From Polynucleobacter sp. HIN5 (lineage in GTDB: Bacteria > Pseudomonadota > Gammaproteobacteria > Burkholderiales > Burkholderiaceae): DNA of 64,000 nucleotides. The notes below the pieces were generated by a model that saw only the letters and a list, made by a program, of their open reading frames with translations, did no database searches and had not been told where the DNA came from. Of this stretch, positions 1-64,000 are shown piece by piece. Where the stretch lies: NCBI RefSeq assembly GCF_030297555.1, contig NZ_AP028136.1:372001-436000 (forward strand). The letters are read 5' to 3'. The translations under genes were made by a program, and so were the position numbers. Numbering within the stretch: the first letter of the stretch is position 1; the number at the start of each line of letters is the position of its first letter.

Positions 1-1
1 T

Positions 2-304
2 AATTTCAAATCTGCAAATGAGCTTATAAAGCTACGAATTTATTTGGATTTTCTAAATGAAAAACTAAGATTTGATCCGCTTCATGATTTTAATGTCACC
101 TCAAATAGGAGCGATCAATCGGCAATAAGTAATGAAATTACTGCGCTTGAATTTACAAGATGTATCTTGTCTAATGGGGTGTTAGAAATCTGGGATAGTA
201 CTCATAGGCTTGGGTGTACGGAGGCATATATTCCAATAAATGCTATGGTTAATTTTGAGTATTTTGATGATCAAATTAATGAGTTAAAGGGAATGCTCAA
301 ATAA
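2..304 (+). CDS. Partial hypothetical protein, 5' end outside window
   Basis: The frame is open from base 2 to the stop at 302-304, giving about 100 residues. A TTG at 44 could start a shorter 86-aa form, but the open upstream frame suggests the gene begins left of the window. The visible protein is acidic and soluble, without a membrane segment or a recognisable motif. It lies in block A with the integrase and is probably an island gene of unknown function. The stop overlaps the first base of a 21-bp palindrome. Confidence 0.45.
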   Translation, partial: NFKSANELIKLRIYLDFLNEKLRFDPLHDFNVTSNRSDQSAISNEITALEFTRCILSNGVLEIWDSTHRLGCTEAYIPINAMVNFEYFDDQINELKGMLK

Positions 305-324
305 GCGTTACTTAAAGTAACGCT
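304..324. repeat. Palindromic repeat copy 1 (21 bp)
   Basis: AGCGTTACTT, one central A, then AAGTAACGCT: two perfect 10-base arms around one base. The same element recurs at 815-835, 2350-2370 and 28109-28129. It follows the partial gene directly. It lacks a T-run and has no loop for a normal hairpin, so it looks more like a protein-binding or dispersed repeat than a terminator. Confidence 0.85.
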
Positions 325-555
325 CACCCCTCCATTCTTCTCCATAAACCATCCAATAATCCCCACTCTTAGCCACAAGTTCTTTTGGCTAAATTGCCCC
401 CAGTAATTCATCCAATTAGGTTGTCCTAGCCTGGCTCTACAACCTATTAACAAACTCGATTTAAATTGATTGTTTATCCGAAAAGTAGGTCAAAACGCCT
501 ATCGTACGTATATGGGTTATCGATATTGATAGCCCCATATATACGGGAGAAGCAA

Positions 556-798
556 ATGAATCAAAGCAATCTTGCAGTTAATCAAGTTATCTCTTTTGAC
601 ACTTTAAAAACTTCAGCATATGCCAGTGCCAAGATTAATCTTGGTGATGAATTGGATATGGACGACTTGGTGGCGTTGTTTGCTGTGAATGACTATTTTC
701 AGCAAAGACTGGGGCATTCAGTGTTTTCTAGCATTGAAGTAGCTGGTATTGGCGATGCGCTAGAAAAGCATGGGATTATTTTCGTGGAGGCGCAATGA
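556..798 (+). CDS. Small island protein, 80 aa, unknown function
   Basis: The ATG at 556 follows a GGGAGA ribosome binding site, so it is preferred over an upstream in-frame start at 466. The protein is acidic and soluble. No family is recognised. Its stop overlaps the start of the next small ORF (ATGA at 795-798), the usual sign of translational coupling. It sits upstream of the integrase in the same direction, so it may be a small accessory or regulatory gene of the element, but nothing in the sequence shows its function. Confidence 0.6.
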   Translation: MNQSNLAVNQVISFDTLKTSAYASAKINLGDELDMDDLVALFAVNDYFQQRLGHSVFSSIEVAGIGDALEKHGIIFVEAQ

Positions 799-950
799 GT
801 GCTTGCGTAGATCAAGCGTTACTTCAAGTAACGCTACGAATTCCAAGAGAGCCCCAAGAGATCACCATGACATTCCAAGAATTACCATTAATCAGCCAGT
901 TTGCTTTGGACAAATTGATCAGGCGATTTGCCCAATACCGGTTGTCCTAA
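795..950 (+). CDS. Small overlapping ORF, 51 aa, unknown function
   Basis: It starts at the ATG of an ATGA overlap with the preceding gene and ends at TAA 948-950, just before the integrase. It contains the second copy of the 21-bp palindrome within its coding sequence, where it encodes a stretch reading QALLQVTLR. The C-terminal half (FALDKLIRRFAQYRLS) could form a basic amphipathic helix. No family is recognised. The coupling to the 80-aa gene is the main support. Confidence 0.5.
   Translation: MSACVDQALLQVTLRIPREPQEITMTFQELPLISQFALDKLIRRFAQYRLS
815..835. repeat. Palindromic repeat copy 2 (21 bp)
   Basis: Same arms as copy 1 (AGCGTTACTT and AAGTAACGCT) with a central C instead of A. Both arms are perfect. 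It lies inside the 51-aa ORF at 795-950. Confidence 0.85.
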
Positions 951-977
951 GCCGCTATCAGAAACTAAAGTTACTAT

Positions 978-2339
978 ATGCCGCAAATCGTTGAAACTAC
1001 CCATGAACTGCTGCCTAGAGAGCTAGTCATATATCGCCGTGAGCGGAGTGGCATTTGGCAATGTCGCTATAAGGTTGCTGGAGTCTGGCAAAGAGCTTCT
1101 ACTAAGCAGCGCAAATTAGAGTTGGCTAAAGATCGGGCTAAAGAGATCTTTTTTGAAGCGGAAATTCGTAATCGCTCTAATCTGCCAGTAATAACCCGCC
1201 GCTTTAAAGATATCGCCAAGTTAGCTGTTGAGCGTATGGAGCAAGAATTGTCTGCTGGTAAAGGCAAGGTGATCTATAGAGACTACATTCGGGTGATTAA
1301 GGATTACATCATTCCTTCATTGGGCAATCGCATGATTACTAATATTGACTACGAAGCTTTAGAGCAATTTGATCGTGATCGCATTGAGTTTATGGGCAAG
1401 GAGCCCACTTCTAGTACTTTACATACGCAAAATGCGGCAATGAACAGGGTATTTGATGAAGCAGTCATTCGGGGCTTTTTAACAGAGGCTAATCGTCCTA
1501 AGCTGGTAGCAAGTAGTGGTAAGAAGAGCGATCGCAGACCTGCTTTTGAATTGTATGAGCTAAAAGCGCTATTAGCTAATTTAGAACCTTGGATTGATGC
1601 TGCTCGCAATCTTGCTAGCCGTGAACGCAGATTAATCATGCGCGACTATATTGAGATGTTGGTAGATACTGGTGCAAGACCTGGTATTGAGTTATTGGAT
1701 ATTAAGTGGAAGCAAATCCGCTTCATGATGAGCCCTGCGTCCACTTTGACCGATCAAGTCGATGAGCACGGCAATCGAATTGAGGTACATAACCTAAACC
1801 GTAGTTGTGAACTTACTGTTACTGGAAAGACTGGCACCAGACAGATTATTGGAAGGCAACCCACAGTAAAGGTGCTAGAGCGCATTGCTAAAAGAAACTA
1901 TGGAGTAGATAGCTCATTAACTGATCCACTCAAAGACTTAATTAATCCTAATAATGAAGATTACGTTTTTAGGACTAAGGACAAAAAAGAGGATGTAAGC
2001 GAATCCTTTCAAAAGATGTTTATGTGTTTCTTAGAAGATCACAATTTGCTAAAGGATCCTAAGACTGAGCAAAAGCGGGTGTTTTATAGCTTGCGCCACA
2101 CTTACGCAACATTGGCATTAACCCATGATCGGGTACCTATTCATACTCTTGCCAAGCAAATGGGTACAAGTGTTGTTATGATTGAGCGTCACTATAGCCA
2201 TTTAAAAGTTATCCAGGCGGCTGAGCAATTGCGAGGCGCTGAAACTAGGCGGTTGATTGAGGCTGACGCTAAAGTGAGTGCAAGCTATCAAAGTAAAAAG
2301 CGAGGAAGGCAAGCCGGGCAAAAGCTATTAGCTGCTTAG
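978..2339 (+). CDS. Tyrosine recombinase/integrase of a tRNA-targeting element
   Basis: Site-specific recombinase of 453 aa expected to integrate and excise an element. The N-terminal part is a basic, arm-binding and core-binding type region. The catalytic domain shows the first Arg at 234 (TGARPG), the box II Arg-His at 373-374 (SLRHTYAT) and the nucleophilic Tyr at 406 within IERHYSHL. The classical first His of box II is Tyr here, in FYSLRH. It lies about 200 bp left of a tRNA 3' relic, which fits an integrase at the end of a tRNA-integrated island whose other end is left of the window. Bases 1056-1259 recur perfectly at 7775-7978. Confidence 0.92.
   Translation: MPQIVETTHELLPRELVIYRRERSGIWQCRYKVAGVWQRASTKQRKLELAKDRAKEIFFEAEIRNRSNLPVITRRFKDIAKLAVERMEQELSAGKGKVIYRDYIRVIKDYIIPSLGNRMITNIDYEALEQFDRDRIEFMGKEPTSSTLHTQNAAMNRVFDEAVIRGFLTEANRPKLVASSGKKSDRRPAFELYELKALLANLEPWIDAARNLASRERRLIMRDYIEMLVDTGARPGIELLDIKWKQIRFMMSPASTLTDQVDEHGNRIEVHNLNRSCELTVTGKTGTRQIIGRQPTVKVLERIAKRNYGVDSSLTDPLKDLINPNNEDYVFRTKDKKEDVSESFQKMFMCFLEDHNLLKDPKTEQKRVFYSLRHTYATLALTHDRVPIHTLAKQMGTSVVMIERHYSHLKVIQAAEQLRGAETRRLIEADAKVSASYQSKKRGRQAGQKLLAA
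1056..1259 (+). repeat. Perfect 204-bp direct repeat, copy 1 (inside integrase)
   Basis: Bases 1056-1259 are identical to 7775-7978 by line-by-line comparison, with mismatches immediately on both sides (T/C on the left, A/G on the right). Here the repeat encodes about residues 27-94 of the integrase. The second copy is inside a chimeric ORF 6.7 kb away. Confidence 0.95.
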
Positions 2340-2349
2340 ATTGGTTGCA

Positions 2350-2370
2350 AACGTTACTTAAAGTAACGCT
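2350..2370. repeat. Palindromic repeat copy 3 (one mismatch)
   Basis: AACGTTACTT, central A, then AAGTAACGCT. It differs from copies 1 and 2 at one base in the left arm. It begins 10 bases after the integrase stop codon. Confidence 0.75.
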
Positions 2371-2463
2371 TACGATTTAAAGCTCTAACGACCAACGGAT
2401 TAAAAGGAAATTGTTCCACATAAATCACTTATAAATTCAATGAGTTACAAGGGTCAAAATGCG

Positions 2464-2483
2464 GTGTGCAATAAAGTGTGCAA
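2464..2483. repeat. Paired GTGTGCAA direct repeats beside the tRNA relic
   Basis: GTGTGCAA occurs at 2464-2471 and again at 2476-2483, between the integrase gene and the tRNA relic. Short direct repeats next to a crossover site are typical integrase arm-binding sites, but no protein binding can be shown from sequence alone. Confidence 0.35.
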
Positions 2484-2545
2484 CGGATTTTGGTGCAAAG
2501 TTCGAATCTGTGGACTGGATTTCTAACTTTTCAACCCTCGATAGG

Positions 2546-2573
2546 GCTGGTTCGATTCCGCTCCGGGCCACCA
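2546..2573 (+). other. tRNA 3' relic 1 (probable attachment site)
   Basis: A TTCGATT T-loop is followed by CCGCT, an acceptor strand CCGGGCC, A and CCA. No matching 5' acceptor (GGCCCGG) or D-arm lies upstream, and the 5' T-stem GCTGG pairs with one internal mismatch, so this is only the 3' end of a tRNA gene. A terminator-like hairpin follows. A 3' fragment at the right end of integrase-bearing DNA is the pattern left by tRNA-targeted integration. The tRNA identity cannot be read. Confidence 0.7.
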
Positions 2574-2583
2574 AGAACTCAAA

Positions 2584-2618
2584 CAGTCGCCTTTCGGCGG
2601 CTGTTTTCGTTTTCACTC
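2584..2618 (+). terminator. Rho-independent terminator after tRNA relic 1
   Basis: The stem around CAGTCGCC and GGCGGCTG, with a TTTC loop, is followed by TTTTCGTTTT. It is the natural terminator of the tRNA gene whose 3' end is preserved. The stretch 2619-2739 holds nothing else I can support. Confidence 0.7.
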
Positions 2619-2739
2619 TCCATTCACAGCCCTAGACGCTGTTCGACTTTGTCTACCGCTGTCTATTTGCCTTAACTCTGTCTAACCGTGAGAACCATCT
2701 ATGGTGTGTATTTGTAATGTCGTTTTAAACGACAAAACA

Positions 2740-3090
2740 TTACAACAGCTGAACCTCAAAGTTTTTCATCAACAAAGCAAATAAACCAAAGCAGATAACA
2801 GTGACAACTATGCTTGCCCCCATTGCCATCCAAAAACCTAGTTTAGGTAGCAGGTAGGGGAATAGTAGAAACATTGGCAGCGTCGGAATCACATACCAAA
2901 ATGTGTAATAGGCATGATTTGCTATTTTCTCTTCAGGTTGGCTTTCAACATAAAGCCAAGTCAGGGTAAGTAGTGTCATCAGCGGCAATGCCGCAATGAA
3001 TCCGCCTAACTTATCGCTTCGCTTGGCAACTTCGCTAATGAATACAACCATCCCGGCTGTTAGTAAGTATTTGGTGATTAACCAAGTCAT
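2740..3090 (-). CDS. DUF3147-like small membrane protein
   Basis: A 116-aa inner-membrane protein with about four hydrophobic helices. The ATG at 3090 is preceded on the minus strand by GGGAGG at good spacing, so it is chosen over an in-frame start 48 bases upstream. Motifs such as VAKRSDKLGGFIAALPL and the overall length match the DUF3147 family, whose function is unknown. It is divergent from the copper operon, first gene after tRNA relic 1. A palindrome GTCGTTT-T-AAACGAC lies just beyond its stop at about 2718-2732. Confidence 0.75.
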   Translation of the reverse strand: MTWLITKYLLTAGMVVFISEVAKRSDKLGGFIAALPLMTLLTLTWLYVESQPEEKIANHAYYTFWYVIPTLPMFLLFPYLLPKLGFWMAMGASIVVTVICFGLFALLMKNFEVQLL

Positions 3091-3195
3091 CAAGGCCTCC
3101 CAATGGTTTAGGGTAAATAATGGCGAAAAATTTAACATTTACCAAGCAAAGAGTTACCTAAACATTACGTTGAAAATTGTGCTACCATAATTCAT

Positions 3196-3540
3196 ATGTT
3201 GAGAAAGATATTTTTAATTTCGCTGGTATTGCTTTTGCCAGTCCAGGCATGGGCGGGATTAGATATGTCATTTAAACATCAAACCAATATGGCTGGTGTA
3301 GAGGCAAAAGAAATTTCTCATAATTGCCACCAAGCCTCAGCTTCAAATGAAGAGGGCGCCAAACTAAGCGCTAAGTCCGAGGGTAATGGTTGTAACTCCT
3401 GCGCACTTTGTGTTGGATTTGGTTTCATTCCCACTCATTCCAGCTTTGATCAAATCACATTGACTGCGATTTTTAATTCCGGTAAGACTAGTTTTGCTAG
3501 TCGTGATCTCTCTGCTCTAATCAAACCACCCATTCTTTAA
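3196..3540 (+). CDS. Periplasmic Cys/His-rich protein, DUF2946/CzcI-like
   Basis: A 114-aa protein with a clear signal peptide (residues 1-20, ending AWA). The mature part has an HNCH motif near residue 43 and a NGCNSCALCVGF cluster near residue 64, and ends in a KPPIL tail. Signal peptide, cysteine cluster and a Pro-rich tail are typical of the small periplasmic proteins that lead Cu and Czc resistance operons. It is the first gene of the operon running to 7518. A metal-sensing or metal-binding role is inferred from these features and the neighbours. Confidence 0.6.
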   Translation: MLRKIFLISLVLLLPVQAWAGLDMSFKHQTNMAGVEAKEISHNCHQASASNEEGAKLSAKSEGNGCNSCALCVGFGFIPTHSSFDQITLTAIFNSGKTSFASRDLSALIKPPIL

Positions 3541-3558
3541 CTCTTCTAGCATAAGTCC

Positions 3559-3573
3559 GCCCAAAATTTGGGC
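3559..3573. other. Short palindrome between operon genes 1 and 2
   Basis: GCCCAAA-A-TTTGGGC forms perfect 7-base arms between the leader-type gene and the TolC-like gene. The run of T after it is weak (TAAATTCTT), so it could be an attenuator, an mRNA-stability element or chance. Confidence 0.3.
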
Positions 3574-3596
3574 TAAATTCTTATTGGAGAGTTAAA

Positions 3597-4568
3597 TTGA
3601 AAAAAATTGTTATTGCTGTACTAAGCCTTGCTATATCTCAGGCATTTGCTAATCCATCTTCATGGATTGAGCAAAACAAACTTGTTGGTGAAATAGGGGG
3701 TTGGAGGGTTTACTCAAAGGAGCAAGTCGTACGCGAGAGCCCTGCCAATCAAAATATATTTACTTTGAATCAGGCAATTGAGAGAGCATTAAATCAACAG
3801 CTTGATTGGACTAATTATCTTCGTGGCTCCGAGTCAACATCTGACTACTATCTCTTAACGCCTGCGCAACGCTCAGCATTACAAAAGCGTTCATCAATTA
3901 TTTACGAGACGACTAAGTCATATTATGAGTTTGTAGCACTTAAAGAAAAGCTGATACATATGGAAGATGTTCTTGATGCTGTAGAGGCAGCGTCTGAGTT
4001 CAGTGCTCGTATGTACAAGGTTGGGAACATTAATGAGCTGGCGCTTTTGAAGCAGAACAAGGCTTTATACAAAAAAAGGCTTGAATACAAAGCATTACAG
4101 GGAAAATATCTAGAGGCAAAGGAGCGCTTTATTCAGCGCATGAACTTTGATGATCGCGATGTCAGAGTGGATGTTGATGCTCGTTTACCAGAACCTCCCA
4201 AAGAGCAAAGAAAGTTAAGCGCTAGAGAGTTAAAAGCTATTGGGCTAGGGGACATCAATAATCCAGAGTCAGTAAAAACTCGCTCAACAGCACGCCTCTC
4301 TTATGAAAGCTATTTAGAAAAATATCAGGGCGTTAAATCATATAAAGAAGAAATCTTACCAACTCAGAAGAAAATTTCTGAAGAGAATTTACTGAGATAC
4401 AACGGCATGCTCATTGATGTGTTTCATTTGCTAGAAGATGTAGAAACTCAAAGTAAAACTGTGATGGACTATATCGATGTCAATACAGCTTTTTTAATTC
4501 AGTCTGCTCGATTAGACAAAGATCTAATGGATGTCCAGATGGATTTCTCAAATATTAATGTGAGGTAA
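3597..4568 (+). CDS. TolC-family outer-membrane efflux-like protein, short
   Basis: A 323-aa protein starting at TTG 3597 behind GGAGAG, with a signal peptide ending AFA. The long helical segments (residues about 90-180 and 225-310) and the pattern SARMYKVGNINELALLKQNKALYKKRLEY match the helical repeats of TolC-family proteins. It is about 100 residues shorter than usual. It belongs to the copper operon, but no RND pump or adaptor lies beside it, so either it pairs with a pump encoded elsewhere or it has a different role. Family call is firm; role is inferred. Confidence 0.75.
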   Translation: MKKIVIAVLSLAISQAFANPSSWIEQNKLVGEIGGWRVYSKEQVVRESPANQNIFTLNQAIERALNQQLDWTNYLRGSESTSDYYLLTPAQRSALQKRSSIIYETTKSYYEFVALKEKLIHMEDVLDAVEAASEFSARMYKVGNINELALLKQNKALYKKRLEYKALQGKYLEAKERFIQRMNFDDRDVRVDVDARLPEPPKEQRKLSARELKAIGLGDINNPESVKTRSTARLSYESYLEKYQGVKSYKEEILPTQKKISEENLLRYNGMLIDVFHLLEDVETQSKTVMDYIDVNTAFLIQSARLDKDLMDVQMDFSNINVR

Positions 4569-4571
4569 TTA

Positions 4572-5975
4572 ATGAACACACGTAGAAAATTTTTAACTGG
4601 GGCGGCAGTGACAATGGCTGCGGCTGGTGTGAGTCGTCATGCTTTAGCAGGTTTGCCTGAGCCAGTAATCCAAAATAGTCCCAATACGCAAAAACCATTG
4701 ATACCGAATAGTGGCCGAGACTACAACCCAGTTGTGACTTTAAATGGATGGACCTTGCCATGGAGAATGAACAATGGCGTTAAAGAATTCCATCTTGTTG
4801 CTGAGCCTGTAGTGCGAGAAATGGCGCCAGGGTTTAAAGCACATTTATGGGGTTATAACGGTCAATCCCCAGGCCCAACGATTGAAGTGGTGGAAGGTGA
4901 CAAGGTCAGAATTTTTGTCACAAATAAGCTGCCCGAGCACACATCGATACACTGGCATGGCCAACGTCTACCGAATGGTATGGATGGGGTGGCTGGACTA
5001 AATCAGCCGGCAATACCATCAGGCAAGACATTTGTGTATGAATTCACAGCTCGTCGCCCTGGTACGTTCATGTATCACCCTCATGCTGATGAAATGACTC
5101 AAATGGCAATGGGAATGATGGGTTTTTGGGTCACTCACCCGAAAGAGAAGCATCCAGACATTGATGAGGTGAATCGTGATTTTTGTTTTCTTTTGAACTC
5201 ATTTGATATTGATCCAGGAAGCTACACACCTAAGCCAGCAACAATGTTGGACTTCAACATTTGGGCGTGGAATAGCCGAGTTTTTCCTGGCATTGATACC
5301 CTAAATGTCCGCTTGAATGACAAAGTTCGTATCCGTGTCGGTAATTTGACGATGACGAATCATCCTATTCATTTACATGGGCATGAATTTCATATTACCG
5401 GGACTGATGGTGGACCAACCCCAAAAGCAACCCGTTGGTATGAAGTCACCACAGATGTGGCAGTGGGTCAAATGCGTCAAATTGAATTTTTGGCAGATGA
5501 AGAAGGTGATTGGGCATTTCATTGTCATAAGAGTCATCACACCATGAATGCTATGGGTCATGATCTTGCTAATTTAATTGGTGTGGATCATCGGGGATTG
5601 GCTGGAAAGATAAAGAAGATTATTCCAGGCTACATGGCTATGGGTGAGCGAGGTATGGCTGATATGACGGAGATGGAGATGCCATTGCCTGTTAATACTA
5701 TTCCAATGATGACGGGTGATGGCCCTTATGGCTCGCTTGAAATGGGTGGCATGTTTACTGTATTAAAGGTTCGGAAAGATCAAGCGCCTAACGACTATAA
5801 AAATTCTGGTTGGTTTAAACAGCCAGCAGGCACAAGGGCGTATGAGTGGAAGGGCGCCATGCCCGCAGCCAAGCGCAGTAATAATGCTGGCGAATCAGCG
5901 ATGAATCGCGTTCAATCCAAACCCGAGGTAGAAGTACAGGTTAAAAAGCCAGGCACTACTAATCACAAACACTAG
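4572..5975 (+). CDS. Multicopper oxidase, Tat-exported (CopA/CumA type)
   Basis: A 467-aa periplasmic oxidase, likely oxidising Cu(I) to the less toxic Cu(II). The N-terminus is a twin-arginine signal (RRKFLTG at residues 4-10). All copper-site motifs are present: HWHG at 127-130, HPH at 169-171, HPIHLHGHEF from 264, and HCHKSH from 317 with a nearby Met as type 1 ligand. The tail from about 350 is rich in Met (MGERGMADMTEMEMP), fitting Cu(I) capture. It starts 4 bases after the TolC-like gene and is followed 9 bases later by a cupredoxin. Confidence 0.92.
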   Translation: MNTRRKFLTGAAVTMAAAGVSRHALAGLPEPVIQNSPNTQKPLIPNSGRDYNPVVTLNGWTLPWRMNNGVKEFHLVAEPVVREMAPGFKAHLWGYNGQSPGPTIEVVEGDKVRIFVTNKLPEHTSIHWHGQRLPNGMDGVAGLNQPAIPSGKTFVYEFTARRPGTFMYHPHADEMTQMAMGMMGFWVTHPKEKHPDIDEVNRDFCFLLNSFDIDPGSYTPKPATMLDFNIWAWNSRVFPGIDTLNVRLNDKVRIRVGNLTMTNHPIHLHGHEFHITGTDGGPTPKATRWYEVTTDVAVGQMRQIEFLADEEGDWAFHCHKSHHTMNAMGHDLANLIGVDHRGLAGKIKKIIPGYMAMGERGMADMTEMEMPLPVNTIPMMTGDGPYGSLEMGGMFTVLKVRKDQAPNDYKNSGWFKQPAGTRAYEWKGAMPAAKRSNNAGESAMNRVQSKPEVEVQVKKPGTTNHKH

Positions 5976-5984
5976 GAGCAAGCA

Positions 5985-6461
5985 ATGAAAATAATTTTTT
6001 TAATGATTAGCTTAGCAATCTCTCAGCTTAGCTTTGCGCATGGGGATCAGCATAAGAAAATGAATCAACAGGCATCCTTTCAACAAGAGGAGTGGGGTAT
6101 TGGCGGCACAAAGGATGAAGTGAATCGAACCATCGCTATATCAATGGGCGATGATATGAAATTTAAGCCAGAAAAAATCAATATCAAGGTTGGTGAAACC
6201 ATACGCTTTGAGATTAAAAATAACGGAAAGCTGTTGCACGAAATGGTAATTGGCACAAAGCAAATGCTTGATAAGCATGCCGAGATGATGGTAAAGCATC
6301 CCAATATGGAGCATGATGAACCCTACATGGCACATATCTCACCTGGTAAAAAAGGTGAAATTATTTGGAAATTTAATCGTGCTGGAAGTTTTGATTTTGC
6401 TTGCTTGATTGCCGGGCACTATCAGGCTGGAATGGTTGGAAAGATTGAGGTGCAGCAATGA
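5985..6461 (+). CDS. Periplasmic cupredoxin
   Basis: A 158-aa blue-copper-type protein with a signal peptide (cleavage near SFA-HG). The type 1 copper ligands are visible as His85 (LLHEM), Cys140, His145 and Met150 in the segment CLIAGHYQAGM. A Met/His-rich insert at residues 94-117 could bind extra copper. It follows the oxidase with an AGGAG site and overlaps the CusF-like gene by ATGA, so it may deliver electrons or copper to the oxidase. Confidence 0.88.
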   Translation: MKIIFLMISLAISQLSFAHGDQHKKMNQQASFQQEEWGIGGTKDEVNRTIAISMGDDMKFKPEKINIKVGETIRFEIKNNGKLLHEMVIGTKQMLDKHAEMMVKHPNMEHDEPYMAHISPGKKGEIIWKFNRAGSFDFACLIAGHYQAGMVGKIEVQQ

Positions 6462-6736
6462 AAAAAATAATAACCGTAATGATGTGTTTGGCTAGTTTTG
6501 CCGTCGGAGCTACCGAGTGGACTAAGGGCGAAATTCGTCGTGTTGATGCTGAAAATAAGAAAGTCACCATCAAGCATGAGGAAATTAAGAGCCTTGATAT
6601 GGCGCCGATGTCCATGGTTTTTAATGTTGAGACTACAGAAGTTTTAAAGGGAGTTAACCCTGGGGATCAAGTTGAATTTGTAGCGGAGCAAAAGGGAACA
6701 AAATTATTCGCAAAGCAGTTTAGAAAAGTTCAGTAG
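6458..6736 (+). CDS. CusF-like periplasmic copper-binding protein
   Basis: A 92-aa protein with a signal peptide (ends VGA) and one OB-fold domain. The Cu(I) ligand pattern is HEEIKSLDMAPMSMVF with His40, Met51 and Met53. The Trp that caps copper in Escherichia coli CusF is Met48 here, a variation common in CusF-like proteins. Translationally coupled to the cupredoxin by a 4-base overlap. It probably passes Cu(I) between periplasmic partners. Confidence 0.88.
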   Translation: MKKIITVMMCLASFAVGATEWTKGEIRRVDAENKKVTIKHEEIKSLDMAPMSMVFNVETTEVLKGVNPGDQVEFVAEQKGTKLFAKQFRKVQ

Positions 6737-6745
6737 GAGGCCCAA

Positions 6746-7240
6746 TTGAATTTAATTAAAGATGAAGTGATGAATACTGTTAGATTGGTAAATCAACAAA
6801 GAAGGCTTATTTCGTTTGGCCTAGCTTTATTGCCGACATTGAGTTTTGCTGTGACTGAAAAGCCAGTTATTACGATGTGGAAGAGCCCTACCTGTGGTTG
6901 TTGTAAAGACTGGGCTGACCATGTAGAAAAGAATGGCTTTGCTGTTAAGACTTATACAGATGGAAATGATGAAATTCGTAAGAAGTTAGGTATGCCTATT
7001 CAGTTTGGGTCTTGTCACACAGCCTTAATTGATGGTTATGCCATTGAAGGCCATGTTCCTGCTAAAGAAATCAAGCGACTGCTAGTTGAAAAACCCAAAG
7101 CAATTGGATTAACAGTTCCTGCTATGCCAGTTGGCTCCCCTGGTATGGATGGGCCTGAGTACAAGGGCAGAAAAGACCCCTACGATGTTTTGTTAATTGG
7201 ATTAAATGGTAAGCCCAGCGTTTATCAATCCTACAGATAA
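6746..7240 (+). CDS. DUF411 metal-binding protein
   Basis: A 164-aa exported protein. The TTG at 6746 lies 5 bases after GGAGG and is chosen; ATG 6770 is an alternative. After a signal-like segment (about residues 20-36) comes SPTCGCCKDW (Cys50, Cys52, Cys53), a thioredoxin-like cysteine motif, then FGSCHTALIDGYAIEGHVP, both hallmarks of DUF411. DUF411 genes are common in copper resistance operons; the molecular role is not established. Sits between the CusF-like and HMA genes. Confidence 0.88.
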   Translation: MNLIKDEVMNTVRLVNQQRRLISFGLALLPTLSFAVTEKPVITMWKSPTCGCCKDWADHVEKNGFAVKTYTDGNDEIRKKLGMPIQFGSCHTALIDGYAIEGHVPAKEIKRLLVEKPKAIGLTVPAMPVGSPGMDGPEYKGRKDPYDVLLIGLNGKPSVYQSYR

Positions 7241-7251
7241 AGGAATTTGAG

Positions 7252-7518
7252 ATGAGCGAAATCAATTTAGATGTAAGTGGTATGACTTGTGGCTCTTGCG
7301 TTAAACATGTCACTAACACACTTAAACCATTGGAGGGTGTACAGGATGTATCTGTGGACTTAGCTACTGGAAAAGTTAAGGTGACAAGGGCTACTGATAA
7401 GGCGGATGACTTAATTGCGGCCTTAATAGAGGACGGTTACCCAGCTCAACTGGATACTGGTGGCACTACTCAGGCCAAGCAAGGTGGCGGCTGTGGTGGT
7501 GGGTGTAAGTGTTCATGA
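7252..7518 (+). CDS. Heavy-metal-associated (HMA) copper chaperone, CopZ-like
   Basis: An 88-aa cytoplasmic protein with the ferredoxin-like HMA fold and GMTCGSC (Cys13, Cys16) as metal site. Unlike plain CopZ it carries a Gly/Cys tail (GGGCGGGCKCS) that adds four potential thiol ligands. Last gene of the copper operon, 11 bases after DUF411, followed by a terminator. It likely buffers cytosolic Cu(I) or hands it to an ATPase; none is encoded within the operon, and the nearest (8606) is of the Cd/Pb/Zn type. Confidence 0.9.
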   Translation: MSEINLDVSGMTCGSCVKHVTNTLKPLEGVQDVSVDLATGKVKVTRATDKADDLIAALIEDGYPAQLDTGGTTQAKQGGGCGGGCKCS

Positions 7519-7544
7519 TGTCGTTTTAAAAGACATTTTTTTAT
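7517..7544 (+). terminator. Terminator of the copper operon
   Basis: ATGTC, then GTTTTAAAA, then GACAT followed by a T-run (7535-7541). It starts at the stop codon of the HMA gene. It resembles the palindrome at about 2718-2732 on the far side of the copper operon. Confidence 0.6.
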
Positions 7545-7612
7545 ATCGGTTGTCCAAATAAAGCGCTGAAAATAAACTTGCTGTATGAGTTCAAAACTTT
7601 TACAGCAAATTC

Positions 7613-8071
7613 ATGCCTAAGGGTTTGGTCATCAAGCTTATAAATCTAGAAGTTTTACCCTCATCTCCGCAGTATCTCCAGCCCAAGCTATCAACACTTC
7701 ATTTCGCAGAGCCACAATCACTATTTTTACGTGATGGCGAAGTTGTTATCTTCCGCAGGCCAAATAGCCCTCTCTGGCAATGTCGCTATAAGGTTGCTGG
7801 AGTCTGGCAAAGAGCTTCTACTAAGCAGCGCAAATTAGAGTTGGCTAAAGATCGGGCTAAAGAGATCTTTTTTGAAGCGGAAATTCGTAATCGCTCTAAT
7901 CTGCCAGTAATAACCCGCCGCTTTAAAGATATCGCCAAGTTAGCTGTTGAGCGTATGGAGCAAGAATTGTCTGCTGGTGGCGGCATTGGAATAATTGGCA
8001 TTTTGGTTTCAGTTGCCCTAGTTCTGGCTATAGCCGCCTTAGTCAAGCACCTTTTCTTTAATAAGAAATAA
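7613..8071 (+). pseudogene. Chimeric ORF: integrase N-terminus fused to a membrane-protein tail
   Basis: A 152-residue frame in three parts. Residues 1-54 are a diverged integrase N-terminus (GEVVIFRRPNSPLWQCRY against ELVIYRRERSGIWQCRY in the 978-2339 integrase). Residues about 55-122 are identical to that integrase at DNA level over 204 bp. The last 30 residues are unrelated: a glycine-rich start and one transmembrane helix ending in a basic tail, like small membrane proteins of metal operons. The catalytic domain is missing, so it cannot recombine DNA. Best read as a truncated integrase joined to the end of another gene; whether the fusion is expressed is unknown. Confidence 0.75.
7775..7978 (+). 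repeat. Perfect 204-bp direct repeat, copy 2 (inside chimera)
   Basis: Identical to 1056-1259. The left flank is still related at protein level to the integrase; the right flank is not. That asymmetry suggests gene conversion within integrase-derived sequence ending at a deletion junction. Confidence 0.95.
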
Positions 8072-8096
8072 TCTAACTATGAGGCGAGAAATTGTC

Positions 8097-8501
8097 TCAT
8101 AGTGATTTCACAGGTTGCGACAATTCGTTCAGAATTCCGCAATGAGCCGAGTCTTGATTAGCGTGGCACAGCTCCCTTAGCTCTCTTAATTGTTTTTCAA
8201 GTTGTTGTAAATCTTTTATGCGGTTGGTTACGGTTTCTATATGGGAATCAAGAAAATTATTAACAGAGCCGCAGTTTTCATTGGGCAAGTCCTTAAAACG
8301 AAGTAGTTGCCTAATTTCATTTAAAGCCATGTCCAATGAGCGGCAATGTCGAATAAACGTGAGGCGCTGTAAGTGCTGTTGGCCATAAATCCGAAAATTG
8401 CCTTCAGTTCTAGCGGGTTTAGGCAATAAACCCTCCTGTTCATAAAAACGAATGGTTTCTACTTGAGTATCTGTAACTTTGGCTAATTCACCGATTTTCA
8501 T
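8097..8501 (-). CDS. cadR: MerR-family Cd/Pb-responsive regulator (CadR/PbrR type)
   Basis: A 134-aa regulator. ATG 8501 is preceded by GAGGTG on the minus strand and is preferred over the GTG at 8510. The N-terminal winged helix starts MKIGELAKVT and contains ETIRFYEQEGLLP. After a dimerisation helix come Cys77 (NENCGS), Cys112 and Cys121 (LCHANQDSAHCG), the three thiols expected for Cd(II)/Pb(II) binding in this group. It is divergent from the P-type ATPase gene and very likely acts on the promoter at 8543-8573. Confidence 0.9.
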   Translation of the reverse strand: MKIGELAKVTDTQVETIRFYEQEGLLPKPARTEGNFRIYGQQHLQRLTFIRHCRSLDMALNEIRQLLRFKDLPNENCGSVNNFLDSHIETVTNRIKDLQQLEKQLRELRELCHANQDSAHCGILNELSQPVKSL

Positions 8502-8542
8502 TGGGTTCACCTCAATGGCATTTATTTAACTATTTTAATTTC

Positions 8543-8573
8543 TTGACTCTATAGCTACTATAGGCTTTTTAAT
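8543..8573 (+). promoter_or_regulatory. MerR-type promoter/operator for the metal ATPase
   Basis: TTGACT at 8543-8548 and TTTAAT at 8568-8573 are 19 bases apart, the long spacer that MerR-family activators act on. The spacer carries CTATAG twice around CTA (CTATAGCTACTATAG), a dyad like those of PbrR/CadR operators. Confidence 0.8.
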
Positions 8574-8605
8574 AGACAAATGTTAAAAATAGTTAGGTTA
8601 TTGAA

Positions 8606-10798
8606 ATGAGTCAGTGCCAGTCTTCTTGCGGCTGTTCTTCGCCTGCCACACCGCAACCATCTACATCATCTGTTGGTGGGAATAAAGCCGTCTTTCATAT
8701 TGAGAATATGGATTGCCCAACGGAAGAGGCGTTAATCCGAAAGAGGCTAGCTACGGTTGAAGGCATTGCGGGGTTAGATTTCAACTTGATTCAACGAAAA
8801 CTTTCGGTAAGTCATAACTTAGATTCGCTTGAGACAATTCAATCTGCTTTAGTGAGTGTTGGCATGAAAGCGGTTCTTGAAGAGGGTTCGCCCACTAAAA
8901 GCTCAAGACATCAACAGCCAGCCAAAACAAATTGGTGGCCTCTAGCTATCGCTGGTGTGACGGCCGCTTTGGCTGAGTTAATTGAGTTCTTCCCATTTGA
9001 GGTAAACCAACTTAGTAGTCAGTATCTTGTGATTGCCTTGGTTATATTCTCTATTGCTAGTGGTGGCCTAACAACGTATAAAAAGGGTTGGATTGCCCTA
9101 AAGAATGGCAATCTAAATATCAATGCCCTTATGTCGGTTGCGGTGACCGGTGGGATGGCAATCGGTAGTTGGCCTGAAGCCGCTATGGTGATGTTCTTAT
9201 TTTCAATGGCTGAAGTAATTGAGGCTAAGTCCCTTGACCGTGCTTGTAATGCGATTAGTGGCTTATTAGATTTAACGCCAGAGATAGCTACTGTGCTTCA
9301 AGCTGATGGCAGTTGGTTGCCAACTCCAGTCAAATCCATTACCTTAGGCTCAATCGTTCAAGTTCGCCCAGGGGAGCGTATCGCGTTAGATGGCGTACTC
9401 ACAAGCGGGAATTCAACAGTCAATCAAGCGCCTATAACGGGTGAGAGTTTGCCAATTGATAAGGTGCAAGGCGATACTGTTTTTGCGGGAACCATTAATC
9501 AAACAGGTTCTTTTCAGTTTAAGGTGACAGCAACCTCAACAGGCTCTACGCTTGCCCGAATTATTCATGCGGTAGAGGCGGCTCAGGGCAGTCGTGCCCC
9601 AACACAGAGATTTGTTGATCAGTTTGCGAAGATTTATACGCCAACTGTTTTCTTAATTGCGGTATTGGTGGCTGTCATTCCTCCGTTGGCTCTAGGTATG
9701 TCGTGGCATGACTGGATTTATAAAGCGTTAGTGATGTTAGTCATTGCTTGCCCATGTGCTTTGGTCATTTCCACGCCAGTGACGATTGTTAGTGGATTGG
9801 CTGCTGCCGCACGTAAAGGCATCTTAGTAAAGGGCGGCGTCTTTCTTGAGATGGGACGCCATATGAAAGTTTTGGCACTGGATAAGACAGGAACGATTAC
9901 CTATGGCAAACCTAAGCAAACCGATTTAATTATTTTGGGCGGTGAGGCCAAGCATACGCATCAAGTTGCTGCCAGCTTAGCGGCTCGTTCAGACCATCCC
10001 GTATCTTTAGCGATTGCCGATAGTGCTGCGGAAAACAATCTTTCATTAATTGAAGTGGATAAGTTTGAGGCCATCTTGGGCAGAGGAGTTCGAGGCACTC
10101 TTGAAGGGGTTACTTATCAACTGGGTAATCACCGCCTGATTGAGGAGCTAGGCTTATGCTCGCCTGAAATTGAAGCTCAACTACTTCCGTTAGAGCAACA
10201 AGGCAAAACCGTAGTGATGCTTACTAACTCATCACAAGTATTAGCATTGATAGCAGTCGCTGATACAGTGAGGGATACCAGCAAGCAAGCCATTAAAGAC
10301 CTTCATCATTTGAGCATCAGAACGATGATGCTTACTGGTGATAATGTCTATACGGCAGAGGCTATTGGCCAGGAAGTGGGTGTTGACGTAATTAAGGGCA
10401 ATTTATTACCTGAAGACAAACTTAAAATCATTGATGAAATACTAAACAAAAATCCTGATGGCAAGGTTGGCATGGTTGGTGACGGCATTAATGATGCGCC
10501 AGCTTTAGCAAAGGCAAGTATTGGATTTGCCATGGGAAGCGCAGGAACTGATACAGCTATTGAGGCAGCAGATGTGGCATTAATGGATGATGATTTAAGA
10601 AAGATACCTAGCTTTGTTAGGTTATCCCAAACAACGGCCAATATTTTGTATCAAAACATTACCTTGGCGCTTGGCATTAAGGCGATATTTTTTGCGCTGA
10701 CTTTTACAGGACAGGCAACTATGTGGATGGCAGTTTTTGCTGACATGGGGGCTAGCTTGTTGGTAGTGGCTAACGGATTGCGGCTATTGCGTAATTAG
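8606..10798 (+). CDS. cadA: Heavy-metal P1B-type ATPase (Cd/Pb/Zn export)
   Basis: A 730-aa inner-membrane pump. A Cys-rich N-terminus (CQSSCGCSS) is followed by an HMA-like domain where the usual CxxC is MDCPTEE, as in ZntA/CadA/PbrA-type pumps. Membrane motif CPC is at 382-384, the phosphorylated Asp at 429 (DKTGTITYGK), an HP motif follows (SDHPVSLA), and GDGIND is near 624. The divergent CadR/PbrR-type regulator and MerR promoter support Cd/Pb/Zn rather than copper. Confidence 0.95.
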   Translation: MSQCQSSCGCSSPATPQPSTSSVGGNKAVFHIENMDCPTEEALIRKRLATVEGIAGLDFNLIQRKLSVSHNLDSLETIQSALVSVGMKAVLEEGSPTKSSRHQQPAKTNWWPLAIAGVTAALAELIEFFPFEVNQLSSQYLVIALVIFSIASGGLTTYKKGWIALKNGNLNINALMSVAVTGGMAIGSWPEAAMVMFLFSMAEVIEAKSLDRACNAISGLLDLTPEIATVLQADGSWLPTPVKSITLGSIVQVRPGERIALDGVLTSGNSTVNQAPITGESLPIDKVQGDTVFAGTINQTGSFQFKVTATSTGSTLARIIHAVEAAQGSRAPTQRFVDQFAKIYTPTVFLIAVLVAVIPPLALGMSWHDWIYKALVMLVIACPCALVISTPVTIVSGLAAAARKGILVKGGVFLEMGRHMKVLALDKTGTITYGKPKQTDLIILGGEAKHTHQVAASLAARSDHPVSLAIADSAAENNLSLIEVDKFEAILGRGVRGTLEGVTYQLGNHRLIEELGLCSPEIEAQLLPLEQQGKTVVMLTNSSQVLALIAVADTVRDTSKQAIKDLHHLSIRTMMLTGDNVYTAEAIGQEVGVDVIKGNLLPEDKLKIIDEILNKNPDGKVGMVGDGINDAPALAKASIGFAMGSAGTDTAIEAADVALMDDDLRKIPSFVRLSQTTANILYQNITLALGIKAIFFALTFTGQATMWMAVFADMGASLLVVANGLRLLRN

Positions 10799-10831
10799 AG
10801 TGTTTTAAGCAACGGTTAAGGGTTAGTGGAC

Positions 10832-10969
10832 ATGCTCAATCCTGGCAATCCCAGATCAATTTATCGAAAAAATCAAGCTAATTGTGATTTTTATCAACTT
10901 GCGAGATTGACAGACGCCAAAAATAAGATCTCAATGGAATATGCAGACATGATTGTTTTTGAAAATTAA
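10832..10969 (+). CDS. Small ORF, 45 aa, unknown function
   Basis: ATG 10832 to TAA 10967-10969, between the ATPase and the Met-rich protein, all in one direction. No membrane helix and no recognised family; one cysteine. The upstream AAGGG is a weak ribosome binding site. It may be a real small gene or the leftover of a longer one. Confidence 0.3.
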   Translation: MLNPGNPRSIYRKNQANCDFYQLARLTDAKNKISMEYADMIVFEN

Positions 10970-10990
10970 GCATTCAACAGAAGGAGCGCT

Positions 10991-11509
10991 ATGATGAAAA
11001 AGCTAGGATGGATTGCTGGTTTAAGTTTAGGTGTTTTATTGAGTACGCCCGTTTTAGCGCAATCAGCAGGAACGGGTACTAGGACTACGCAGACCCAACA
11101 AAAAAATGTTGATGTTGCAGAGTTTGACAAGCAGGCGGCTCAAATCCAGGAGAACTTTAAAAAGATGCAAGAGCAGATGGATAAGATTCGTGCCACTAAA
11201 GATCCTCAAGAAAGACAAAAGCTCATACAGAATCACTGGAACACAATGCAAGGCAATATGAATATGATGCAAGGCATGTGGAACTCGGGAATGATGGGGT
11301 GTTGTGGTGGCAATGGGGGCAAGATGGGCGGCCACATGATGGGTCCGATGATGGATTGGAATGGAATGAGTCCGTATTACTCCAAGTTAACTCCAGAGCA
11401 GTTAAAGCAACGCCAATACATGATGGAACAATACATGGGCATGCAACAAAATATGATGAATCAAATGATGCAACAAAATTATATATGGATGGATCAGCCC
11501 AAAAAGTAA
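10991..11509 (+). CDS. Met-rich exported protein, probable metal binding
   Basis: A 172-aa protein with a signal peptide ending VLA-QS and an AAGGAG ribosome binding site. Residues 40-85 are a charged, probably coiled helix. Residues 85-165 are extremely Met-rich (MQGNMNMMQGMWNSGMMG and the later MMEQYMGMQQNMMNQMMQQ) with two adjacent Cys and Gly repeats. Such composition suits Cu(I)/Ag(I) or other soft-metal binding in the periplasm. It follows the ATPase gene. The role is inferred from composition and context. Confidence 0.7.
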   Translation: MMKKLGWIAGLSLGVLLSTPVLAQSAGTGTRTTQTQQKNVDVAEFDKQAAQIQENFKKMQEQMDKIRATKDPQERQKLIQNHWNTMQGNMNMMQGMWNSGMMGCCGGNGGKMGGHMMGPMMDWNGMSPYYSKLTPEQLKQRQYMMEQYMGMQQNMMNQMMQQNYIWMDQPKK

Positions 11510-11641
11510 ATAGTGGGAGGCTAGGCTCTTGTACTTATCGTGAAATGATTGCCTAGTATCATATTAAGAAATATTCGGATCAGCAGATGAATTGTCCGTT
11601 GGTCCGCCTAATCCAATAAAGCCAATTATCAGCCTATTTTT

Positions 11642-12028
11642 ATGTATTTTGGAAGGTGTGCACGAATTAAAGAAGTGTGTAAAAATAAGACTGTGAAAAG
11701 ATTAATAATTCTCGCTGCTGTGTTTTTTATTGGGCTGCAAACGTCGTTTGCAGTAGTTGCGAGCTATTGCCTTCATGAGCAGTCCACCATTTCTCACCCG
11801 GGGCACCATGAGCATGACCATAAAGTGCCCACAGAAAAGGTCGGGTCAAATTTAGCTAATGATTCTGATTGCGGAACATGTCATTTAACCCACTCGTCCT
11901 TTTTCAACGAATCCAGCGTAAGTTATCTTTATCTAAATAAGCTTCACTTTGTAATAGCTATCGATCTGCATTTCCCCGATCTTAGTATCCCTCCGCCATA
12001 TAAGCCTAATTGGATTCCTCTCGCTTAA
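11642..12028 (+). CDS. czcI: CzcI-like periplasmic protein heading the RND operon
   Basis: Up to 128 aa from ATG 11642; GTG codons at 11675 and 11693 are alternatives, and the last gives a normal signal peptide beginning KRLIILAAVFF. The mature part has a His cluster (HPGHHEHDH), a CGTCH motif and a Pro-rich tail (IPPPYKPNW). Size, His/Cys content and place directly before a czcC-like gene match CzcI, a periplasmic modulator of czc expression in Cupriavidus. Confidence 0.7.
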   Translation: MYFGRCARIKEVCKNKTVKRLIILAAVFFIGLQTSFAVVASYCLHEQSTISHPGHHEHDHKVPTEKVGSNLANDSDCGTCHLTHSSFFNESSVSYLYLNKLHFVIAIDLHFPDLSIPPPYKPNWIPLA

Positions 12029-12103
12029 GTTGGCGAGAACCATCCCTAAACTCAACTAAAAAATTCTCGTCAACTCTCAATTGTTAAATCAAATGGAGTT
12101 GTT

Positions 12104-13390
12104 ATGTTTCGAGAGAAAATGCCGTTGTGGCGAAATTTTTCTGTTTGGATGCTTTGCATTCCATCGATATTCTGGTCAATATTTGCCTATGCCGATGATG
12201 CAAAGCTGAATAAGCGCGAATTAAAGTCCCTGTATGAAATAGCTTGGGAGCGTCAGCCTGAGTCAAAATCGTATCAATTCAGAGTGGATGCTGCATTAGC
12301 GAAGCAAAAGATTGCAAGTAGCTTCTTGGCTAGCCCTGCATCTATTGAGATCGCTCAAAAAACTGATAGAGCGAATAGCAATCAAGGTGCAAGCGAGACC
12401 ATTGCGGGTCTGGGCATCCCGCTTTGGTTGTGGGGTGAGCGCGCCAATTCTATCGGGTTAGCGGATGCTGAATATAAGAGATTGCTTTCTCAGTATCTTC
12501 TAATTCAACTGAAAGTGGCCGCTGAAGTTCGCGATGCTTACTGGTCATATAAACGATCTAGCGTAGAGTTAGATTTGGCTAATGGTAGATTTCAAAACGC
12601 AAAGGCACTAAGTTTTGATGTAGAAAAAAGATTTAGGGCTGGAGACTTATCGCGTGCAGATTTGCATCAAGCTAATGGCGCATTAGCCAATGCAGAAGCA
12701 AGTCTAGCTGAAGCTCAAGCCAACTTTATCAATGCAGAGCAAAAGGTTCGCTCATTGTTGGGTGTTGGTATGGTGGAAAAATCTATCAAGACCGGATTAT
12801 TAAATCAGCTTGCTGAGCCAATCCCAAAGGTTCCGGATAATTTATCGAGTCTAGATTTCAATTTACCAGTAGTAGCAGCATTACTTGATCAGCTTGAGGT
12901 AGCTAAGAAAGCAGTTTCACTAGCTAAAGCGCAAACGCGATCAACACCGGAATTGCAACTTCTGACAACAAGAGGGCGGGATGTTTATGGTGTTCCATTT
13001 CAACAATCCATTACTCTAGGAATACGCATTCCGTTTGGTTCGGATTCTCGCTATCAAAATAAATTAGCAACAACAACTGCTGAAATGGTAGAAGCTGAGT
13101 CGCAGTTGGCGCTTGAAAGGGAGAGGACTCTCTCGAATATTGAGTCAAGTGTTTTGCTGGTAAAGACTGCTCGACTAAAAGCCGACTCATCTGAAAAAAG
13201 AGCCGTATTGGCTAATGAAACACGATCTTTTTTTGAAAAGTCGTTTCGATTTGGTGAGACGGATTTACCTACAAGATTGCGTATTGAGTTAGAGGCATCG
13301 GATGCAAGCCGACAAGCTGCTGTTGCAAAAATTAATTACGCAGTGGCCATTTCAAATTTACGCCAAGCCCTTGGGCTGTTACCGGAATAA
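12104..13390 (+). CDS. czcC: CzcC-like outer-membrane efflux protein (TolC family)
   Basis: A 428-aa protein with a signal sequence (residues about 14-30) and two TolC-type repeats of long helices. The segment AEVRDAYWSYKRSSVELDLA and the later FRFGETDLPTRLRIELEA are typical of outer-membrane components of metal RND pumps. ATG follows a GGAG site. First structural gene of the czc-like operon. It should form the outer-membrane channel for the adaptor and pump encoded downstream. Confidence 0.88.
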   Translation: MFREKMPLWRNFSVWMLCIPSIFWSIFAYADDAKLNKRELKSLYEIAWERQPESKSYQFRVDAALAKQKIASSFLASPASIEIAQKTDRANSNQGASETIAGLGIPLWLWGERANSIGLADAEYKRLLSQYLLIQLKVAAEVRDAYWSYKRSSVELDLANGRFQNAKALSFDVEKRFRAGDLSRADLHQANGALANAEASLAEAQANFINAEQKVRSLLGVGMVEKSIKTGLLNQLAEPIPKVPDNLSSLDFNLPVVAALLDQLEVAKKAVSLAKAQTRSTPELQLLTTRGRDVYGVPFQQSITLGIRIPFGSDSRYQNKLATTTAEMVEAESQLALERERTLSNIESSVLLVKTARLKADSSEKRAVLANETRSFFEKSFRFGETDLPTRLRIELEASDASRQAAVAKINYAVAISNLRQALGLLPE

Positions 13391-13400
13391 GGATTTATCG

Positions 13401-13973
13401 ATGAATTATTTAAAACGCAAACTCATTCTACTTTCCGCAGTTATTTTTCTGTCAGCTGCGTCTGTAAACTTAGTTATTGCTGGTCCGGGCCATGATCATG
13501 ATGCTGGTCAAGCAGTTAATTCCGTTGGGGTAGCATTGCCCCGTTTTTATGCAGAATCTGATATGTATGAGGTTGTTGGTGTTTTCGATGAAAAGCTGAT
13601 TCGACTCTACATAGATCATTTTTTAACCAACAAACCTGTGAAAGCTGCACAAGTCAATATTGATCTAGACGGCCAAAAAATTGAGCTCAAAGAAGCTCCT
13701 GGCAATGTCTATGAGGGCCCTCTTGCTAAAAACTTAAAGGGTGATCTCGTGCCTGTAACTATCACCATTATTGATGGTGATGTAAGCGACATTATTGCAA
13801 CTACGTTTGTCAATCAACACACCAACTCTACAAAATTTAGCTGGTGGTTGGTTGCTAAGTTGGCGATCGGTGTATTGGTTCTGCTTGCGATTTCCTGGCG
13901 CTTTTACTCTAAACGCGGACAAATCATCCCGAAAATACAAAAAATACTTATGCAAATTAAGGATCGCAAATGA
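13401..13973 (+). CDS. Membrane-anchored periplasmic accessory protein of the RND operon
   Basis: A 190-aa protein. ATG 13401 after TAAGGA gives a proper signal peptide, so it is preferred over the longer frame from 13302. The mature start has GHDHD, then a beta-rich domain (RFYAESDMYEVVGVFDEKLIRLYIDHF), and one transmembrane helix near residues 152-170 with a basic cytoplasmic tail. It resembles extra periplasmic domains sometimes joined to CzcB-type adaptors but is separate here. It overlaps the adaptor gene by ATGA, pointing to joint action. Confidence 0.65.
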   Translation: MNYLKRKLILLSAVIFLSAASVNLVIAGPGHDHDAGQAVNSVGVALPRFYAESDMYEVVGVFDEKLIRLYIDHFLTNKPVKAAQVNIDLDGQKIELKEAPGNVYEGPLAKNLKGDLVPVTITIIDGDVSDIIATTFVNQHTNSTKFSWWLVAKLAIGVLVLLAISWRFYSKRGQIIPKIQKILMQIKDRK

Positions 13974-15004
13974 TTATCTTTATTACATTATTTAAACCTA
14001 TTTTGATTGCGGCCGTACTATTTTTTTTCAGTTTGTCATACGCAGGATCTGATCATGGGGATGAAAAGAATTCAACTGCTGCACTGAGTGTTGACACTCC
14101 CAAAAGGCAAGCCAATGGCAATCTTTTTATACCCAAGTTAGCGCAAAGGCAGTTGAAGGTTGAGACTGAATTGACTCAAGAGGGCGATTTTCCTAAAACA
14201 CTCGATTTGGCAGGCAAGGTCATGATGGATCCAAACTATGGCGGCAAGGTTCAAGCGATTGTTGCCGGAAGAATCACACCAGGACCTAAAGGATTTCCAT
14301 TGCCCGGGCAAAGTGTGACGAAAGGTGATGTGCTTGCTTACGTAACGCCAGAGGCTGGCCCTAGCGGTACCCGTTCTTTAGCTGAAAGCCGTTTAAAACG
14401 ATTGCGGGAGTTAAGTGATACCGTACCTCGCAAAACGATTGAGGAGGCTCAGGCCGCGGTTGCCAATGAAGAATTGAGAGCGCCTGTTTCGGGGATTATC
14501 TCGACGATGGGCATTGTTTCTGGGCAGGTGGTCGAGGCAAGGCAATTAATTTTCGAGGTAGTAAATCCAAGTCGATTATTGGTTGAGGCATTAGCTTATG
14601 ACGGCACTATGCTCAAAAATATATCTGGTGGATTCATTGAATATTCTGGAAAAACTATTGAACTTCAGTATTTGGGCGGAGGTCAATCTATGAGAGAGCT
14701 CGCACTTCCCATTACATTTTCTGGGAAAAATGATGATTTGCTAGGAATTCCTATTGGTCAACCGCTTAGAGTGTTTGTTAGTACTGAGACCAAATATAAA
14801 GGCTTCAAAATTCCATTCTCGGCAATTGTTAAAAATGGTGCTAATCAAAACATTGTCTGGATTAAGAAGTCGCCAGAAGAGTTTGAGCCAAAAGTAGTCT
14901 TATATGAGCCGCTCGATGGAAAGTATGTCGTTGTCACTTCAGGATTGTCTGCGCAAGATAGGGTTGTAAGTAGCGCAGCTTCCTTAATTAATCAAATTCG
15001 CTAA
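13970..15004 (+). CDS. czcB: RND periplasmic adaptor (CzcB/CusB family)
   Basis: A 344-aa membrane fusion protein with a signal sequence and an HGD segment. The lipoyl-like halves are visible around VQAIVAGRITPGPKGFPLPG and ELRAPVSGIISTMGIVSGQ, flanking a short helical hairpin, followed by a beta-barrel. The hairpin is short compared with typical adaptors. Translationally coupled to the gene before it and followed 8 bases later by the pump gene. Confidence 0.88.
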   Translation: MIIFITLFKPILIAAVLFFFSLSYAGSDHGDEKNSTAALSVDTPKRQANGNLFIPKLAQRQLKVETELTQEGDFPKTLDLAGKVMMDPNYGGKVQAIVAGRITPGPKGFPLPGQSVTKGDVLAYVTPEAGPSGTRSLAESRLKRLRELSDTVPRKTIEEAQAAVANEELRAPVSGIISTMGIVSGQVVEARQLIFEVVNPSRLLVEALAYDGTMLKNISGGFIEYSGKTIELQYLGGGQSMRELALPITFSGKNDDLLGIPIGQPLRVFVSTETKYKGFKIPFSAIVKNGANQNIVWIKKSPEEFEPKVVLYEPLDGKYVVVTSGLSAQDRVVSSAASLINQIR

Positions 15005-15012
15005 GGGCTACT

Positions 15013-18000
15013 ATGTTTACCTGGCTATTAAACTTTAGCTTGAAAAATCGTCTGATTGTCATCTTGATTGGATTAATCATCATGGCATACGGAGCATTTG
15101 CGCTCCAGAGCATGCCGGTAGATGTTTTTCCAGACCTCAATAAGCCAACCGTAACTGTAATGACTGAAGCTGGTGGAATGGCCTCTGAGGAGGTTGAGCA
15201 ATTAATTACATTTCCATTGGAAACGGTAATGAATGGTCTTCCGGGTGTCGAGTCAGTGAGATCAATTTCGAGCGCTGGACTCTCTTTTATCTACATCACC
15301 TTTAATTGGAGCACGGATATATATCGAGCCCGTCAAATGGTGAGTGAGCGTTTAAGCACAATGGAAAACACGTTACCCGATAGGGTTGTACCGCGAATGG
15401 GACCGATCAGCTCCATCATGGGCGAAATTATGCAAATTGCAATACCAATTGATGAGGCTAAGATTTCTCCAATGCAAGTTCGCGAGTATGCAGACTGGGT
15501 TTTAAGACCTCGATTAATGGCGATTCCTGGAGTTGCTCAGGTTATTCCAATCGGAGGTCAGGTCCGTCAATTTCAAGTCCAGCCTAATACGCGGCGAATG
15601 TCCGAGCTAGGGGTGACGGTATCGCAGCTGGAGGGGGTTCTTAGGGGGCATTCATCGAATACTTCTGGGGGCTTCATTGAGGTTAATAACAAGGAATACC
15701 TGATTCGTAACATTGGCAGAACTTCTAGCTTGGATGATTTGAGAAACTTGGCAGTCACAACAAAGGGTGGTCAGCAAATTTTGCTAAAGCAAATAGCTGA
15801 GGTTACATTTGCGCCAGCAGTTAAGCGAGGTGATGCTGGTTATGAAGGGGGTCCCGCAGTTATCTTGGGAATTCAAAAGCAACCATTGGCCGACACAATC
15901 GATTTGAGTTTAAAAATTGAAAATGCACTGAATCAATTAAAGCAAGGCCTTCCTGAAGGGATGAATGCGCCCAGAATGACGTTTAGGCAGGCTACATTTA
16001 TAGAGGCATCTATCAATACACTTGAGGGAAAACTGATTGGTGCTTCAATCTTTGTAGCAATTATTTTGTATCTGTTTTTGGGTACATTCAGGCCAGTTTT
16101 TATTTCATTGACTGCAATTCCAATATCGATATTAATCACTGCGTTAGTTTTTAAATACTTTGGTCTTTCCATTAACACTATGACCTTAGGAGGTCTTGCT
16201 ATTGCTATTGGTGGACTAGTGGATGATGCGGTTGTTGATGTTGAAAATATCATTCGCAGACTGAAAATCAATACCGATAAGCCAGAAGGTGAGCGTGTCA
16301 GCATTATTGAGGTAGTGCGGATGGCATCACTTGAAGTGAGAACCGGGATTATCTACGCAACTGCCATCATAGTATTGGTTTTTATTCCCTTATTTGCACT
16401 TTCGGGAATTGAAGGTAAATTGTTTACCCCTCTTGGGATAGCGTTTATAGTTTCTACGCTGGCCTCTTTGATCGTGTCGGTAACGGTTACGCCAGTATTG
16501 AGTTATTACCTATTGCCAGCCATGAAACAGGCTAGCCATGGAGATACCAAAATCCTAGTTTGGCTTAAATCGCATTACCAAATAATGCTCAATCGATTTT
16601 TGGTGGCGCCAAAAAGATATATTGTTTACGCCGCTTCCTTGGTTCTCGTTTCTGGGCTCAGCATTTTTGTAATGCCAACTGCTTTTTTGCCTCCGTTTAA
16701 TGAAGGGACATTATTGGTAGGTTTGAGACTCAATCCGGGGGTTGCCTTAACCGAATCTTCAGCGATTGCGCGGCAAGCTGAAGTACTTATTCGTCAAATC
16801 CCTGAGGTGACCTATGTTGGCAGAAGGAGTGGTCGCGCTGAGCTTGATGAGCACGCGGAAGGCGTACATGTTAGTGAGCTTGATGTGGGACTTAAGCCTG
16901 CAAAAGAATTAACAAGATCTATGGCTGATATTCAAGATGACATTCGAAAGAGATTGGTGAACTTACCTGCTGCGATTGCGATAGGGCAACCTATCTCACA
17001 CAGAATCGACCACATGCTATCAGGAGTGCGTTCACAAATTGCCATCAAGATTTTTGGTGATGACTTGGATATTTTGCGCAGTCAAGCAGATTTATTACGC
17101 TCAAAATTATCTGGAGTTTCAGGTCTCGTAGACTTAGAGATTGAAAAGCAAGTATTAGCTCCGCAAATTAAAGTACGAATTAATTATGACCTTGCATCGC
17201 AATATGGAGTCTCCACATCTCAAGTCATGGAGGTATTGCAGTCAATAGTAGAAGGGGAGCGCCTTTCTCAAATCATCGAGGGAAGTAAACGTTTTGGGCT
17301 TGTGCTGAAATTGCCAGAGACTTCTCGAACGCTTGATGGGTTGTCTGATGTTTTAATTGATACTCCGCTTGGAAGAATACCGCTTTCAAAGATTGCTTCC
17401 TTGGAGGATAGCGATGGTCCCAATCAAATTAGCAGGGATGATGGGAAAAGGCGAATTGTCATTTCTGCAAATACATCAAATAGGGCGTTATCTGACGTAG
17501 TAAAAGAAATTAGGGTTGTAGTCGATAATTTCCGTATGCCCGAAGGTTATTTCGTTACGTTAGGAGGACAATTTGTCGCTCAAGAAATGGCCTCTAAGTT
17601 GATTGGATTTTTATCAATTGGCTCATTGCTAATGATGTTTGCTGTACTTTATACAAAGTACAAATCAACCCTTTTTTCTCTCATGATTATGTCCAACATC
17701 CCATTGGCAATGATTGGCGCAGTCATTGGCTTATGGCTATCTGGTCAGCCACTGTCAATTGCCGCCCTCATCGGATTTATCACGCTAGCTGGTATCTCGG
17801 TGCGAAATGGAATCTTAAAAATAAGCCACTACCTAAATCTGATGAGGCTAGAGGGTGAGGCATTTAGTAAGTCAATGATAGTAAGAGGTTCAATTGAGAG
17901 ATTGTCACCAGTTTTGATGACAGCGTTAGTTACAGCATTCGCTTTAGCGCCTTTGCTTTTTGAGGCGGAACGGCCGGGAACGGAGATATTGCATCCTGTG

Positions 18001-18135
18001 GCGGTTGTAATTTTCTCTGGGCTTATTAGCTCAACCTTATTAGATACCTTTTTAACGCCGGCTATGTTTTGGCTCTATGGAAAGAAAGACGCTGAAAAAT
18101 CATTATTAATTACAAATGCACAAGAGGGATATTAA
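15013..18135 (+). CDS. czcA: Heavy-metal RND efflux pump (CzcA/CusA family)
   Basis: A 1040-aa inner-membrane pump with the usual two halves of 6 transmembrane helices and large periplasmic loops. The N-terminal PVDVFPDLNKPTV segment and the TM4 sequence AIGGLVDDAVVDVEN (around residue 395) identify the heavy-metal RND family. The TM4 motif is nearer the CusA-like pattern than the DFG pattern of CzcA, so the substrate (divalent Co/Zn/Cd or monovalent Cu/Ag) is open. Confidence 0.93.
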   Translation: MFTWLLNFSLKNRLIVILIGLIIMAYGAFALQSMPVDVFPDLNKPTVTVMTEAGGMASEEVEQLITFPLETVMNGLPGVESVRSISSAGLSFIYITFNWSTDIYRARQMVSERLSTMENTLPDRVVPRMGPISSIMGEIMQIAIPIDEAKISPMQVREYADWVLRPRLMAIPGVAQVIPIGGQVRQFQVQPNTRRMSELGVTVSQLEGVLRGHSSNTSGGFIEVNNKEYLIRNIGRTSSLDDLRNLAVTTKGGQQILLKQIAEVTFAPAVKRGDAGYEGGPAVILGIQKQPLADTIDLSLKIENALNQLKQGLPEGMNAPRMTFRQATFIEASINTLEGKLIGASIFVAIILYLFLGTFRPVFISLTAIPISILITALVFKYFGLSINTMTLGGLAIAIGGLVDDAVVDVENIIRRLKINTDKPEGERVSIIEVVRMASLEVRTGIIYATAIIVLVFIPLFALSGIEGKLFTPLGIAFIVSTLASLIVSVTVTPVLSYYLLPAMKQASHGDTKILVWLKSHYQIMLNRFLVAPKRYIVYAASLVLVSGLSIFVMPTAFLPPFNEGTLLVGLRLNPGVALTESSAIARQAEVLIRQIPEVTYVGRRSGRAELDEHAEGVHVSELDVGLKPAKELTRSMADIQDDIRKRLVNLPAAIAIGQPISHRIDHMLSGVRSQIAIKIFGDDLDILRSQADLLRSKLSGVSGLVDLEIEKQVLAPQIKVRINYDLASQYGVSTSQVMEVLQSIVEGERLSQIIEGSKRFGLVLKLPETSRTLDGLSDVLIDTPLGRIPLSKIASLEDSDGPNQISRDDGKRRIVISANTSNRALSDVVKEIRVVVDNFRMPEGYFVTLGGQFVAQEMASKLIGFLSIGSLLMMFAVLYTKYKSTLFSLMIMSNIPLAMIGAVIGLWLSGQPLSIAALIGFITLAGISVRNGILKISHYLNLMRLEGEAFSKSMIVRGSIERLSPVLMTALVTAFALAPLLFEAERPGTEILHPVAVVIFSGLISSTLLDTFLTPAMFWLYGKKDAEKSLLITNAQEGY

Positions 18136-18137
18136 AA

Positions 18138-18512
18138 ATGAAAATTCGATCACTTATATTAACGTTCGTTATTTTTCTATCGACTACATCTATTGCAAAT
18201 GCTGACGGGAGGCATGATCATGCCCCTCTATTTGGAGGAAAAATATTTGTAGTCAAGGATATTGATGTTGAGCTTGTCGCAAAAAATGATTTAGTGCAAA
18301 TTTATGTGCGAGATCATGGAAAGCCTATTGACATTAATGGGGGAAACGCAAAGCTGACATTACTAAATGGAGCAAGCAAGCAAGAATATGAGCTTGCTGC
18401 AAATAGGGAAAATTTTGAGATAAGAGGAAAATTTAATATAGAAAAGGGTACTAAGGTAATTGCAATTATTAAATTGAAAAATCAAGTCATTACGGCTAGA
18501 TATGTTTACTGA
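18138..18512 (+). CDS. Small periplasmic protein after the RND pump
   Basis: A 124-aa protein with a signal peptide (ends ANA) followed by DGRHDH and a short beta-rich domain (VELVAKNDLVQIYVRDHGKPID). It begins 2 bases after the czcA-like gene. The layout is like the 190-aa accessory protein of this operon: a His-rich start then a small beta domain. A role in metal handling is inferred from these features only. Confidence 0.65.
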   Translation: MKIRSLILTFVIFLSTTSIANADGRHDHAPLFGGKIFVVKDIDVELVAKNDLVQIYVRDHGKPIDINGGNAKLTLLNGASKQEYELAANRENFEIRGKFNIEKGTKVIAIIKLKNQVITARYVY

Positions 18513-18597
18513 GACACCACTTTTTTGATCTAGGTTTTAAGACGGTAGATAGCTAGAATGATTATATGGAGTTCGGGGTCATGGGAGAGTAATTTAT

Positions 18598-18771
18598 TCA
18601 GGATGAATAAATTACCATCTTAGCGCCATCTTCAATCCTCACCACAATAGCGCCAGCCTTTTTCTTTCTTAGGGCTAGTGCGTCATTGAAGTTTCCATAT
18701 GTGCCTGCAGTCATCCATGATAAGTAGGCATTACTTATTTTGTATTGCGCTTTATAGCTGGTTGAAGACAT
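18598..18771 (-). CDS. Possible small island protein, 57 aa
   Basis: The frame is open from 18873, but the ATG at 18771 gives the part with normal protein-like composition (NAYLSWMTAGTYGNFNDALA and a basic KKK stretch). The ribosome binding site is weak. It lies just left of tRNA relic 2, opposite to the RND operon, where small island genes are often found. No family recognised. Confidence 0.35.
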   Translation of the reverse strand: MSSTSYKAQYKISNAYLSWMTAGTYGNFNDALALRKKKAGAIVVRIEDGAKMVIYSS

Positions 18772-18930
18772 TTTCTTTGTGCTTTCTACTTTTGATAGAA
18801 ATCTTGCTCGGCCTGCAAATAAGATTAATCTCCTTTTAGCAAAGTTATTATTACTACACATAACACCACACACCGATCCTTAGGCGACGTAACCTCTTGA
18901 TATCAAAGAGGTCTGTTATGGTTATCTGTT

Positions 18931-18975
18931 CTCATAATCCTTGGGTCGCTGGTTCGAGTCCAGCTGGGCCCACCA
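18931..18975 (+). other. tRNA 3' relic 2, CAT anticodon (attachment site)
   Basis: CTCATAA (anticodon CAT) at 18931-18937, then TCCTT, a perfect T-stem GCTGG/CCAGC around TTCGAGT, acceptor TGGGCCC, A and CCA at 18973-18975. The sequence left of the anticodon loop does not pair with TCCTT, and no GGGCCCA acceptor lies upstream, so the 5' half is missing. Bases 18919-18942 are identical to 28201-28224. The break at the anticodon loop is a usual crossover point for tyrosine recombinases. Confidence 0.85.
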
Positions 18976-18982
18976 ATAAATT

Positions 18983-19019
18983 CAATGACTTAGCGTGAAA
19001 ACGCTAGGTCATTTTTTTA
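18983..19019 (+). terminator. Terminator after tRNA relic 2
   Basis: AATGAC-TTAGCG, loop TGAAAA, CGCTA-GGTCATT then a T-run to about 19018. Natural terminator of the tRNA gene whose end is preserved. The stretch 19020-19196 holds nothing else I can support. Confidence 0.75.
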
Positions 19020-19196
19020 TAAATGTGTAGTTGGTGTGCAGTAAATATCACCGCTAGAGCCCAATAGATATATGGGTCTTGGTTGGGTATCTAAAGTATC
19101 AGTGGACTTATCCTGATTGATAATTTTTACCGAAGTAATTAGACACGTGCTCTATATGTAAGAAGAGTACATTTGTAAAAAAATTGAACCGAGTGT

Positions 19197-20867
19197 TTAA
19201 AACAATCCAACTACCTTTCCACCAATCAAGTCAATCTTGTCAGCAGATGGGATTTTCGGCAAGCCCGGCATTGTCATAATATCGCCGCATACCATCACGA
19301 TAAATTGAGCGCCGGCAGCAAGGCGAACTTCCCTAATATTAATGACGTGGTTATTGGGCGCCCCGCGTAATTTGGCGTCGGTTGAAAAAGAGCTCTGTGT
19401 TTTAGCTACACATACAGGGTAATGACCATAACCCTTTTCTTGCAAGTCTTGAATTTGTGCTCGAATCTTTGAGTCCGCAGTAACTTCACTAGCTCGATAT
19501 ACCTTTTTAGCAATTTGATTAATCTTGTCCCAGAGGCTATCAGACTCTTCATATACAAATTGCATTTGAGATGGCGTGTCACAAAGTTTGATCACCTCTT
19601 CAGCAAGATCTTTAGCGCCTTTGCCGCCATGTGCCCAATGGGAAGCAATAACCACTTTTACTCCCAAAGATTGCATTCGCTTTTTAATAAGATCGATTTC
19701 TGCGGGAGTATCACTTAAGAATTGGTTGATTGAAACTACACAGGGTATTTGGTATACCTTTGTGATATTTTCAACATGGCGCTCTAGGTTGACCAACCCC
19801 TTTTCAAGGGCTGTTAGATTTTCTTGGGTTAATTCTGATAGTTCGGCATTTCCATGGTATTTCATAGCACGAACAGTCACCACAATCACAGCAGCAGAGG
19901 GGCGCAAGCCTGATTTGCGGCATTTGATATCAATAAATTTTTCAGCCCCCAAGTCGGCACCAAAGCCCGCTTCGGTCACCACATAATCGGCCAGTTTGAG
20001 TGCTGCTTGGGTTGCAATCACCGAGTTACATCCATGCGCGATATTGGCAAAAGGTCCACCATGTACAAAGGCTGGATTGTTTTCAAGGGTTTGAACAAGG
20101 TTTGGTGCCAATGCATCTTTGAGTAACACCGTCATAGCCCCATGAGCGTTGAGATCTTTGGCAAAAATAGGTTTTAGATCGCGGGTATAGGCAACTACGA
20201 TATTGGAGAGCCGTTCTTTAAGATCATCAAGCGACGTGGCTAAGCAGAATATTGCCATTACTTCAGAAGCAACTACGATATCAAACCCATCTTCACGCGG
20301 AAACCCATTACCTGGACCGCCAAGCCCATTAGTAATGTGCCGTAACGCGCGATCGTTCATGTCAACCACGCGTTTCCATTGAATTCGGCGGCTATCAATA
20401 CCAAGCGTATTGCCATGGAAGATATGGTTATCGATCAAAGCTGCCAAAAGATTATTAGCTAAAGCGATGGCGGAGAAATCGCCTGTAAAGTGAAGATTGA
20501 TATCCTCCATTGGTACGATCTGGGCATAGCCACCACCTGCAGCACCACCTTTTACTCCAAATACAGGACCAAGCGATGGTTCACGCAGGCAGATAATTGC
20601 TTTTTTACCTAGGTAGTTGAGGGCATCGCCAAGTCCAACAGTGGTTGTCGTTTTCCCTTCTCCAGCAGGCGTAGGATTAATCGCTGTTACCAGGATAAGC
20701 TTTCCATTAGGACGATTTTTTAGCGTTTCCAAGTAGGGTAGGGAAACTTTGGCTTTGAAGTGCCCATAAGGCTCTAAATATTCATCAGAAATTCCCAGTT
20801 TGTCTCTAGCGACTTCAGCAATACGCAACATTTTTGCTTGTTGTGCAATTTCGATATCACTGGGCAT
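19197..20867 (-). CDS. fhs: Formate-tetrahydrofolate ligase
   Basis: A 556-aa cytoplasmic enzyme: formate + ATP + THF gives 10-formyl-THF, reversible in vivo. ATG 20867 after GGAGAAACC is preferred over a 19-residue longer frame. The ATP loop [18 protein letters not shown] is near residue 65 and [14 protein letters not shown] follows; length is normal. It is divergent from the transporter/PanB-like operon, so both may share the control region 20868-20981. In block C it could make or use C1 units released or needed by the PanB-like enzyme; that link is inference. Confidence 0.95.
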
Positions 20868-20981
20868 GGTTTCTCCTAATTTAAGGGTTAATCCTGATAA
20901 ACAACACTTCCAATTTACTGACATTCAACTAATATGTTAGTAATATATATCAAGTGTTATTCATTACACAAGGAGACTTCG

Positions 20982-21821
20982 ATGAGTACTTTTTCTAAGC
21001 CGATGGTGATGACGGAAAGACAGAAGAGGTTTCGTGAGTCTTATGTGAATCAAATTAGTCCTTTTTATAACGGATTAATACACATTGGTGTGATGTATGT
21101 TGCCGGTTTAATTGCGATTTACTATTGCGCCAGTCAACTTAGTAATCCAACGTGGGCTTGGCTAACGATTATTCCAGTTGCGATCGCAGGAAACTTTGTA
21201 GAGTGGGCGATGCATAAGTATGTGATGCACCGTCTGATTGATGTATTTGCACTTAGGGCAATATATGACAGACATACACGTCAACATCATCAATATTTCA
21301 CCGATACAGACTACACCATTGACACAGTGAAAGAACATCGGATCGTCTTTTTCCCATGGCGGGTATTAATTGTTTTAGGTGTTGCAGGGACAGTTCTTGG
21401 ATACATAGCCTCAAAAATTTTTAATCCTAATGTTGGTTATATCTTGTATATGACGATGGTTGGTCACTACCTAATTTACGAAACATTTCATTACTGCTGC
21501 CATGTCAAGGAAAACTGGTTCGTACGTAATATGCCTTTTATTAATACGATTCGACGTCATCATGCCGCCCATCACAATCTTGGCATCATGATGCACAAAA
21601 ATATGAATCTAACATTCCCGCTCGCTGACTGGATTATGGGTACTAGTGATCTTAAGCGTGGCTTAGTTGGGACGCTCTTAAATGGATTTAATGAAGAGCA
21701 CGTCGATCCGAAACTAAGACCAATTGTTGAAAAATTTCGTAATGGTGGGGTACAAGAGGAAAAGGTCACCTTGGAGGGGCCAATTCTTGATCAACAGGAA
21801 CAAAAAGCGCTTCAATCATAG
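20982..21821 (+). CDS. Membrane di-iron hydroxylase, fatty acid hydroxylase/sterol desaturase superfamily
   Basis: A 279-aa membrane protein; ATG 20982 follows AAGGAG. Two to four hydrophobic helices (near residues 32-70 and 125-165) carry the histidine boxes of the superfamily: H78KYVMH83, H98TRQHH103, H161, H169 and H173, then HHAAHH at 192-197. These should bind two irons for O2-dependent hydroxylation of a lipophilic substrate. First gene of the operon running to 27964. The substrate is not evident. Confidence 0.8.
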   Translation: MSTFSKPMVMTERQKRFRESYVNQISPFYNGLIHIGVMYVAGLIAIYYCASQLSNPTWAWLTIIPVAIAGNFVEWAMHKYVMHRLIDVFALRAIYDRHTRQHHQYFTDTDYTIDTVKEHRIVFFPWRVLIVLGVAGTVLGYIASKIFNPNVGYILYMTMVGHYLIYETFHYCCHVKENWFVRNMPFINTIRRHHAAHHNLGIMMHKNMNLTFPLADWIMGTSDLKRGLVGTLLNGFNEEHVDPKLRPIVEKFRNGGVQEEKVTLEGPILDQQEQKALQS

Positions 21822-21830
21822 GATCGCATA

Positions 21831-22412
21831 ATGCAATCAGTTCTATTCGATGTGTTACCAAAAGCTGGTCATGTCGAAGAGTACTTTTCAATGGCTGCTC
21901 ACCTAAAGCCAATCGTGGAGCAAAATCCAGGTTTTATCTCGGTTGAGCGCTTTGCTAATCTTCAGAAGAGAGATTGGTATTTGTCATTTTCCTGTTGGAA
22001 AGATGAAGAATCTTTGGCTCAGTGGCGTTGTCAACCTGACCATAATGGCGCACAAGTTTGTGGACGTAATAAGGTTTTTGATGATTATCGCCTTCGTGTT
22101 TCAGTATCAAACGAAGGGGGACAGATTAGTGAAAGTCCAAATCGCGAGCAAATTTTGTTGTTAATTGGTCGGTTTGATGAGGTTCAAACAATACTCACTC
22201 AAGCACCGCTCAGAGATTTTGCAAACAAATCATATCGAGGAGTTTTGGATCCCAACCGTGGAATCTCAATAATTGAGTTTTCACCAAACACATCAATTGA
22301 TCGCAAGCTGATCCAGTTATCAGTTGCAGATTCAATCAAATTATTTTGGTTCATGGTGCTGCGTGACTATGGAATGTTTGATCGAGCTGAGGCTCCAGCC
22401 CAATTTGCCTAA
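21831..22412 (+). CDS. Antibiotic-biosynthesis-monooxygenase-fold protein (N-terminal half)
   Basis: A 193-aa cytoplasmic protein. Residues 1-95 match the ABM dimeric alpha-beta fold (FISVERFANLQKRDWYLSFSCWKDEESLAQWR). The C-terminal half (about 105-193) is not recognised but has a similar beta pattern, so it may be a second degenerate copy. It starts 9 bases after the hydroxylase gene and overlaps the GntR gene by one base (TAATG). Enzymatic activity is not assured for this fold. Confidence 0.65.
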   Translation: MQSVLFDVLPKAGHVEEYFSMAAHLKPIVEQNPGFISVERFANLQKRDWYLSFSCWKDEESLAQWRCQPDHNGAQVCGRNKVFDDYRLRVSVSNEGGQISESPNREQILLLIGRFDEVQTILTQAPLRDFANKSYRGVLDPNRGISIIEFSPNTSIDRKLIQLSVADSIKLFWFMVLRDYGMFDRAEAPAQFA

Positions 22413-23101
22413 TGACAAATCGTAAATCCTCTAATCTTGCACTTGTTGTTTCTCCAGATGAGGCATCACTCTCTGATCGGGCTTATAGCCAGATTGAAGA
22501 AATGATTGTCACGATGCAGCTGCCTCCTGAGACTCCCATGTCCGAAGCGCAATTATCTAATTTTTTAGGTATCGGTCGAACTCCGATTCGTGAAGCAATT
22601 CAACGGCTAAGTCGCGAACATCTGGTCACCATTGTGCCAAAACGGGGAATTTTTATTTCAGACCTCAATACTGAAAAACAACTCCGCGTGCTTGAAACTC
22701 GTCGTGAATTGGAGCGATTGATTTGTAAAAAAGCTGCAAAAAGAGCGACCCCATCTGAGCGAAAAGAATTTGAACGTTTAGCAAAAGAATTTCGTAAGGC
22801 CGCTAAGGACAAAGATGATGTTTTATTTAGAAGAATTGATAAAGAGCTCAACGATTTGACCGTGCAGGCTGCTCGTAATGAGTTTGCGGCTGCTGCCATG
22901 TCTCCCCTTCATGGGATGTCTCGTCGTTTTTGGTTTGGAAATTTTCATCATTTTGCTGGCGTTACCGAGATGGCAAATTTGCACGGCACATTAGCTGCTG
23001 CTATTGCGAAAGGCAGTGAATCAGAGGCAGGCAAAGCTTTGGATGCATTAATTGACTGTGTTGAGAATTTGACACGTAAAACTTTTAATAATTCTGGGTA
23101 G
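22412..23101 (+). CDS. GntR-family regulator with FCD-type C-terminal domain
   Basis: A 229-aa regulator. The N-terminal winged helix (SDRAYSQIEEMIVTMQLPP, then the GIGRTPIREAIQRL recognition helix near residue 55) is followed by an all-helical domain of FCD type that normally binds a small carboxylate. It is embedded in the operon it probably controls, between the ABM gene and the TRAP transporter. By family habit it represses until the transported acid or an intermediate is present; the ligand is unknown. Confidence 0.88.
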   Translation: MTNRKSSNLALVVSPDEASLSDRAYSQIEEMIVTMQLPPETPMSEAQLSNFLGIGRTPIREAIQRLSREHLVTIVPKRGIFISDLNTEKQLRVLETRRELERLICKKAAKRATPSERKEFERLAKEFRKAAKDKDDVLFRRIDKELNDLTVQAARNEFAAAAMSPLHGMSRRFWFGNFHHFAGVTEMANLHGTLAAAIAKGSESEAGKALDALIDCVENLTRKTFNNSG

Positions 23102-23183
23102 ATAGGAAGCAGGTAGGCAGTAGGTTGGATCTTGGGAAGCATTTATTTCATGTAGCAGAGTAAGTTGATAAGGGAGACGTAAG

Positions 23184-24260
23184 ATGAAAAAACGTGAATT
23201 TTTAAAAACTGGTGGTGCGGTTGCGGCTGCAATGTCTTTTCCATTAACCGTTCAAGCGCAGGGAGCCACCTATAACTGGAAAATGGCAACTGGCTGGAGC
23301 GGAGGTCCTCTAATGGACCTTGGGGCAAAAGCATTTGCTGAAAAGATGGAGCAGTTTAGTGGCGGACGATTCAAAATTCAAACTTTTCCTGGCGGAGCCT
23401 TGGGTAATGCTTTAAAAGTGCCCGAGACTGTTAAAAATGGTGTGGCCGAACTCGGTCATACCTGGATGGGTTATGACTGGGGGAAAGATCCAACCACTGT
23501 TTTGTTTGGCGGGTATGCGGGTTCATTTGATTCAGAACGCATGTTGCATTGGCTATATGTTGCCGGCGGAACTGAGATGCAAAGAAAATTTCGTGAGCAG
23601 ACTGATGATGTAATTTCAATGCCATTATTTATTCGAACAGCCGAAGCATTTTTACATTCGAGAAAGCCAGTAAGAACCTTAAATGACCTTAAGGGCCTGA
23701 AGCTGCGAACTGCCGGAGCCTGGCTTGAAATGGCAAAAGATTTAGGTGCAGCCCCCGTTACAACAGCTGGTGGCGACGTGTATCCGATGCTAGAGCGGGG
23801 TGCTATTGATGCCACTGAATGGGGCACTCTCTATGAAAATATCCCAATGGGCTTTCACAAGGTTGCGAAATACATCATTTACCCAGGAGTTCATCAGCCA
23901 ACAGCGCCGTTTGAGCTTGTTATTAATAAGGCTGCATGGGCAAAACTCTCAGAGGCAGATAAGAAACTAGTTGATATGGTTGCTAAATTAGTTACCTTGG
24001 AAAGTTGGCTCAAGGTTGGTCAGGAGGATGCTAAGGCGCTTGATTTCTATCGTAAATCTGGTAACACAGTTATCGAGTTGTCCCCTGAGGTTCAATATGC
24101 GGCCCGGAAAATTGGACTTGACTGGGCCACTAAAACTGCTAAAGAGAATAAGTACCCATTCTTTGCACCAGTATTTGATAGCCAACAGGCGCTTGATAAG
24201 TTATGGGAGGGCGCCTCTGGCTGGAGATCAGTAAAAACAAAAGCAGTTAGTAGCAAATAG
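23184..24260 (+). CDS. TRAP transporter substrate-binding protein (DctP family)
   Basis: A 358-aa periplasmic binding protein with a Tat-like signal (KKREFLKTGG) ending VQA-QG. The substrate-binding signature appears in WKMATGWSGGPLMDLG and the middle KGLKLRTAGAWLEMAKDLGA, where the Arg in KLRT is the usual carboxylate-binding Arg. It should bind an organic acid for the DctQM permease encoded just downstream. Confidence 0.92.
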   Translation: MKKREFLKTGGAVAAAMSFPLTVQAQGATYNWKMATGWSGGPLMDLGAKAFAEKMEQFSGGRFKIQTFPGGALGNALKVPETVKNGVAELGHTWMGYDWGKDPTTVLFGGYAGSFDSERMLHWLYVAGGTEMQRKFREQTDDVISMPLFIRTAEAFLHSRKPVRTLNDLKGLKLRTAGAWLEMAKDLGAAPVTTAGGDVYPMLERGAIDATEWGTLYENIPMGFHKVAKYIIYPGVHQPTAPFELVINKAAWAKLSEADKKLVDMVAKLVTLESWLKVGQEDAKALDFYRKSGNTVIELSPEVQYAARKIGLDWATKTAKENKYPFFAPVFDSQQALDKLWEGASGWRSVKTKAVSSK

Positions 24261-24323
24261 TTTGAATATGGGCTTAGGTTTTCCTAAGCCCACTTAAATC
24301 AAAATATTGATATAGAAATCTCA

Positions 24324-24815
24324 ATGAATTCACTGGTCAAGAATATAGAACGAGTCACTGGTAATGTAGGCATACTTGCCTCATTTGCATTAGTCCCGCT
24401 AGTTTTGGCAACAACTTATGAAGTATTTGCTCGTTATATTTTTGAGGCGCCGACAGTCTGGGCTTATGAGGTTGGTTATGTACTGACTGGAACGCATTTT
24501 CTTTTGGGTATGGCATACACTCTGCAAAAAGGTCAATTTATTCGGATTGATATCTTTAGCCAGTCAATGACTGCAAAGACCAGGGCTTTGATCGATTTAT
24601 TTGCTTATTCTGTAGTTCTTCCGCTGATGCTTTGGCTGACATACGGCTTGGCCGCCCATTTAATTTCTGGATTTTTACGGAATGAGCGTAGCGGTCAGTC
24701 GGCAATGAATATGCCCGTATGGCCATTTCGACTTATTTTCTTGATTGCATTTGCTTTACTAGCTTTGCAAGTGCTAGCTGAAATTATTAAATCATTAAAA
24801 AAATACAAGGCATAG
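24324..24815 (+). CDS. TRAP transporter small permease (DctQ)
   Basis: A 163-aa membrane protein with four hydrophobic helices and the typical YEVFARYIFEAPTVWAYEV segment of DctQ. It lies between the binding protein and the large permease; its stop is directly followed by the start of the large subunit. Confidence 0.92.
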   Translation: MNSLVKNIERVTGNVGILASFALVPLVLATTYEVFARYIFEAPTVWAYEVGYVLTGTHFLLGMAYTLQKGQFIRIDIFSQSMTAKTRALIDLFAYSVVLPLMLWLTYGLAAHLISGFLRNERSGQSAMNMPVWPFRLIFLIAFALLALQVLAEIIKSLKKYKA

Positions 24816-26141
24816 ATGATGACTGAGATTTTGCCATTCTTGATGTTGCCAGTCGCATTTGTACTGATGTTTTTGGGTGTTCAAGTTGCTTTTTCAATGA
24901 TGATTACAGCAGTTTTATTTGGACTTCTAATTTTTAATGATCGTGTGATATTTCAATTTATTGAAAAAATTGAAGATATTTCATCTAATTTTGTATTTGC
25001 AGCAATTCCTTTATTTGTTTTCATGGGTGCCATTCTTGAAAAATCAGGAATCGCCGATAAATTATTTGAGGCTATTCATATTTGGACAAGACGGTTGCCT
25101 GGCGGTTTAGCGATTGCCACGATCACCATGTGCATTATTTTTGCAGCATCCAGTGGTGTGATTGGCGCTACTGAATCAGTGGTTGGTTTATTAACCATAC
25201 CAATCATGTTACGTTACAAATACGACAAAAGCCTTATTTCAGGATCAATTTGCGCTGGTGGATCGCTTGGGACGATTATTCCGCCATCGGTTGTGGCGGT
25301 TGTGATGGGCCCGTTAGCAAACGTTTCCGTGGGTGATTTATTGTATGGAATGTTGTTTCCTGGCCTAATTATGGCCTCCCTTTATCTCATCTATATATTT
25401 ACTCTTTGCTATATCCAGCCGGAAAATGGGCCAAGAATTCCGCCAGAGCCCGATGATCCTACGTTCTCAGAAAAAGTTTGGATATCAACAAAAAATTTAT
25501 TACCACCTTTATTGATGATCGTAGCAGTTTTAGGTTCAATTCTTTTGGGGTTGGCCTCTCCAACAGAGGCAGCTGCCATAGGGGCGATTGCATCTGTTCT
25601 TTTAACAGTTTTGTACCGTAATTTTAGTTGGAAGGGTTTATATGAAGCACTTATAAAAACTGTCCTAATTACCGCAATGATTATGGCAGTTCTCCTAGCT
25701 GGCTCGTTATTTACTGGAGTTTTTATTGGTGGCGGCGGAATTAATACTGCAAGTACTATTATCAATCAAATGCAATTAAGTCCTTGGATTCTTCTGGGAT
25801 TAATGATGTTAATCATTTTTATTGCTGGATTTTTCTTGGACTGGATCTCTATCGTATTAATTTTTGTACCACTTTTTACTCCGCTTGTAACTGCTGCAGG
25901 TTTTGATCCAGTATGGTTTTGTGTCTTGTTCCTCATCATGATTCAAACCTCATATCTAACCCCTCCCATGGCACCAGCAATTTTTTATTTGCGAGCTGTT
26001 GCACCAGAGGAAATTAATATCAAGCACATGTATAAGGGAGTTGTCCCATTTATTGGGCTTCAAATATTAACCTTAGTTGTTGTAATTATTTTCCCGTCTC
26101 TAGTGACTTATTTACCCAGCATTATGTTGAATTTTCGATAA
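24816..26141 (+). CDS. TRAP transporter large permease (DctM)
   Basis: A 441-aa inner-membrane protein with about 12 helices, carrying substrate by Na+-driven symport together with DctP and DctQ. Conserved DctM segments are visible: FVFAAIPLFVFMGAILEKSGI, GGSLGTIIPPSVV and YLTPPMAPAIFYLR. ATG 24819 is a possible second start. Seven bases separate it from the oxygenase gene. Confidence 0.93.
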   Translation: MMTEILPFLMLPVAFVLMFLGVQVAFSMMITAVLFGLLIFNDRVIFQFIEKIEDISSNFVFAAIPLFVFMGAILEKSGIADKLFEAIHIWTRRLPGGLAIATITMCIIFAASSGVIGATESVVGLLTIPIMLRYKYDKSLISGSICAGGSLGTIIPPSVVAVVMGPLANVSVGDLLYGMLFPGLIMASLYLIYIFTLCYIQPENGPRIPPEPDDPTFSEKVWISTKNLLPPLLMIVAVLGSILLGLASPTEAAAIGAIASVLLTVLYRNFSWKGLYEALIKTVLITAMIMAVLLAGSLFTGVFIGGGGINTASTIINQMQLSPWILLGLMMLIIFIAGFFLDWISIVLIFVPLFTPLVTAAGFDPVWFCVLFLIMIQTSYLTPPMAPAIFYLRAVAPEEINIKHMYKGVVPFIGLQILTLVVVIIFPSLVTYLPSIMLNFR

Positions 26142-26147
26142 GGAGGT

Positions 26148-27056
26148 ATGATGAGCCCGGAACAAATTTTGAAGATTCCAGCCCGTGTTTTGAGTCAAAA
26201 ACAACGCGAGGAATATTTTATAAATGGGTACATCCTTTTAGAAAAGTTTATTAGTGATGACTGGTTAGTTAAATTACGCGATGCTACGAACGAACTTGTT
26301 GAGCAAAGTAAAAAAGTTTCCAAGTCGGACACAATCTTCGATCTTGAGCCTGACCATACATCGTCTGAGCCACGTTTAAGGCGAGTCTCCAATCCCACTG
26401 AGCATCATCCAGTCTTTTGGGAATACGTTAGTAAGTCACCAATGCTTGATGCTGTTGCTGACTTAGTTGGACCCGATGTGAAATTCCACCATTCCAAGCT
26501 TAACTTTAAGTGGCAAAAGGGTGGCGAGGAGGTGAAATGGCACTACGATATTTCATTCTGGCCTCATACCAACTACTCACCATTAACAATTGGTACCTAT
26601 TTATACGATTGTGGAATGGATCAGGGGCCCTTGGGAGTGATCCCCAAAAGTCATTTGCTTGAGCCTATGATGAGTCAATATGATGAATCGGGGAAATGGG
26701 TTGGTTGTTTATCTGATGAGGATGTTAAAAAGATTCACATTGAAAAAGCCGTGTACTTGACTGGACCTGCCGGCTCATTAACCTTACATAATTGCCGGAC
26801 TATCCATGGGTCACCTGCAAATCAATCAAATTTAGGCAGACCATTGTTACTTTATACATTAACTTCTGCGGATGCATTTCCATATACTGTAAATCCATTA
26901 AAACCAAAACATGATCAGGTAATTCTGACAGGCAAGAGGGCTCAGTTCGCTCATCACGATCCATTGCCATGCCTCATTCCGCCTGATTGGTCAGGTGGGT
27001 ATTCATCGATTTTTTCGTTGCAGCAAAAAGAAGACGTAGAAAAAGCAATGATGTAA
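26148..27056 (+). CDS. Phytanoyl-CoA dioxygenase (PhyH)-family Fe/2OG oxygenase
   Basis: A 302-aa cytoplasmic enzyme; the start follows AAGGAGG. The iron triad is visible as His132-x-Asp134 (WHYD) and His220 (RTIHGSPANQ), with Arg231 (GRPLLLY) for 2-oxoglutarate. Members hydroxylate many small molecules, so the family does not give the substrate. Its place between the TRAP permease and the PanB-like gene suggests it hydroxylates the imported acid or a product of it. Confidence 0.85.
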   Translation: MMSPEQILKIPARVLSQKQREEYFINGYILLEKFISDDWLVKLRDATNELVEQSKKVSKSDTIFDLEPDHTSSEPRLRRVSNPTEHHPVFWEYVSKSPMLDAVADLVGPDVKFHHSKLNFKWQKGGEEVKWHYDISFWPHTNYSPLTIGTYLYDCGMDQGPLGVIPKSHLLEPMMSQYDESGKWVGCLSDEDVKKIHIEKAVYLTGPAGSLTLHNCRTIHGSPANQSNLGRPLLLYTLTSADAFPYTVNPLKPKHDQVILTGKRAQFAHHDPLPCLIPPDWSGGYSSIFSLQQKEDVEKAMM

Positions 27057-27076
27057 TCAAATTAAAGGAGAATATT

Positions 27077-27964
27077 TTGAACATACCTGTTGGATCTGGA
27101 GCGATTGAAAAAAAGAAGCGAAATTTACAAGAGATTCGTGAGTCAAAAAAGACCGGCGAAAAAATGGTCTACATGTCAGTTCCTGATTACACCTCAGCGA
27201 AGTGGGCTGAAACAGCTGGAGTAGATGTTGCCGTCGTTGGTGACAGTCTTGCAATGATTGCGCATGGTCATCCCAATACAATACCTGCAACAATGGACAT
27301 GATGGTGATGCACGCAGCATCTATACGTAGGGGGGCACCTAATACATTTGTTTTAGGATGCATGCCATATCAAAGCTACAACACAGTTGATCGTGCACTA
27401 CAAAACGCTACGCGGTTCATGCAAGATGCTGCATGCGATGCGGTGAAGCCGCAGGGTGGGAAATCTCAAGCCCATATTTTGAAAGCTTTGGTTGACGCTG
27501 GAATTCCAACGGCATCCCACATTGGTATGACTCCCCATACAGTTGCAGTATTTGGAGGATTTCGAATTCAAGGAAAGACTGCTGAATCGGCTATGAAAAT
27601 TCTTGAAGATGCATTTGCCATTCAGGATGCCGGATGCTTCATGTTGGAATTTGAGGCTGTCCCTGCGAAGATTGCAACTGTTATATCAAAGCAGTTGGAA
27701 ATTCCGACTATTGGAATTGGTGCAGGCGTGGGAACTGATGGTCAAATTCTTCTTTGTCATGATCTTTTAGGTGTATTTTCTGACTTTAAGCCTAAATTTA
27801 CAAAACGATATGCTAACTTAACAGAGGTTGCTGTTAAGGGAATCAAAGAGTATATAAGCGAGGTTAAAGCCGGTAAGTTTCCTGATGATGATCACAGTTA
27901 TACAGTTGATGAAAAGGAATATGAGAAGTTTTTGGGATTGGTCGAAAGGCGAAAACACATTTAG
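27077..27964 (+). CDS. Divergent PanB-like enzyme (ketopantoate hydroxymethyltransferase family)
   Basis: A 295-aa protein of the PEP mutase/PanB barrel family. TTG 27077 lies 6 bases after AAAGGAG and is the preferred start. Aligned by eye to E. coli PanB, Asp45 is kept as Asp56 (VVGDSLAM), Lys112 as Lys124, His136 as His148 and Glu181 as Glu193, but Mg ligands Asp84 and Glu114 are Cys95 (LGCMPY) and Gln126 (VKPQGG). Canonical PanB makes ketopantoate from 2-oxoisovalerate and methylene-THF. The altered metal site and the import operon suggest a different or reversed reaction. A strong terminator follows. Confidence 0.8.
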   Translation: MNIPVGSGAIEKKKRNLQEIRESKKTGEKMVYMSVPDYTSAKWAETAGVDVAVVGDSLAMIAHGHPNTIPATMDMMVMHAASIRRGAPNTFVLGCMPYQSYNTVDRALQNATRFMQDAACDAVKPQGGKSQAHILKALVDAGIPTASHIGMTPHTVAVFGGFRIQGKTAESAMKILEDAFAIQDAGCFMLEFEAVPAKIATVISKQLEIPTIGIGAGVGTDGQILLCHDLLGVFSDFKPKFTKRYANLTEVAVKGIKEYISEVKAGKFPDDDHSYTVDEKEYEKFLGLVERRKHI

Positions 27965-27990
27965 TTAGAAGGTTGCATGTCTCCAATTTT

Positions 27991-28016
27991 GGCCACCAAT
28001 GGTGGCCTTTTTTATT
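27991..28016 (+). terminator. Terminator of the TRAP/PanB-like operon
   Basis: GGCCACC-AAT-GGTGGCC at 27991-28007, followed by a run of T. Confidence 0.9.
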
Positions 28017-28212
28017 AGGTGCTTCATGAATAAATCTTAGATATAAATCAGTGGCTTGACTGCAAGATTGTGTAAGACCACATTTTTTGATTAAAAATGC
28101 TTAAGTTTTGCGTTACTTTAAGTAACACTTAAACACTACACGAATGCTCACACACCAATAATTAAGCGCTGTAAGTCATTGAAATCATAATGGTTTTATT
28201 TGGTTATCTGTT
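28017..28212. other. Non-coding end of block C
   Basis: No convincing ORF on either strand. It contains palindrome copy 4 and leads into tRNA relic 3; the last 12 bases (28201-28212) match those before relic 2. Confidence 0.5.
28109..28129. repeat. Palindromic repeat copy 4 (imperfect)
   Basis: TGCGTTACTT, central T, AAGTAACACT. Inner 7 bases of both arms match the other copies; the outer bases have drifted. It is 26 kb from the other three copies but again close to a tRNA relic. Confidence 0.65.
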
Positions 28213-28257
28213 CTCATAATCCTTTGGTCCCAGGTTCAAGTCCTGGTGGGCCCACCA
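28213..28257 (+). other. tRNA 3' relic 3, CAT anticodon (attachment site)
   Basis: CTCATAA at 28213-28219, TCCTT, perfect T-stem CCAGG/CCTGG around TTCAAGT, acceptor TGGGCCC, A and CCA at 28255-28257. No 5' half is present. The 24 bases 28201-28224 are identical to 18919-18942, but the T-stems differ from relic 2 with compensating changes. Ordinary chromosomal genes begin to the right, so this is probably the oldest junction. Confidence 0.85.
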
Positions 28258-28263
28258 GAAAGC

Positions 28264-28297
28264 AAAACCCTCATCGGTCTCGATGGGGGTTTATTTT
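28264..28297 (+). terminator. Terminator after tRNA relic 3
   Basis: AAACCCTCATCG, loop GTCT, CGATGGGGGTTT then ATTTTTAG. Original terminator of the tRNA gene. Confidence 0.8.
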
Positions 28298-28342
28298 TAG
28301 GTCAGCAGTATCTTATGGGTATAGCCTTACAATCTCAGCATC

Positions 28343-28510
28343 ATGAATCCATCTGAACCAAACAATACAAATTCAGTTGATCAAGAAAAGGAAGAAGATC
28401 AATTCTCAAGCCAACTCAAGGCTGAGATCAAATCTGAGCCCAAACCCACCATGAGTAAGCGAGAGATCATGGAAGAGTTATCGCGCCAACGATTTCCATG
28501 GGAAGAATAG
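28343..28510 (+). CDS. Small acidic protein, 55 aa
   Basis: ATG 28343 to TAG 28508-28510. The N-terminal 35 residues are polar and probably disordered (EKEEDQFSSQ, KAEIKSEPKP); the C-terminus is a helix MSKREIMEELSRQRFPWEE. It overlaps the start of the DMT transporter gene by 13 bases. Composition and arrangement look like a genuine short gene of unknown function. Confidence 0.6.
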   Translation: MNPSEPNNTNSVDQEKEEDQFSSQLKAEIKSEPKPTMSKREIMEELSRQRFPWEE

Positions 28511-29457
28511 TTGCTCATTCTAAGAAAACGCTAGTGCAGTCCGGTTTTTATCTTTCAATCATTCTGGCGAGTTTAGGTGCCATACTATTTGCCGCCAAAG
28601 CGATTGTGGTGAAATTTTCTTACCAATATGGTGCGACTGCGGATGTTGTTCTGACACTCCGCATGGTGTTTTCACTCCCCATCTTTTGGTTAGCTGTTTG
28701 GTGGAACCAGAGAGCCACATTACCACAGCCCCTCATTAGGAAAGATGTAATCAAAGTTTGCGCGATTGGCTTATTGGGATACTTTTTATCAAGCTATCTG
28801 GATTTTCTGGGATTGCATTACATCTCTGCGGGATTAGAGCGCGTAATTTTGTATTTAACGCCCGCAATAGTGTTGGTACTCTCAAAATTCTTTCTAAAAA
28901 AAGAGATTGATCGCAGGCAGTATTGGGCGATGGTGGTTGCTTATTTAGGAATCATGATGGTATTTATGCATGATATCGAGCTCAATAATCATGGCGCAGT
29001 CGTCTTGGGAAGTATTTTGGTATTTCTAGCAGCCGCGGTTTATTCCATCTACTTAATTTTTGCTGGCGAGTTAGTTGGACGCGTGGGCAGCATCCGATTA
29101 GTAGCGCTTGCGAGTGCATCTGCCACTGTTGCAACCTGTATTCAGTCTCTCGTCCTAGGGGTAGACCAACTCTTTGTACAACAGCCCGAGGTGTATTACT
29201 TTGCTCTCGTCAATGCCTTGTTTTGTACCTTCATGCCCATGCTCTTTATTATGATGGCAGTTAACCGGATTGGTTCAAGTTTGACCGCTCAGGCAGGCAC
29301 CATTGGCCCAGTGGGAACGGCATTCTTGGGTTGGTATTTCCTGAGTGAGCCGGTGAGTACATTACAGCTCGCTGGTATTGTGGTTGTGCTAATTGGGATT
29401 GCGATCCTGCTATCAATTGGCAACAAGCCCAATCAAAATCCAACCCCATCCGAGTAG
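28498..29457 (+). CDS. DMT-superfamily (EamA) transporter
   Basis: A 319-aa inner-membrane protein with ten hydrophobic helices in two EamA repeats. The first repeat shows GAILFAAKAIVVKFSYQYG, the second VFLAAAVYSIYLIFAGELVG, and GTIGPVGTAFLGWYFLSEP is typical of the family's end. The start at 28498 overlaps the 55-aa gene. Members export amino acids or other small metabolites; the substrate is unknown. Confidence 0.85.
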   Translation: MGRIVAHSKKTLVQSGFYLSIILASLGAILFAAKAIVVKFSYQYGATADVVLTLRMVFSLPIFWLAVWWNQRATLPQPLIRKDVIKVCAIGLLGYFLSSYLDFLGLHYISAGLERVILYLTPAIVLVLSKFFLKKEIDRRQYWAMVVAYLGIMMVFMHDIELNNHGAVVLGSILVFLAAAVYSIYLIFAGELVGRVGSIRLVALASASATVATCIQSLVLGVDQLFVQQPEVYYFALVNALFCTFMPMLFIMMAVNRIGSSLTAQAGTIGPVGTAFLGWYFLSEPVSTLQLAGIVVVLIGIAILLSIGNKPNQNPTPSE

Positions 29458-29461
29458 TTGC

Positions 29462-30532
29462 TTAGTTTTTAAAGGTCACCACGTGATCAGCACCCAAGCG
29501 GATCCCAATCTTTTCACCAATTGAATGGTTATGGTGGCTGGGGACAAATGCAAATACCTCTTGGCCTGAACTAAGTTTGAGGGTATATAAAAAATCAGCC
29601 CCCCGAAACGCTTTGCGTACCACCTCGGCTTGCATGGGGCTTTCATCATCGTGCTGAATATCATCGGCGCGTAAGAGAACATCAATTTGTTTTCCAGGAC
29701 TCAGTTCCTCGCCAGGCTCTAATTGCAACTGTCCCAGTTCAATTTCAACGGCGCCCCCATCTTGGGTTTTGCCTTTGATAAAGACACCGCGACCAATGAA
29801 CTCAGCCACATAGCGTGTATTGGGCTTGTGATAAAGATCGTAGGGGGTGTCCCACTGAATAATTTTGCCCTCATTCATCACTCCGATGTGATCCGCAATC
29901 GCAAAGGCTTCAAATTGATCGTGTGTCACGAGTAGGGCAGTGACGGCATTGGCTTTCAAAATGTCGCGCATCTCACTGGCCAGACGCTCGCGCAAATCAA
30001 CATCGAGGTTGGAGAAGGGCTCATCGAGCAAGATGAGATCAGGTTCAGGAGCCATGGCACGTGCGAGCGCCACGCGTTGTTGTTGCCCCCCAGAGAGTTC
30101 ATGAGGGTAGGCATGGGCTTTGTCATTTAGCGCAACGCGTTCTAACCACTGCATCCCAACACGCTCACGCTCTGCAGCTGTACCTGTGCGCAGCCCAAAC
30201 ATGACATTCTCAAGAACACTTAGGTGTGGGAAGAGGGCAAAGTCTTGAAAGACCATACCAACTTTGCGCTCTGCTGGTGGAACGCGAATACCGGGTGAGC
30301 TCACCGTTTTGCCATGAATCTTGATTTCTCCCGCTTGCACGGGTTCGAAGCCGCAAATCGCTCGCAATACCGTGGATTTACCACAGCCGGAGTGGCCCAA
30401 GAGACACGCAATATCCCCTTTGGGGAGCTGGAAACTGAGGCCATTCACAATCCGAATCACGCCTGAGCCTTCCTGCCTGGGAAACTCAATGGCGATGTTT
30501 TCGAGGGAAATTAGTGCTGGATTGGAATTCAT
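29462..30532 (-). CDS. fbpC: Fe(III) ABC transporter ATPase
   Basis: A 356-aa cytoplasmic ATPase. Walker A GHSGCGKST (near residue 48), signature LSGGQQQR, Walker B LILLDEPFSNLD and the switch His (LLVTHDQ) are all present, followed by a C-terminal TOBE-like domain as in FbpC/PotA ATPases. It is divergent from the fbpB-like permease, and the substrate-binding gene lies just beyond that, which supports iron. Confidence 0.88.
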   Translation of the reverse strand: MNSNPALISLENIAIEFPRQEGSGVIRIVNGLSFQLPKGDIACLLGHSGCGKSTVLRAICGFEPVQAGEIKIHGKTVSSPGIRVPPAERKVGMVFQDFALFPHLSVLENVMFGLRTGTAAERERVGMQWLERVALNDKAHAYPHELSGGQQQRVALARAMAPEPDLILLDEPFSNLDVDLRERLASEMRDILKANAVTALLVTHDQFEAFAIADHIGVMNEGKIIQWDTPYDLYHKPNTRYVAEFIGRGVFIKGKTQDGGAVEIELGQLQLEPGEELSPGKQIDVLLRADDIQHDDESPMQAEVVRKAFRGADFLYTLKLSSGQEVFAFVPSHHNHSIGEKIGIRLGADHVVTFKN

Positions 30533-30613
30533 CCCTATAATTTTCGCATTGAATCATAAAAATTCATAAAAACACCACAATCTATCCATTTATTCCACCC
30601 GCCACCGCAGTCA

Positions 30614-32197
30614 ATGCGTACTAGCTCCATTCTCTTAGCCCTCGCTCTCAGTCTTCCGATTCTGGGGTTGATCTTGGCAGCTCTATTGGGGCAGCCTACC
30701 CCCATCGTATCCGATGGGATAGTCGCCGAGAGTACGCTAACTCATCTCTGGAACTACGTGCTGACCGATTACATTGTCACGACGATCCTGTTGTGTTTAG
30801 GCGTTGGTATCGGCGTCTTTGTATTGGGCGTTGGTAATGCGTGGCTAGTAGCGAACTATCAATTTCCAGGAAAGGCAATCTTTGAATGGGCCTTGATCCT
30901 GCCCCTTGCAGTTCCTGCCTATGTGATGGCCTATTTATTTGTGGATTTCTTACAGTATGCTGGTCCCGTGCAAACCATGTTGCGTGAGGATTTGGGCCTT
31001 ACCTGGGCATTGCCCGATCCGCGCTCTTTGGGTGGGGCGATGTGGACCTTCTCCATGTGTTTGTATCCCTATGTTTATTTAGTGGCTCGTACTTCTTTTT
31101 TAGATCGCAGTGCACGATTTATGGAGGTTGCCGAGACCTTGGGATATACCAGTGTGGAAGCATTCATGAAGCTGGTATTACCCATGGCTAGACCCGCAAT
31201 TTTTACTGGTGTTGCTCTGGCGCTCATGGAAGTGCTAGCCGACTTTGGCGCGGTATCGTACTTTGGCTTGCAAACCTTTGCGACCGGCATTTTTAAGGCT
31301 TGGTTATCGTTTGGGGATCGTAGTGCTGCAGTTCATTTATCCCTCATGCTCTTAAGTTTTGTCTTAATTGTGTTTTATTGGGAGCGTCACAATCGAGCTA
31401 GGCAACGCTATGCCCTCGCTAACACCAATACCCGACCTGCGATCCCAAAACGCTTAGTCGGTTCGCATGCGCTCTACGCATTTTTATTCTGCGCCTTAAC
31501 CCTATTTTTTGCATTTGTTTTGCCAATGGCCGTTTTATTTGATCTTCTAAGCGAGCAGGGGCTAGAGGCTGATCCGCGCTATTGGGGGTGGTTAAAAAAT
31601 TCCTTAAGCTTATCCGCGTTTACTGCGATATTGGCTGTATTCTGCGCACTCTTTTTGGCGTATGCGGCACGCCTCACTCAAAGTAAAACGTTGCAAGGGG
31701 TTAATCGCTTGCTTACGGTTGGCTATGCCTTGCCGGGTGCAGTTTTGGGAGTCGGTATTTTGTCTCTATTGGGTTTATTGGATATTGCTTGGTTGATGTC
31801 GATAAGCGTTGGGATACTAGTTTACGCCTATCTCATTCGCTTTTTATCGGCAGGCTTGCAAAGTATTGAGACTGGCCTGACCCGTATTACCCCAGCGATG
31901 GATGGGACCGCTGCGCTCTTGGGCGCCAGGCCGATGGAGATGATTTGGCGGATTCATCTGCCATTACTAAGACGCAGTGTCTTAACTGCTCTGTTATTTG
32001 TGTTTGTGGATGTCATGAAAGAGCTACCAGCCACCTTGCTATTGCGACCATTTAACTTAGACACCTTGGCGGTCGCTACCTATCAATTAGCAGCCGATGA
32101 GCGTCTGGCCGAATTAGCCTTACCTGCCTTAAGCATTGTTTTAGTTGGTCTTTTGCCGGTGATCTTGCTATCGAGGGCCATTGCTCAGAAACGTTAA
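30614..32197 (+). CDS. fbpB: Fe(III) ABC transporter permease, two-domain
   Basis: A 527-aa inner-membrane protein with about 12 helices in two fused permease domains. The EAA-type loops are visible as ETLGYTSVEAFMKLVLPMARPAI (near residue 175) and ALLGARPMEMIWRIHLPLLRRSV (near 435). Two fused domains in one chain are the rule for FbpB/SfuB. It is divergent from fbpC across 80 bases and followed by fbpA. Confidence 0.9.
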   Translation: MRTSSILLALALSLPILGLILAALLGQPTPIVSDGIVAESTLTHLWNYVLTDYIVTTILLCLGVGIGVFVLGVGNAWLVANYQFPGKAIFEWALILPLAVPAYVMAYLFVDFLQYAGPVQTMLREDLGLTWALPDPRSLGGAMWTFSMCLYPYVYLVARTSFLDRSARFMEVAETLGYTSVEAFMKLVLPMARPAIFTGVALALMEVLADFGAVSYFGLQTFATGIFKAWLSFGDRSAAVHLSLMLLSFVLIVFYWERHNRARQRYALANTNTRPAIPKRLVGSHALYAFLFCALTLFFAFVLPMAVLFDLLSEQGLEADPRYWGWLKNSLSLSAFTAILAVFCALFLAYAARLTQSKTLQGVNRLLTVGYALPGAVLGVGILSLLGLLDIAWLMSISVGILVYAYLIRFLSAGLQSIETGLTRITPAMDGTAALLGARPMEMIWRIHLPLLRRSVLTALLFVFVDVMKELPATLLLRPFNLDTLAVATYQLAADERLAELALPALSIVLVGLLPVILLSRAIAQKR

Positions 32198-32216
32198 AAA
32201 CCACATAAGTACCAAT

Positions 32217-32235
32217 ATTATTGATAATCATTCTC
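32217..32235. promoter_or_regulatory. Fur box upstream of fbpA
   Basis: The 19 bases match the Fur consensus (GATAATGATAATCATTATC) at 15 positions, with the centre TGATAATCATT exact. It lies between fbpB and fbpA, about 50 bases before the fbpA start, so iron repression of fbpA is expected. Confidence 0.8.
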
Positions 32236-32284
32236 ATTCGTATTACAATGTAATCTTTGTAATTGCTGATAGGAATGGTTTGAC

Positions 32285-33358
32285 ATGCAAGGAATTCGCT
32301 CAGGCTTCACATCTTCAATCAAGAAGGTATCTTTCATACTTGGTTTGGGTTTTGCAATTAGTGCCCCACTTAGCCATGCGGCTGAGCCTAATACAGTTCT
32401 TAATTTGTACTCCGCGCGTCATTATCAAACCGATGAATCGCTCTATGCCAACTTCACAAAAAGTACTGGTATCAAGATTAACCGGATTGAGGCAGACGAC
32501 AATGCTTTGATTGAGCGCTTGAATAGCGAAGGTGCCAAAAGCCCAGCCGATGTGATCTTGCTTGTTGATGCAGCACGATTGTGGCGTGCTCAGGTCAATG
32601 GCATGTTTAAGCCGATTCAGTCTAAGGTATTGGATCAGCGCATACCAGCCAACCTGCGTGCTAAGGCTGATCCGGATGGAACCACCTGGTTTGGATTTTC
32701 AACGCGGGCACGTATTATTGTGTACAACAAAGAGCGCATGAAACCCGATGATGTGAATACCTATGAGAAATTGGCTGATTCCATCAATAAAGGGAAGGTA
32801 TGCACTCGTTCGGGCTCACACCCCTATATGTTGTCATTGGTGGGCGCTCTGATTGAGCGTGATGGCACTGCGGCTACTGAGAAGTGGGCTAAAGGTATGG
32901 TTGCCAACATGGCGCGTGCACCCAAAGGTGGCGATACCGATCAAATCCGTGCTGTCGCATCAGGTGAGTGTGCCGTTGCTTTAACCAACTCATACTATTT
33001 GGCACGTCTAATGCGCTCGACCAAGCCTGAGGATATCGCGGTGGTTGCTAAAGTGGGTCATATTTGGCCCAATCAAAATGCCGGTGGTGTGCACATCAAT
33101 ATTTCTGGGGGAGGGGTAGCCAAGAACGCTCCCAATCCCCAAGCAGCCGTTAAGTTTTTAGAGTATCTAGCCAGCGATGCGGCGCAGGTCTATCTGGCCG
33201 ATGGTAATAACGAATGGCCGGTGGTGGCGGGCGTAAAAGTCGATAATCCTGCTTTAAAAGCGCTCGGACCTTATCAAGTCGAAAAAGTGTCGATCGCTGC
33301 CATTGGCCGTAATCAAGTAGCGGCGCAGCGTATCTTGGATCAAGCAGGCTATCGCTAG
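32285..33358 (+). CDS. fbpA: Fe(III) ABC transporter substrate-binding protein
   Basis: A 357-aa periplasmic protein with a signal peptide ending SHA-AE. The opening VLNLYSARHYQTDESLYANFTKSTG and the Tyr pair in LTNSYYLARLM (near residue 237) match iron-binding FbpA/FutA proteins, where paired tyrosines hold Fe(III). Preceded by a Fur box. Confidence 0.92.
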   Translation: MQGIRSGFTSSIKKVSFILGLGFAISAPLSHAAEPNTVLNLYSARHYQTDESLYANFTKSTGIKINRIEADDNALIERLNSEGAKSPADVILLVDAARLWRAQVNGMFKPIQSKVLDQRIPANLRAKADPDGTTWFGFSTRARIIVYNKERMKPDDVNTYEKLADSINKGKVCTRSGSHPYMLSLVGALIERDGTAATEKWAKGMVANMARAPKGGDTDQIRAVASGECAVALTNSYYLARLMRSTKPEDIAVVAKVGHIWPNQNAGGVHINISGGGVAKNAPNPQAAVKFLEYLASDAAQVYLADGNNEWPVVAGVKVDNPALKALGPYQVEKVSIAAIGRNQVAAQRILDQAGYR

Positions 33359-33362
33359 ACGA

Positions 33363-34130
33363 CTAACCGCGACCCACAAATGGCATCTTGCTGGCCATGA
33401 TGGTCATGAACAAGATATTGCTTTCGGGCGGCAGTTTAGCCATCTGTAAAACAGCCTGCCCAACATGATCAACATCCATCCGCGGCTCGACTTTGATCGA
33501 GCCGTCGGCCTGCATAATGCCATTCGCCATACGCTCGGTCATTTCAGTAGCGGCATTGCCAATATCAATTTGACCGCAGTTAATATTAAATGGCCTGCCA
33601 TCGAGGGCGATGGATTTGGTCAGGCCAGTAATCGCATGTTTGGTCGCGGTATAAGGGGCAGTATTGGGTCGTGGAGCATGGGCTGAGATCGAACCGTTAT
33701 TAATGATGCGACCGCCCTGAGGTGACTGGGCTTTCATCATCCGCATAGCCTCTTGGGCGCACAAGAAGGCACCACATAGATTGCTATTGACGACATTCAT
33801 CCACTGCTCATAACTGAGTTCATCCATAGGAATAGCAGGCGCACCCATTCCTGCGTTATTGAAAAGGACATCAATGCGGCCGAATTGATCTTTTAGCTTC
33901 CCAAACAACGCTTTTACATCTTCGGGTTTGCCTACATCACAGGCGACTGCTAAACAATTGCTTTCGTTTCCACCAATATCGTTAATTGCTTTTTGCAAAC
34001 GTTCTAGATTACGCCCAGTAAGCACGACCGAGAATCCATCCGATAGCAGGGCTTTGGCAGCAGCCTTACCAATACCAGTTCCAGCACCGGTAACCAGAGC
34101 AACACGCAGGGGGTTTGAGTTCGTTGGCAT
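33363..34130 (-). CDS. Short-chain dehydrogenase/reductase
   Basis: A 255-aa cytoplasmic NAD(P)-dependent enzyme. TGAGTGIG is near residue 14, NNAG near 91, and the catalytic Tyr-x3-Lys is YTATKHA near residue 159, with the Ser in INNGSIS. It faces fbpA tail to tail with 4 bases between. Substrate not evident. Confidence 0.9.
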
Positions 34131-34278
34131 GAATTTAATCAGGGCATAATAGTTGAAAGTTGAATAATAAACTGATGCTCATTAAAACTATTTTTTTTTC
34201 TAATAATAGAGTTTCAAAAAAATGGTAATAAATAGTTATTTTTGAATTAAATCAATCAAGTGTATTAAGAATAATTTG

Positions 34279-35013
34279 ATGCTGCTTCCCCCATTTACCC
34301 CATTTGATCAACTGCAGCATTCCTTGCAAGAGCGGGGCTATGCGGTGATATCCCCCGATAGCCTGAGCCAATTAGTGAGGGTCCCCCTCAAGGATCTGGG
34401 GGCATTGAAGACCCATTGGAATGATCTGCCGCGCGATCCGTACTTAAAAGACGGGGGGCGCTATCGGTTTCGGCGTCATGCTAGCTATTGGATTCATCAA
34501 GGAACTCTTGAATTAGCACCCCATCGTGCCCATTGGCAATCGCCTGATTACAACGCTCTGCATGGCGGGATCGAGCGTTGGTTTGAGCCTCTAGAGCCCG
34601 AATTGCAGAACAACTCTACTTGGCAACAATTAATGCTGGGGATCTCGCAATTATTTCCGGTATCTCCAAAATGGTTTGTCGAGGCCCATCCTTTTCGGAT
34701 CGATACCAGTGATGGTATCGGTCGCCCCACGCCTGAGGGAGCACATCGCGACGGTGTCGACTACGTTGTGGTGATTTTGGTGGATCGAGTGGGTGTCAAA
34801 GGCGGGGAGACCCGTATTTTTGAAGCACAAGGCTCGATTGGTTTGCGGTTTACCTTACAGGATTCTTGGACAGCCTTAGTTTTGAATGATGCGAAGATGA
34901 TTCATGAGACCACACCAATTCAACCCATCGGAGCCCATGGCTATCGAGACACCTTGGTGATTACCTTTCGGCACAACGGTTTTCAAGAGCTTTCAAACCG
35001 GCAAGATCAATAA
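34279..35013 (+). CDS. 2OG-Fe dioxygenase, BsmA/IDO-like (PF10014 type)
   Basis: A 244-aa cytoplasmic protein; ATG 34279 is preceded immediately by an in-frame TTG. The iron site can be read as HRDGVDYV (His and Asp) and a later HETTPI His, with GYRDTLVITFR carrying the likely 2-oxoglutarate Arg. This layout matches the family that includes the Bacillus isoleucine 4-hydroxylase and E. coli BsmA. An MFS carrier follows 10 bases later, so a free amino acid or related compound may be hydroxylated and exported; that is inference. Confidence 0.75.
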   Translation: MLLPPFTPFDQLQHSLQERGYAVISPDSLSQLVRVPLKDLGALKTHWNDLPRDPYLKDGGRYRFRRHASYWIHQGTLELAPHRAHWQSPDYNALHGGIERWFEPLEPELQNNSTWQQLMLGISQLFPVSPKWFVEAHPFRIDTSDGIGRPTPEGAHRDGVDYVVVILVDRVGVKGGETRIFEAQGSIGLRFTLQDSWTALVLNDAKMIHETTPIQPIGAHGYRDTLVITFRHNGFQELSNRQDQ

Positions 35014-35023
35014 TTAAATCGTC

Positions 35024-36244
35024 ATGAGCATTCTGAAAGGGAATACACCATGGATGTTGGTAGCCCAAGTCGGTGCTCTATTAGGCTTTGCTGCATATGC
35101 TGTGACCCTAACCACTTTGCAAGGCGAGTGGGGCCTCTCTAATTTTGAATCCGGTCTAATTGCCAGTGCATTCTTTGTTGGATATATCGCAGTAGTACCA
35201 TTTGCCACGGCGCTAACCGATCAGATGGATGCACGGCGTATTTATATGACTGGAAGTTTGTTAGCGATTGCGGGTCAATTGGGAATGGGCTTTATCGCCA
35301 GTGGCTTTATCAGCGCTTGCGCTTGTATGATGGTGAGCGGCGCTGGGTTAGCAGCTACCTATATGCCAGGTCTCAAAATCCTTTCCGATCGAGCTATTCA
35401 AGGGGAAATCACCCGCCATATTGCGTTTTATACGGCGTTCTTTGGGGTTGGCACCGGCTTCTCCTACGTCATCTCAGGGTGGATCCTCGATTTGGGTGAC
35501 TGGCATCATGTTTACCGTTGGGTCGCTTTGGGTCCAGCATGCTCGCTCCTGATCGTATTGGTGCTGATTCAGCCAACACGTCATTCTCACTGGCAAGACA
35601 ATATAAGGATTGATTGGCGTAATATTTTTCCGATCCGGAAGTGGCAACAAGTTTTGCAAAATCGCAATGCCTCAGGATATATCCTCGGATATACCGTTCA
35701 TTCGCTTGAACTCTTTGCGTCTCGTAGTTGGTTGGTTGCTTTTTTTATCCTGAGCACCCAACTCTCAGGTGAGCAATTTATTCTGGCAGCCACGACGCTA
35801 GCCGGAGTGATTAATTTCTTTGGGGTGCCGGCCTCGATTATGGGTAATGAGCTCGCCCTGAGGGTGGGTCGTCAACAATGGGTGTGTATCGTAATGATCA
35901 CCAGTGCTATTTTTGGGGTTGCTCTCGCTTACTCCATGGGGCATGCCAGTTGGATTATTTTGGCACTGGCGATTGGCCACGCTATTTTTATCATGGCAGA
36001 TTCTGCGACGCTGACCGCAGGGCTGGTGACGAGCGCTGATGAGAAGCTCAAGGGAGCAGCAATGGGCTTGCACTCGCTTATGGGTTTTGGGGGTGGATTA
36101 TTAGGCCCAGCCATCTTTGGCTTTGTACTTGATCTCACTGGATCCCAGTCCGATCGAGTTTCTTGGATCTGGGCTTATGCTTCGATCGTCGTTTGGGGAG
36201 TCTTATTTGTGATCTATGAGCGTCGTAAGGGCTGGGTCCGCTAA
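35024..36244 (+). CDS. MFS transporter
   Basis: A 406-aa inner-membrane protein with 12 helices. The loop 2-3 segment ALTDQMDARRIYMTGSLLA and the repeat structure are typical of the major facilitator superfamily. It follows the 2OG-Fe dioxygenase gene by 10 bases. Its end overlaps the convergent SulP gene by 4 bases. Confidence 0.88.
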   Translation: MSILKGNTPWMLVAQVGALLGFAAYAVTLTTLQGEWGLSNFESGLIASAFFVGYIAVVPFATALTDQMDARRIYMTGSLLAIAGQLGMGFIASGFISACACMMVSGAGLAATYMPGLKILSDRAIQGEITRHIAFYTAFFGVGTGFSYVISGWILDLGDWHHVYRWVALGPACSLLIVLVLIQPTRHSHWQDNIRIDWRNIFPIRKWQQVLQNRNASGYILGYTVHSLELFASRSWLVAFFILSTQLSGEQFILAATTLAGVINFFGVPASIMGNELALRVGRQQWVCIVMITSAIFGVALAYSMGHASWIILALAIGHAIFIMADSATLTAGLVTSADEKLKGAAMGLHSLMGFGGGLLGPAIFGFVLDLTGSQSDRVSWIWAYASIVVWGVLFVIYERRKGWVR

Positions 36245-37884
36245 GACATCAAAAAGGTATTTCTGGCTTTTTGAAGTCCACTGGCGAGGTCATGGCAGAA
36301 ATACTCCGAACTCATCTTGTCATAGAGGCCTGAGCGCAGCGCAATATCATGGGTTTGATGATTTAAGCCACAGATATAGATCGATACACCCTGGGTTTGG
36401 CAATGGTGCATGAACTCCATCAAACTATCCATCCCAGTCGCATCCATATAAATTACATTCTTAAAATCCAATAGCACCGCACATTGGGGCAGCCGTTGCT
36501 CTATTTTCTCAAGTAGCTGAATAGCTCCAAAAAAGAGGGCGCCATAAATGCGATACGCCGCTACCTTATCCTCTTGACCGTCAAGAAATGGAAAGTCAGC
36601 GATGGGGGCATTCTCAATACGAGAGAGACTTGAAATTCGATAGACAAAAGTGATGAACGCCAAGATTAATCCCACCTGCACAGCAACTGTTAAATCCACT
36701 GTGACGGTGAGTAAAAACACACTGATCATGGTGATGCGATAGGGTAGGCGAAATTGTTGGACATCGATGAACTTTTTCCAATCCCCCATGTTCCAAGCAA
36801 TGAAAATCAGGATGGCGGCTAAGCATGCTAGGGGTATATTTTTGGCTAGCGGCGCTGCTAATACGATGATGAGGAGAAGTGTGATCGAGTGAACAATGGC
36901 CGAGATCGGCGTTCTGGCGCCGGAATCAATATTGGTGACGGTGCGGGCGATGGTGCCCGTGACTGGCATACCGCCAAAGAAGGGCATCACAAAGTTAGCA
37001 ATCCCCTGGCCCATGAGCTCTTGATTAGGGCGATGGCGCTCATGGGTTAAGCCATCGGCAATGCGAGCGCAGAGCAGGGATTCAATGGCGCCTAATAGTG
37101 CTAGGGTCATCGCTGGGGCAATCACCAATTGAGCGCTCTCCCAAGTAATTCCTTGCCATTGAGGGCTGGGAAGGCCAGACGGGATCCCTCCAAACCGAGT
37201 GCCAATTGTCTCCACTGGTAACGAAAAGATGGTGGTCACCAGAGTTGCGAGTACTAGAACCCAAATGGTTCCCGGAATCATCCCCAGCTTACCGATGCGC
37301 TTATTAAACAGTCGCCATAGAATCAGAAAGATCAGACTTGATACTGATAGAGCCAGCGTCGCTGGACTCCAGGTGGTAGCCCGATCAATGAGTGTTTGCA
37401 CCATACTAAAAAATTGCGATGGCAATTGGGGAATTTGCAAACCAAAGAAATCTTTAATTTGCGAGAGGATGATGAGAACCGCAATGCCATTCGTAAAGCC
37501 AACAATCACGGCAATTGGAATAAAGCGAACTAGAGTTCCTAAGCGAAAAAGTCCCATCAGAAATAAAAAAACGCCTGAAAGGGTAGTGGCTAGTAAGAGA
37601 TTGGCAACCCCATAGCGATCAACAATGGCATAGACGATCACAATAAACGCACCAGCTGGTCCTGCAATTTGCACTTTGGTGCCGCCAAATAGGGCGACAA
37701 TCAATCCTCCAATAATGGCAGCAAAGATCCCAGCTTCAGGCTTTAAGCCACTGGCAATCGCAAATGCCATCGCCAGTGGTAGTGCAATCACTCCTACCGT
37801 GATACCAGCGAGTACATCCCGTGAGAACTGTTGACGTGAATACCCGCTAAACGAATCAAGGATGGCTGGTTGAAAGAAAGCCAT
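36241..37884 (-). CDS. SulP-family anion transporter with STAS domain
   Basis: A 547-aa protein; ATG 37884 (MAFFQPAILDSFSGY) is preferred over a 22-residue longer frame. Residues 1-400 form the SulP membrane domain (QFSRDVLAGITVGVIALPLAMAFAIASG near the start, GGMPVTGTIARTVTN near 320). A C-terminal STAS domain follows (VIYMDATGMDSLMEF). It carries sulfate, bicarbonate or another anion. It is 8 bases after the DUF2177 gene. Confidence 0.92.
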   Translation of the reverse strand: MAFFQPAILDSFSGYSRQQFSRDVLAGITVGVIALPLAMAFAIASGLKPEAGIFAAIIGGLIVALFGGTKVQIAGPAGAFIVIVYAIVDRYGVANLLLATTLSGVFLFLMGLFRLGTLVRFIPIAVIVGFTNGIAVLIILSQIKDFFGLQIPQLPSQFFSMVQTLIDRATTWSPATLALSVSSLIFLILWRLFNKRIGKLGMIPGTIWVLVLATLVTTIFSLPVETIGTRFGGIPSGLPSPQWQGITWESAQLVIAPAMTLALLGAIESLLCARIADGLTHERHRPNQELMGQGIANFVMPFFGGMPVTGTIARTVTNIDSGARTPISAIVHSITLLLIIVLAAPLAKNIPLACLAAILIFIAWNMGDWKKFIDVQQFRLPYRITMISVFLLTVTVDLTVAVQVGLILAFITFVYRISSLSRIENAPIADFPFLDGQEDKVAAYRIYGALFFGAIQLLEKIEQRLPQCAVLLDFKNVIYMDATGMDSLMEFMHHCQTQGVSIYICGLNHQTHDIALRSGLYDKMSSEYFCHDLASGLQKARNTFLMS

Positions 37885-37892
37885 TGCGCAGC

Positions 37893-38309
37893 TTAGCCTT
37901 TGAACCAATCCCCTAAGCGCTGGGTAATTCCATACGCAAACACCGAACATGTTGCCGTTAAGAAACTACCCCAAACGATATCAACGATAGCGAGCTTACT
38001 TGGAAAATCACGAATCACGGCCAGATTGGTGAGGTTATAGGTCATATAGCAAAAGAATCCAAAAAGCGCTCCATAAATCAATGCATCCAACCACATCTGC
38101 TTTTGGAGGGCGGGATGAATCACAAAGATCAATGCGCCAAGACCATACAACAGATAAAAGCCTAAAGCGGCCATCAGATTGGGATTGGGGGACATGAGGG
38201 AACCCATTTCACTGCGATACAGGCCTTTGGCAATTCCTAATAACCAAATTAAATCAATCACTAAGAGACAAAACAGGAAGGCAAAATAGGGGATGAAATA
38301 CTTGAGCAT
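37893..38309 (-). CDS. DUF2177 family membrane protein
   Basis: A membrane protein of 138 aa from ATG 38309, or 145 aa from a GTG at 38330; neither has a strong ribosome binding site. Four hydrophobic helices, with the DUF2177 segment YGALFGFFCYMTYNLTNLAVIRDFP. The function of the family is unknown. It lies directly upstream of the SulP gene and probably shares its transcript. Confidence 0.85.
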   Translation of the reverse strand: MLKYFIPYFAFLFCLLVIDLIWLLGIAKGLYRSEMGSLMSPNPNLMAALGFYLLYGLGALIFVIHPALQKQMWLDALIYGALFGFFCYMTYNLTNLAVIRDFPSKLAIVDIVWGSFLTATCSVFAYGITQRLGDWFKG

Positions 38310-38398
38310 TTTGGTCAGAACCAGTCGCACAGACCGTTAATCGGACTTAACATAGTGATGTCAGTATAAATCCTTCAACTATTTCATAGGAGGTATCT

Positions 38399-38839
38399 AT
38401 GTTTCGTAATTTAATCGTACCCGTTGATGGTAGTGATGTGAATATGAAATCGCTCAAGAAAGTAGCTGAGTTAGCAAAAGCAGATGGCGCAAAAGTGACT
38501 TTAGTTTACGTGTCTGATCCATTGCCTCCGATTGCATATGCGGATAGCACCATGGGAGTGGCTTTTACTGATACCGAACACAAAAAGACCTGTGAGGCCT
38601 TTGCAAAAAAAGTGTTGGCTAAATCTGCTGAAAAATTGGGCAAAGGATTAGTAATTGATACCCGCCATGTTTTTCATGTCAATCTATATGAAGGAATTAT
38701 CGAAGCCGCCAAGAAATCAAAAGGCGATGTGATTGTGATGGCATCCCATAAAAATACTGGCCTCAAAGGGATTATGCTTGGCAGTGAAACCCATGCCGTG
38801 ATCGTGCACACCAAATTGCCAGTATTGGTTTTAGGCTAG
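38399..38839 (+). CDS. Universal stress protein (UspA family)
   Basis: A 146-aa cytoplasmic protein behind a strong AGGAGG site. It begins FRNLIVPVDGS and ends with the ATP-binding pattern GLKGIMLGSETHAVIVHTKL, so it belongs to the ATP-binding Usp branch. It ends 3 bases before the convergent ccmI stop. Confidence 0.93.
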   Translation: MFRNLIVPVDGSDVNMKSLKKVAELAKADGAKVTLVYVSDPLPPIAYADSTMGVAFTDTEHKKTCEAFAKKVLAKSAEKLGKGLVIDTRHVFHVNLYEGIIEAAKKSKGDVIVMASHKNTGLKGIMLGSETHAVIVHTKLPVLVLG

Positions 38840-38842
38840 TTT

Positions 38843-39712
38843 CTACTTCTTTTTCTGTTGGCTCGCCTCAGTGCGAGCTGCGGCGATGTTTTCATCCATG
38901 CCTCGCGCAAACTCGCTGTCAGCAGGGACTAGGCCTTTTGCCTTTGCCCAATATTCCTCCGCCTTTTTGTAGTCACCCATTTCAAAATAAGCGGTGCCTC
39001 CCAGGGCAAGCGCTTTAAGATTATTGGGGTCGATCTGCAGGGCTTTTTGCACCAGGCGCATCGGTTCACCTTTAATGCTTTTGTTCTCAAACGCCAAGAG
39101 ATCGGCATAGTCCACTAATAGTTGCGCATTATTGGGATTGAGTTCCAAGGCCTTTTTATAGGCTGCTCGGGCTTCGGTCATCCGGTTTAATGCCGCATAC
39201 GATCGGCCTAACATTTGCCATCCTTCAGCGTTGTTAGGATCTTTTTCAAGTCGTTGCGCTAAACGCTCGACCATTCCCTCGATATCTTGTTGCGTCAGCT
39301 GCGGTTGGCCTTGATTAGCCTCTGGCAAGTACAGGGCCAATGGTGACCCGACCAAGAGATATAAAACAATTGCCCCAATTGGCAATGTGGTGGCAATGAA
39401 AATGGTCGACCATTTTTTCTTACGTTGATGCAACTCACCATCTAAAACAAGTTGATCGGCAGCGATTGCCCGCTCTTCTTGGAGTAGACGTTTTTCAATA
39501 TCAAGTTTCGCCTGTTGTAACTGCTCGTAGCTAATGCGGCCTTCTTGATGATCACGCTCAAATTGACGTAATTGATTTTGAAGAATGGCAATATTTTCAT
39601 CCTGCTCAAGGCTAATTTTTTCTGGATTGAGCTTACTTTTGCGAAACGGAATAATGATCAGTAACACCGCAACTACGGTCATCAACACAGCAATCAGGAT
39701 GAAAAGAGTCAT
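38843..39712 (-). CDS. ccmI: Cytochrome c biogenesis protein CcmI
   Basis: A 289-aa protein with two N-terminal membrane segments (residues 1-25 and about 97-120) separated by a helical loop, then a TPR domain in the periplasm (ALNRMTEARAAYKKALELNPNNAQ). It presents apocytochrome to CcmF/H. Last gene of the ccm operon; overlaps ccmH by one base. Confidence 0.93.
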   Translation of the reverse strand: MTLFILIAVLMTVVAVLLIIIPFRKSKLNPEKISLEQDENIAILQNQLRQFERDHQEGRISYEQLQQAKLDIEKRLLQEERAIAADQLVLDGELHQRKKKWSTIFIATTLPIGAIVLYLLVGSPLALYLPEANQGQPQLTQQDIEGMVERLAQRLEKDPNNAEGWQMLGRSYAALNRMTEARAAYKKALELNPNNAQLLVDYADLLAFENKSIKGEPMRLVQKALQIDPNNLKALALGGTAYFEMGDYKKAEEYWAKAKGLVPADSEFARGMDENIAAARTEASQQKKK

Positions 39713-40197
39713 TACTGGTTTCCTAGTTTGCGGTCTAGCAGTTGTCGGGCACGCTCAATTTCTTCTGCTGAAAATGTTTCTTTAGACAGTTCTTGTTTGC
39801 GTTGTTTAATTTGCCGAACCAATAAGATGAGGCCCAGTAGCATCAGTAAGAATGGACCAACCCAGAGCATCAAGGTGGCAGCATTCAAGGGTGGGTTGTA
39901 CAACACAAAGTCCCCATAGCGTTCGGTCATGTATTTCAATATCTCTTGTTTTGAACGTCCCTCGCTGAGCTGTTGGCGAACTTGGTTTTTGAGATCCACT
40001 GCGAGATCAGCATTGGAGTCCGCAATGGTTTGATTTTGACAGACTAGACAGCGTAATTCATTGGAAACCTCTAAAACTTTCTTTTCAAGCGCTGGGTTTT
40101 CAGAGACTGAAGGTGCCGCATTACTTTGCGTAAAACCTATGCTGGAAATAGCAAAGCTAAATAAGAGTCCAGTCAAAATAATAGAGAAGCGTTTCAT
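39712..40197 (-). CDS. ccmH: Cytochrome c biogenesis protein CcmH
   Basis: A 161-aa protein with a signal peptide, the thiol motif LRCLVCQNQTIADS (Cys50, Cys53) and one C-terminal membrane helix (near residues 105-125). It reduces the apocytochrome CXXCH disulfide. It overlaps ccmG by 4 bases. Confidence 0.96.
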   Translation of the reverse strand: MKRFSIILTGLLFSFAISSIGFTQSNAAPSVSENPALEKKVLEVSNELRCLVCQNQTIADSNADLAVDLKNQVRQQLSEGRSKQEILKYMTERYGDFVLYNPPLNAATLMLWVGPFLLMLLGLILLVRQIKQRKQELSKETFSAEEIERARQLLDRKLGNQ

Positions 40198-40718
40198 GAT
40201 TGGAGGCTAGCAATCAAAGGGATGATTTTTTTCTCAAGCGCATCTTTGGTGAGCGGCCCGATGTGTTTGAGGCGAATCACGCCAGAGCGATCAATCACAA
40301 AGGTTTCAGGAACTCCATAAACTCCATAATCAATTCCGACTTGACCTTTAATGTCAGATACCGAGAGTTGATAAGGGTTGCCGAATTGCTTGAGCCACGC
40401 TTGCGCCGCCTCGGGCTTATCTTTGTAATCAAGTCCAATCAAAGGTGTACTTTGGGTTTTTGCAAAGTCAACCAACAAGGGGTGCTCTTCTCGACACGCT
40501 ACACACCAAGAAGCCCAGACATTCAATACCCAAACTTGCCCTTTCATTTGATCGGGAGAAAAACTCGTTTGCTCTTTACCAAGCACGGGTAGATTAAACA
40601 TCGGAGCGGTTTTACCAATAAATGGTGAAGGTACCTCACGCGGCTTCAGTTGCAAACCGATTCCTAAAAAAATGAGTAGTACTAAAAAGATGGCGAAGGG
40701 AAGCAGGTAACGCCGCAT
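40194..40718 (-). CDS. ccmG: Thiol:disulfide interchange protein CcmG/DsbE
   Basis: A 174-aa membrane-anchored thioredoxin-like protein with an N-terminal helix (residues 7-22) and active site WCVAC (Cys72, Cys75), followed by the GVYGVPETFVID cis-Pro region. It passes electrons to CcmH or apocytochrome. Confidence 0.95.
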   Translation of the reverse strand: MRRYLLPFAIFLVLLIFLGIGLQLKPREVPSPFIGKTAPMFNLPVLGKEQTSFSPDQMKGQVWVLNVWASWCVACREEHPLLVDFAKTQSTPLIGLDYKDKPEAAQAWLKQFGNPYQLSVSDIKGQVGIDYGVYGVPETFVIDRSGVIRLKHIGPLTKDALEKKIIPLIASLQS

Positions 40719-40719
40719 C

Positions 40720-42657
40720 TTACGCCTCTTTCTTGCGATAGCGACGATCGGTAATCGCTAAGAAACCACCCAGTGCCATCAGGATGCACCCACCCCAGAT
40801 CCAATCGACAAATGGTTTGTGATAGATCCGTACACTCCATTCGCGGTCATTAATTGGCTCGCCTAAGGATACATATAAATCGCGTGTCAGTCCTGAATCA
40901 ATCGCAGCTTCCGTCATGGGCATTTGGCTTGCGGTATAGATACGTTTTTCAGGAAAGAGTGTGGTCACGGACTTGCCGTTTTTGCTGACATCAAACTGCC
41001 CCTGAATTGCGGCATAGTTGGGGCCATTGATGGTTTTTAACCCAATCAACTTAAAGTCGTAGCCACCCGACTGCGATACGCTACCAATTTGCATCCGCAC
41101 ATCTTGCTCGGTTTCAAAGCCACGCACTGCGGTGACGCCGATGATAAATACCGCTACCCCAAAATGCGCTACCAGCATGCCGTAGTAACCAGCTGGCTGA
41201 ATCCGCAGGTTTTGCCACCAGGTCTTGCTTGGATTAATTCTGGCACGATCGATTAATTGAGTAACTCCGGAGCTAATAATCCAAGCAGCAATTAATAGCC
41301 CAAAGCCAATCATTGGAGTCCAAGATCGCAGGACAAGGGGGGCAATGATCGCAGAGATCGCGCTTGCTGCAAGAGCCCATTTCAGTTTCGTTGCAAGTTC
41401 AATGGGAGGCGATTGGCGCCAGCGCGCAATTGGACCCACTCCCATCAAAAATAATGCAGGTGTCATAAGCGGTACGAATACTGCCTCAAAGTAAGGCTCA
41501 CCTACTGAGATCTTCCCAAGATTTAAGGCATCCAAGATCAGTGGATAGAGGGTGCCCAACAATACTGCAGCGGCGGAAACTAATAAGAGAACATTATTGA
41601 CGAGTAGCATGCCCTCGCGTGAGACGGTTTCAAAGTTACCCCCAATATTGGCTTTTGGAGCTCGCCATGCAAAAAGTAATAATGATCCACCAACGATCAG
41701 ACCCAAAAAGCCCAGAATAAATACACCACGCTCAGGATCGGTGGCAAAGGCGTGAACCGAAGTGATTACACCCGAGCGAACCAAGAAGGTTCCTAATAGT
41801 GATAGTGAGAAAGCCAAAATTGCCAGTAGTGCAGTCCACATTTTGAAGCCACCACGTTTTTCAGTGACGGCAAGTGAGTGCATTAATGCAGTGCCGACCA
41901 GCCAGGGCATAAACGAAGCATTTTCAACGGGGTCCCAGAACCACCAGCCACCCCAACCGAGTTCGTAATACGCCCAAGCGCTTCCAAGCGCAATACCAAT
42001 CGTTAAGAAGCACCAGGCGGTGGTAACCCAAGGGCGCGACCAACGCGCCCAGGCGGCATCTAGTCGACCGGATAAAAGAGCCGCGATTGCGAATGCAAAG
42101 GCAACGGCTGAGCCCACATAACCCATGTATAAAAACGGCGGATGAATAATCATCCCAGGGTCTTGCAACAGAGGATTGAGATCGCGCCCTTCAGGAGCGG
42201 GAGGAAAAAGCCGATCAAAAGGGTTCGAGGTCAAGATAGTAAATAACAAAACACCCACACTCAAAATACCCAATACAGCCAAAATGCGCGCAATCATTTT
42301 GTCTGGAAGATGCTTGGAGAAAACAGCCACAGCTAAGGTCCATGCTGCCAGCATGAGAGCCCATAACAAGATAGAGCCTTCGTGACCGCCCCACACAGCA
42401 CAGATACGATAAATCAGGGGCAAATTGGAATTGGAGTTTTGTGCCACATACAACACACTGAAATCATTTTGAATGAAGTTCACTGTGAGGCAAACGAAGG
42501 CAACTGCGACCCAAGTAAAGAGGGCCCAAGAGGCAGGTCTAGCAATGGCCATGAGATGGGGGCGATTACTCTGGGCGCCCACCATTGGAAACGCAGAGAG
42601 AATGAGCGCGGTCACCAGCGCCAAGATTAGTGCGTATTGGCCGATTTCTGCAATCAT
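40720..42657 (-). CDS. ccmF: Heme lyase CcmF
   Basis: A 645-aa inner-membrane protein with about 14 helices and the periplasmic tryptophan-rich WWD motif [18 protein letters not shown]. It attaches heme from CcmE to apocytochrome. It overlaps ccmE by 4 bases and is 1 base from ccmG. Confidence 0.97.
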
Positions 42658-43127
42658 TTTTTACCCCCATACTCTTTCAGAGTGGGCGCTGCTTGAGGAT
42701 CTTTTGATTTAGCTTTTTCAAGAGCCTCGGCGGCCTCTGGTGGCATATAGTTCTCATCGTGCTTGGCCAGAACTTGCTTCGCTTGAAAGACTCCGTTTTG
42801 ATTGAGCTGACCTTGAGCAACCACTCCTTTGCCTTCTTTAAATAAATCGGGCAAAAGACCTTCGTATTGGACGGGGACATCGTGAGCAGTATCGGTCACA
42901 ATAAAGCTCACCTTCAGACCGCCGGGGTCGCGAATAACACTACCTTCCTTGACCAGACCCCCGATCCGAAATAGTTTGTTCTTCGGCGCCTCATTGGCAT
43001 AAACCTGGGATGGGCTAAAAAAGAACACCAAATTACTTTGAAAGGACTGTAATACCAAATAGGCTGCAACACCTAATGATGCCAGACCACCAGCGATCGC
43101 AAGACCGCGTTTTGTACGGGGTTTCAT
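42654..43127 (-). CDS. ccmE: Heme chaperone CcmE
   Basis: A 157-aa periplasmic heme chaperone anchored by an N-terminal helix (residues 8-27), with an OB-fold and the covalent heme motif HDENY (His123, Tyr127). Confidence 0.97.
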
Positions 43128-43142
43128 AAACCTCTATTTTGC

Positions 43143-43322
43143 CTAATTTCTTTGGGACTCGCGCATTTCAGAAATTAGGGTTTTTCGAAGGGCCTTATTC
43201 CGACTTCGTAGCAGGGCTATCTCAATCACCAGCACCAAAATTGTGACCAGGTAAGACCCCCAAACGAATAGGGCATAGCCACCCATGTGAAGAAAGTCGG
43301 AGAAGCTTGACCAATAAAACAT
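43143..43322 (-). CDS. ccmD: Heme exporter subunit CcmD
   Basis: A 59-aa protein with one membrane helix (GGYALFVWGSYLVTILVLVI) and a basic tail ending SRNKALRKTLISEMRESQRN. Its ATG overlaps the ccmC stop by one base. Length, helix, charged tail and place between ccmC and ccmE are those of CcmD, which helps release holo-CcmE from CcmABC. Confidence 0.92.
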   Translation of the reverse strand: MFYWSSFSDFLHMGGYALFVWGSYLVTILVLVIEIALLRSRNKALRKTLISEMRESQRN

Positions 43323-44059
43323 TACAGAACCTCCTTGACCCAGTCGGCATGGCGCTCCCGGTCTAGAATGAGGTTACGACACCGATACAGGGCAACTGCA
43401 ATTGAATACATCCAAAAAGCAAAAACCATGATGAGCATCCCAGTTAACATCTGTGTGGCCATCGTAGGGGCTTTGGCCAAACTTACGGAGGCTCCTTGAT
43501 GGAGGGTATTCCACCATTTAACCGAAAAATAAATGATGGGGACATTAATGACCCCAACAATCGCTAATAATGCTGCGCTTCGGTCCGCTTTTCGAACATC
43601 TTCGATGGATGCGTGGAGCGAAAGAAAGCCAAAGTACAGAAAAAGCAACACGAGCTCTGAGGTGAGGCGAGCATCCCAGACCCACCAAGTACCCCAGGTT
43701 GGCTTACCCCAAACGGCACCAGTCCACAGGGCAATGAAGGTCATGATGGCTCCAGTGGGGGCTAGGGAGAGGGCCAGCATACTTGCTAAGCGAGCATTAA
43801 AAATGAGTCCAATCGCTGCCCAAAATGCCATGACCAGATAAATTAGCATCGACATCCAGGCGGCAGGGACGTGGATAAAAATGATGCGATATGAGTCACC
43901 CTGTTGATGATCGGTGGGCGCAATACCTAAACCAATCACTAAACCAATGATGGTCAGGATCATGCCACTCACCACAAACCAGGGGATTAGCGATCCAGCA
44001 AGCCCATAAAAACGTTGTGGGGCAGCATACTTAAACCAATTTAGATTGAGCAAAGACAA
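43322..44059 (-). CDS. ccmC: Heme exporter CcmC
   Basis: A 245-aa protein with six helices and the WWD motif WGTWWVWDARLTSELVL. It loads heme onto CcmE. Ends with a one-base overlap with ccmD; a 65-base gap separates it from ccmB. Confidence 0.96.
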   Translation of the reverse strand: MSLLNLNWFKYAAPQRFYGLAGSLIPWFVVSGMILTIIGLVIGLGIAPTDHQQGDSYRIIFIHVPAAWMSMLIYLVMAFWAAIGLIFNARLASMLALSLAPTGAIMTFIALWTGAVWGKPTWGTWWVWDARLTSELVLLFLYFGFLSLHASIEDVRKADRSAALLAIVGVINVPIIYFSVKWWNTLHQGASVSLAKAPTMATQMLTGMLIMVFAFWMYSIAVALYRCRNLILDRERHADWVKEVL

Positions 44060-44124
44060 AGTAGTAAAACCTAACTGATTAATTGACTGAAAAGTATTGT
44101 AAGTCGATTGCGTTTGATCGTCTT

Positions 44125-44811
44125 TTATTCCAAGGCAATCCGAATGCTAGCAGCGCTGGCAAAGGGGGCTAAAAATAATGCGATGATAAGCATAGCGCCA
44201 AGTAAAGAAAAGTGGGCCTCAATCCCAAGACCGCTCTGGTAAGAATCAACTGCCCCGGCTCCAAAAATGAGGACAGGAGTCACTAACGGCAAAATGATCA
44301 GGGCCAACAGGGTCCCGCCACCCCGACTTGCCAGTGTTAATCCGGCGCCGATCGAGCCAATCAGGCTGAGGAGTGGAGTTCCAAGTAGTAGCGAAAGAAA
44401 TAGGATGCCTACCGTATCCATCGGTAAATTAAATTGCAAGGCAAGGATTGGTGAGATGAGGGCAAGTAATAGGCCGCTGCTTATCCAATGCGCAATCGTT
44501 TTAGCAAGCACCACGAGTGGTAAGGGAAGGGCGGTTAGAGCAATTTGATCTAAAGACCCATCGATAAAGTCCTCTGCAAATATTTTATGAAGCGATAACA
44601 TTGCCGCTAACAAGGCGGCAATCCAAAGCATGCCCGGCGCAATTTGCATCAATAGGTTTTGTTCTGGTCCAATACCTAAAGGAAAAAGACTTGCTACTAC
44701 TGCAAAAAAGATGAGGACCGCAAGGCTATCGCTTTTGCGCCGTAGAGCAAGTCGTAGGTCGCGCGCAATCACGCCTTGGAAGATTGCAAATCCGGAAGCG
44801 CTTTGACTCAT
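44125..44811 (-). CDS. ccmB: Heme exporter CcmB
   Basis: A 228-aa protein with six helices; it begins MSQSASGFAIFQGVIARDL at ATG 44811, overlapping the ccmA stop as ATGA, so the 7-residue longer frame is not chosen. Conserved text includes FFAVVASLFPLGIGPE. Membrane part of the CcmAB ABC complex. Confidence 0.95.
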   Translation of the reverse strand: MSQSASGFAIFQGVIARDLRLALRRKSDSLAVLIFFAVVASLFPLGIGPEQNLLMQIAPGMLWIAALLAAMLSLHKIFAEDFIDGSLDQIALTALPLPLVVLAKTIAHWISSGLLLALISPILALQFNLPMDTVGILFLSLLLGTPLLSLIGSIGAGLTLASRGGGTLLALIILPLVTPVLIFGAGAVDSYQSGLGIEAHFSLLGAMLIIALFLAPFASAASIRIALE

Positions 44812-45434
44812 AGTTCCAACCGAATCACACAAGGGTCGCCATCGATCTGTAACTCTTGATGGCTACTAAGTGCCACGATCCCTCCATGATTGACATGGTT
44901 AATTAATAAGTTTTGTAATGCAAGGTTTGACTCTCGATCCAAGGCGTTGAATGGTTCATCCAAAACCCAAATTGTTTTTGCTTGAGGAAGACGTAAGCGA
45001 CTAAGCGCGATGCGTTGCTTTTGGCCTTGCGATAAGGTGCGAATAAAACGATGGGCTTGGCGATCTAAGCCTGCCTCGTGAAGAGCCTGCATCGCCTCTT
45101 CATTGGAAATCGATTGTCCACCTAGTAATGCCAATGACATTAAATTCTCGATCGCACTAAAGTCTGGCTTCAGGGCGGGGGCATGCCCAAGATAAATCAG
45201 CTCGCTATGAAATTGATCCCGGTCCTCGGTGATTGGATCGGATCCCCAAAATACCTGCCCAGCATGGGGTGAGAGTAGGCCACAAAGAATACGTAGAAGA
45301 CTGGATTTGCCTGAACCATTATCCCCAGAGATTCGCAGCATAGACCCTGGTTTGATTTCAAGACGCAGATCTTCAAATAAGGTACGACCTCCGCGCACGC
45401 ATGCAATGGACTCGAGCCGTAAGGGTTTAGACAT
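44808..45434 (-). CDS. ccmA: Heme exporter ATPase CcmA
   Basis: A 208-aa ABC ATPase with Walker A GDNGSGKSS, signature LSQGQKQR and Walker B IWVLDEPFNALD. First gene of the ccm operon, 7 bases after the M23 peptidase stop, so the two may share transcription. Confidence 0.96.
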   Translation of the reverse strand: MSKPLRLESIACVRGGRTLFEDLRLEIKPGSMLRISGDNGSGKSSLLRILCGLLSPHAGQVFWGSDPITEDRDQFHSELIYLGHAPALKPDFSAIENLMSLALLGGQSISNEEAMQALHEAGLDRQAHRFIRTLSQGQKQRIALSRLRLPQAKTIWVLDEPFNALDRESNLALQNLLINHVNHGGIVALSSHQELQIDGDPCVIRLEL

Positions 45435-45440
45435 GCGTAC

Positions 45441-46901
45441 TCATTCTTTGGGGATACTGCCTAACATTAACAGCTGTTTGGTGAACGAGCCACTATCGCT
45501 TGGGCGCATGGTCCACAAATCGAGCTGAATTTTTGGGTTATAGGGATCGACATAGATGCCATTTTTTCGTAATTCGTAATGCAAATGCGGGCCGGTGGAA
45601 CGACCAGTGGAGCCAACATAGCCAATCTCCATCCCGCGCCGAATATCATTGCCAACAACTAATTCATTATTGTAATTACTCAAGTGGGCGTAATAGGTTC
45701 GATAGTTGCCTGGATGATCAATGATGATCAGTTTGCCGTACGCTCCGCTGTATCCTAGAAATGCGACTTTCCCGTTGGCCACACTAAATACCGGTGTGCC
45801 AGTAGGTGCCGCATAGTCAATACCCATATGGGTTCGATAGCGTCGATCCTTGCCTTGGGCTTGTGGATGATTGGGATTGGTTTTTGAACGAATCGGAACT
45901 TGCCCAACACCTCGCGAGATCCGTCGATAGCTGAGAGGGTTAGTCCAAAAGCTACGCTCAATGGAGTCGCCGTTGGCAGTAAAGAATGATCCCGGAATAT
46001 CGTCACGATCTAACCAAAACGCATCAGCGAGTACTTGATTGGTTGCAAGGTTCAGAATCTCGACCGCCCAAATTTGCGCCCACCGATCCCGATTACCAAA
46101 ATCAACGATGACACGCACTTGTTTGGGACTATTCTCTAACGAGGCAGAGTCATCTGGATAGAGTTGCTTTACGATTGAATTGAGCTCCCAGGCAAGCTCA
46201 ACTGGTAATTTATCCCCTAAACGTTGGGGGTCATACAGAACCTCTTGCAATGGAATAAATAGCTCTGTCCAGAATTGCATCTGGGATGCTAAGTTTTCTT
46301 CTTGAACTAAGAACCCCCCAAACCCGGAGGCAGTAAAAGTCAAAATCTGTGATTTCTCATTCCGGCTTGGTCCATTCATAATACTGAGTGACTCAAAGCG
46401 ACCCCTTTTTCCGAAAGCAACAACATAAGGGATGCATGGACCACTTGCGGAGTCGAAGAACCGACCCGTTTGATTCTTGAAATACTCCAAAAACTCAGGA
46501 TCGTTGATTCCGATCCGACTCGGAAGATTGCTTTCTCGAAAGCCTCGAGTTAGACAACCACGTTGCACCTGAAAATCAGGTAGTGCATCGAATTGACTGT
46601 ACTCCTCGGTACCGGGATCGGTTAGCTGTTGGTTTTGCTCTGCAGCCGATTTACTCTGCAAGCCGGAGCCACTATTAACTGTTTTACTTTGGGCTCGTTG
46701 ATTGACCTGAATCCCCTTTTGGGGGGCAGTCACTTTTTTGTTCGCCGGATTCGATTTGGTATTTTGGTTGGATTGAGACAGCACTAGCTGATTGCAAAGT
46801 ATGAGACCAATTCCAAAACATACTTTGCCCCAAAGAGCTAAAGATCGAATACCGAATCGAGAGATATGGGTTTGATGCACACCACGATTATCCAATATCA
46901 A
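45441..46901 (-). CDS. M23-family peptidase (LytM domain)
   Basis: Up to 486 aa from a TTG at 46901; a GTG at 46880 is also possible and no start has a strong ribosome binding site. A signal-type helix (LWGKVCFGIGLILCNQLVLS) precedes a low-complexity linker and a unique region (90-320). The C-terminal LytM domain keeps its zinc ligands: HMGIDYAAP, then GPHLHYEL. It likely cuts or controls cutting of peptidoglycan cross-links in the periplasm. Confidence 0.88.
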   Translation of the reverse strand: MILDNRGVHQTHISRFGIRSLALWGKVCFGIGLILCNQLVLSQSNQNTKSNPANKKVTAPQKGIQVNQRAQSKTVNSGSGLQSKSAAEQNQQLTDPGTEEYSQFDALPDFQVQRGCLTRGFRESNLPSRIGINDPEFLEYFKNQTGRFFDSASGPCIPYVVAFGKRGRFESLSIMNGPSRNEKSQILTFTASGFGGFLVQEENLASQMQFWTELFIPLQEVLYDPQRLGDKLPVELAWELNSIVKQLYPDDSASLENSPKQVRVIVDFGNRDRWAQIWAVEILNLATNQVLADAFWLDRDDIPGSFFTANGDSIERSFWTNPLSYRRISRGVGQVPIRSKTNPNHPQAQGKDRRYRTHMGIDYAAPTGTPVFSVANGKVAFLGYSGAYGKLIIIDHPGNYRTYYAHLSNYNNELVVGNDIRRGMEIGYVGSTGRSTGPHLHYELRKNGIYVDPYNPKIQLDLWTMRPSDSGSFTKQLLMLGSIPKE

Positions 46902-46994
46902 GAGGGATAATCGAAGGATTTATGCCGTAGTGCAACATTTTTGCATCCAAAAACTAGGTATGATCAGGCATTGACCTTATGGGAGCGGTAATCA

Positions 46995-47252
46995 ATGCAA
47001 GCTGTGATTATTCGTCTGCTGACCGCCGTCTATGTATTGAGCACACCTTTCTCGCAGGCTTGGGGCAAAAGTTGCTCAGAACAATTGGCTCCACAAAGTA
47101 CCGCTCGCCCAGGATCCAAGTCCGTGAGCTACGACGATTGCGTCAAGCAAGCTCGCATGGATTGCGAGCGAACTGCACGAGATCGTAAGTTGATCGACGT
47201 GGCCAAAGAAAGTTTTATGAAACGCTGCCTCGCAGAATCCATCGGCAAATAA
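46995..47252 (+). CDS. Small exported Cys-containing protein, 85 aa
   Basis: Signal peptide (residues 1-22, ends AWG or AQA-like) followed by a charged helical domain with four cysteines (SCSEQL, YDDCVK, DCERTA, KRCLAES) spaced to form two disulfides in a helical hairpin. No named family. Divergent from the M23 peptidase and followed by the enolase-superfamily gene. Confidence 0.65.
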   Translation: MQAVIIRLLTAVYVLSTPFSQAWGKSCSEQLAPQSTARPGSKSVSYDDCVKQARMDCERTARDRKLIDVAKESFMKRCLAESIGK

Positions 47253-47298
47253 TCGATACAATCATTTTCTTTGATTGGTTAACCAAAAAGAGGAAAAA

Positions 47299-48435
47299 AT
47301 GCCGATTATTGAATCCGTTCAAGTGGCTAGCGTGCCAGTTCCCTTAGATGTTGTGACATCGTTTGCGACTAGGACCGTGAGCGAGCGCCATTACTGCATC
47401 GTTAAAGTTCGCAGTAAAGATGGTCATGAGGGGGTTGGTTTCTGTTACGTGGGATCTGCCGCAGGTAGCATCGCCAAAGTGGCCGTTGAGCAATTATTAG
47501 CTCCTAAATTGATTGGGCAGAATAGCCATCGCAGCGAAGGTCTGTGGTCTGAGATGTATGCGGAGTCGATTTTGCAGGGCCGTTCAGGTGCTGTCATGCG
47601 TGGCATCTCGATTCTGGATACTGCAATTTGGGATCTCAACGCCCGCTCAGTTGGTTTGTCCCTCCATCAATACTTGGGATGCGTGGTAGATGATCGTGTT
47701 CCTGCCTATGCCAGCGGTGGTTATTACTTAGAAGGGAAAACTCCAGCCAAATTAGGCAAGGAGATGGAAGCGTTTGTGAAGCTCGGCTTTAAGGCGGTGA
47801 AGATGAAGGTTGGTCGCCTATCACCTCGCGAGGAGGAGGCTCGAGTCAAAGCCGCTCGCAGTGCAGTTGGTGATGATGTCCTTTTAACGCTCGATGCGAA
47901 TAATGCCTGGCGCGATTTGCCAACCGCCATGGAGTATGTACGCCGCTTTGAGAAATACAATCCCTATTGGTTAGAAGAGCCGTTTTCTCCGGATGCGATC
48001 GACTTGCATGCCCGCTTAGCAAAAAATACAACAATTACGATCGCCACTGGCGAAATCGAAGTGGGTCGTTGGCGCTTTCGTGAGCTGGTTGATGCTGGTG
48101 GCGCAACCATCCTGCAGGCGGATGCGGCAGTATGTGGTGGCATTAGCGAATTCAGACGAATTGCTGCGTATGCTGATTCCAAAGGGATTACGGTTTGCCC
48201 GCATTGGTTCCATGATCTGCATGCCCCATTAGTTGCAGCAACACCTAATGCCCGCTTTGTAGAGTTTTTCCCAGATAACCAAGTCTTAAACTTTAGACGT
48301 CTCATTAATAAGCAATTGGCATTTAAGAACGGTGATCTGATCTTGCATAAAACACCAGGTTTAGGATTTGAGTTTGATGAGGTGGCGGTCAAAAAATACG
48401 CCGGCAAATCCGCTTGGACGACGATCAAAAAATAG
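47299..48435 (+). CDS. Enolase-superfamily (mandelate racemase group) sugar-acid dehydratase
   Basis: A 378-aa cytoplasmic enzyme; ATG 47299 follows AGAGGAAAA, so the 8-residue longer frame is not chosen. The superfamily marks are KMKVG with the KxK catalytic lysines, metal ligands in LTLDANNAW, WLEEPFSPD and ATGEIEVG, and CPHWFHDLH with a candidate catalytic His. It abstracts the proton alpha to a carboxylate, probably dehydrating an aldonic or aldaric acid. It faces the TAXI/DapA operon, whose genes suit later steps. The exact substrate cannot be read. Confidence 0.85.
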   Translation: MPIIESVQVASVPVPLDVVTSFATRTVSERHYCIVKVRSKDGHEGVGFCYVGSAAGSIAKVAVEQLLAPKLIGQNSHRSEGLWSEMYAESILQGRSGAVMRGISILDTAIWDLNARSVGLSLHQYLGCVVDDRVPAYASGGYYLEGKTPAKLGKEMEAFVKLGFKAVKMKVGRLSPREEEARVKAARSAVGDDVLLTLDANNAWRDLPTAMEYVRRFEKYNPYWLEEPFSPDAIDLHARLAKNTTITIATGEIEVGRWRFRELVDAGGATILQADAAVCGGISEFRRIAAYADSKGITVCPHWFHDLHAPLVAATPNARFVEFFPDNQVLNFRRLINKQLAFKNGDLILHKTPGLGFEFDEVAVKKYAGKSAWTTIKK

Positions 48436-48452
48436 TACGAAACGAATCATAA

Positions 48453-48485
48453 AAAAAGCCGCTTGATGAAAGCGGCTTTTTGATT
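48453..48485. terminator. Bidirectional terminator
   Basis: AAAGCCGCTT, loop GATG-like, AAGCGGCTTT with A-run on the left and T-run on the right. It serves both convergent genes. Confidence 0.88.
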
Positions 48486-48495
48486 GATAACCCGC

Positions 48496-50505
48496 CTAGG
48501 CGCTGGGCTTAGCTTTAAAGTACTTAAAGAACTGCAGAATCAGTACTAAACCAAATCCAGCAAAGCCAATCATATCGGCAGTTGGCGAGGTATAGGCCAA
48601 CGCAACACCAGAAACAATCATCAAGGTACGCTCAAGAATATTCGTCTTCTCAATAAACCAACCTTGCAGACCACCCGCCAGGGCCACAATTCCGACAATA
48701 GCGGTTAGCGTAGACCAAACAATCTCCATCCAATTCGCTTGGGCCAAAGCAGTGGTAGAGCCCATGAGTAAGAGGCTAACCCCTGATTTATCGAGCACGA
48801 ACATAAACGGTACCAAAATTGCAGGCGCTACGTATTTCCAGCTTTGCAAGGTTGTTTTATATGGATTGCCCTTACAAATTGCTGCCGCCGCAAAGGGCGA
48901 TAGGGCGGTCGGTGGCGAAACCTCCGATAACACTGCGTAGTAAAAGATAAACATATGCGCTGCAAATGCGGGTACGCCTAAGTTAATAAGTGCGGGTGCC
49001 GCAATCACAGCACAAATAATGTAGGAGGCAGTAACTGGTACAGCAAGACCCACAATCCAAACAATGAAAGCAGTAAAAATAGCGGTGAGTAATAAAGACC
49101 CGCCCGCATACTGAATCACAATCGAGCTGAACTTTAAGCCTAAACCCGTTAATACCACCGTGCCCACAATCAGACCGGCGCCAGCGCAGGTTGCCGCAAT
49201 GGCTAAAACACCGGTTGAGCCAGAAGCGAGCGCCTTGGTTAAATTAGAGTCATAGAGTCCTTTAAAGATGGGTTGTTTACCCATAAACCAATCATACGGA
49301 ACGATGGCTGTATCTCGACGTAACATACTGCTTAATGCAGAAATGATTGTTGCCCACAGCACAGACATGACGGGCGTAAACCCCATCAACATAAATAGAA
49401 CGATTGAGATCAGCGAGAAGAAATGAAACCAGTATTTTTTACTGAGAGACCATGCACTTTCGACCGCCTCAAAATGCATCGCTTTCATGCCGTATTTACG
49501 AACATCGATTTCCACCATGGTGAAAAGTCCGAGATAAAACAAAATGGTCGGAATGATCGACATTAATAAGACATCGAGATACGATATTTTTAAAAAGTCA
49601 GCGATTAAGAAGGCGGCTGCCCCTAGTACCGGTGGGGAAATAATCGCTCCCAAGCCGCCAGCCGCTAAGAGGCCGCCAGCCGCGTTTTTCTCGTAACCGA
49701 CTTTGTTTAGCATGGGAGCCGCGACAGAACCAACGGTGACGGTGGTGGCTACACCAGAGCCAGATGGACCTCCAAGCAGGAATGAAGATAGAACAATGGT
49801 CCGTCCTACTCCAGATGATTTGCCACCCATGGCGGCAAACGAGAAGTCAATAAAGAACTTACCGGCACCCGTAAATTGCAGGAATGCCCCAAAGATCGTA
49901 AACAGAATAATGAGTGTCGCTGATACATCAACGGCAGTGCCATAGATACCCTCAAGAGTCATATACATAAACCCAACCAAACGATCAACCGAATAGCCTT
50001 TATGAGTCCATGGGGCCGGTAATGAGTCACCAAATAATGCGTAGAGTAAAAACAAAATAGTGACGGTGAGCAAAATCATTCCGTTGGTTCGGCGAACGGC
50101 CTCCAAAATCAATAAGATAAGTACTGATCCAAAAACGATATCGGTTGGGTTGGGTGCGGTGTTGCGATCACCAAAATCATCCCCGCCAGAAATTGCGTAA
50201 TACGCAATCGCAATCGACGCAAGCGCGCAAATAATGTCCCACCACATTAGGCGATTTTTATAACGCGCCATGAGGGGGAAGCTTAAGAAAACTAGAAATA
50301 GAACAAAACTAACATGAACAGTGCGCAAAACTTGGGTTGGAACAATGGAATAGGCGGCATATAGGTGAAATAGAGACATACCGACCGCGACCAAGGTCAA
50401 AAAGATTGCAAAGATCCCTTTGTAATGATTGGAGTCGCCCTCTTCTTGTTTGATGAGCGCGTCTAATTTTTCTTGGGTTGCGCTATCGATTGCATTTTGG
50501 CTCAT
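48496..50505 (-). CDS. TRAP transporter fused permease (4TM/12TM, TAXI type)
   Basis: A 669-aa inner-membrane protein with about 17 helices: a DctQ-like part (residues about 35-190) fused to a DctM-like part. Conserved text includes GGPSGSGVATTVTVGSVAAPML and LSEVSPPTALSPFAAAA. Fused permeases of this kind pair with TAXI binding proteins, and one is encoded 65 bases upstream. Confidence 0.93.
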   Translation of the reverse strand: MSQNAIDSATQEKLDALIKQEEGDSNHYKGIFAIFLTLVAVGMSLFHLYAAYSIVPTQVLRTVHVSFVLFLVFLSFPLMARYKNRLMWWDIICALASIAIAYYAISGGDDFGDRNTAPNPTDIVFGSVLILLILEAVRRTNGMILLTVTILFLLYALFGDSLPAPWTHKGYSVDRLVGFMYMTLEGIYGTAVDVSATLIILFTIFGAFLQFTGAGKFFIDFSFAAMGGKSSGVGRTIVLSSFLLGGPSGSGVATTVTVGSVAAPMLNKVGYEKNAAGGLLAAGGLGAIISPPVLGAAAFLIADFLKISYLDVLLMSIIPTILFYLGLFTMVEIDVRKYGMKAMHFEAVESAWSLSKKYWFHFFSLISIVLFMLMGFTPVMSVLWATIISALSSMLRRDTAIVPYDWFMGKQPIFKGLYDSNLTKALASGSTGVLAIAATCAGAGLIVGTVVLTGLGLKFSSIVIQYAGGSLLLTAIFTAFIVWIVGLAVPVTASYIICAVIAAPALINLGVPAFAAHMFIFYYAVLSEVSPPTALSPFAAAAICKGNPYKTTLQSWKYVAPAILVPFMFVLDKSGVSLLLMGSTTALAQANWMEIVWSTLTAIVGIVALAGGLQGWFIEKTNILERTLMIVSGVALAYTSPTADMIGFAGFGLVLILQFFKYFKAKPSA

Positions 50506-50569
50506 GGTTGTTGGTCTCTATTAGAAAATGGCCGCATTAGCGGCCATTCAAGCAAAACAAAAAAACGAA

Positions 50570-51520
50570 TTAATTTACTTTAATGTTTTTCTCTTTGAAG
50601 TACTTCAAAGCACCAGGATGAAATGGAACTGGTGTCGAGGCAGCTTTTTGACCTTCGGGGGTCACATTAATGTACTCAAAGTGTGAACGAACCAAATCGA
50701 TCTTGTTATCAAATACAGCCTTCACAATGTCGTAAGCTTCTTTTTCAGACATCTTTGAGCTGGTGACCAAGATATTGGCAACCGAGATCACATTATTATC
50801 TTTATCCATGCCCTTGTAGGTGGTCTTTGGAATCACATCTTTAAAGTAGAGGTTGCCATATTTTTTATTCATAGCATCCACTTCTTTAGAGTGATCGATC
50901 ATTACGATCTTGGTGCCGGGGGTATTCGCTAGATCAGTCACTGCGGCGGTTGGTAAGCCACCTACCCAGAAGAACGCATCAATCTTGCGGTCCTTTACTG
51001 CATTGACGGACTCTGCCACTCCAAGACGCTCACGCTTCATGTCTTTATCTTTATCAAGACCAGCAGCCTCAATCACACGAAAAGCCATTACTTCAGTGGC
51101 GCTACCAGGACTTCCAGTGCTGACTCGCTTGCCTTTTAAATCTTGCATCGTTTTGATACCCGAAGCCTCGGTGGTCACAATGTGCATGCGATTGGGATAG
51201 AGAACCAATAAGGTATTGAGGTCAACCTTTTTGCCTGAGAACTTGCCTTGGCCAGTTTGCGCATCTTTAGCGGCATCGGCCATGGAGAAGCCAATATAGG
51301 GCTTGCCGGTGCCAATCAGGTTGAGGTTATCTACCGAGCCGCCAGTCACCTCAGCAGTCGCAGACATGCCGGGTACTTTTTTAGATAGAACAGCTGCTAA
51401 GCCGCCGCCCATAGGGTAGTAAACGCCGCCAGTGCCGCCAGTCGCTACCGAAAGATTTTGTGCTTGAACGCTGCCCCAAAGCAGTGCAATGCACAGTGGC
51501 AACAATTTAAGTAATTTCAT
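50570..51520 (-). CDS. TAXI-family TRAP substrate-binding protein
   Basis: A 316-aa periplasmic protein; ATG 51520 follows AGGAG and gives a signal peptide ending AQA-QN. TGGTGGVYYPMGGGLA near residue 30 is the TAXI signature. Binding partner of the fused permease downstream; in this operon an organic or sugar acid is the likely ligand. Confidence 0.92.
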   Translation of the reverse strand: MKLLKLLPLCIALLWGSVQAQNLSVATGGTGGVYYPMGGGLAAVLSKKVPGMSATAEVTGGSVDNLNLIGTGKPYIGFSMADAAKDAQTGQGKFSGKKVDLNTLLVLYPNRMHIVTTEASGIKTMQDLKGKRVSTGSPGSATEVMAFRVIEAAGLDKDKDMKRERLGVAESVNAVKDRKIDAFFWVGGLPTAAVTDLANTPGTKIVMIDHSKEVDAMNKKYGNLYFKDVIPKTTYKGMDKDNNVISVANILVTSSKMSEKEAYDIVKAVFDNKIDLVRSHFEYINVTPEGQKAASTPVPFHPGALKYFKEKNIKVN

Positions 51521-51587
51521 GAAGTTATCTCCTGGGATCATTATTTATAGTTACAACAGACTATAAGTCTATACCAATTTAATTAGG

Positions 51588-52508
51588 CTAAAGCCCCTCC
51601 ATCTGGAAGTTCATTTTTTGCAGCTCGTGAACCAGTTTGTTTTGCTGCTCTGCATCGAGGGGTAGTAGAGGAGGTCTCACCCGGAGCCATTCAGGATCAC
51701 CACTGAAGTGCGCGACTGCTGCCTTCATCCCAGGAATCATCGGGAACTGGGCAAAAATGGCCCGCACTGCCGATAGGGACTCTTGTAAGGTGTCTGCCCC
51801 CGGTTCTTGCCAGCGCGCCGCAAGCTGGGCAATCGCCTTCGGATTGACATTGGCAGTGGCTGAGATACAACCCACACCCCCAGCTTTTAAGGTGCGCAGT
51901 AAAAACACCTCACTACCTGCATAGACCCGAAATCCTGAACCCGCCAACGCTTTAATCACAGATTCGGTATAAGGCCAATCCCCTGAACTATCTTTCATCC
52001 CAATGACGGTGTTGGGATAAGCCTTCACTAAGCGCTCCAACAGAGAAAGACTCAGACCAATTTTGGTGACCGGGGGAATGTTATAGACATAAATCTTTAA
52101 ATTTGCATCAGCAATCTTTTCAATGACGTCTGCGTAAAACGCAAATAAACCATCATCGGAAACATCTTTATAGTAAAACGGTGGCAGCATTAAAACGCCT
52201 GCGCAACCAGCATTTACCGCGGCTCGTGTCATGACTACTGCATCATCAACCGAGCAGGCGCCAGTACCGGGCATCACATTATTTGGATTGAGTCCGCCAT
52301 CAATCAACTCCTCCAACACCATGATCTTTTGGCGTGCCGACATGGAATTTGCCTCGGAGTTTGTTCCAAACACCGCTTGACCCACTCCGTGACTTTGCAG
52401 CCATTGGCATTGCCGCAGGAGTTTTTTGGAATTCGGGCCACCATCGGCATTAAATGGGGTTAGAACCGGGGATAGAACGGCAGAAAAACTTGAGGGATGT
52501 ACGGGCAT
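51588..52508 (-). CDS. DapA/DHDPS-family lyase or dehydratase
   Basis: A 306-aa cytoplasmic barrel enzyme; ATG 52508 after GGAG. The Schiff-base lysine is in VIGMKDSSGDW, the catalytic Tyr in IYVYNIPPVTKIG, and the carboxylate loop is GTNSEANSM in place of DapA's GTTGE. Such variants act on 2-keto-3-deoxy sugar acids rather than in lysine synthesis. Position between a TAXI binding protein and a 2-hydroxyacid dehydrogenase supports sugar-acid breakdown. Confidence 0.88.
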   Translation of the reverse strand: MPVHPSSFSAVLSPVLTPFNADGGPNSKKLLRQCQWLQSHGVGQAVFGTNSEANSMSARQKIMVLEELIDGGLNPNNVMPGTGACSVDDAVVMTRAAVNAGCAGVLMLPPFYYKDVSDDGLFAFYADVIEKIADANLKIYVYNIPPVTKIGLSLSLLERLVKAYPNTVIGMKDSSGDWPYTESVIKALAGSGFRVYAGSEVFLLRTLKAGGVGCISATANVNPKAIAQLAARWQEPGADTLQESLSAVRAIFAQFPMIPGMKAAVAHFSGDPEWLRVRPPLLPLDAEQQNKLVHELQKMNFQMEGL

Positions 52509-52520
52509 CACAATCTCCAA

Positions 52521-53450
52521 TTACATGGCAATAGGGGTTGGTAGAGGGCGTTGATTAAAAAAAGCATCGAGATTATCAACCGCAAGGTTCGTCATCGCTT
52601 GACGCGTCTCTTGGGTGGCACTGCCAATATGCGGCGTCAGTAAAACATTAGGAAGCCCCAGAAAACGCTGATCAGGATTTGGCTCATTTTCAAATACATC
52701 CAAGGCGGCCCCAGCAATGATTTGGTTTTGCAAGGCGAATAGCAGATCCGATTCATTGACGACACTTCCGCGAGCAACATTAATCAAGTAGGACGAGGGA
52801 CCTAAAGCGTCGAGTACCTCTTTGTGAATCATGCGCTCGGTTTCTTTGCCGCCGGGGCAACATAGAATCAAGACATCGCTCATGCTTGCTAGTTCAATTA
52901 ATGAGGAAATGTAGGGATAAGGCAGGTGCTTGTCATGCGGACCATGGTAGGCAATCTTTACCTTAAAAGGCATAAGGCGAGTTGCCAGCTCTTGACCAAT
53001 TCTTCCCATGCCTACAATCCCGATTGTTTTGCCTGCCAAGGAAGTTGTAAATGGAAACGCCCCTTTACTCCAATTTTTATGAAGTACAAACTCATGCGCC
53101 TTCGGAATCTGTCGCAGTAGAGCAAACAACATACCGATCGTCAGCTCGCATACTGCATCGTTGAGCACCCCTGGGGTGTTTGATGCCATGATGCCCTTTT
53201 GCTTTAAATAATCGAGCGGTAAATTGTCATATCCAACGCCACAGCAAGCAATCATCTTGACCTGGGGCAATTGATCTAAAAGAGTGGTTGTGATGGGATA
53301 GCTGGGCCTTGTCAAAATCGCCTGAACATCCTTTTGTGGAATGAGGCCTTGGGGGTCGGGCATCATGACTGGCGTTAGGCGGCGCAAGACCTCATCTTGC
53401 ATGATTTCAGGGAAAAATCCCACTTGTAATACGCTATTGACTGGAATCAT
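52521..53450 (-). CDS. D-isomer-specific 2-hydroxyacid dehydrogenase
   Basis: A 309-aa NAD(P)-dependent enzyme with the nucleotide loop GMGRIGQELA (near 147), the active-site Arg in INVARGSVVNESDL and the His in LTPHIGSAT. It reduces a 2-oxo acid such as glyoxylate or hydroxypyruvate, or oxidises the reverse. First gene of the minus operon, divergent from the dehydratase gene across 72 bases. Confidence 0.92.
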   Translation of the reverse strand: MIPVNSVLQVGFFPEIMQDEVLRRLTPVMMPDPQGLIPQKDVQAILTRPSYPITTTLLDQLPQVKMIACCGVGYDNLPLDYLKQKGIMASNTPGVLNDAVCELTIGMLFALLRQIPKAHEFVLHKNWSKGAFPFTTSLAGKTIGIVGMGRIGQELATRLMPFKVKIAYHGPHDKHLPYPYISSLIELASMSDVLILCCPGGKETERMIHKEVLDALGPSSYLINVARGSVVNESDLLFALQNQIIAGAALDVFENEPNPDQRFLGLPNVLLTPHIGSATQETRQAMTNLAVDNLDAFFNQRPLPTPIAM

Positions 53451-53522
53451 GTCTCGATTCTATTTTTATTGGAATAATGTGACATTGTAAGTCGATATTT
53501 TTAACATTTTGGATACCACCCA

Positions 53523-55307
53523 TTGAGCACTAATAACGATCCTAAAGCTGCATCGAAGAGCGCACCCCAAGCTGGAATTCGCAAGGGCCTCACACGGTAT
53601 GGCGATACCGAATTTTCTCTATTCATGCGTAAAGCCTTTATTAAGGCAATGGGATTTAGTGATAGCGCCCTTGACCGACCGATCATCGGAATCACGAACA
53701 CCTATAGTGACTTCAACCCTTGCCATGGCAATGTGCCACAAATGATAGAAGCGATTAAGCGAGGTGTGATGCAAGCAGGAGGGATGCCGATGGTGTTCCC
53801 AACGATTTCCATTCATGAGTCGTTTGCATTTCCAACCAGCATGTATTTGCGCAATTTGATGGCGCTTGATACTGAAGAGATGATGCGTTCGCAACCGGTG
53901 GATGCCGTGGTACTCGTTGGCGGTTGCGATAAAACAATCCCTGCTCAATTAATGGCCGCTGCCAGTCTTGATGTGCCAGTGTTATCAATTCCAACAGGCC
54001 CGATGCTGACCACCTTGCATCAGGGCGATCGTTTAGGGGCTTGCACCGATTGCCGTCGTTATTGGGGAAAGTTTCGGGCTGGGGAAATTGATCAAGCAGA
54101 AATTGATGAGATCAACGGTAAATTAGCGCCTACCACTGGGACCTGTATGGTGATGGGCACTGCCAGTACCATTGCCTGTATGGTTGAGACCGCTGGTTTG
54201 AGTTTGCCTGGCACAGCCGCTGCTCCAGCAGTCACTGCAGAACGCTTTCGTTTATCGGAGCTCACCGGCCGCAGAGCGGTTGAGCTGGGTAAAACGGCGA
54301 GCGAGGGTCGCTTCTCGCCCCGCACCATCTTAAGTCCCGAAGCGTTGACGAATGCGCTTGTGGTTCTGCATGCGATCGGCGGTTCAACTAATGCGTTGAT
54401 TCATTTCACGGCGATCGCAGCACGTCTGGGAATCAAACTGGATTTGGAGCGCTTTGATCGCCTGGGTCGAAATATTCCAGTCTTGGTGGATTTAAAGCCT
54501 AGTGGTTCGCACTATATGGAGCACTTATACGAAGACGGCGGCTTGATGGGTGTCTTGCGAGAGTTAAAACCCCATTTGTACCTCGATTGCCTAACGGTAT
54601 CTGGCAGAACATTGGGTGAGGAGATTGACGCCGCAAAAGTTACCAAAGCCCGCAAAGTAATCCGGATTGCGAGTGAACCAATCTACCCTGTCGGTGGCTT
54701 GGCTGTTTTGAAAGGTAATTTAGCACCACGTGGGGCGGTAATTAAGCATTCCGCAGCTAGCCCCAATTTGCTAAAGCACCGCGGTCGGGCGGTCGTGTTT
54801 AAGTCCCTCGAGGATTTGGCTTTGCGCGTGGATAGTCCAGATCTGGACGTCATGGCAGAGGACATCTTGGTCTTACAAAATGCTGGCCCCAAAGGTGCGC
54901 CGGGTATGCCTGAAGCGGGTTATTTGCCGATCCCCAAAAAACTCGCTCAAGCTGGCGTTAAGGATATGGTTCGGATCTCCGATGCCCGTATGAGCGGCAC
55001 CGCCTTTGGCACGATTGTCCTGCACGTTACTCCAGAGTCAGCCGAGAACGGACCACTTGCCATCGTTCAAGATGGCGACATGATTACGCTAGATGTTGAA
55101 AAACGGCTATTGCAATTAGAGCTCGATGATGCAGAAATTGCGCGTCGAATCGCCGCTCTTGAAACGCCAGCGAAGCGCTTGAATATCCCAAAAACGGGCT
55201 ATCGTCATCTCTATCAAACGACGGTTACGCAAGCGGATGTCGGGTGTGATTTTGACTTTATGGTTCCCGCTGCACACGGCGTGGTTCCACTACTAAAGGG
55301 AAATTGA
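53523..55307 (+). CDS. IlvD/EDD-family dehydratase (probable aldonate dehydratase)
   Basis: A 594-aa cytoplasmic Fe-S enzyme starting at TTG 53523. Cluster cysteines are in FNPCHGN, GGCDKT and TGTCMVMGTAST. The length and the text CTDCRRYWGKFRAGEI place it nearer pentonate/hexonate dehydratases (araC, xylD type) than biosynthetic IlvD. It would turn an aldonate into a 2-keto-3-deoxy acid, the type of compound handled by the DapA-like enzyme of the divergent operon. Confidence 0.85.
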   Translation: MSTNNDPKAASKSAPQAGIRKGLTRYGDTEFSLFMRKAFIKAMGFSDSALDRPIIGITNTYSDFNPCHGNVPQMIEAIKRGVMQAGGMPMVFPTISIHESFAFPTSMYLRNLMALDTEEMMRSQPVDAVVLVGGCDKTIPAQLMAAASLDVPVLSIPTGPMLTTLHQGDRLGACTDCRRYWGKFRAGEIDQAEIDEINGKLAPTTGTCMVMGTASTIACMVETAGLSLPGTAAAPAVTAERFRLSELTGRRAVELGKTASEGRFSPRTILSPEALTNALVVLHAIGGSTNALIHFTAIAARLGIKLDLERFDRLGRNIPVLVDLKPSGSHYMEHLYEDGGLMGVLRELKPHLYLDCLTVSGRTLGEEIDAAKVTKARKVIRIASEPIYPVGGLAVLKGNLAPRGAVIKHSAASPNLLKHRGRAVVFKSLEDLALRVDSPDLDVMAEDILVLQNAGPKGAPGMPEAGYLPIPKKLAQAGVKDMVRISDARMSGTAFGTIVLHVTPESAENGPLAIVQDGDMITLDVEKRLLQLELDDAEIARRIAALETPAKRLNIPKTGYRHLYQTTVTQADVGCDFDFMVPAAHGVVPLLKGN

Positions 55308-55308
55308 G

Positions 55309-56250
55309 ATGTTATTTAATCCAGCCGAGACTAAAGTTTTAATTGTGGGTGGCGGAACCATGGGGGCCGATGTTGCTCTGGTCTGTGCTCGCGGAGGGTG
55401 CGCAACCCAAGTATTTGAAGCAAGCGCTGAACGCCGCGCTGTGCTGCCCAATTATTTTGAGACTAAATTACAAGAAATTGCTTATCCACAACGGCTGCAC
55501 TTACTGTCAGTGGTTGATTCGCTCAACCATTTTGATTGGTCCGAAATTGATTTAGTGATTGAGTGCGTTCCAGAAAAGCTTGAAGTTAAGCAGGATTTAT
55601 TTGCCCAACTCGAGCAGGTAGTTAATCCTGAAACCGTTCTAGCAAGCAATAGTTCTAGTTTTCCCATTAGTGAAATTGCCAAAGGTTTAAAAAGTCCTGC
55701 TCGTATGATTGGCCTGCATTTTTTTATGCCCGCACATTTAGTTCCCTGTGTAGAGGTGATCTATGGTGAAAAAACCTCGCGTTTGGTGGCAGAGAGTTTG
55801 AGTCGTTTAATGACCGCGTGTGGCATGGTTCCGGTAACGGTTAAAAAGGACTTGCCCGGCTTTTTGGCCAATCGGCTGCAACATGCACTTTCGCGTGAAG
55901 CCTTTGATCTTATTGATGCAGGGATTGTGACTCCTGAAGATATTGATAAAGCAGTGCGCTTTGGTTTCGGGTTCCGTTACTTGGCGGCCGGCCCAGTATT
56001 GCAGCGTGATCATGCCGGCGTTGAGATTCATGCGGCAGCTGGAGCTAGTATCTATCCCTCGCTCAATAATAAGGGCGAGATTGCACAATGCCTGAAAGAA
56101 AAAGTCGACTCCGGAAATCTCGGAATGAAAACAGGTCAAGGGTTTTATTCCTGGGATGCCGATGCGATCAAAGCTGAGCGCCAGCGTTACGATGATTTAC
56201 TGCGTGCCGGATTGAAGCTCTTGCAAAAAGAACTTCCTGAAATCAAATAA
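55309..56250 (+). CDS. 3-hydroxyacyl-CoA-dehydrogenase-family NAD enzyme
   Basis: A 313-aa enzyme with the N-terminal NAD loop GGGTMGADVALVCARGG, then SNSSSFPISEIA, the catalytic HFFMPAHLVP region and a C-terminal helical domain. Stand-alone 300-320-aa members act on CoA esters or on sugar acids such as gulonate. The neighbours favour a sugar acid or a hydroxy acid. It starts 1 base after the dehydratase stop. Confidence 0.82.
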   Translation: MLFNPAETKVLIVGGGTMGADVALVCARGGCATQVFEASAERRAVLPNYFETKLQEIAYPQRLHLLSVVDSLNHFDWSEIDLVIECVPEKLEVKQDLFAQLEQVVNPETVLASNSSSFPISEIAKGLKSPARMIGLHFFMPAHLVPCVEVIYGEKTSRLVAESLSRLMTACGMVPVTVKKDLPGFLANRLQHALSREAFDLIDAGIVTPEDIDKAVRFGFGFRYLAAGPVLQRDHAGVEIHAAAGASIYPSLNNKGEIAQCLKEKVDSGNLGMKTGQGFYSWDADAIKAERQRYDDLLRAGLKLLQKELPEIK

Positions 56251-56251
56251 A

Positions 56252-56905
56252 GTGAGCACGCTGGTTCGCGTTTGGGATTTGCCAACTCGCCTATTTCATT
56301 GGGCTTTGGCGATCTGCATGGTGCTCGGTATCGTGTTTGTCAAAATCGGTGGCAATGCCATTCAGTGGCATGCTTATTGTGGATATACAGCGCTTGCGCT
56401 GATCTTATTTCGGGTGATTTGGGGTTTTGTGGGCTCATGGCATGCACGTTTTGCCAATTTCATTCCCAGTCCATCAAAGCTGATCGCCTTCCTTCGAGGT
56501 CAGGTCGATGGCGGTCTTGGCCATAACCCACTTGGCGCGCTCTCGGTGATTGCCTTACTAACCGTGATTTTGATTCAGGCTCTGACAGGCCTGTTTGCCG
56601 ATGATGATATTTTTTTCCAGGGACCACTTGCAAAATATGTATCAAATAGTACGGTTGCACTACTCACTAGTATTCATCGCTTCAATCAATACCTGATCTT
56701 TGCATTGGTCGGGCTGCATATTGCCGCAATCTCGTACTACTATTTTGTTAAGCGAGAAAATTTAGTCCGACCCATGGTCACAGGGGACAAATCAATTGCA
56801 ACTAAATCACCGTTAGCGGTAGAGATTGATTCGTTTCGCCAGCGCATGATCGCGCTGGCAGTGTTCTTGCTAATTAGCCTCGGCCTATATATTTTGATCG
56901 CCTGA
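56252..56905 (+). CDS. Cytochrome b561-family membrane protein
   Basis: A 217-aa inner-membrane protein from GTG 56252, with four main helices plus one at the end. Heme-ligand histidines appear in LPTRLFHWALA, IQWHAYCGY and LVGLHIAAISYYY. It starts 1 base after the preceding stop, so it is in that operon. It likely passes electrons between quinol and a periplasmic cytochrome. Confidence 0.85.
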   Translation: MSTLVRVWDLPTRLFHWALAICMVLGIVFVKIGGNAIQWHAYCGYTALALILFRVIWGFVGSWHARFANFIPSPSKLIAFLRGQVDGGLGHNPLGALSVIALLTVILIQALTGLFADDDIFFQGPLAKYVSNSTVALLTSIHRFNQYLIFALVGLHIAAISYYYFVKRENLVRPMVTGDKSIATKSPLAVEIDSFRQRMIALAVFLLISLGLYILIA

Positions 56906-56935
56906 TCAGATTATCCAAGCCGAGTTATCAAGAGG

Positions 56936-57397
56936 TTATTTCTTGCGGAAATCGTCGTGACAGGCTTTACAGGTTTGACTTGTTGCCCCTAGAGCCTTTT
57001 TCAAGTTCTCCGGATTGCCCGATTGGGCCGCAGTATTGAGCTCTGCAACGGCAGCTTGCATCCGATCAGATGCTGTCTTGAATTTGGCGCTTTCCTTCCA
57101 AATAGCTGGTTCAGCCTTGCCACCTTCGGTGCCAGGACCAAATGCTTGCCAAGGCATGCTTGAGAGCGTGCTAATGATGGCGGCATTGCGGACCACATCC
57201 TCTTTGTTGTAAGGAACCTCACCTTTCACCACCGCAGCAAGCCTGCCCATATGGGCGCCCATCAGGGCAAAGGCGCTTTGGCGATATTTGATGGCATCCT
57301 CTGGCTTAGCAAATTGGGCCATCGCTGGGGCAGCCAGGGTAAGGGCAAGGGCTGGGATAAGAACTTTAATGGAAATGCGAAGTGATTGAGTATTCAT
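56936..57397 (-). CDS. Cytochrome c' (class II c-type cytochrome)
   Basis: A 153-aa periplasmic protein with a signal peptide ending AMA-QF and a four-helix domain. The heme motif CKACH lies five residues before the end (CKACHDDFRKK), as is usual for cytochrome c'. Such proteins bind NO or act in electron transfer. It is convergent with the b561 gene, and its heme would be attached by the Ccm system of this window. Confidence 0.92.
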   Translation of the reverse strand: MNTQSLRISIKVLIPALALTLAAPAMAQFAKPEDAIKYRQSAFALMGAHMGRLAAVVKGEVPYNKEDVVRNAAIISTLSSMPWQAFGPGTEGGKAEPAIWKESAKFKTASDRMQAAVAELNTAAQSGNPENLKKALGATSQTCKACHDDFRKK

Positions 57398-57484
57398 ATA
57401 TCCTCCATGAGACTAATCAGAATTAATTCAAATTCAAGAATACTCTAATTTTGTGATCAGGATGTGGCAGGCCACGCAAGTTCA

Positions 57485-58153
57485 CTAAGCGCCAAAAATC
57501 ATCCTGATGGGGTAGGTGAGGCCCCGAACGATTGAGATAAAAAACTCACTCAAAGGAGCCATCCACCATTGAGAAATAACTCCGGTAAACACGAGGCCCA
57601 AGACAATAAAAAAGCCCCAGGGCTCTAATTTGCTTAATAGCAGAGCTTGGCGGTACGGCAACAACCCTGCCAGAATACGTCCACCATCTAATGGGGGGAG
57701 GGGAAATAAATTAAAGACCAAGAGGCCAATATTCCAAAAGACGCCTGCTTTGGCCATGGAGATCAAAAACGGCTCATTAATACCTGACCCTTGAAGCACG
57801 ATCCAGGCAACAGCCCAAGCGATCGCCTGAAAAAAATTAGAGCCAGGCCCGGCGAGCGCCACCCAAATCATATCGATCCGAGGGTTGCGTAGATGATCAA
57901 AGCGTACTGGAACCGGTTTGGCGTAGCCGACTAAGAAAGGGGAGTTTGCCAAAATCAGTGCTATGGGGATTAAAACGGTGCCAATCGGGTCAATATGTTT
58001 GATAGGATTTAGTGTGACGCGACCAAGAAGAAAAGCCGTGTTGTCGCCAAAGCGTTTGGCTGCATAGCCATGAGCAGCCTCATGAATCGTAATGGCAAAA
58101 ACCAAGGGAATCGCATTAATTGCAATAGCTTGGATAGAATAGTCAGAAATCAT
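57485..58153 (-). CDS. Site-2 protease family (M50) membrane metalloprotease
   Basis: A 222-aa protein from ATG 58153 (a start 9 codons upstream is possible). The zinc motif HEAAHGYAAKRFGD lies in the first helix, and the second ligand in PLPPLDGGRILAGLLP. About six helices. Members of this compact group cut membrane-embedded substrates; the target is unknown. Confidence 0.9.
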   Translation of the reverse strand: MISDYSIQAIAINAIPLVFAITIHEAAHGYAAKRFGDNTAFLLGRVTLNPIKHIDPIGTVLIPIALILANSPFLVGYAKPVPVRFDHLRNPRIDMIWVALAGPGSNFFQAIAWAVAWIVLQGSGINEPFLISMAKAGVFWNIGLLVFNLFPLPPLDGGRILAGLLPYRQALLLSKLEPWGFFIVLGLVFTGVISQWWMAPLSEFFISIVRGLTYPIRMIFGA

Positions 58154-58181
58154 ATTAAGATCATATCGAGAGGAGACCATT

Positions 58182-58343
58182 GTGACCGATGAGAAGAAAC
58201 CCCTAGTTAAATCCGCCGTGAAAGCGCCTAAGCTTCCAGCCCGCCCACCGGTCGGGAAGGGCCCTCAAAGTATGGGGGGCAAGCCACAACAAGGATTTGG
58301 GGGTGGTAAGGGCATGATGCGCAAAGCTGGTCGGGGCCGATAA
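58182..58343 (+). CDS. Small basic Gly/Pro-rich protein, 53 aa
   Basis: GTG 58182 lies 6 bases after AGGAG and runs to TAA 58341-58343. The protein is very basic and probably disordered (KKPLVKSAVKAPKLPARPP, then a GGG-rich end finishing KAGRGR). The good ribosome binding site supports a real gene. Function unknown; the composition suggests nucleic acid binding. Confidence 0.55.
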   Translation: MTDEKKPLVKSAVKAPKLPARPPVGKGPQSMGGKPQQGFGGGKGMMRKAGRGR

Positions 58344-58396
58344 TCACCTAAAGTGTGGATAATATTGACTATATCGTTTAGACAAAGGGGCAGACC

Positions 58397-58534
58397 ATGA
58401 ACGAATGGCAGAACGAGAGCAAAGACGTCATCAATAAGAAGATCATTACATTGATTGTGATGTTGGCAATCGCTACGAGCCTGGCGATTTTGTTTGCCTT
58501 GGTCTCCGCCCATATGGGTTACGTATTTGGTTAA
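58397..58534 (+). CDS. Small single-helix membrane protein, 45 aa
   Basis: ATG 58397 to TAA 58532-58534. A charged N-terminus (MNEWQNESKDVINKK) precedes one membrane helix (IITLIVMLAIATSLAILFA). Preceded by AAAGGGG. Function unknown. Confidence 0.55.
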   Translation: MNEWQNESKDVINKKIITLIVMLAIATSLAILFALVSAHMGYVFG

Positions 58535-58579
58535 ATACCAGTGCTTTTAGCACGATGAAGTAAGTCGGTAACGCTTGTC

Positions 58580-59749
58580 ATGATGTCAAGTAATTCCGCA
58601 AGTTATTCACCTCCCGGGGGTATTAAAGCCCCGGCTGCACTCGAACAAATCCTTCAGCAAGCCGGTATCGCCGTCAATGGTATTCAGCCTTGGGACATGC
58701 AAGTTCATGACCCGATGGTTTTTGATCGGATTCTGCAAACATGGTCCCTAGGGCTCGGAGAATCTTACATGGATGGTCAGTGGGACTGCCAGCGTCTAGA
58801 TGAGTTCTTTTATCGTTTGATGCGCGATGATCTAGATGAAAGCGTCCAAGGTTTTGCCAAAGTTCGCCTTCTTTTTGAGATCGCCCGCTCAAAACTATTT
58901 AATTTGCAATCCAAAGATCGAGCCTTTCAGGTGGGTGAGCAGCACTATAACGCGGGCAATGATCTGTTTGAGGCTATGCTTGATCCACGCATGACCTATT
59001 CATGCGCTTACTGGGCCCATGCGAAGGATTTAACCGAGGCACAAGAACATAAGCTTGATCTGATTTGTAAGAAACTACAGTTAAAGTCAGGCGAGTCGCT
59101 CCTAGAAATCGGCTGTGGTTGGGGCGGGCTGGCTAAATTCGCAGCCGAGCGCTATGGTGTGAACGTTTTGGGCATCACCGTATCTAAGGAGCAGCAGGCC
59201 TTGGCTATCAAACGCTGCCAAGGCTTGCCGGTCGAAATTCGCTTAATTGATTATCGAGATCTGTCGGGATCGTTCGATAAGATCGTATCGGTGGGGATGT
59301 TTGAACACGTTGGGCAAAAAAATTATGCGGACTACTTTGATATCGCCCATCGTTTACTCGGCGATCAAGGAATCTTTCTGCTGCACACCATTGGCAGTTA
59401 TGCAACGGTTAAAAAAACCGATGCTTGGATTGATCGCTATATATTTCCGAATGGACATTTGCCGTCTTTAGTGGAGCTATCGCAAGCATTAGAGCGCCGG
59501 TTCTTGGTCGAGGATTTGCATAACTTTGGGCATGATTACGATAAAACGCTGATGGCGTGGTTAAGTAATTTTGAGCGTGCTTGGCCGCTGTTACAAACCC
59601 AGTATTCCAAGCGTTTCTATCGGATGTGGCGGTATTATTTGTGCTGCTGCGCTGGATTTTTTCGCTCTGGCCAAGGGCAACTTTGGCAACTGGTGTTGAC
59701 CAAGCGGTCTCGCGAGCAAACCTATCTGGGCTATCGGCCCAGTTTGTAA
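58580..59749 (+). CDS. cfa: Cyclopropane-fatty-acyl-phospholipid synthase
   Basis: A 389-aa cytoplasmic, membrane-associated SAM-dependent enzyme that adds a methylene bridge to unsaturated phospholipid acyl chains. The SAM site LLEIGCGWGGLAKFAAERYG is near residue 175, preceded by HYNAGNDLFEAMLDPRMTYSC and followed by the family's EHVGQKNYADYF. Length is normal. Confidence 0.94.
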   Translation: MMSSNSASYSPPGGIKAPAALEQILQQAGIAVNGIQPWDMQVHDPMVFDRILQTWSLGLGESYMDGQWDCQRLDEFFYRLMRDDLDESVQGFAKVRLLFEIARSKLFNLQSKDRAFQVGEQHYNAGNDLFEAMLDPRMTYSCAYWAHAKDLTEAQEHKLDLICKKLQLKSGESLLEIGCGWGGLAKFAAERYGVNVLGITVSKEQQALAIKRCQGLPVEIRLIDYRDLSGSFDKIVSVGMFEHVGQKNYADYFDIAHRLLGDQGIFLLHTIGSYATVKKTDAWIDRYIFPNGHLPSLVELSQALERRFLVEDLHNFGHDYDKTLMAWLSNFERAWPLLQTQYSKRFYRMWRYYLCCCAGFFRSGQGQLWQLVLTKRSREQTYLGYRPSL

Positions 59750-59767
59750 TCCTTCATAATCCCAGTT

Positions 59768-60160
59768 ATGGGAATGTCTACCGCTTCTGTATCGCTCATC
59801 GCCATCTTTTTTGGAGCAGGTCTTGGTGCGCTCTTGCGCGCCTTACTCAATGTTCTTACAGAATCATTTTCTTCCGTGATTCCAATGGGGACATTGATTG
59901 CAAATCTTCTTGGTGCATATTTGGTTGGTATTGCTCTGGCATATTTTATTGATCAACCATCGATTTCACCCCAATGGCGTCTCTTTATCATCACTGGGTT
60001 TCTGGGTGGTTTAACCACGTTCTCAAGTTTTTCTGCTGAAGTTGTGCAACTGATGCAGCGCGATCAGTTGTTGCTCGCTTTGGGCCTCGCATTCATGCAT
60101 GTCTGCGGATCCTTATTGCTAACCTTTCTAGGGATTTGGAGTGTCAACGCACTTAAATAA
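59768..60160 (+). CDS. crcB: Fluoride channel CrcB/FluC
   Basis: A 130-aa protein with four helices. GAGLGALLRALLNVL, PMGTLIANLLGAYLVG and GFLGGLTTFSSFSAE are the conserved CrcB segments. It exports fluoride as a dual-topology dimer. Only 18 bases separate it from cfa, too few for a fluoride riboswitch. Confidence 0.95.
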   Translation: MGMSTASVSLIAIFFGAGLGALLRALLNVLTESFSSVIPMGTLIANLLGAYLVGIALAYFIDQPSISPQWRLFIITGFLGGLTTFSSFSAEVVQLMQRDQLLLALGLAFMHVCGSLLLTFLGIWSVNALK

Positions 60161-60677
60161 ATCCAAAAAATCCCAGGATTGCACCGAGGCCAATTAGATA
60201 AAGAGGGTGGCGTTTACTGAGTAAGACAAACAGAATGCTAAAGATGGTTAATGCATAGGCCGCCCAATTACCATTAATCCGAATAGCAATTTGCCAGGCA
60301 GATGCAAGCACTAAGCCAACCGCAAGGGCGCTTGCAGAGTACTCAATGGTTTTCTTCCACTGCAAATGCTGCAGTTTGGCGATCACCCGCTGTAAATAAA
60401 AAATCAAAATACACGACGGCCAACAAACAGCTAGAGTTGCCAAGAGGGCGCCCGCTAAGCCAAAGGCATTCCAGCCAATTAAGGTGACGGTCAGTAGGTT
60501 GGGGCCGGGCGCTGCCTGCGCAATTGCAAAATAATGAATGAATGTTTGCGGGTCAATCCAGCCCTCTTGATTAACCGAAATGTCATACAGAGTTGGGAGA
60601 AGGGCATTGACCCCGCCAAATGCAATTAATGAGAATAAGGACAGTTTGATAAACAGTCCTAAGAGGCCGATCATCAT
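60153..60677 (-). CDS. Chromate transporter, second half (CHR domain)
   Basis: A 174-aa membrane protein from ATG 60677. FSLIAFGGVNALLPTLYD and AIAQAAPGPNLLTVTLIGW are CHR-domain motifs. It pairs with the CHR protein encoded directly upstream, overlapping it as ATGATGA, to make a split ChrA-type transporter. Confidence 0.9.
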   Translation of the reverse strand: MMIGLLGLFIKLSLFSLIAFGGVNALLPTLYDISVNQEGWIDPQTFIHYFAIAQAAPGPNLLTVTLIGWNAFGLAGALLATLAVCWPSCILIFYLQRVIAKLQHLQWKKTIEYSASALAVGLVLASAWQIAIRINGNWAAYALTIFSILFVLLSKRHPLYLIGLGAILGFFGFI

Positions 60678-61204
60678 CGCGCTTTTCTCCAAGCGACTAG
60701 TAGCGCAAGTGGCAAGGTGATGGCGACGACCCAGCCAAGCGCTAATTGATAGATGGTGGCGATCACGATACTAATTGCAATTACTATCAGCATCGGTGGG
60801 TAACCCAATTCATCTTTGAGCATCTTAAATCCCGTAGCGGCGATTAAGCCAACGCCCACGGAAGAGATACCTCGCAAAATGCCCTGTACGCGCTCAAACT
60901 CTCCAAAGTGGTCGTAGAGTAACGCTAGCAAAATCACAACGGTCATGGGAGCCAGCATTAACCCCCCAACAGCGGCGAATGCTCCTCGTACGCCTCCAAA
61001 ACGCTCACCCACACACACTGCAAGGTTAACAATATTGGGACCGGGAACTAACTGACAAACTCCCAATAGCGCATTGAATTCTTGAGAGCTGAGCCACTGT
61101 TTTTGCTCAACCAAGGTTCTCCTAGCCCACGGCAGAACGCCACCAAAGCCCGATAAACCAATGAATGTAAACGTAATAAATAAACGAGCTGGGCTGTGCC
61201 GCAT
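60674..61204 (-). CDS. Chromate transporter, first half (CHR domain)
   Basis: A 176-aa membrane protein with FTFIGLSGFGGVLPWARRTLVE and GVCQLVPGPNIVNLAVCVG. Short CHR proteins come in adjacent pairs with opposite membrane topology, as seen here. Starts 4 bases after the 2-hydroxyacid dehydrogenase stop. Confidence 0.9.
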   Translation of the reverse strand: MRHSPARLFITFTFIGLSGFGGVLPWARRTLVEQKQWLSSQEFNALLGVCQLVPGPNIVNLAVCVGERFGGVRGAFAAVGGLMLAPMTVVILLALLYDHFGEFERVQGILRGISSVGVGLIAATGFKMLKDELGYPPMLIVIAISIVIATIYQLALGWVVAITLPLALLVAWRKAR

Positions 61205-61207
61205 AGT

Positions 61208-62188
61208 TTATGAATTGACAGGGTATGGCATCGGCACGGGCTTACCATGAAGCCAAGCATCAAGTGTGTCAACGAGTCCCGTAGCAAAGGTCTTAAAAAT
61301 AGGTTCAGCCACAAAGCCAAGATGGGGGGTCATGAGTAAATTTGGAATGCGATGCAGTTCGGAATCTTTTGGCAGCGGTTCTTGATCGAAGACATCGAGG
61401 GCAGCCTGTCCTGGTCGACCACGCTTCAGTGCTGCGATTAAGTCTTCGGTCACAATGAGACTCGAGCGTGAGGTGTTGACCAACAACGAGTCATTGCGCA
61501 TCATCGCCAAACGATCTTGATGCATAAGTCCTTTGGTGCGCTCGCCAGCTACCAAATGCAAACTCACAATTTTTGAGGTTTGCAGAACCGTTTCCAGTGG
61601 CAAGAACTCACACCCAGCTGCATTCGCACGCTCCTTGGTCATATTCGGGCTCCAGCAAACTAATTCCATTCCAAATGCGGCACCTACTTTGGCGACTAAG
61701 CTGCCGATGCCGCCTAGTCCAATAATGCCAAGACGTTGACCGTGAAGCATGGGTAATACAGACTGGGCATTACGCCACTGCCCGCTAGCCATCATCTGGG
61801 ATTGATTGACCATCTGTTTGCTTGCAGTAAGAATAAGAGCCCAAGTTAGTTCAGCAGTGGTTTCTTTAGAGGGTCCGCCGCGCGTGCACGCAACCGTTAC
61901 CCCTTGGTTTAGTAAAGCTGCATGATCGAGTAAGCCATTGCGGACCCCAGTAAAAACAAATAACTTGAGGTTTGGTAGGCGTTTGATGAGCGATGCATCA
62001 AATGGGGAGCGATCGCGGATTAATGCAATGGCATGCGCATCCTGCACCGCCTGGAAGAGCGATTCACCATTAAGGGGCTCATGAAAAAAACGCACATCGG
62101 CACGCGCTTGAATTTGCGACCAATCTGCATAGTGTTGTAAGCAGCGTTCATAGTCTCCTAGGACGGCAATGATGGGTTTGGTATGCAT
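61208..62188 (-). CDS. D-2-hydroxyacid dehydrogenase family protein
   Basis: A 326-aa enzyme with NAD loop GLGGIGSLVAKVGAAFG, active-site Arg in LVNTSRSSLIVTEDL and His in LMTPHLGFVAE. It is only distantly like the 52521-53450 enzyme. Substrate unknown; it leads the chromate transporter genes on the same strand. Confidence 0.88.
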   Translation of the reverse strand: MHTKPIIAVLGDYERCLQHYADWSQIQARADVRFFHEPLNGESLFQAVQDAHAIALIRDRSPFDASLIKRLPNLKLFVFTGVRNGLLDHAALLNQGVTVACTRGGPSKETTAELTWALILTASKQMVNQSQMMASGQWRNAQSVLPMLHGQRLGIIGLGGIGSLVAKVGAAFGMELVCWSPNMTKERANAAGCEFLPLETVLQTSKIVSLHLVAGERTKGLMHQDRLAMMRNDSLLVNTSRSSLIVTEDLIAALKRGRPGQAALDVFDQEPLPKDSELHRIPNLLMTPHLGFVAEPIFKTFATGLVDTLDAWLHGKPVPMPYPVNS

Positions 62189-62256
62189 AGGAATTCGGAG
62201 AATTAATTAATAAATCGATGATAATTGATGTTTAAACGTGATTCTGAGGAAGCAAA

Positions 62257-62559
62257 ATGATTCTAGAAGTGGTTGATATTCGTATCGATGAAAGTAAGCA
62301 AACTGAATTCAATGAGGCGATTTTACGGGGGGTTCGTACCGCCATCGCTCCCGCAAAGGGTTTTCGGGGCTTTAAGGTTAATCACAGCATTGAGTCGCCC
62401 AATCGCTACCTACTGATGATCTATTGGGACACCCTTGAGAACCATATGGTGGATTTTCGGGGATCCCCAGCGTTTACCGAATGGCGCAGCATTGTTGGCC
62501 CATTTTTTACCCAAGCACCTGCCGTTGAGCATTTCAACTTAGTTGGTAAGTCTGACTAA
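62257..62559 (+). CDS. Antibiotic-biosynthesis-monooxygenase-fold protein, 100 aa
   Basis: A 100-aa single-domain ABM protein (FRGFKVNHSIESPNRYLLMIYWDTLENH). ATG follows AGGAAGC. The domain may be a small cofactor-free oxygenase or a stress or heme-related protein. Divergent from the hydroxyacid dehydrogenase and convergent with trhO. Confidence 0.8.
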   Translation: MILEVVDIRIDESKQTEFNEAILRGVRTAIAPAKGFRGFKVNHSIESPNRYLLMIYWDTLENHMVDFRGSPAFTEWRSIVGPFFTQAPAVEHFNLVGKSD

Positions 62560-62565
62560 GTTCGA

Positions 62566-63360
62566 CTACGCCTGATTTTTCTTGGGTTTTAGTCTACCCT
62601 GGGGTTTGGCAGCAAGGCTGGGCTCTAGGGTTTCGCGCTCATCGAAGACGAAGCAATCGCCCACGTAGTGATCGCCACCAATATCTTCAAAGTATTGCAA
62701 GATCCCGCCATCCAATTGATAGCTGTGTTCAAGACCACGTTCTCGCAAATACAACCCTGATTTTTCACAACGGATCCCACCGGTGCAAAAACTGACCAAG
62801 GTCTTATCACTCAGTTCGGGTAGGTGCGCCTCAATCGCCTTTGGAAATTCACTAAATTTAGTGATATTAAAATGCAACGCATTCTTAAACGTTCCGTATT
62901 CCACTTCAAACCCATTGCGCGTATCAATCATCACTACCGGGCGACCTAGATCATCCCCTCCCTGATCAAGCCATTCTTTTAATTTCTTTGGAGAAATAAA
63001 CTTCGCCCGACCTTTTTCCGGGGCGATGGTCGGATGATTCATGCGAATAATTTCTTTTTTGATCTTGATCAACAGCTTACGAAATGGTTGCGTTGCCGAC
63101 CAGCTATCCTTCGTTTGAAACGATGCTAGTCGTGGGTCATTTCGTAAAAAGGCCAGAAAACTCTGAATATTGGATTCGGAACCAGCTAGAAATAGATTGA
63201 TACCTTCTTCTGACAGCAGAATTGTCCCTTTAAGGCGAAGTTCTGAGGCAACCTGATGCAGCGACTCTTTCATTTGATCGAGTTCGTCCAGACGGACAAA
63301 CTGATAGCCGGCAATATTGAGGATGGAAGAGGTGCTTAAGCCCGAGTGCTCGTGATTCAT
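62566..63360 (-). CDS. trhO: tRNA uridine(34) hydroxylase TrhO (rhodanese family)
   Basis: A 264-aa protein from ATG 63360, preferred over a 23-residue longer frame. An N-terminal acylphosphatase-like domain (GTILLSEEGINLFLAG) is followed by a rhodanese domain with active Cys in VSFCTGGIRCEKSG. This is the YceA/TrhO layout, an O2-dependent tRNA U34 hydroxylase in E. coli. Confidence 0.9.
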   Translation of the reverse strand: MNHEHSGLSTSSILNIAGYQFVRLDELDQMKESLHQVASELRLKGTILLSEEGINLFLAGSESNIQSFLAFLRNDPRLASFQTKDSWSATQPFRKLLIKIKKEIIRMNHPTIAPEKGRAKFISPKKLKEWLDQGGDDLGRPVVMIDTRNGFEVEYGTFKNALHFNITKFSEFPKAIEAHLPELSDKTLVSFCTGGIRCEKSGLYLRERGLEHSYQLDGGILQYFEDIGGDHYVGDCFVFDERETLEPSLAAKPQGRLKPKKNQA

Positions 63361-63422
63361 AGCACTATTATCGATCAAGTTTATAGGTACACTATTAGCA
63401 CTGAAACACACCCCATCATTTA

Positions 63423-63980
63423 ATGACAAACGATCGTTTAATTCCGTACCAACCCCTTGATCTAAAAGAGCCCGCCGATCTAGTTGCCGAAATTCGTAAA
63501 CGTCGCGGTGGTCAGCTGATTAATCTGGATCGAATGCTGTTGCATAGTGAGCCAGTGGCCCGCGGCTGGAATCATTTTATTGGTAATGTGCGCCAGCAAC
63601 TCTCACTCGATCCCAAGTTGCGCGAACTTGGGATGTGCGGTGTTGCAGTTCTCAATGGTGCCGAATATGAGTTCTTTCATCATGCCCCGCCTTTTCTGAA
63701 AGCGGGAGGCACCCAGGCCCAAGTCGATGCAATGCGACATTTGGGAACAAGTAATTTTGACTCCAGCCCTTTTAGCCCATTAGAACGAGATGCTCTTGAG
63801 CTAACCTTGCAAATGACCCGAGCAATTCAAGTTGACCCAGCATTAATGAAGCGTCTGCAAGAAGCCTTAGGCAATACCGCATTGGTTGAGTTGGTAACGG
63901 TGATTGCAGCGTACAACATGGTGTCTCGGTTCCTGATTGCTTTGGATATTCATCCCGAAGATCAGGCTCCAAAGGCTTAA
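63423..63980 (+). CDS. Carboxymuconolactone-decarboxylase-like protein
   Basis: A 185-aa all-helical protein of the CMD/AhpD-like family (RELGMCGVAVLNGAEYEFFHH, then SPLERDALELTLQMTR and VELVTVIAAYNMVSRFLIAL). The CxxC of peroxidase members is absent: only one Cys is in the core, so an AhpD-type thiol role is unlikely. Confidence 0.85.
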   Translation: MTNDRLIPYQPLDLKEPADLVAEIRKRRGGQLINLDRMLLHSEPVARGWNHFIGNVRQQLSLDPKLRELGMCGVAVLNGAEYEFFHHAPPFLKAGGTQAQVDAMRHLGTSNFDSSPFSPLERDALELTLQMTRAIQVDPALMKRLQEALGNTALVELVTVIAAYNMVSRFLIALDIHPEDQAPKA

Positions 63981-63983
63981 GTG

Positions 63984-64000
63984 ATGGATCGTCAAATCGT
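63984..64000 (+). other. Possible start of the next gene, cut by window end
   Basis: ATG 63984 (or GTG 63981) opens a frame reading MDRQI to the end of the window, just after the CMD-like gene. Too short to identify. Confidence 0.3.

Follow-up and report, generated by a model that had tools for sequence, protein, structure and literature searches.

A PanB-like protein with two replaced magnesium-ligand residues in a catabolic-looking operon of Polynucleobacter sp. HIN5

The window, i.e. the whole analysed stretch of 64,000 nt from Polynucleobacter sp. HIN5 (NZ_AP028136.1, positions 372,001 to 436,000), encodes a PanB-like protein, here called PanB*, in which two of the three presumed magnesium ligands of PanB are replaced. 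Its neighbourhood looks catabolic and contains one-carbon genes. The reading we prefer, though tentatively, is that PanB* is a horizontally spread PanB-fold enzyme that moves a hydroxymethyl group between tetrahydrofolate (THF) and an imported acid in catabolism, the release direction being the likeliest. Such a reversed reaction fits the gene context and, of the readings considered, is the strongest; the use of THF, the direction, the substrate and the metal are what we infer. The genes concerned are the following.

19197..20924, reverse strand: formate-tetrahydrofolate ligase (Fhs), 897 bits against PRK13505 (cut-off 652), divergent from the operon
20934..21821, forward strand: FAH, membrane protein with a His-rich di-iron hydroxylase pattern (by eye), no Pfam match
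21831..22412, forward strand: ABM-domain protein (profile match)
22412..23101, forward strand: GntR/FCD regulator (profile matches)
23184..24260, forward strand: TRAP solute-binding protein DctP, TakP/lactate-binding type (profiles and structure-chain matches)
24324..24815, forward strand: TRAP small permease DctQ (profile match)
24816..26141, forward strand: TRAP large permease DctM (profile matches)
26148..27056, forward strand: PhyH-family Fe(II)/2-oxoglutarate oxygenase (PF05721, 98 bits)
27077..27964, forward strand: PanB*, clade I (profile, sequence and model comparison)
27359-27361, forward strand: codon of Cys95
27452-27454, forward strand: codon of Gln126
27647-27649, forward strand: codon of Glu191
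27991..28007, forward strand: terminator-like hairpin with a T run, end of the operon

Altered residues and clades of PanB*

PanB* has the PanB fold and scores 318.4 against PF02548 (cut-off 28.7) and 282.3 against the NCBI panB model TIGR00222 (equivalog cut-off 207.55). We take the magnesium ligands of E. coli PanB to be Asp45, Asp84 and Glu114, with Glu181 as the catalytic residue and Ser46 and Lys112 as substrate residues. Compared with PanB (EC 2.1.2.11; 1m3u, 1oy0), PanB* has Cys95 at Asp84 and Gln126 at Glu114, leaving Asp56 as the kept member of the three ligands, and a new acid, Glu191, at Val179 on the strand ending in Glu193. Asp56, Ser57, Lys124, His148 and Glu193 are retained. Both replacements had been named in the first-pass annotation and are borne out, as the sequence and model registers agree; this also excludes that the ligands are concealed by a misalignment. 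Its statement that the metal site must work differently is not supported in that form. Asp56 is kept, Cys95 could bind another metal and Glu191 supplies an acid, and the site may just as well have moved or changed as have been lost. The canonical Mg site is remodelled in its residues and, possibly, in its metal.

Among the 82 PanB* copies of the best 80 of 213 confirmed loci, a sample whose counts lean towards close relatives, Gln126 and Glu191 occur in all and Cys95 in 80. Asp56, Lys124, His148 and Glu193 are found in 82/82, confirming that the equivalents of Asp45, Lys112, His136 and Glu181 are kept as first proposed; those of Glu181, Ser46 and Lys112 are each present in 82/82. The best-listed 120 of 7444 homologues, likewise leaning towards close relatives, give the same picture: Cys95, Gln126, Lys124 and His148 in 120/120, Glu191 in 119 (one Asp) and Glu193 in 119. 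None of 24 canonical or less related PanB copies has Cys95, Gln126 or Glu191, and Asp84 with Glu114 is present in 24/24. Judged from these alignments, the pattern is conserved and is not gene decay.

Clade I forms one side of a branch with a support of 99/99, with the canonical set elsewhere in the tree, so the Cys95/Gln126 proteins do form a clade of their own, as the first-pass annotation had suggested checking. The two Cys95 exceptions make up a sister clade II (Ala or Ser95, Met125, Gln126, Glu191; about 51-54% identical), which weakens the case for Cys95 as an essential residue. Clade II also occurs in two Burkholderiales genomes, one of which (G672) carries the same stretch as L097, and it directly adjoins a second PhyH type in 3/3 genomes seen. 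In L156:2115-15865 (= L097), two parallel modules are found, PanB* II-PhyH2-GntR-TRAP-FAD oxidoreductase and PanB* I-GntR-FAH-TRAP-PhyH1. Three more distant copies (clade III; L119:6882-7772, L120:7314-8216 and L121:7122-8024) have, by alignment, Ser84, Gln114 and Glu179 in E. coli numbering, and a PhyH-like gene (31% PhyH) lies near the copy in L121. The residues of clades I, II and III show that loss of Asp84 accompanies Glu114Gln and Val179Glu in three clades; the Gln114/Glu179 pattern may have one or several origins, the tree carrying a long-branch warning.

Further PanB paralogues were seen alongside these clades. Clade V (L122-L124, L137-L150; about 40% identical; Burkholderiales) keeps Asp84 and Glu114, clade IV (L114, L115) adjoins ABC transporter genes, and L181 (NZ_CP066401.1) is an Enterococcus faecium plasmid with a panBCD operon amid insertion sequences, its PanB having the canonical Asp and Glu.

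The genome search returned a second PanB in the source genome, with canonical residues and beside a folK-like gene, as well as one PanC away from PanB*. A second PanB at 35-38% identity is present in 7/7 clade I genomes surveyed (the source, five others of the genus and G070), its residues having been checked in the source genome. With canonical panB and panC elsewhere, pantothenate synthesis is probably not the main role of PanB*, in agreement with the first-pass annotation, which had also pointed to a search for such a copy. That PanB* is an ordinary pantothenate enzyme with neutral substitutions is very improbable: it passes the NCBI panB equivalog cut-off, but the second copy in all seven genomes, its own clade, its catabolic neighbours and the invariance of the new residues speak against it. 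The NCBI models name PanB* a pantothenate enzyme, which is probably wrong for the entire clade.

Gene neighbourhood, importer and one-carbon genes

The genes run in the order FAH, ABM, GntR/FCD, DctP, DctQ, DctM, PhyH and PanB*, the spacing between neighbours ranging from -1 to 82 bases. The true start of FAH is probably inside its ORF, and a homologue in Methylobacterium nodulans (48% identical) is annotated as sterol desaturase family; on plasmid pMNOD02 of this species the FAH homologue, DUF6166 and panB lie close together on one strand. The nearest solved relatives of the PhyH protein are the ectoine hydroxylases EctD (3emr, E 1.6e-16). Terminator-like hairpins such as the one behind PanB* are not enriched in the region (6 found against 6.3 expected from shuffles).

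DctP is nearest to 2zzv and 2hzk, which, from recall and the chain names, we take to be the lactate-binding TTHA0766 and TakP. Four of six residues of the TakP 2-oxo-acid site are kept in the DctP of the window (Arg175, Tyr97, Glu212 and Trp213). According to the passages of PMC1839085 that give the pyruvate and cation residues of TakP, these correspond to Arg177, Tyr100, Glu214 and Trp215, kept in 38, 37, 38 and 38 of 38 DctP homologues, respectively. In the other two positions DctP differs from TakP, with Gln238 for Glu240 and, by eye, Glu154 for Gln156, and both differences count against the release reading. The nearness to TakP and the kept site residues point to a 2-oxo or 2-hydroxy acid as a candidate ligand, the class on which PanB acts. 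The Liv-type binding protein of other loci gave no clear substrate hint.

Neighbours were counted by tblastn at 40% identity and 50% coverage in 81 loci (the 80 above and the window), 37 of which have a flank shorter than 6.5 kb on one side or both. GntR and FAH were each detected in 61, followed by the TRAP permease (38), DUF6166 (29), PhyH (28), a corrinoid-binding domain (16, fusions included), a Liv-type ABC binding protein (12), a corrinoid fusion (11), an FAD oxidoreductase (10) and a PanE-like gene (6). When the count is restricted to the 44 loci whose flanks reach 6.5 kb or more on each side, FAH is found in 39, GntR 36, TRAP 23, PhyH 18, ABC 8 and the fusion 7. A place in a TRAP import operon, as first described, is found in the window, and the GntR, oxygenase and one-carbon genes beside PanB* give the neighbourhood a catabolic look. 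The idea that such proteins always sit beside TRAP and PhyH genes does not hold, with TRAP in 38/81 and PhyH in 28/81 loci; their place can be taken by an importer of the Liv-type ABC kind or by a corrinoid methyltransferase, and neither importer type was seen within the covered flanks of 28/81 loci. A cysteine-dioxygenase-like cupin also lies near PanB* in L037 (9619-10242) and seven others of the 81 loci, which may hint that the substrate contains sulfur.

Within the 38 TRAP loci, 24 have PhyH only, 9 a UroD-corrinoid fusion only, 1 both and 4 neither (Fisher 4e-5). On the tree, supported branches yield only 3 independent pairs, without significance, reducing the notion of mutually exclusive alternatives to a hint. 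In a scan of one member, the N-terminal part of the fusion matched nothing in Pfam or the PDB, 'UroD-like' being our own reading of it; a separate gene in L090 matches URO-D.

As to one-carbon genes, a THF or formate gene was detected in 11 of the 81 loci, a corrinoid/UroD gene in 16 and either kind in 19; for 2 of the 11 (L083 and L091) the match is solely a MeTr-like one of 33-34% identity. Fhs occurs in the window, L054 and L056, FolD in L037, L050 and L157, and formate dehydrogenase subunits in L160 and L074 (L162 being the same contig as L074). MTHFR stands in L037, L043, L049 and L090, where a corrinoid protein, a methyl-THF transferase, a RACo-like activase and DUF1638 are also found beside PanB*. 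No THF, formate or corrinoid gene lies within the covered flanks of 62/81 loci, which counts against the release reading. Such genes were found in 0 of 12 neighbourhoods of other PanB paralogues, a control too small to settle the matter, which also missed the 31% PhyH of L121. In a survey of the genus, Fhs is present in 5/6 genomes with PanB* and 3/55 without it (Fisher 5.4e-5, kinship ignored). The two genes adjoin in the window only; in the draft assemblies G001, G037, G050 and G054 they are on separate contigs, large ones in G050, and G010 has PanB* without Fhs. Fhs can run towards assimilation as well, a further point against the release reading.

A probable genomic island

Fhs and the operon were probably acquired jointly, as parts of an island of about 29 kb. 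This is suggested by the flanking repeats, the gene content between them and a step in GC content. Besides the genes above, the following features were recognised.

978-2339: recombinase-like ORF (by eye, no Pfam match)
4572-18135: metal cassette of a multicopper oxidase, a MerR regulator, a heavy-metal P-type ATPase and an RND efflux pump with its HlyD-type partner
7613-8071: partial copy of the N-terminal part of the recombinase-like ORF
28222..28257, forward strand: 36-base direct repeat resembling a tRNA 3' end (by eye), right border of the probable island

Exact copies of the 36-base repeat are found at genome positions 368118 and 370870, i.e. 3.9 and 1.1 kb before the window begins, so that the repeat-bounded region comprises genome positions 368118-370905 and window positions 1-28257. 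Between the repeats lie the recombinase-like ORF, the metal-efflux cassette, Fhs and the PanB* operon. The GC content, profiled over 15-36 kb, stays at 0.39-0.44 until about 29 kb and then rises to 0.46-0.50. The first left repeat (L179) lies downstream of a sigma-70-like gene, and the second is preceded by sequence similar to that before the first. A group I intron (RF00028, 58.3 bits by Rfam; L179:3882-4107) lies just upstream of the first one, so a tRNA gene there may be intron-split; ARAGORN reported no tRNA.

The 80 loci (best of 213) are 80-94% identical across three proteobacterial classes, which fits a spread by transfer, and one of them, L098, is titled Pelagibacteraceae. Within the phylum PanB* is rare, being present in 2/398 genomes, the source genome included.

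Proposed function and alternatives

In the release reading, a TRAP (or Liv-type ABC) importer would bring in a small 2-oxo or 2-hydroxy acid, and PhyH and/or the membrane hydroxylase would oxidise a methyl group of this substrate to hydroxymethyl. PanB* would hand the hydroxymethyl over to THF, after which the C1 unit would reach formate and CO2 by way of FolD, Fhs and formate dehydrogenase. In favour of this reading are the PanB fold with its kept residues, the canonical panB and panC elsewhere, the THF or formate genes at several loci, the association of Fhs with PanB* in the genus, the retained TakP-site residues of DctP, and the clade II copies and double module with PhyH. Either another metal might be held by Asp56, Cys95 and Glu191, or less help for the enolate might be needed, e.g. 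with the hydroxymethyl on a heteroatom; the latter would fit a corrinoid methyltransferase in place of PhyH, an exchange that is only suggestive. PanB chemistry can run both ways: according to passages of PMC10127515, the aldol addition of 2-oxo acids to formaldehyde by E. coli KPHMT uses Co, and EDTA was added to avoid a retro-aldol reaction. Section 10 of PMC7770189 describes the metal as aiding enol formation. Enolate chemistry on a hydroxymethyl bound to carbon is difficult to reconcile with missing metal ligands, which weighs against release. A bolder version makes PanB* a metal-independent or metal-switched hydroxymethyl transferase that would pass the PhyH-made hydroxymethyl straight to THF, as part of a new, island-borne oxygenase-plus-THF demethylation route interchangeable with the corrinoid methyltransferase route; this is conceivable, though we rather doubt it.

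In the forward direction, the imported 2-oxo acid, one that is not ketoisovalerate, would receive hydroxymethyl through PanB* from methylene-THF, made from formate by Fhs and FolD; in some genomes PanE-like reductases would act next. The chemistry would be that of PanB, Fhs adjoins the operon and a PanE/ApbA-like gene lies near PanB* in 6/81 loci, but the importer, the GntR/FCD regulator, the oxygenases and formate dehydrogenase look catabolic, and we regard this direction as unlikely. Equally unlikely is a THF-free C-C lyase of the PEP mutase/isocitrate lyase type, cleaving the PhyH product with Lys124 and Glu191 as acid/base pair. The fold of PanB* is similar to that of this superfamily (9-18% identity), but we take Asp84 and Glu114 of E. 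coli PanB to be equivalent to the PEP mutase metal residues Asp85 and Glu114, the very positions that are Cys and Gln in PanB*, and the THF, formate or corrinoid genes of 19/81 loci would be left unexplained. A non-catalytic binding or regulatory derivative would account for the two missing ligands; the retention of Lys124 and His148 in 82/82 and 120/120 copies and of Glu193 in 82/82 and 119/120, together with at least 80% identity over three classes among the 80 loci kept, makes it highly implausible.

The release reading has partial parallels in known systems. According to passages of PMC12478193, corrinoid, methyl-THF and MetF2 modules serve glycine betaine demethylation. The MtgBCD/MetF2 modules of marine Proteobacteria described there share kinds of parts with L037, L043, L049 and L090, but the methyltransferase at PanB* loci is UroD-type rather than MtgB, and PanB*, PhyH and TRAP are not among the parts described in these passages. 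DUF1638 and a RamA-like protein are tied to B12-dependent methionine synthesis in the part of PMC5764234 consulted. The purU-mabO-folD operon of pAO1, as presented in passages of PMC3891541, is a demethylation that loads C1 on THF with FolD beside it, as proposed here, but uses the oxidase MABO where PanB* loci have PhyH and PanB*. Ordinary panB genes are mentioned in passages of PMC10041152 and PMC12542648, and no description of the PanB* system was found by title or abstract start in the open-licence PMC literature.

The PanB* gene set is compact and open to tests in cultured carriers, such as Methylobacterium nodulans ORS 2060 (protein WP_012631254.1), Stella vacuolata ATCC 43931 and Polynucleobacter sp. 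IMCC 30228, each having its own subset of the genes. If the release reading is true, Proteobacteria of freshwater, soil and the sea would have recruited a PanB-type enzyme for C1 catabolism, and the active site of PanB* would test how far PanB chemistry depends on Mg.
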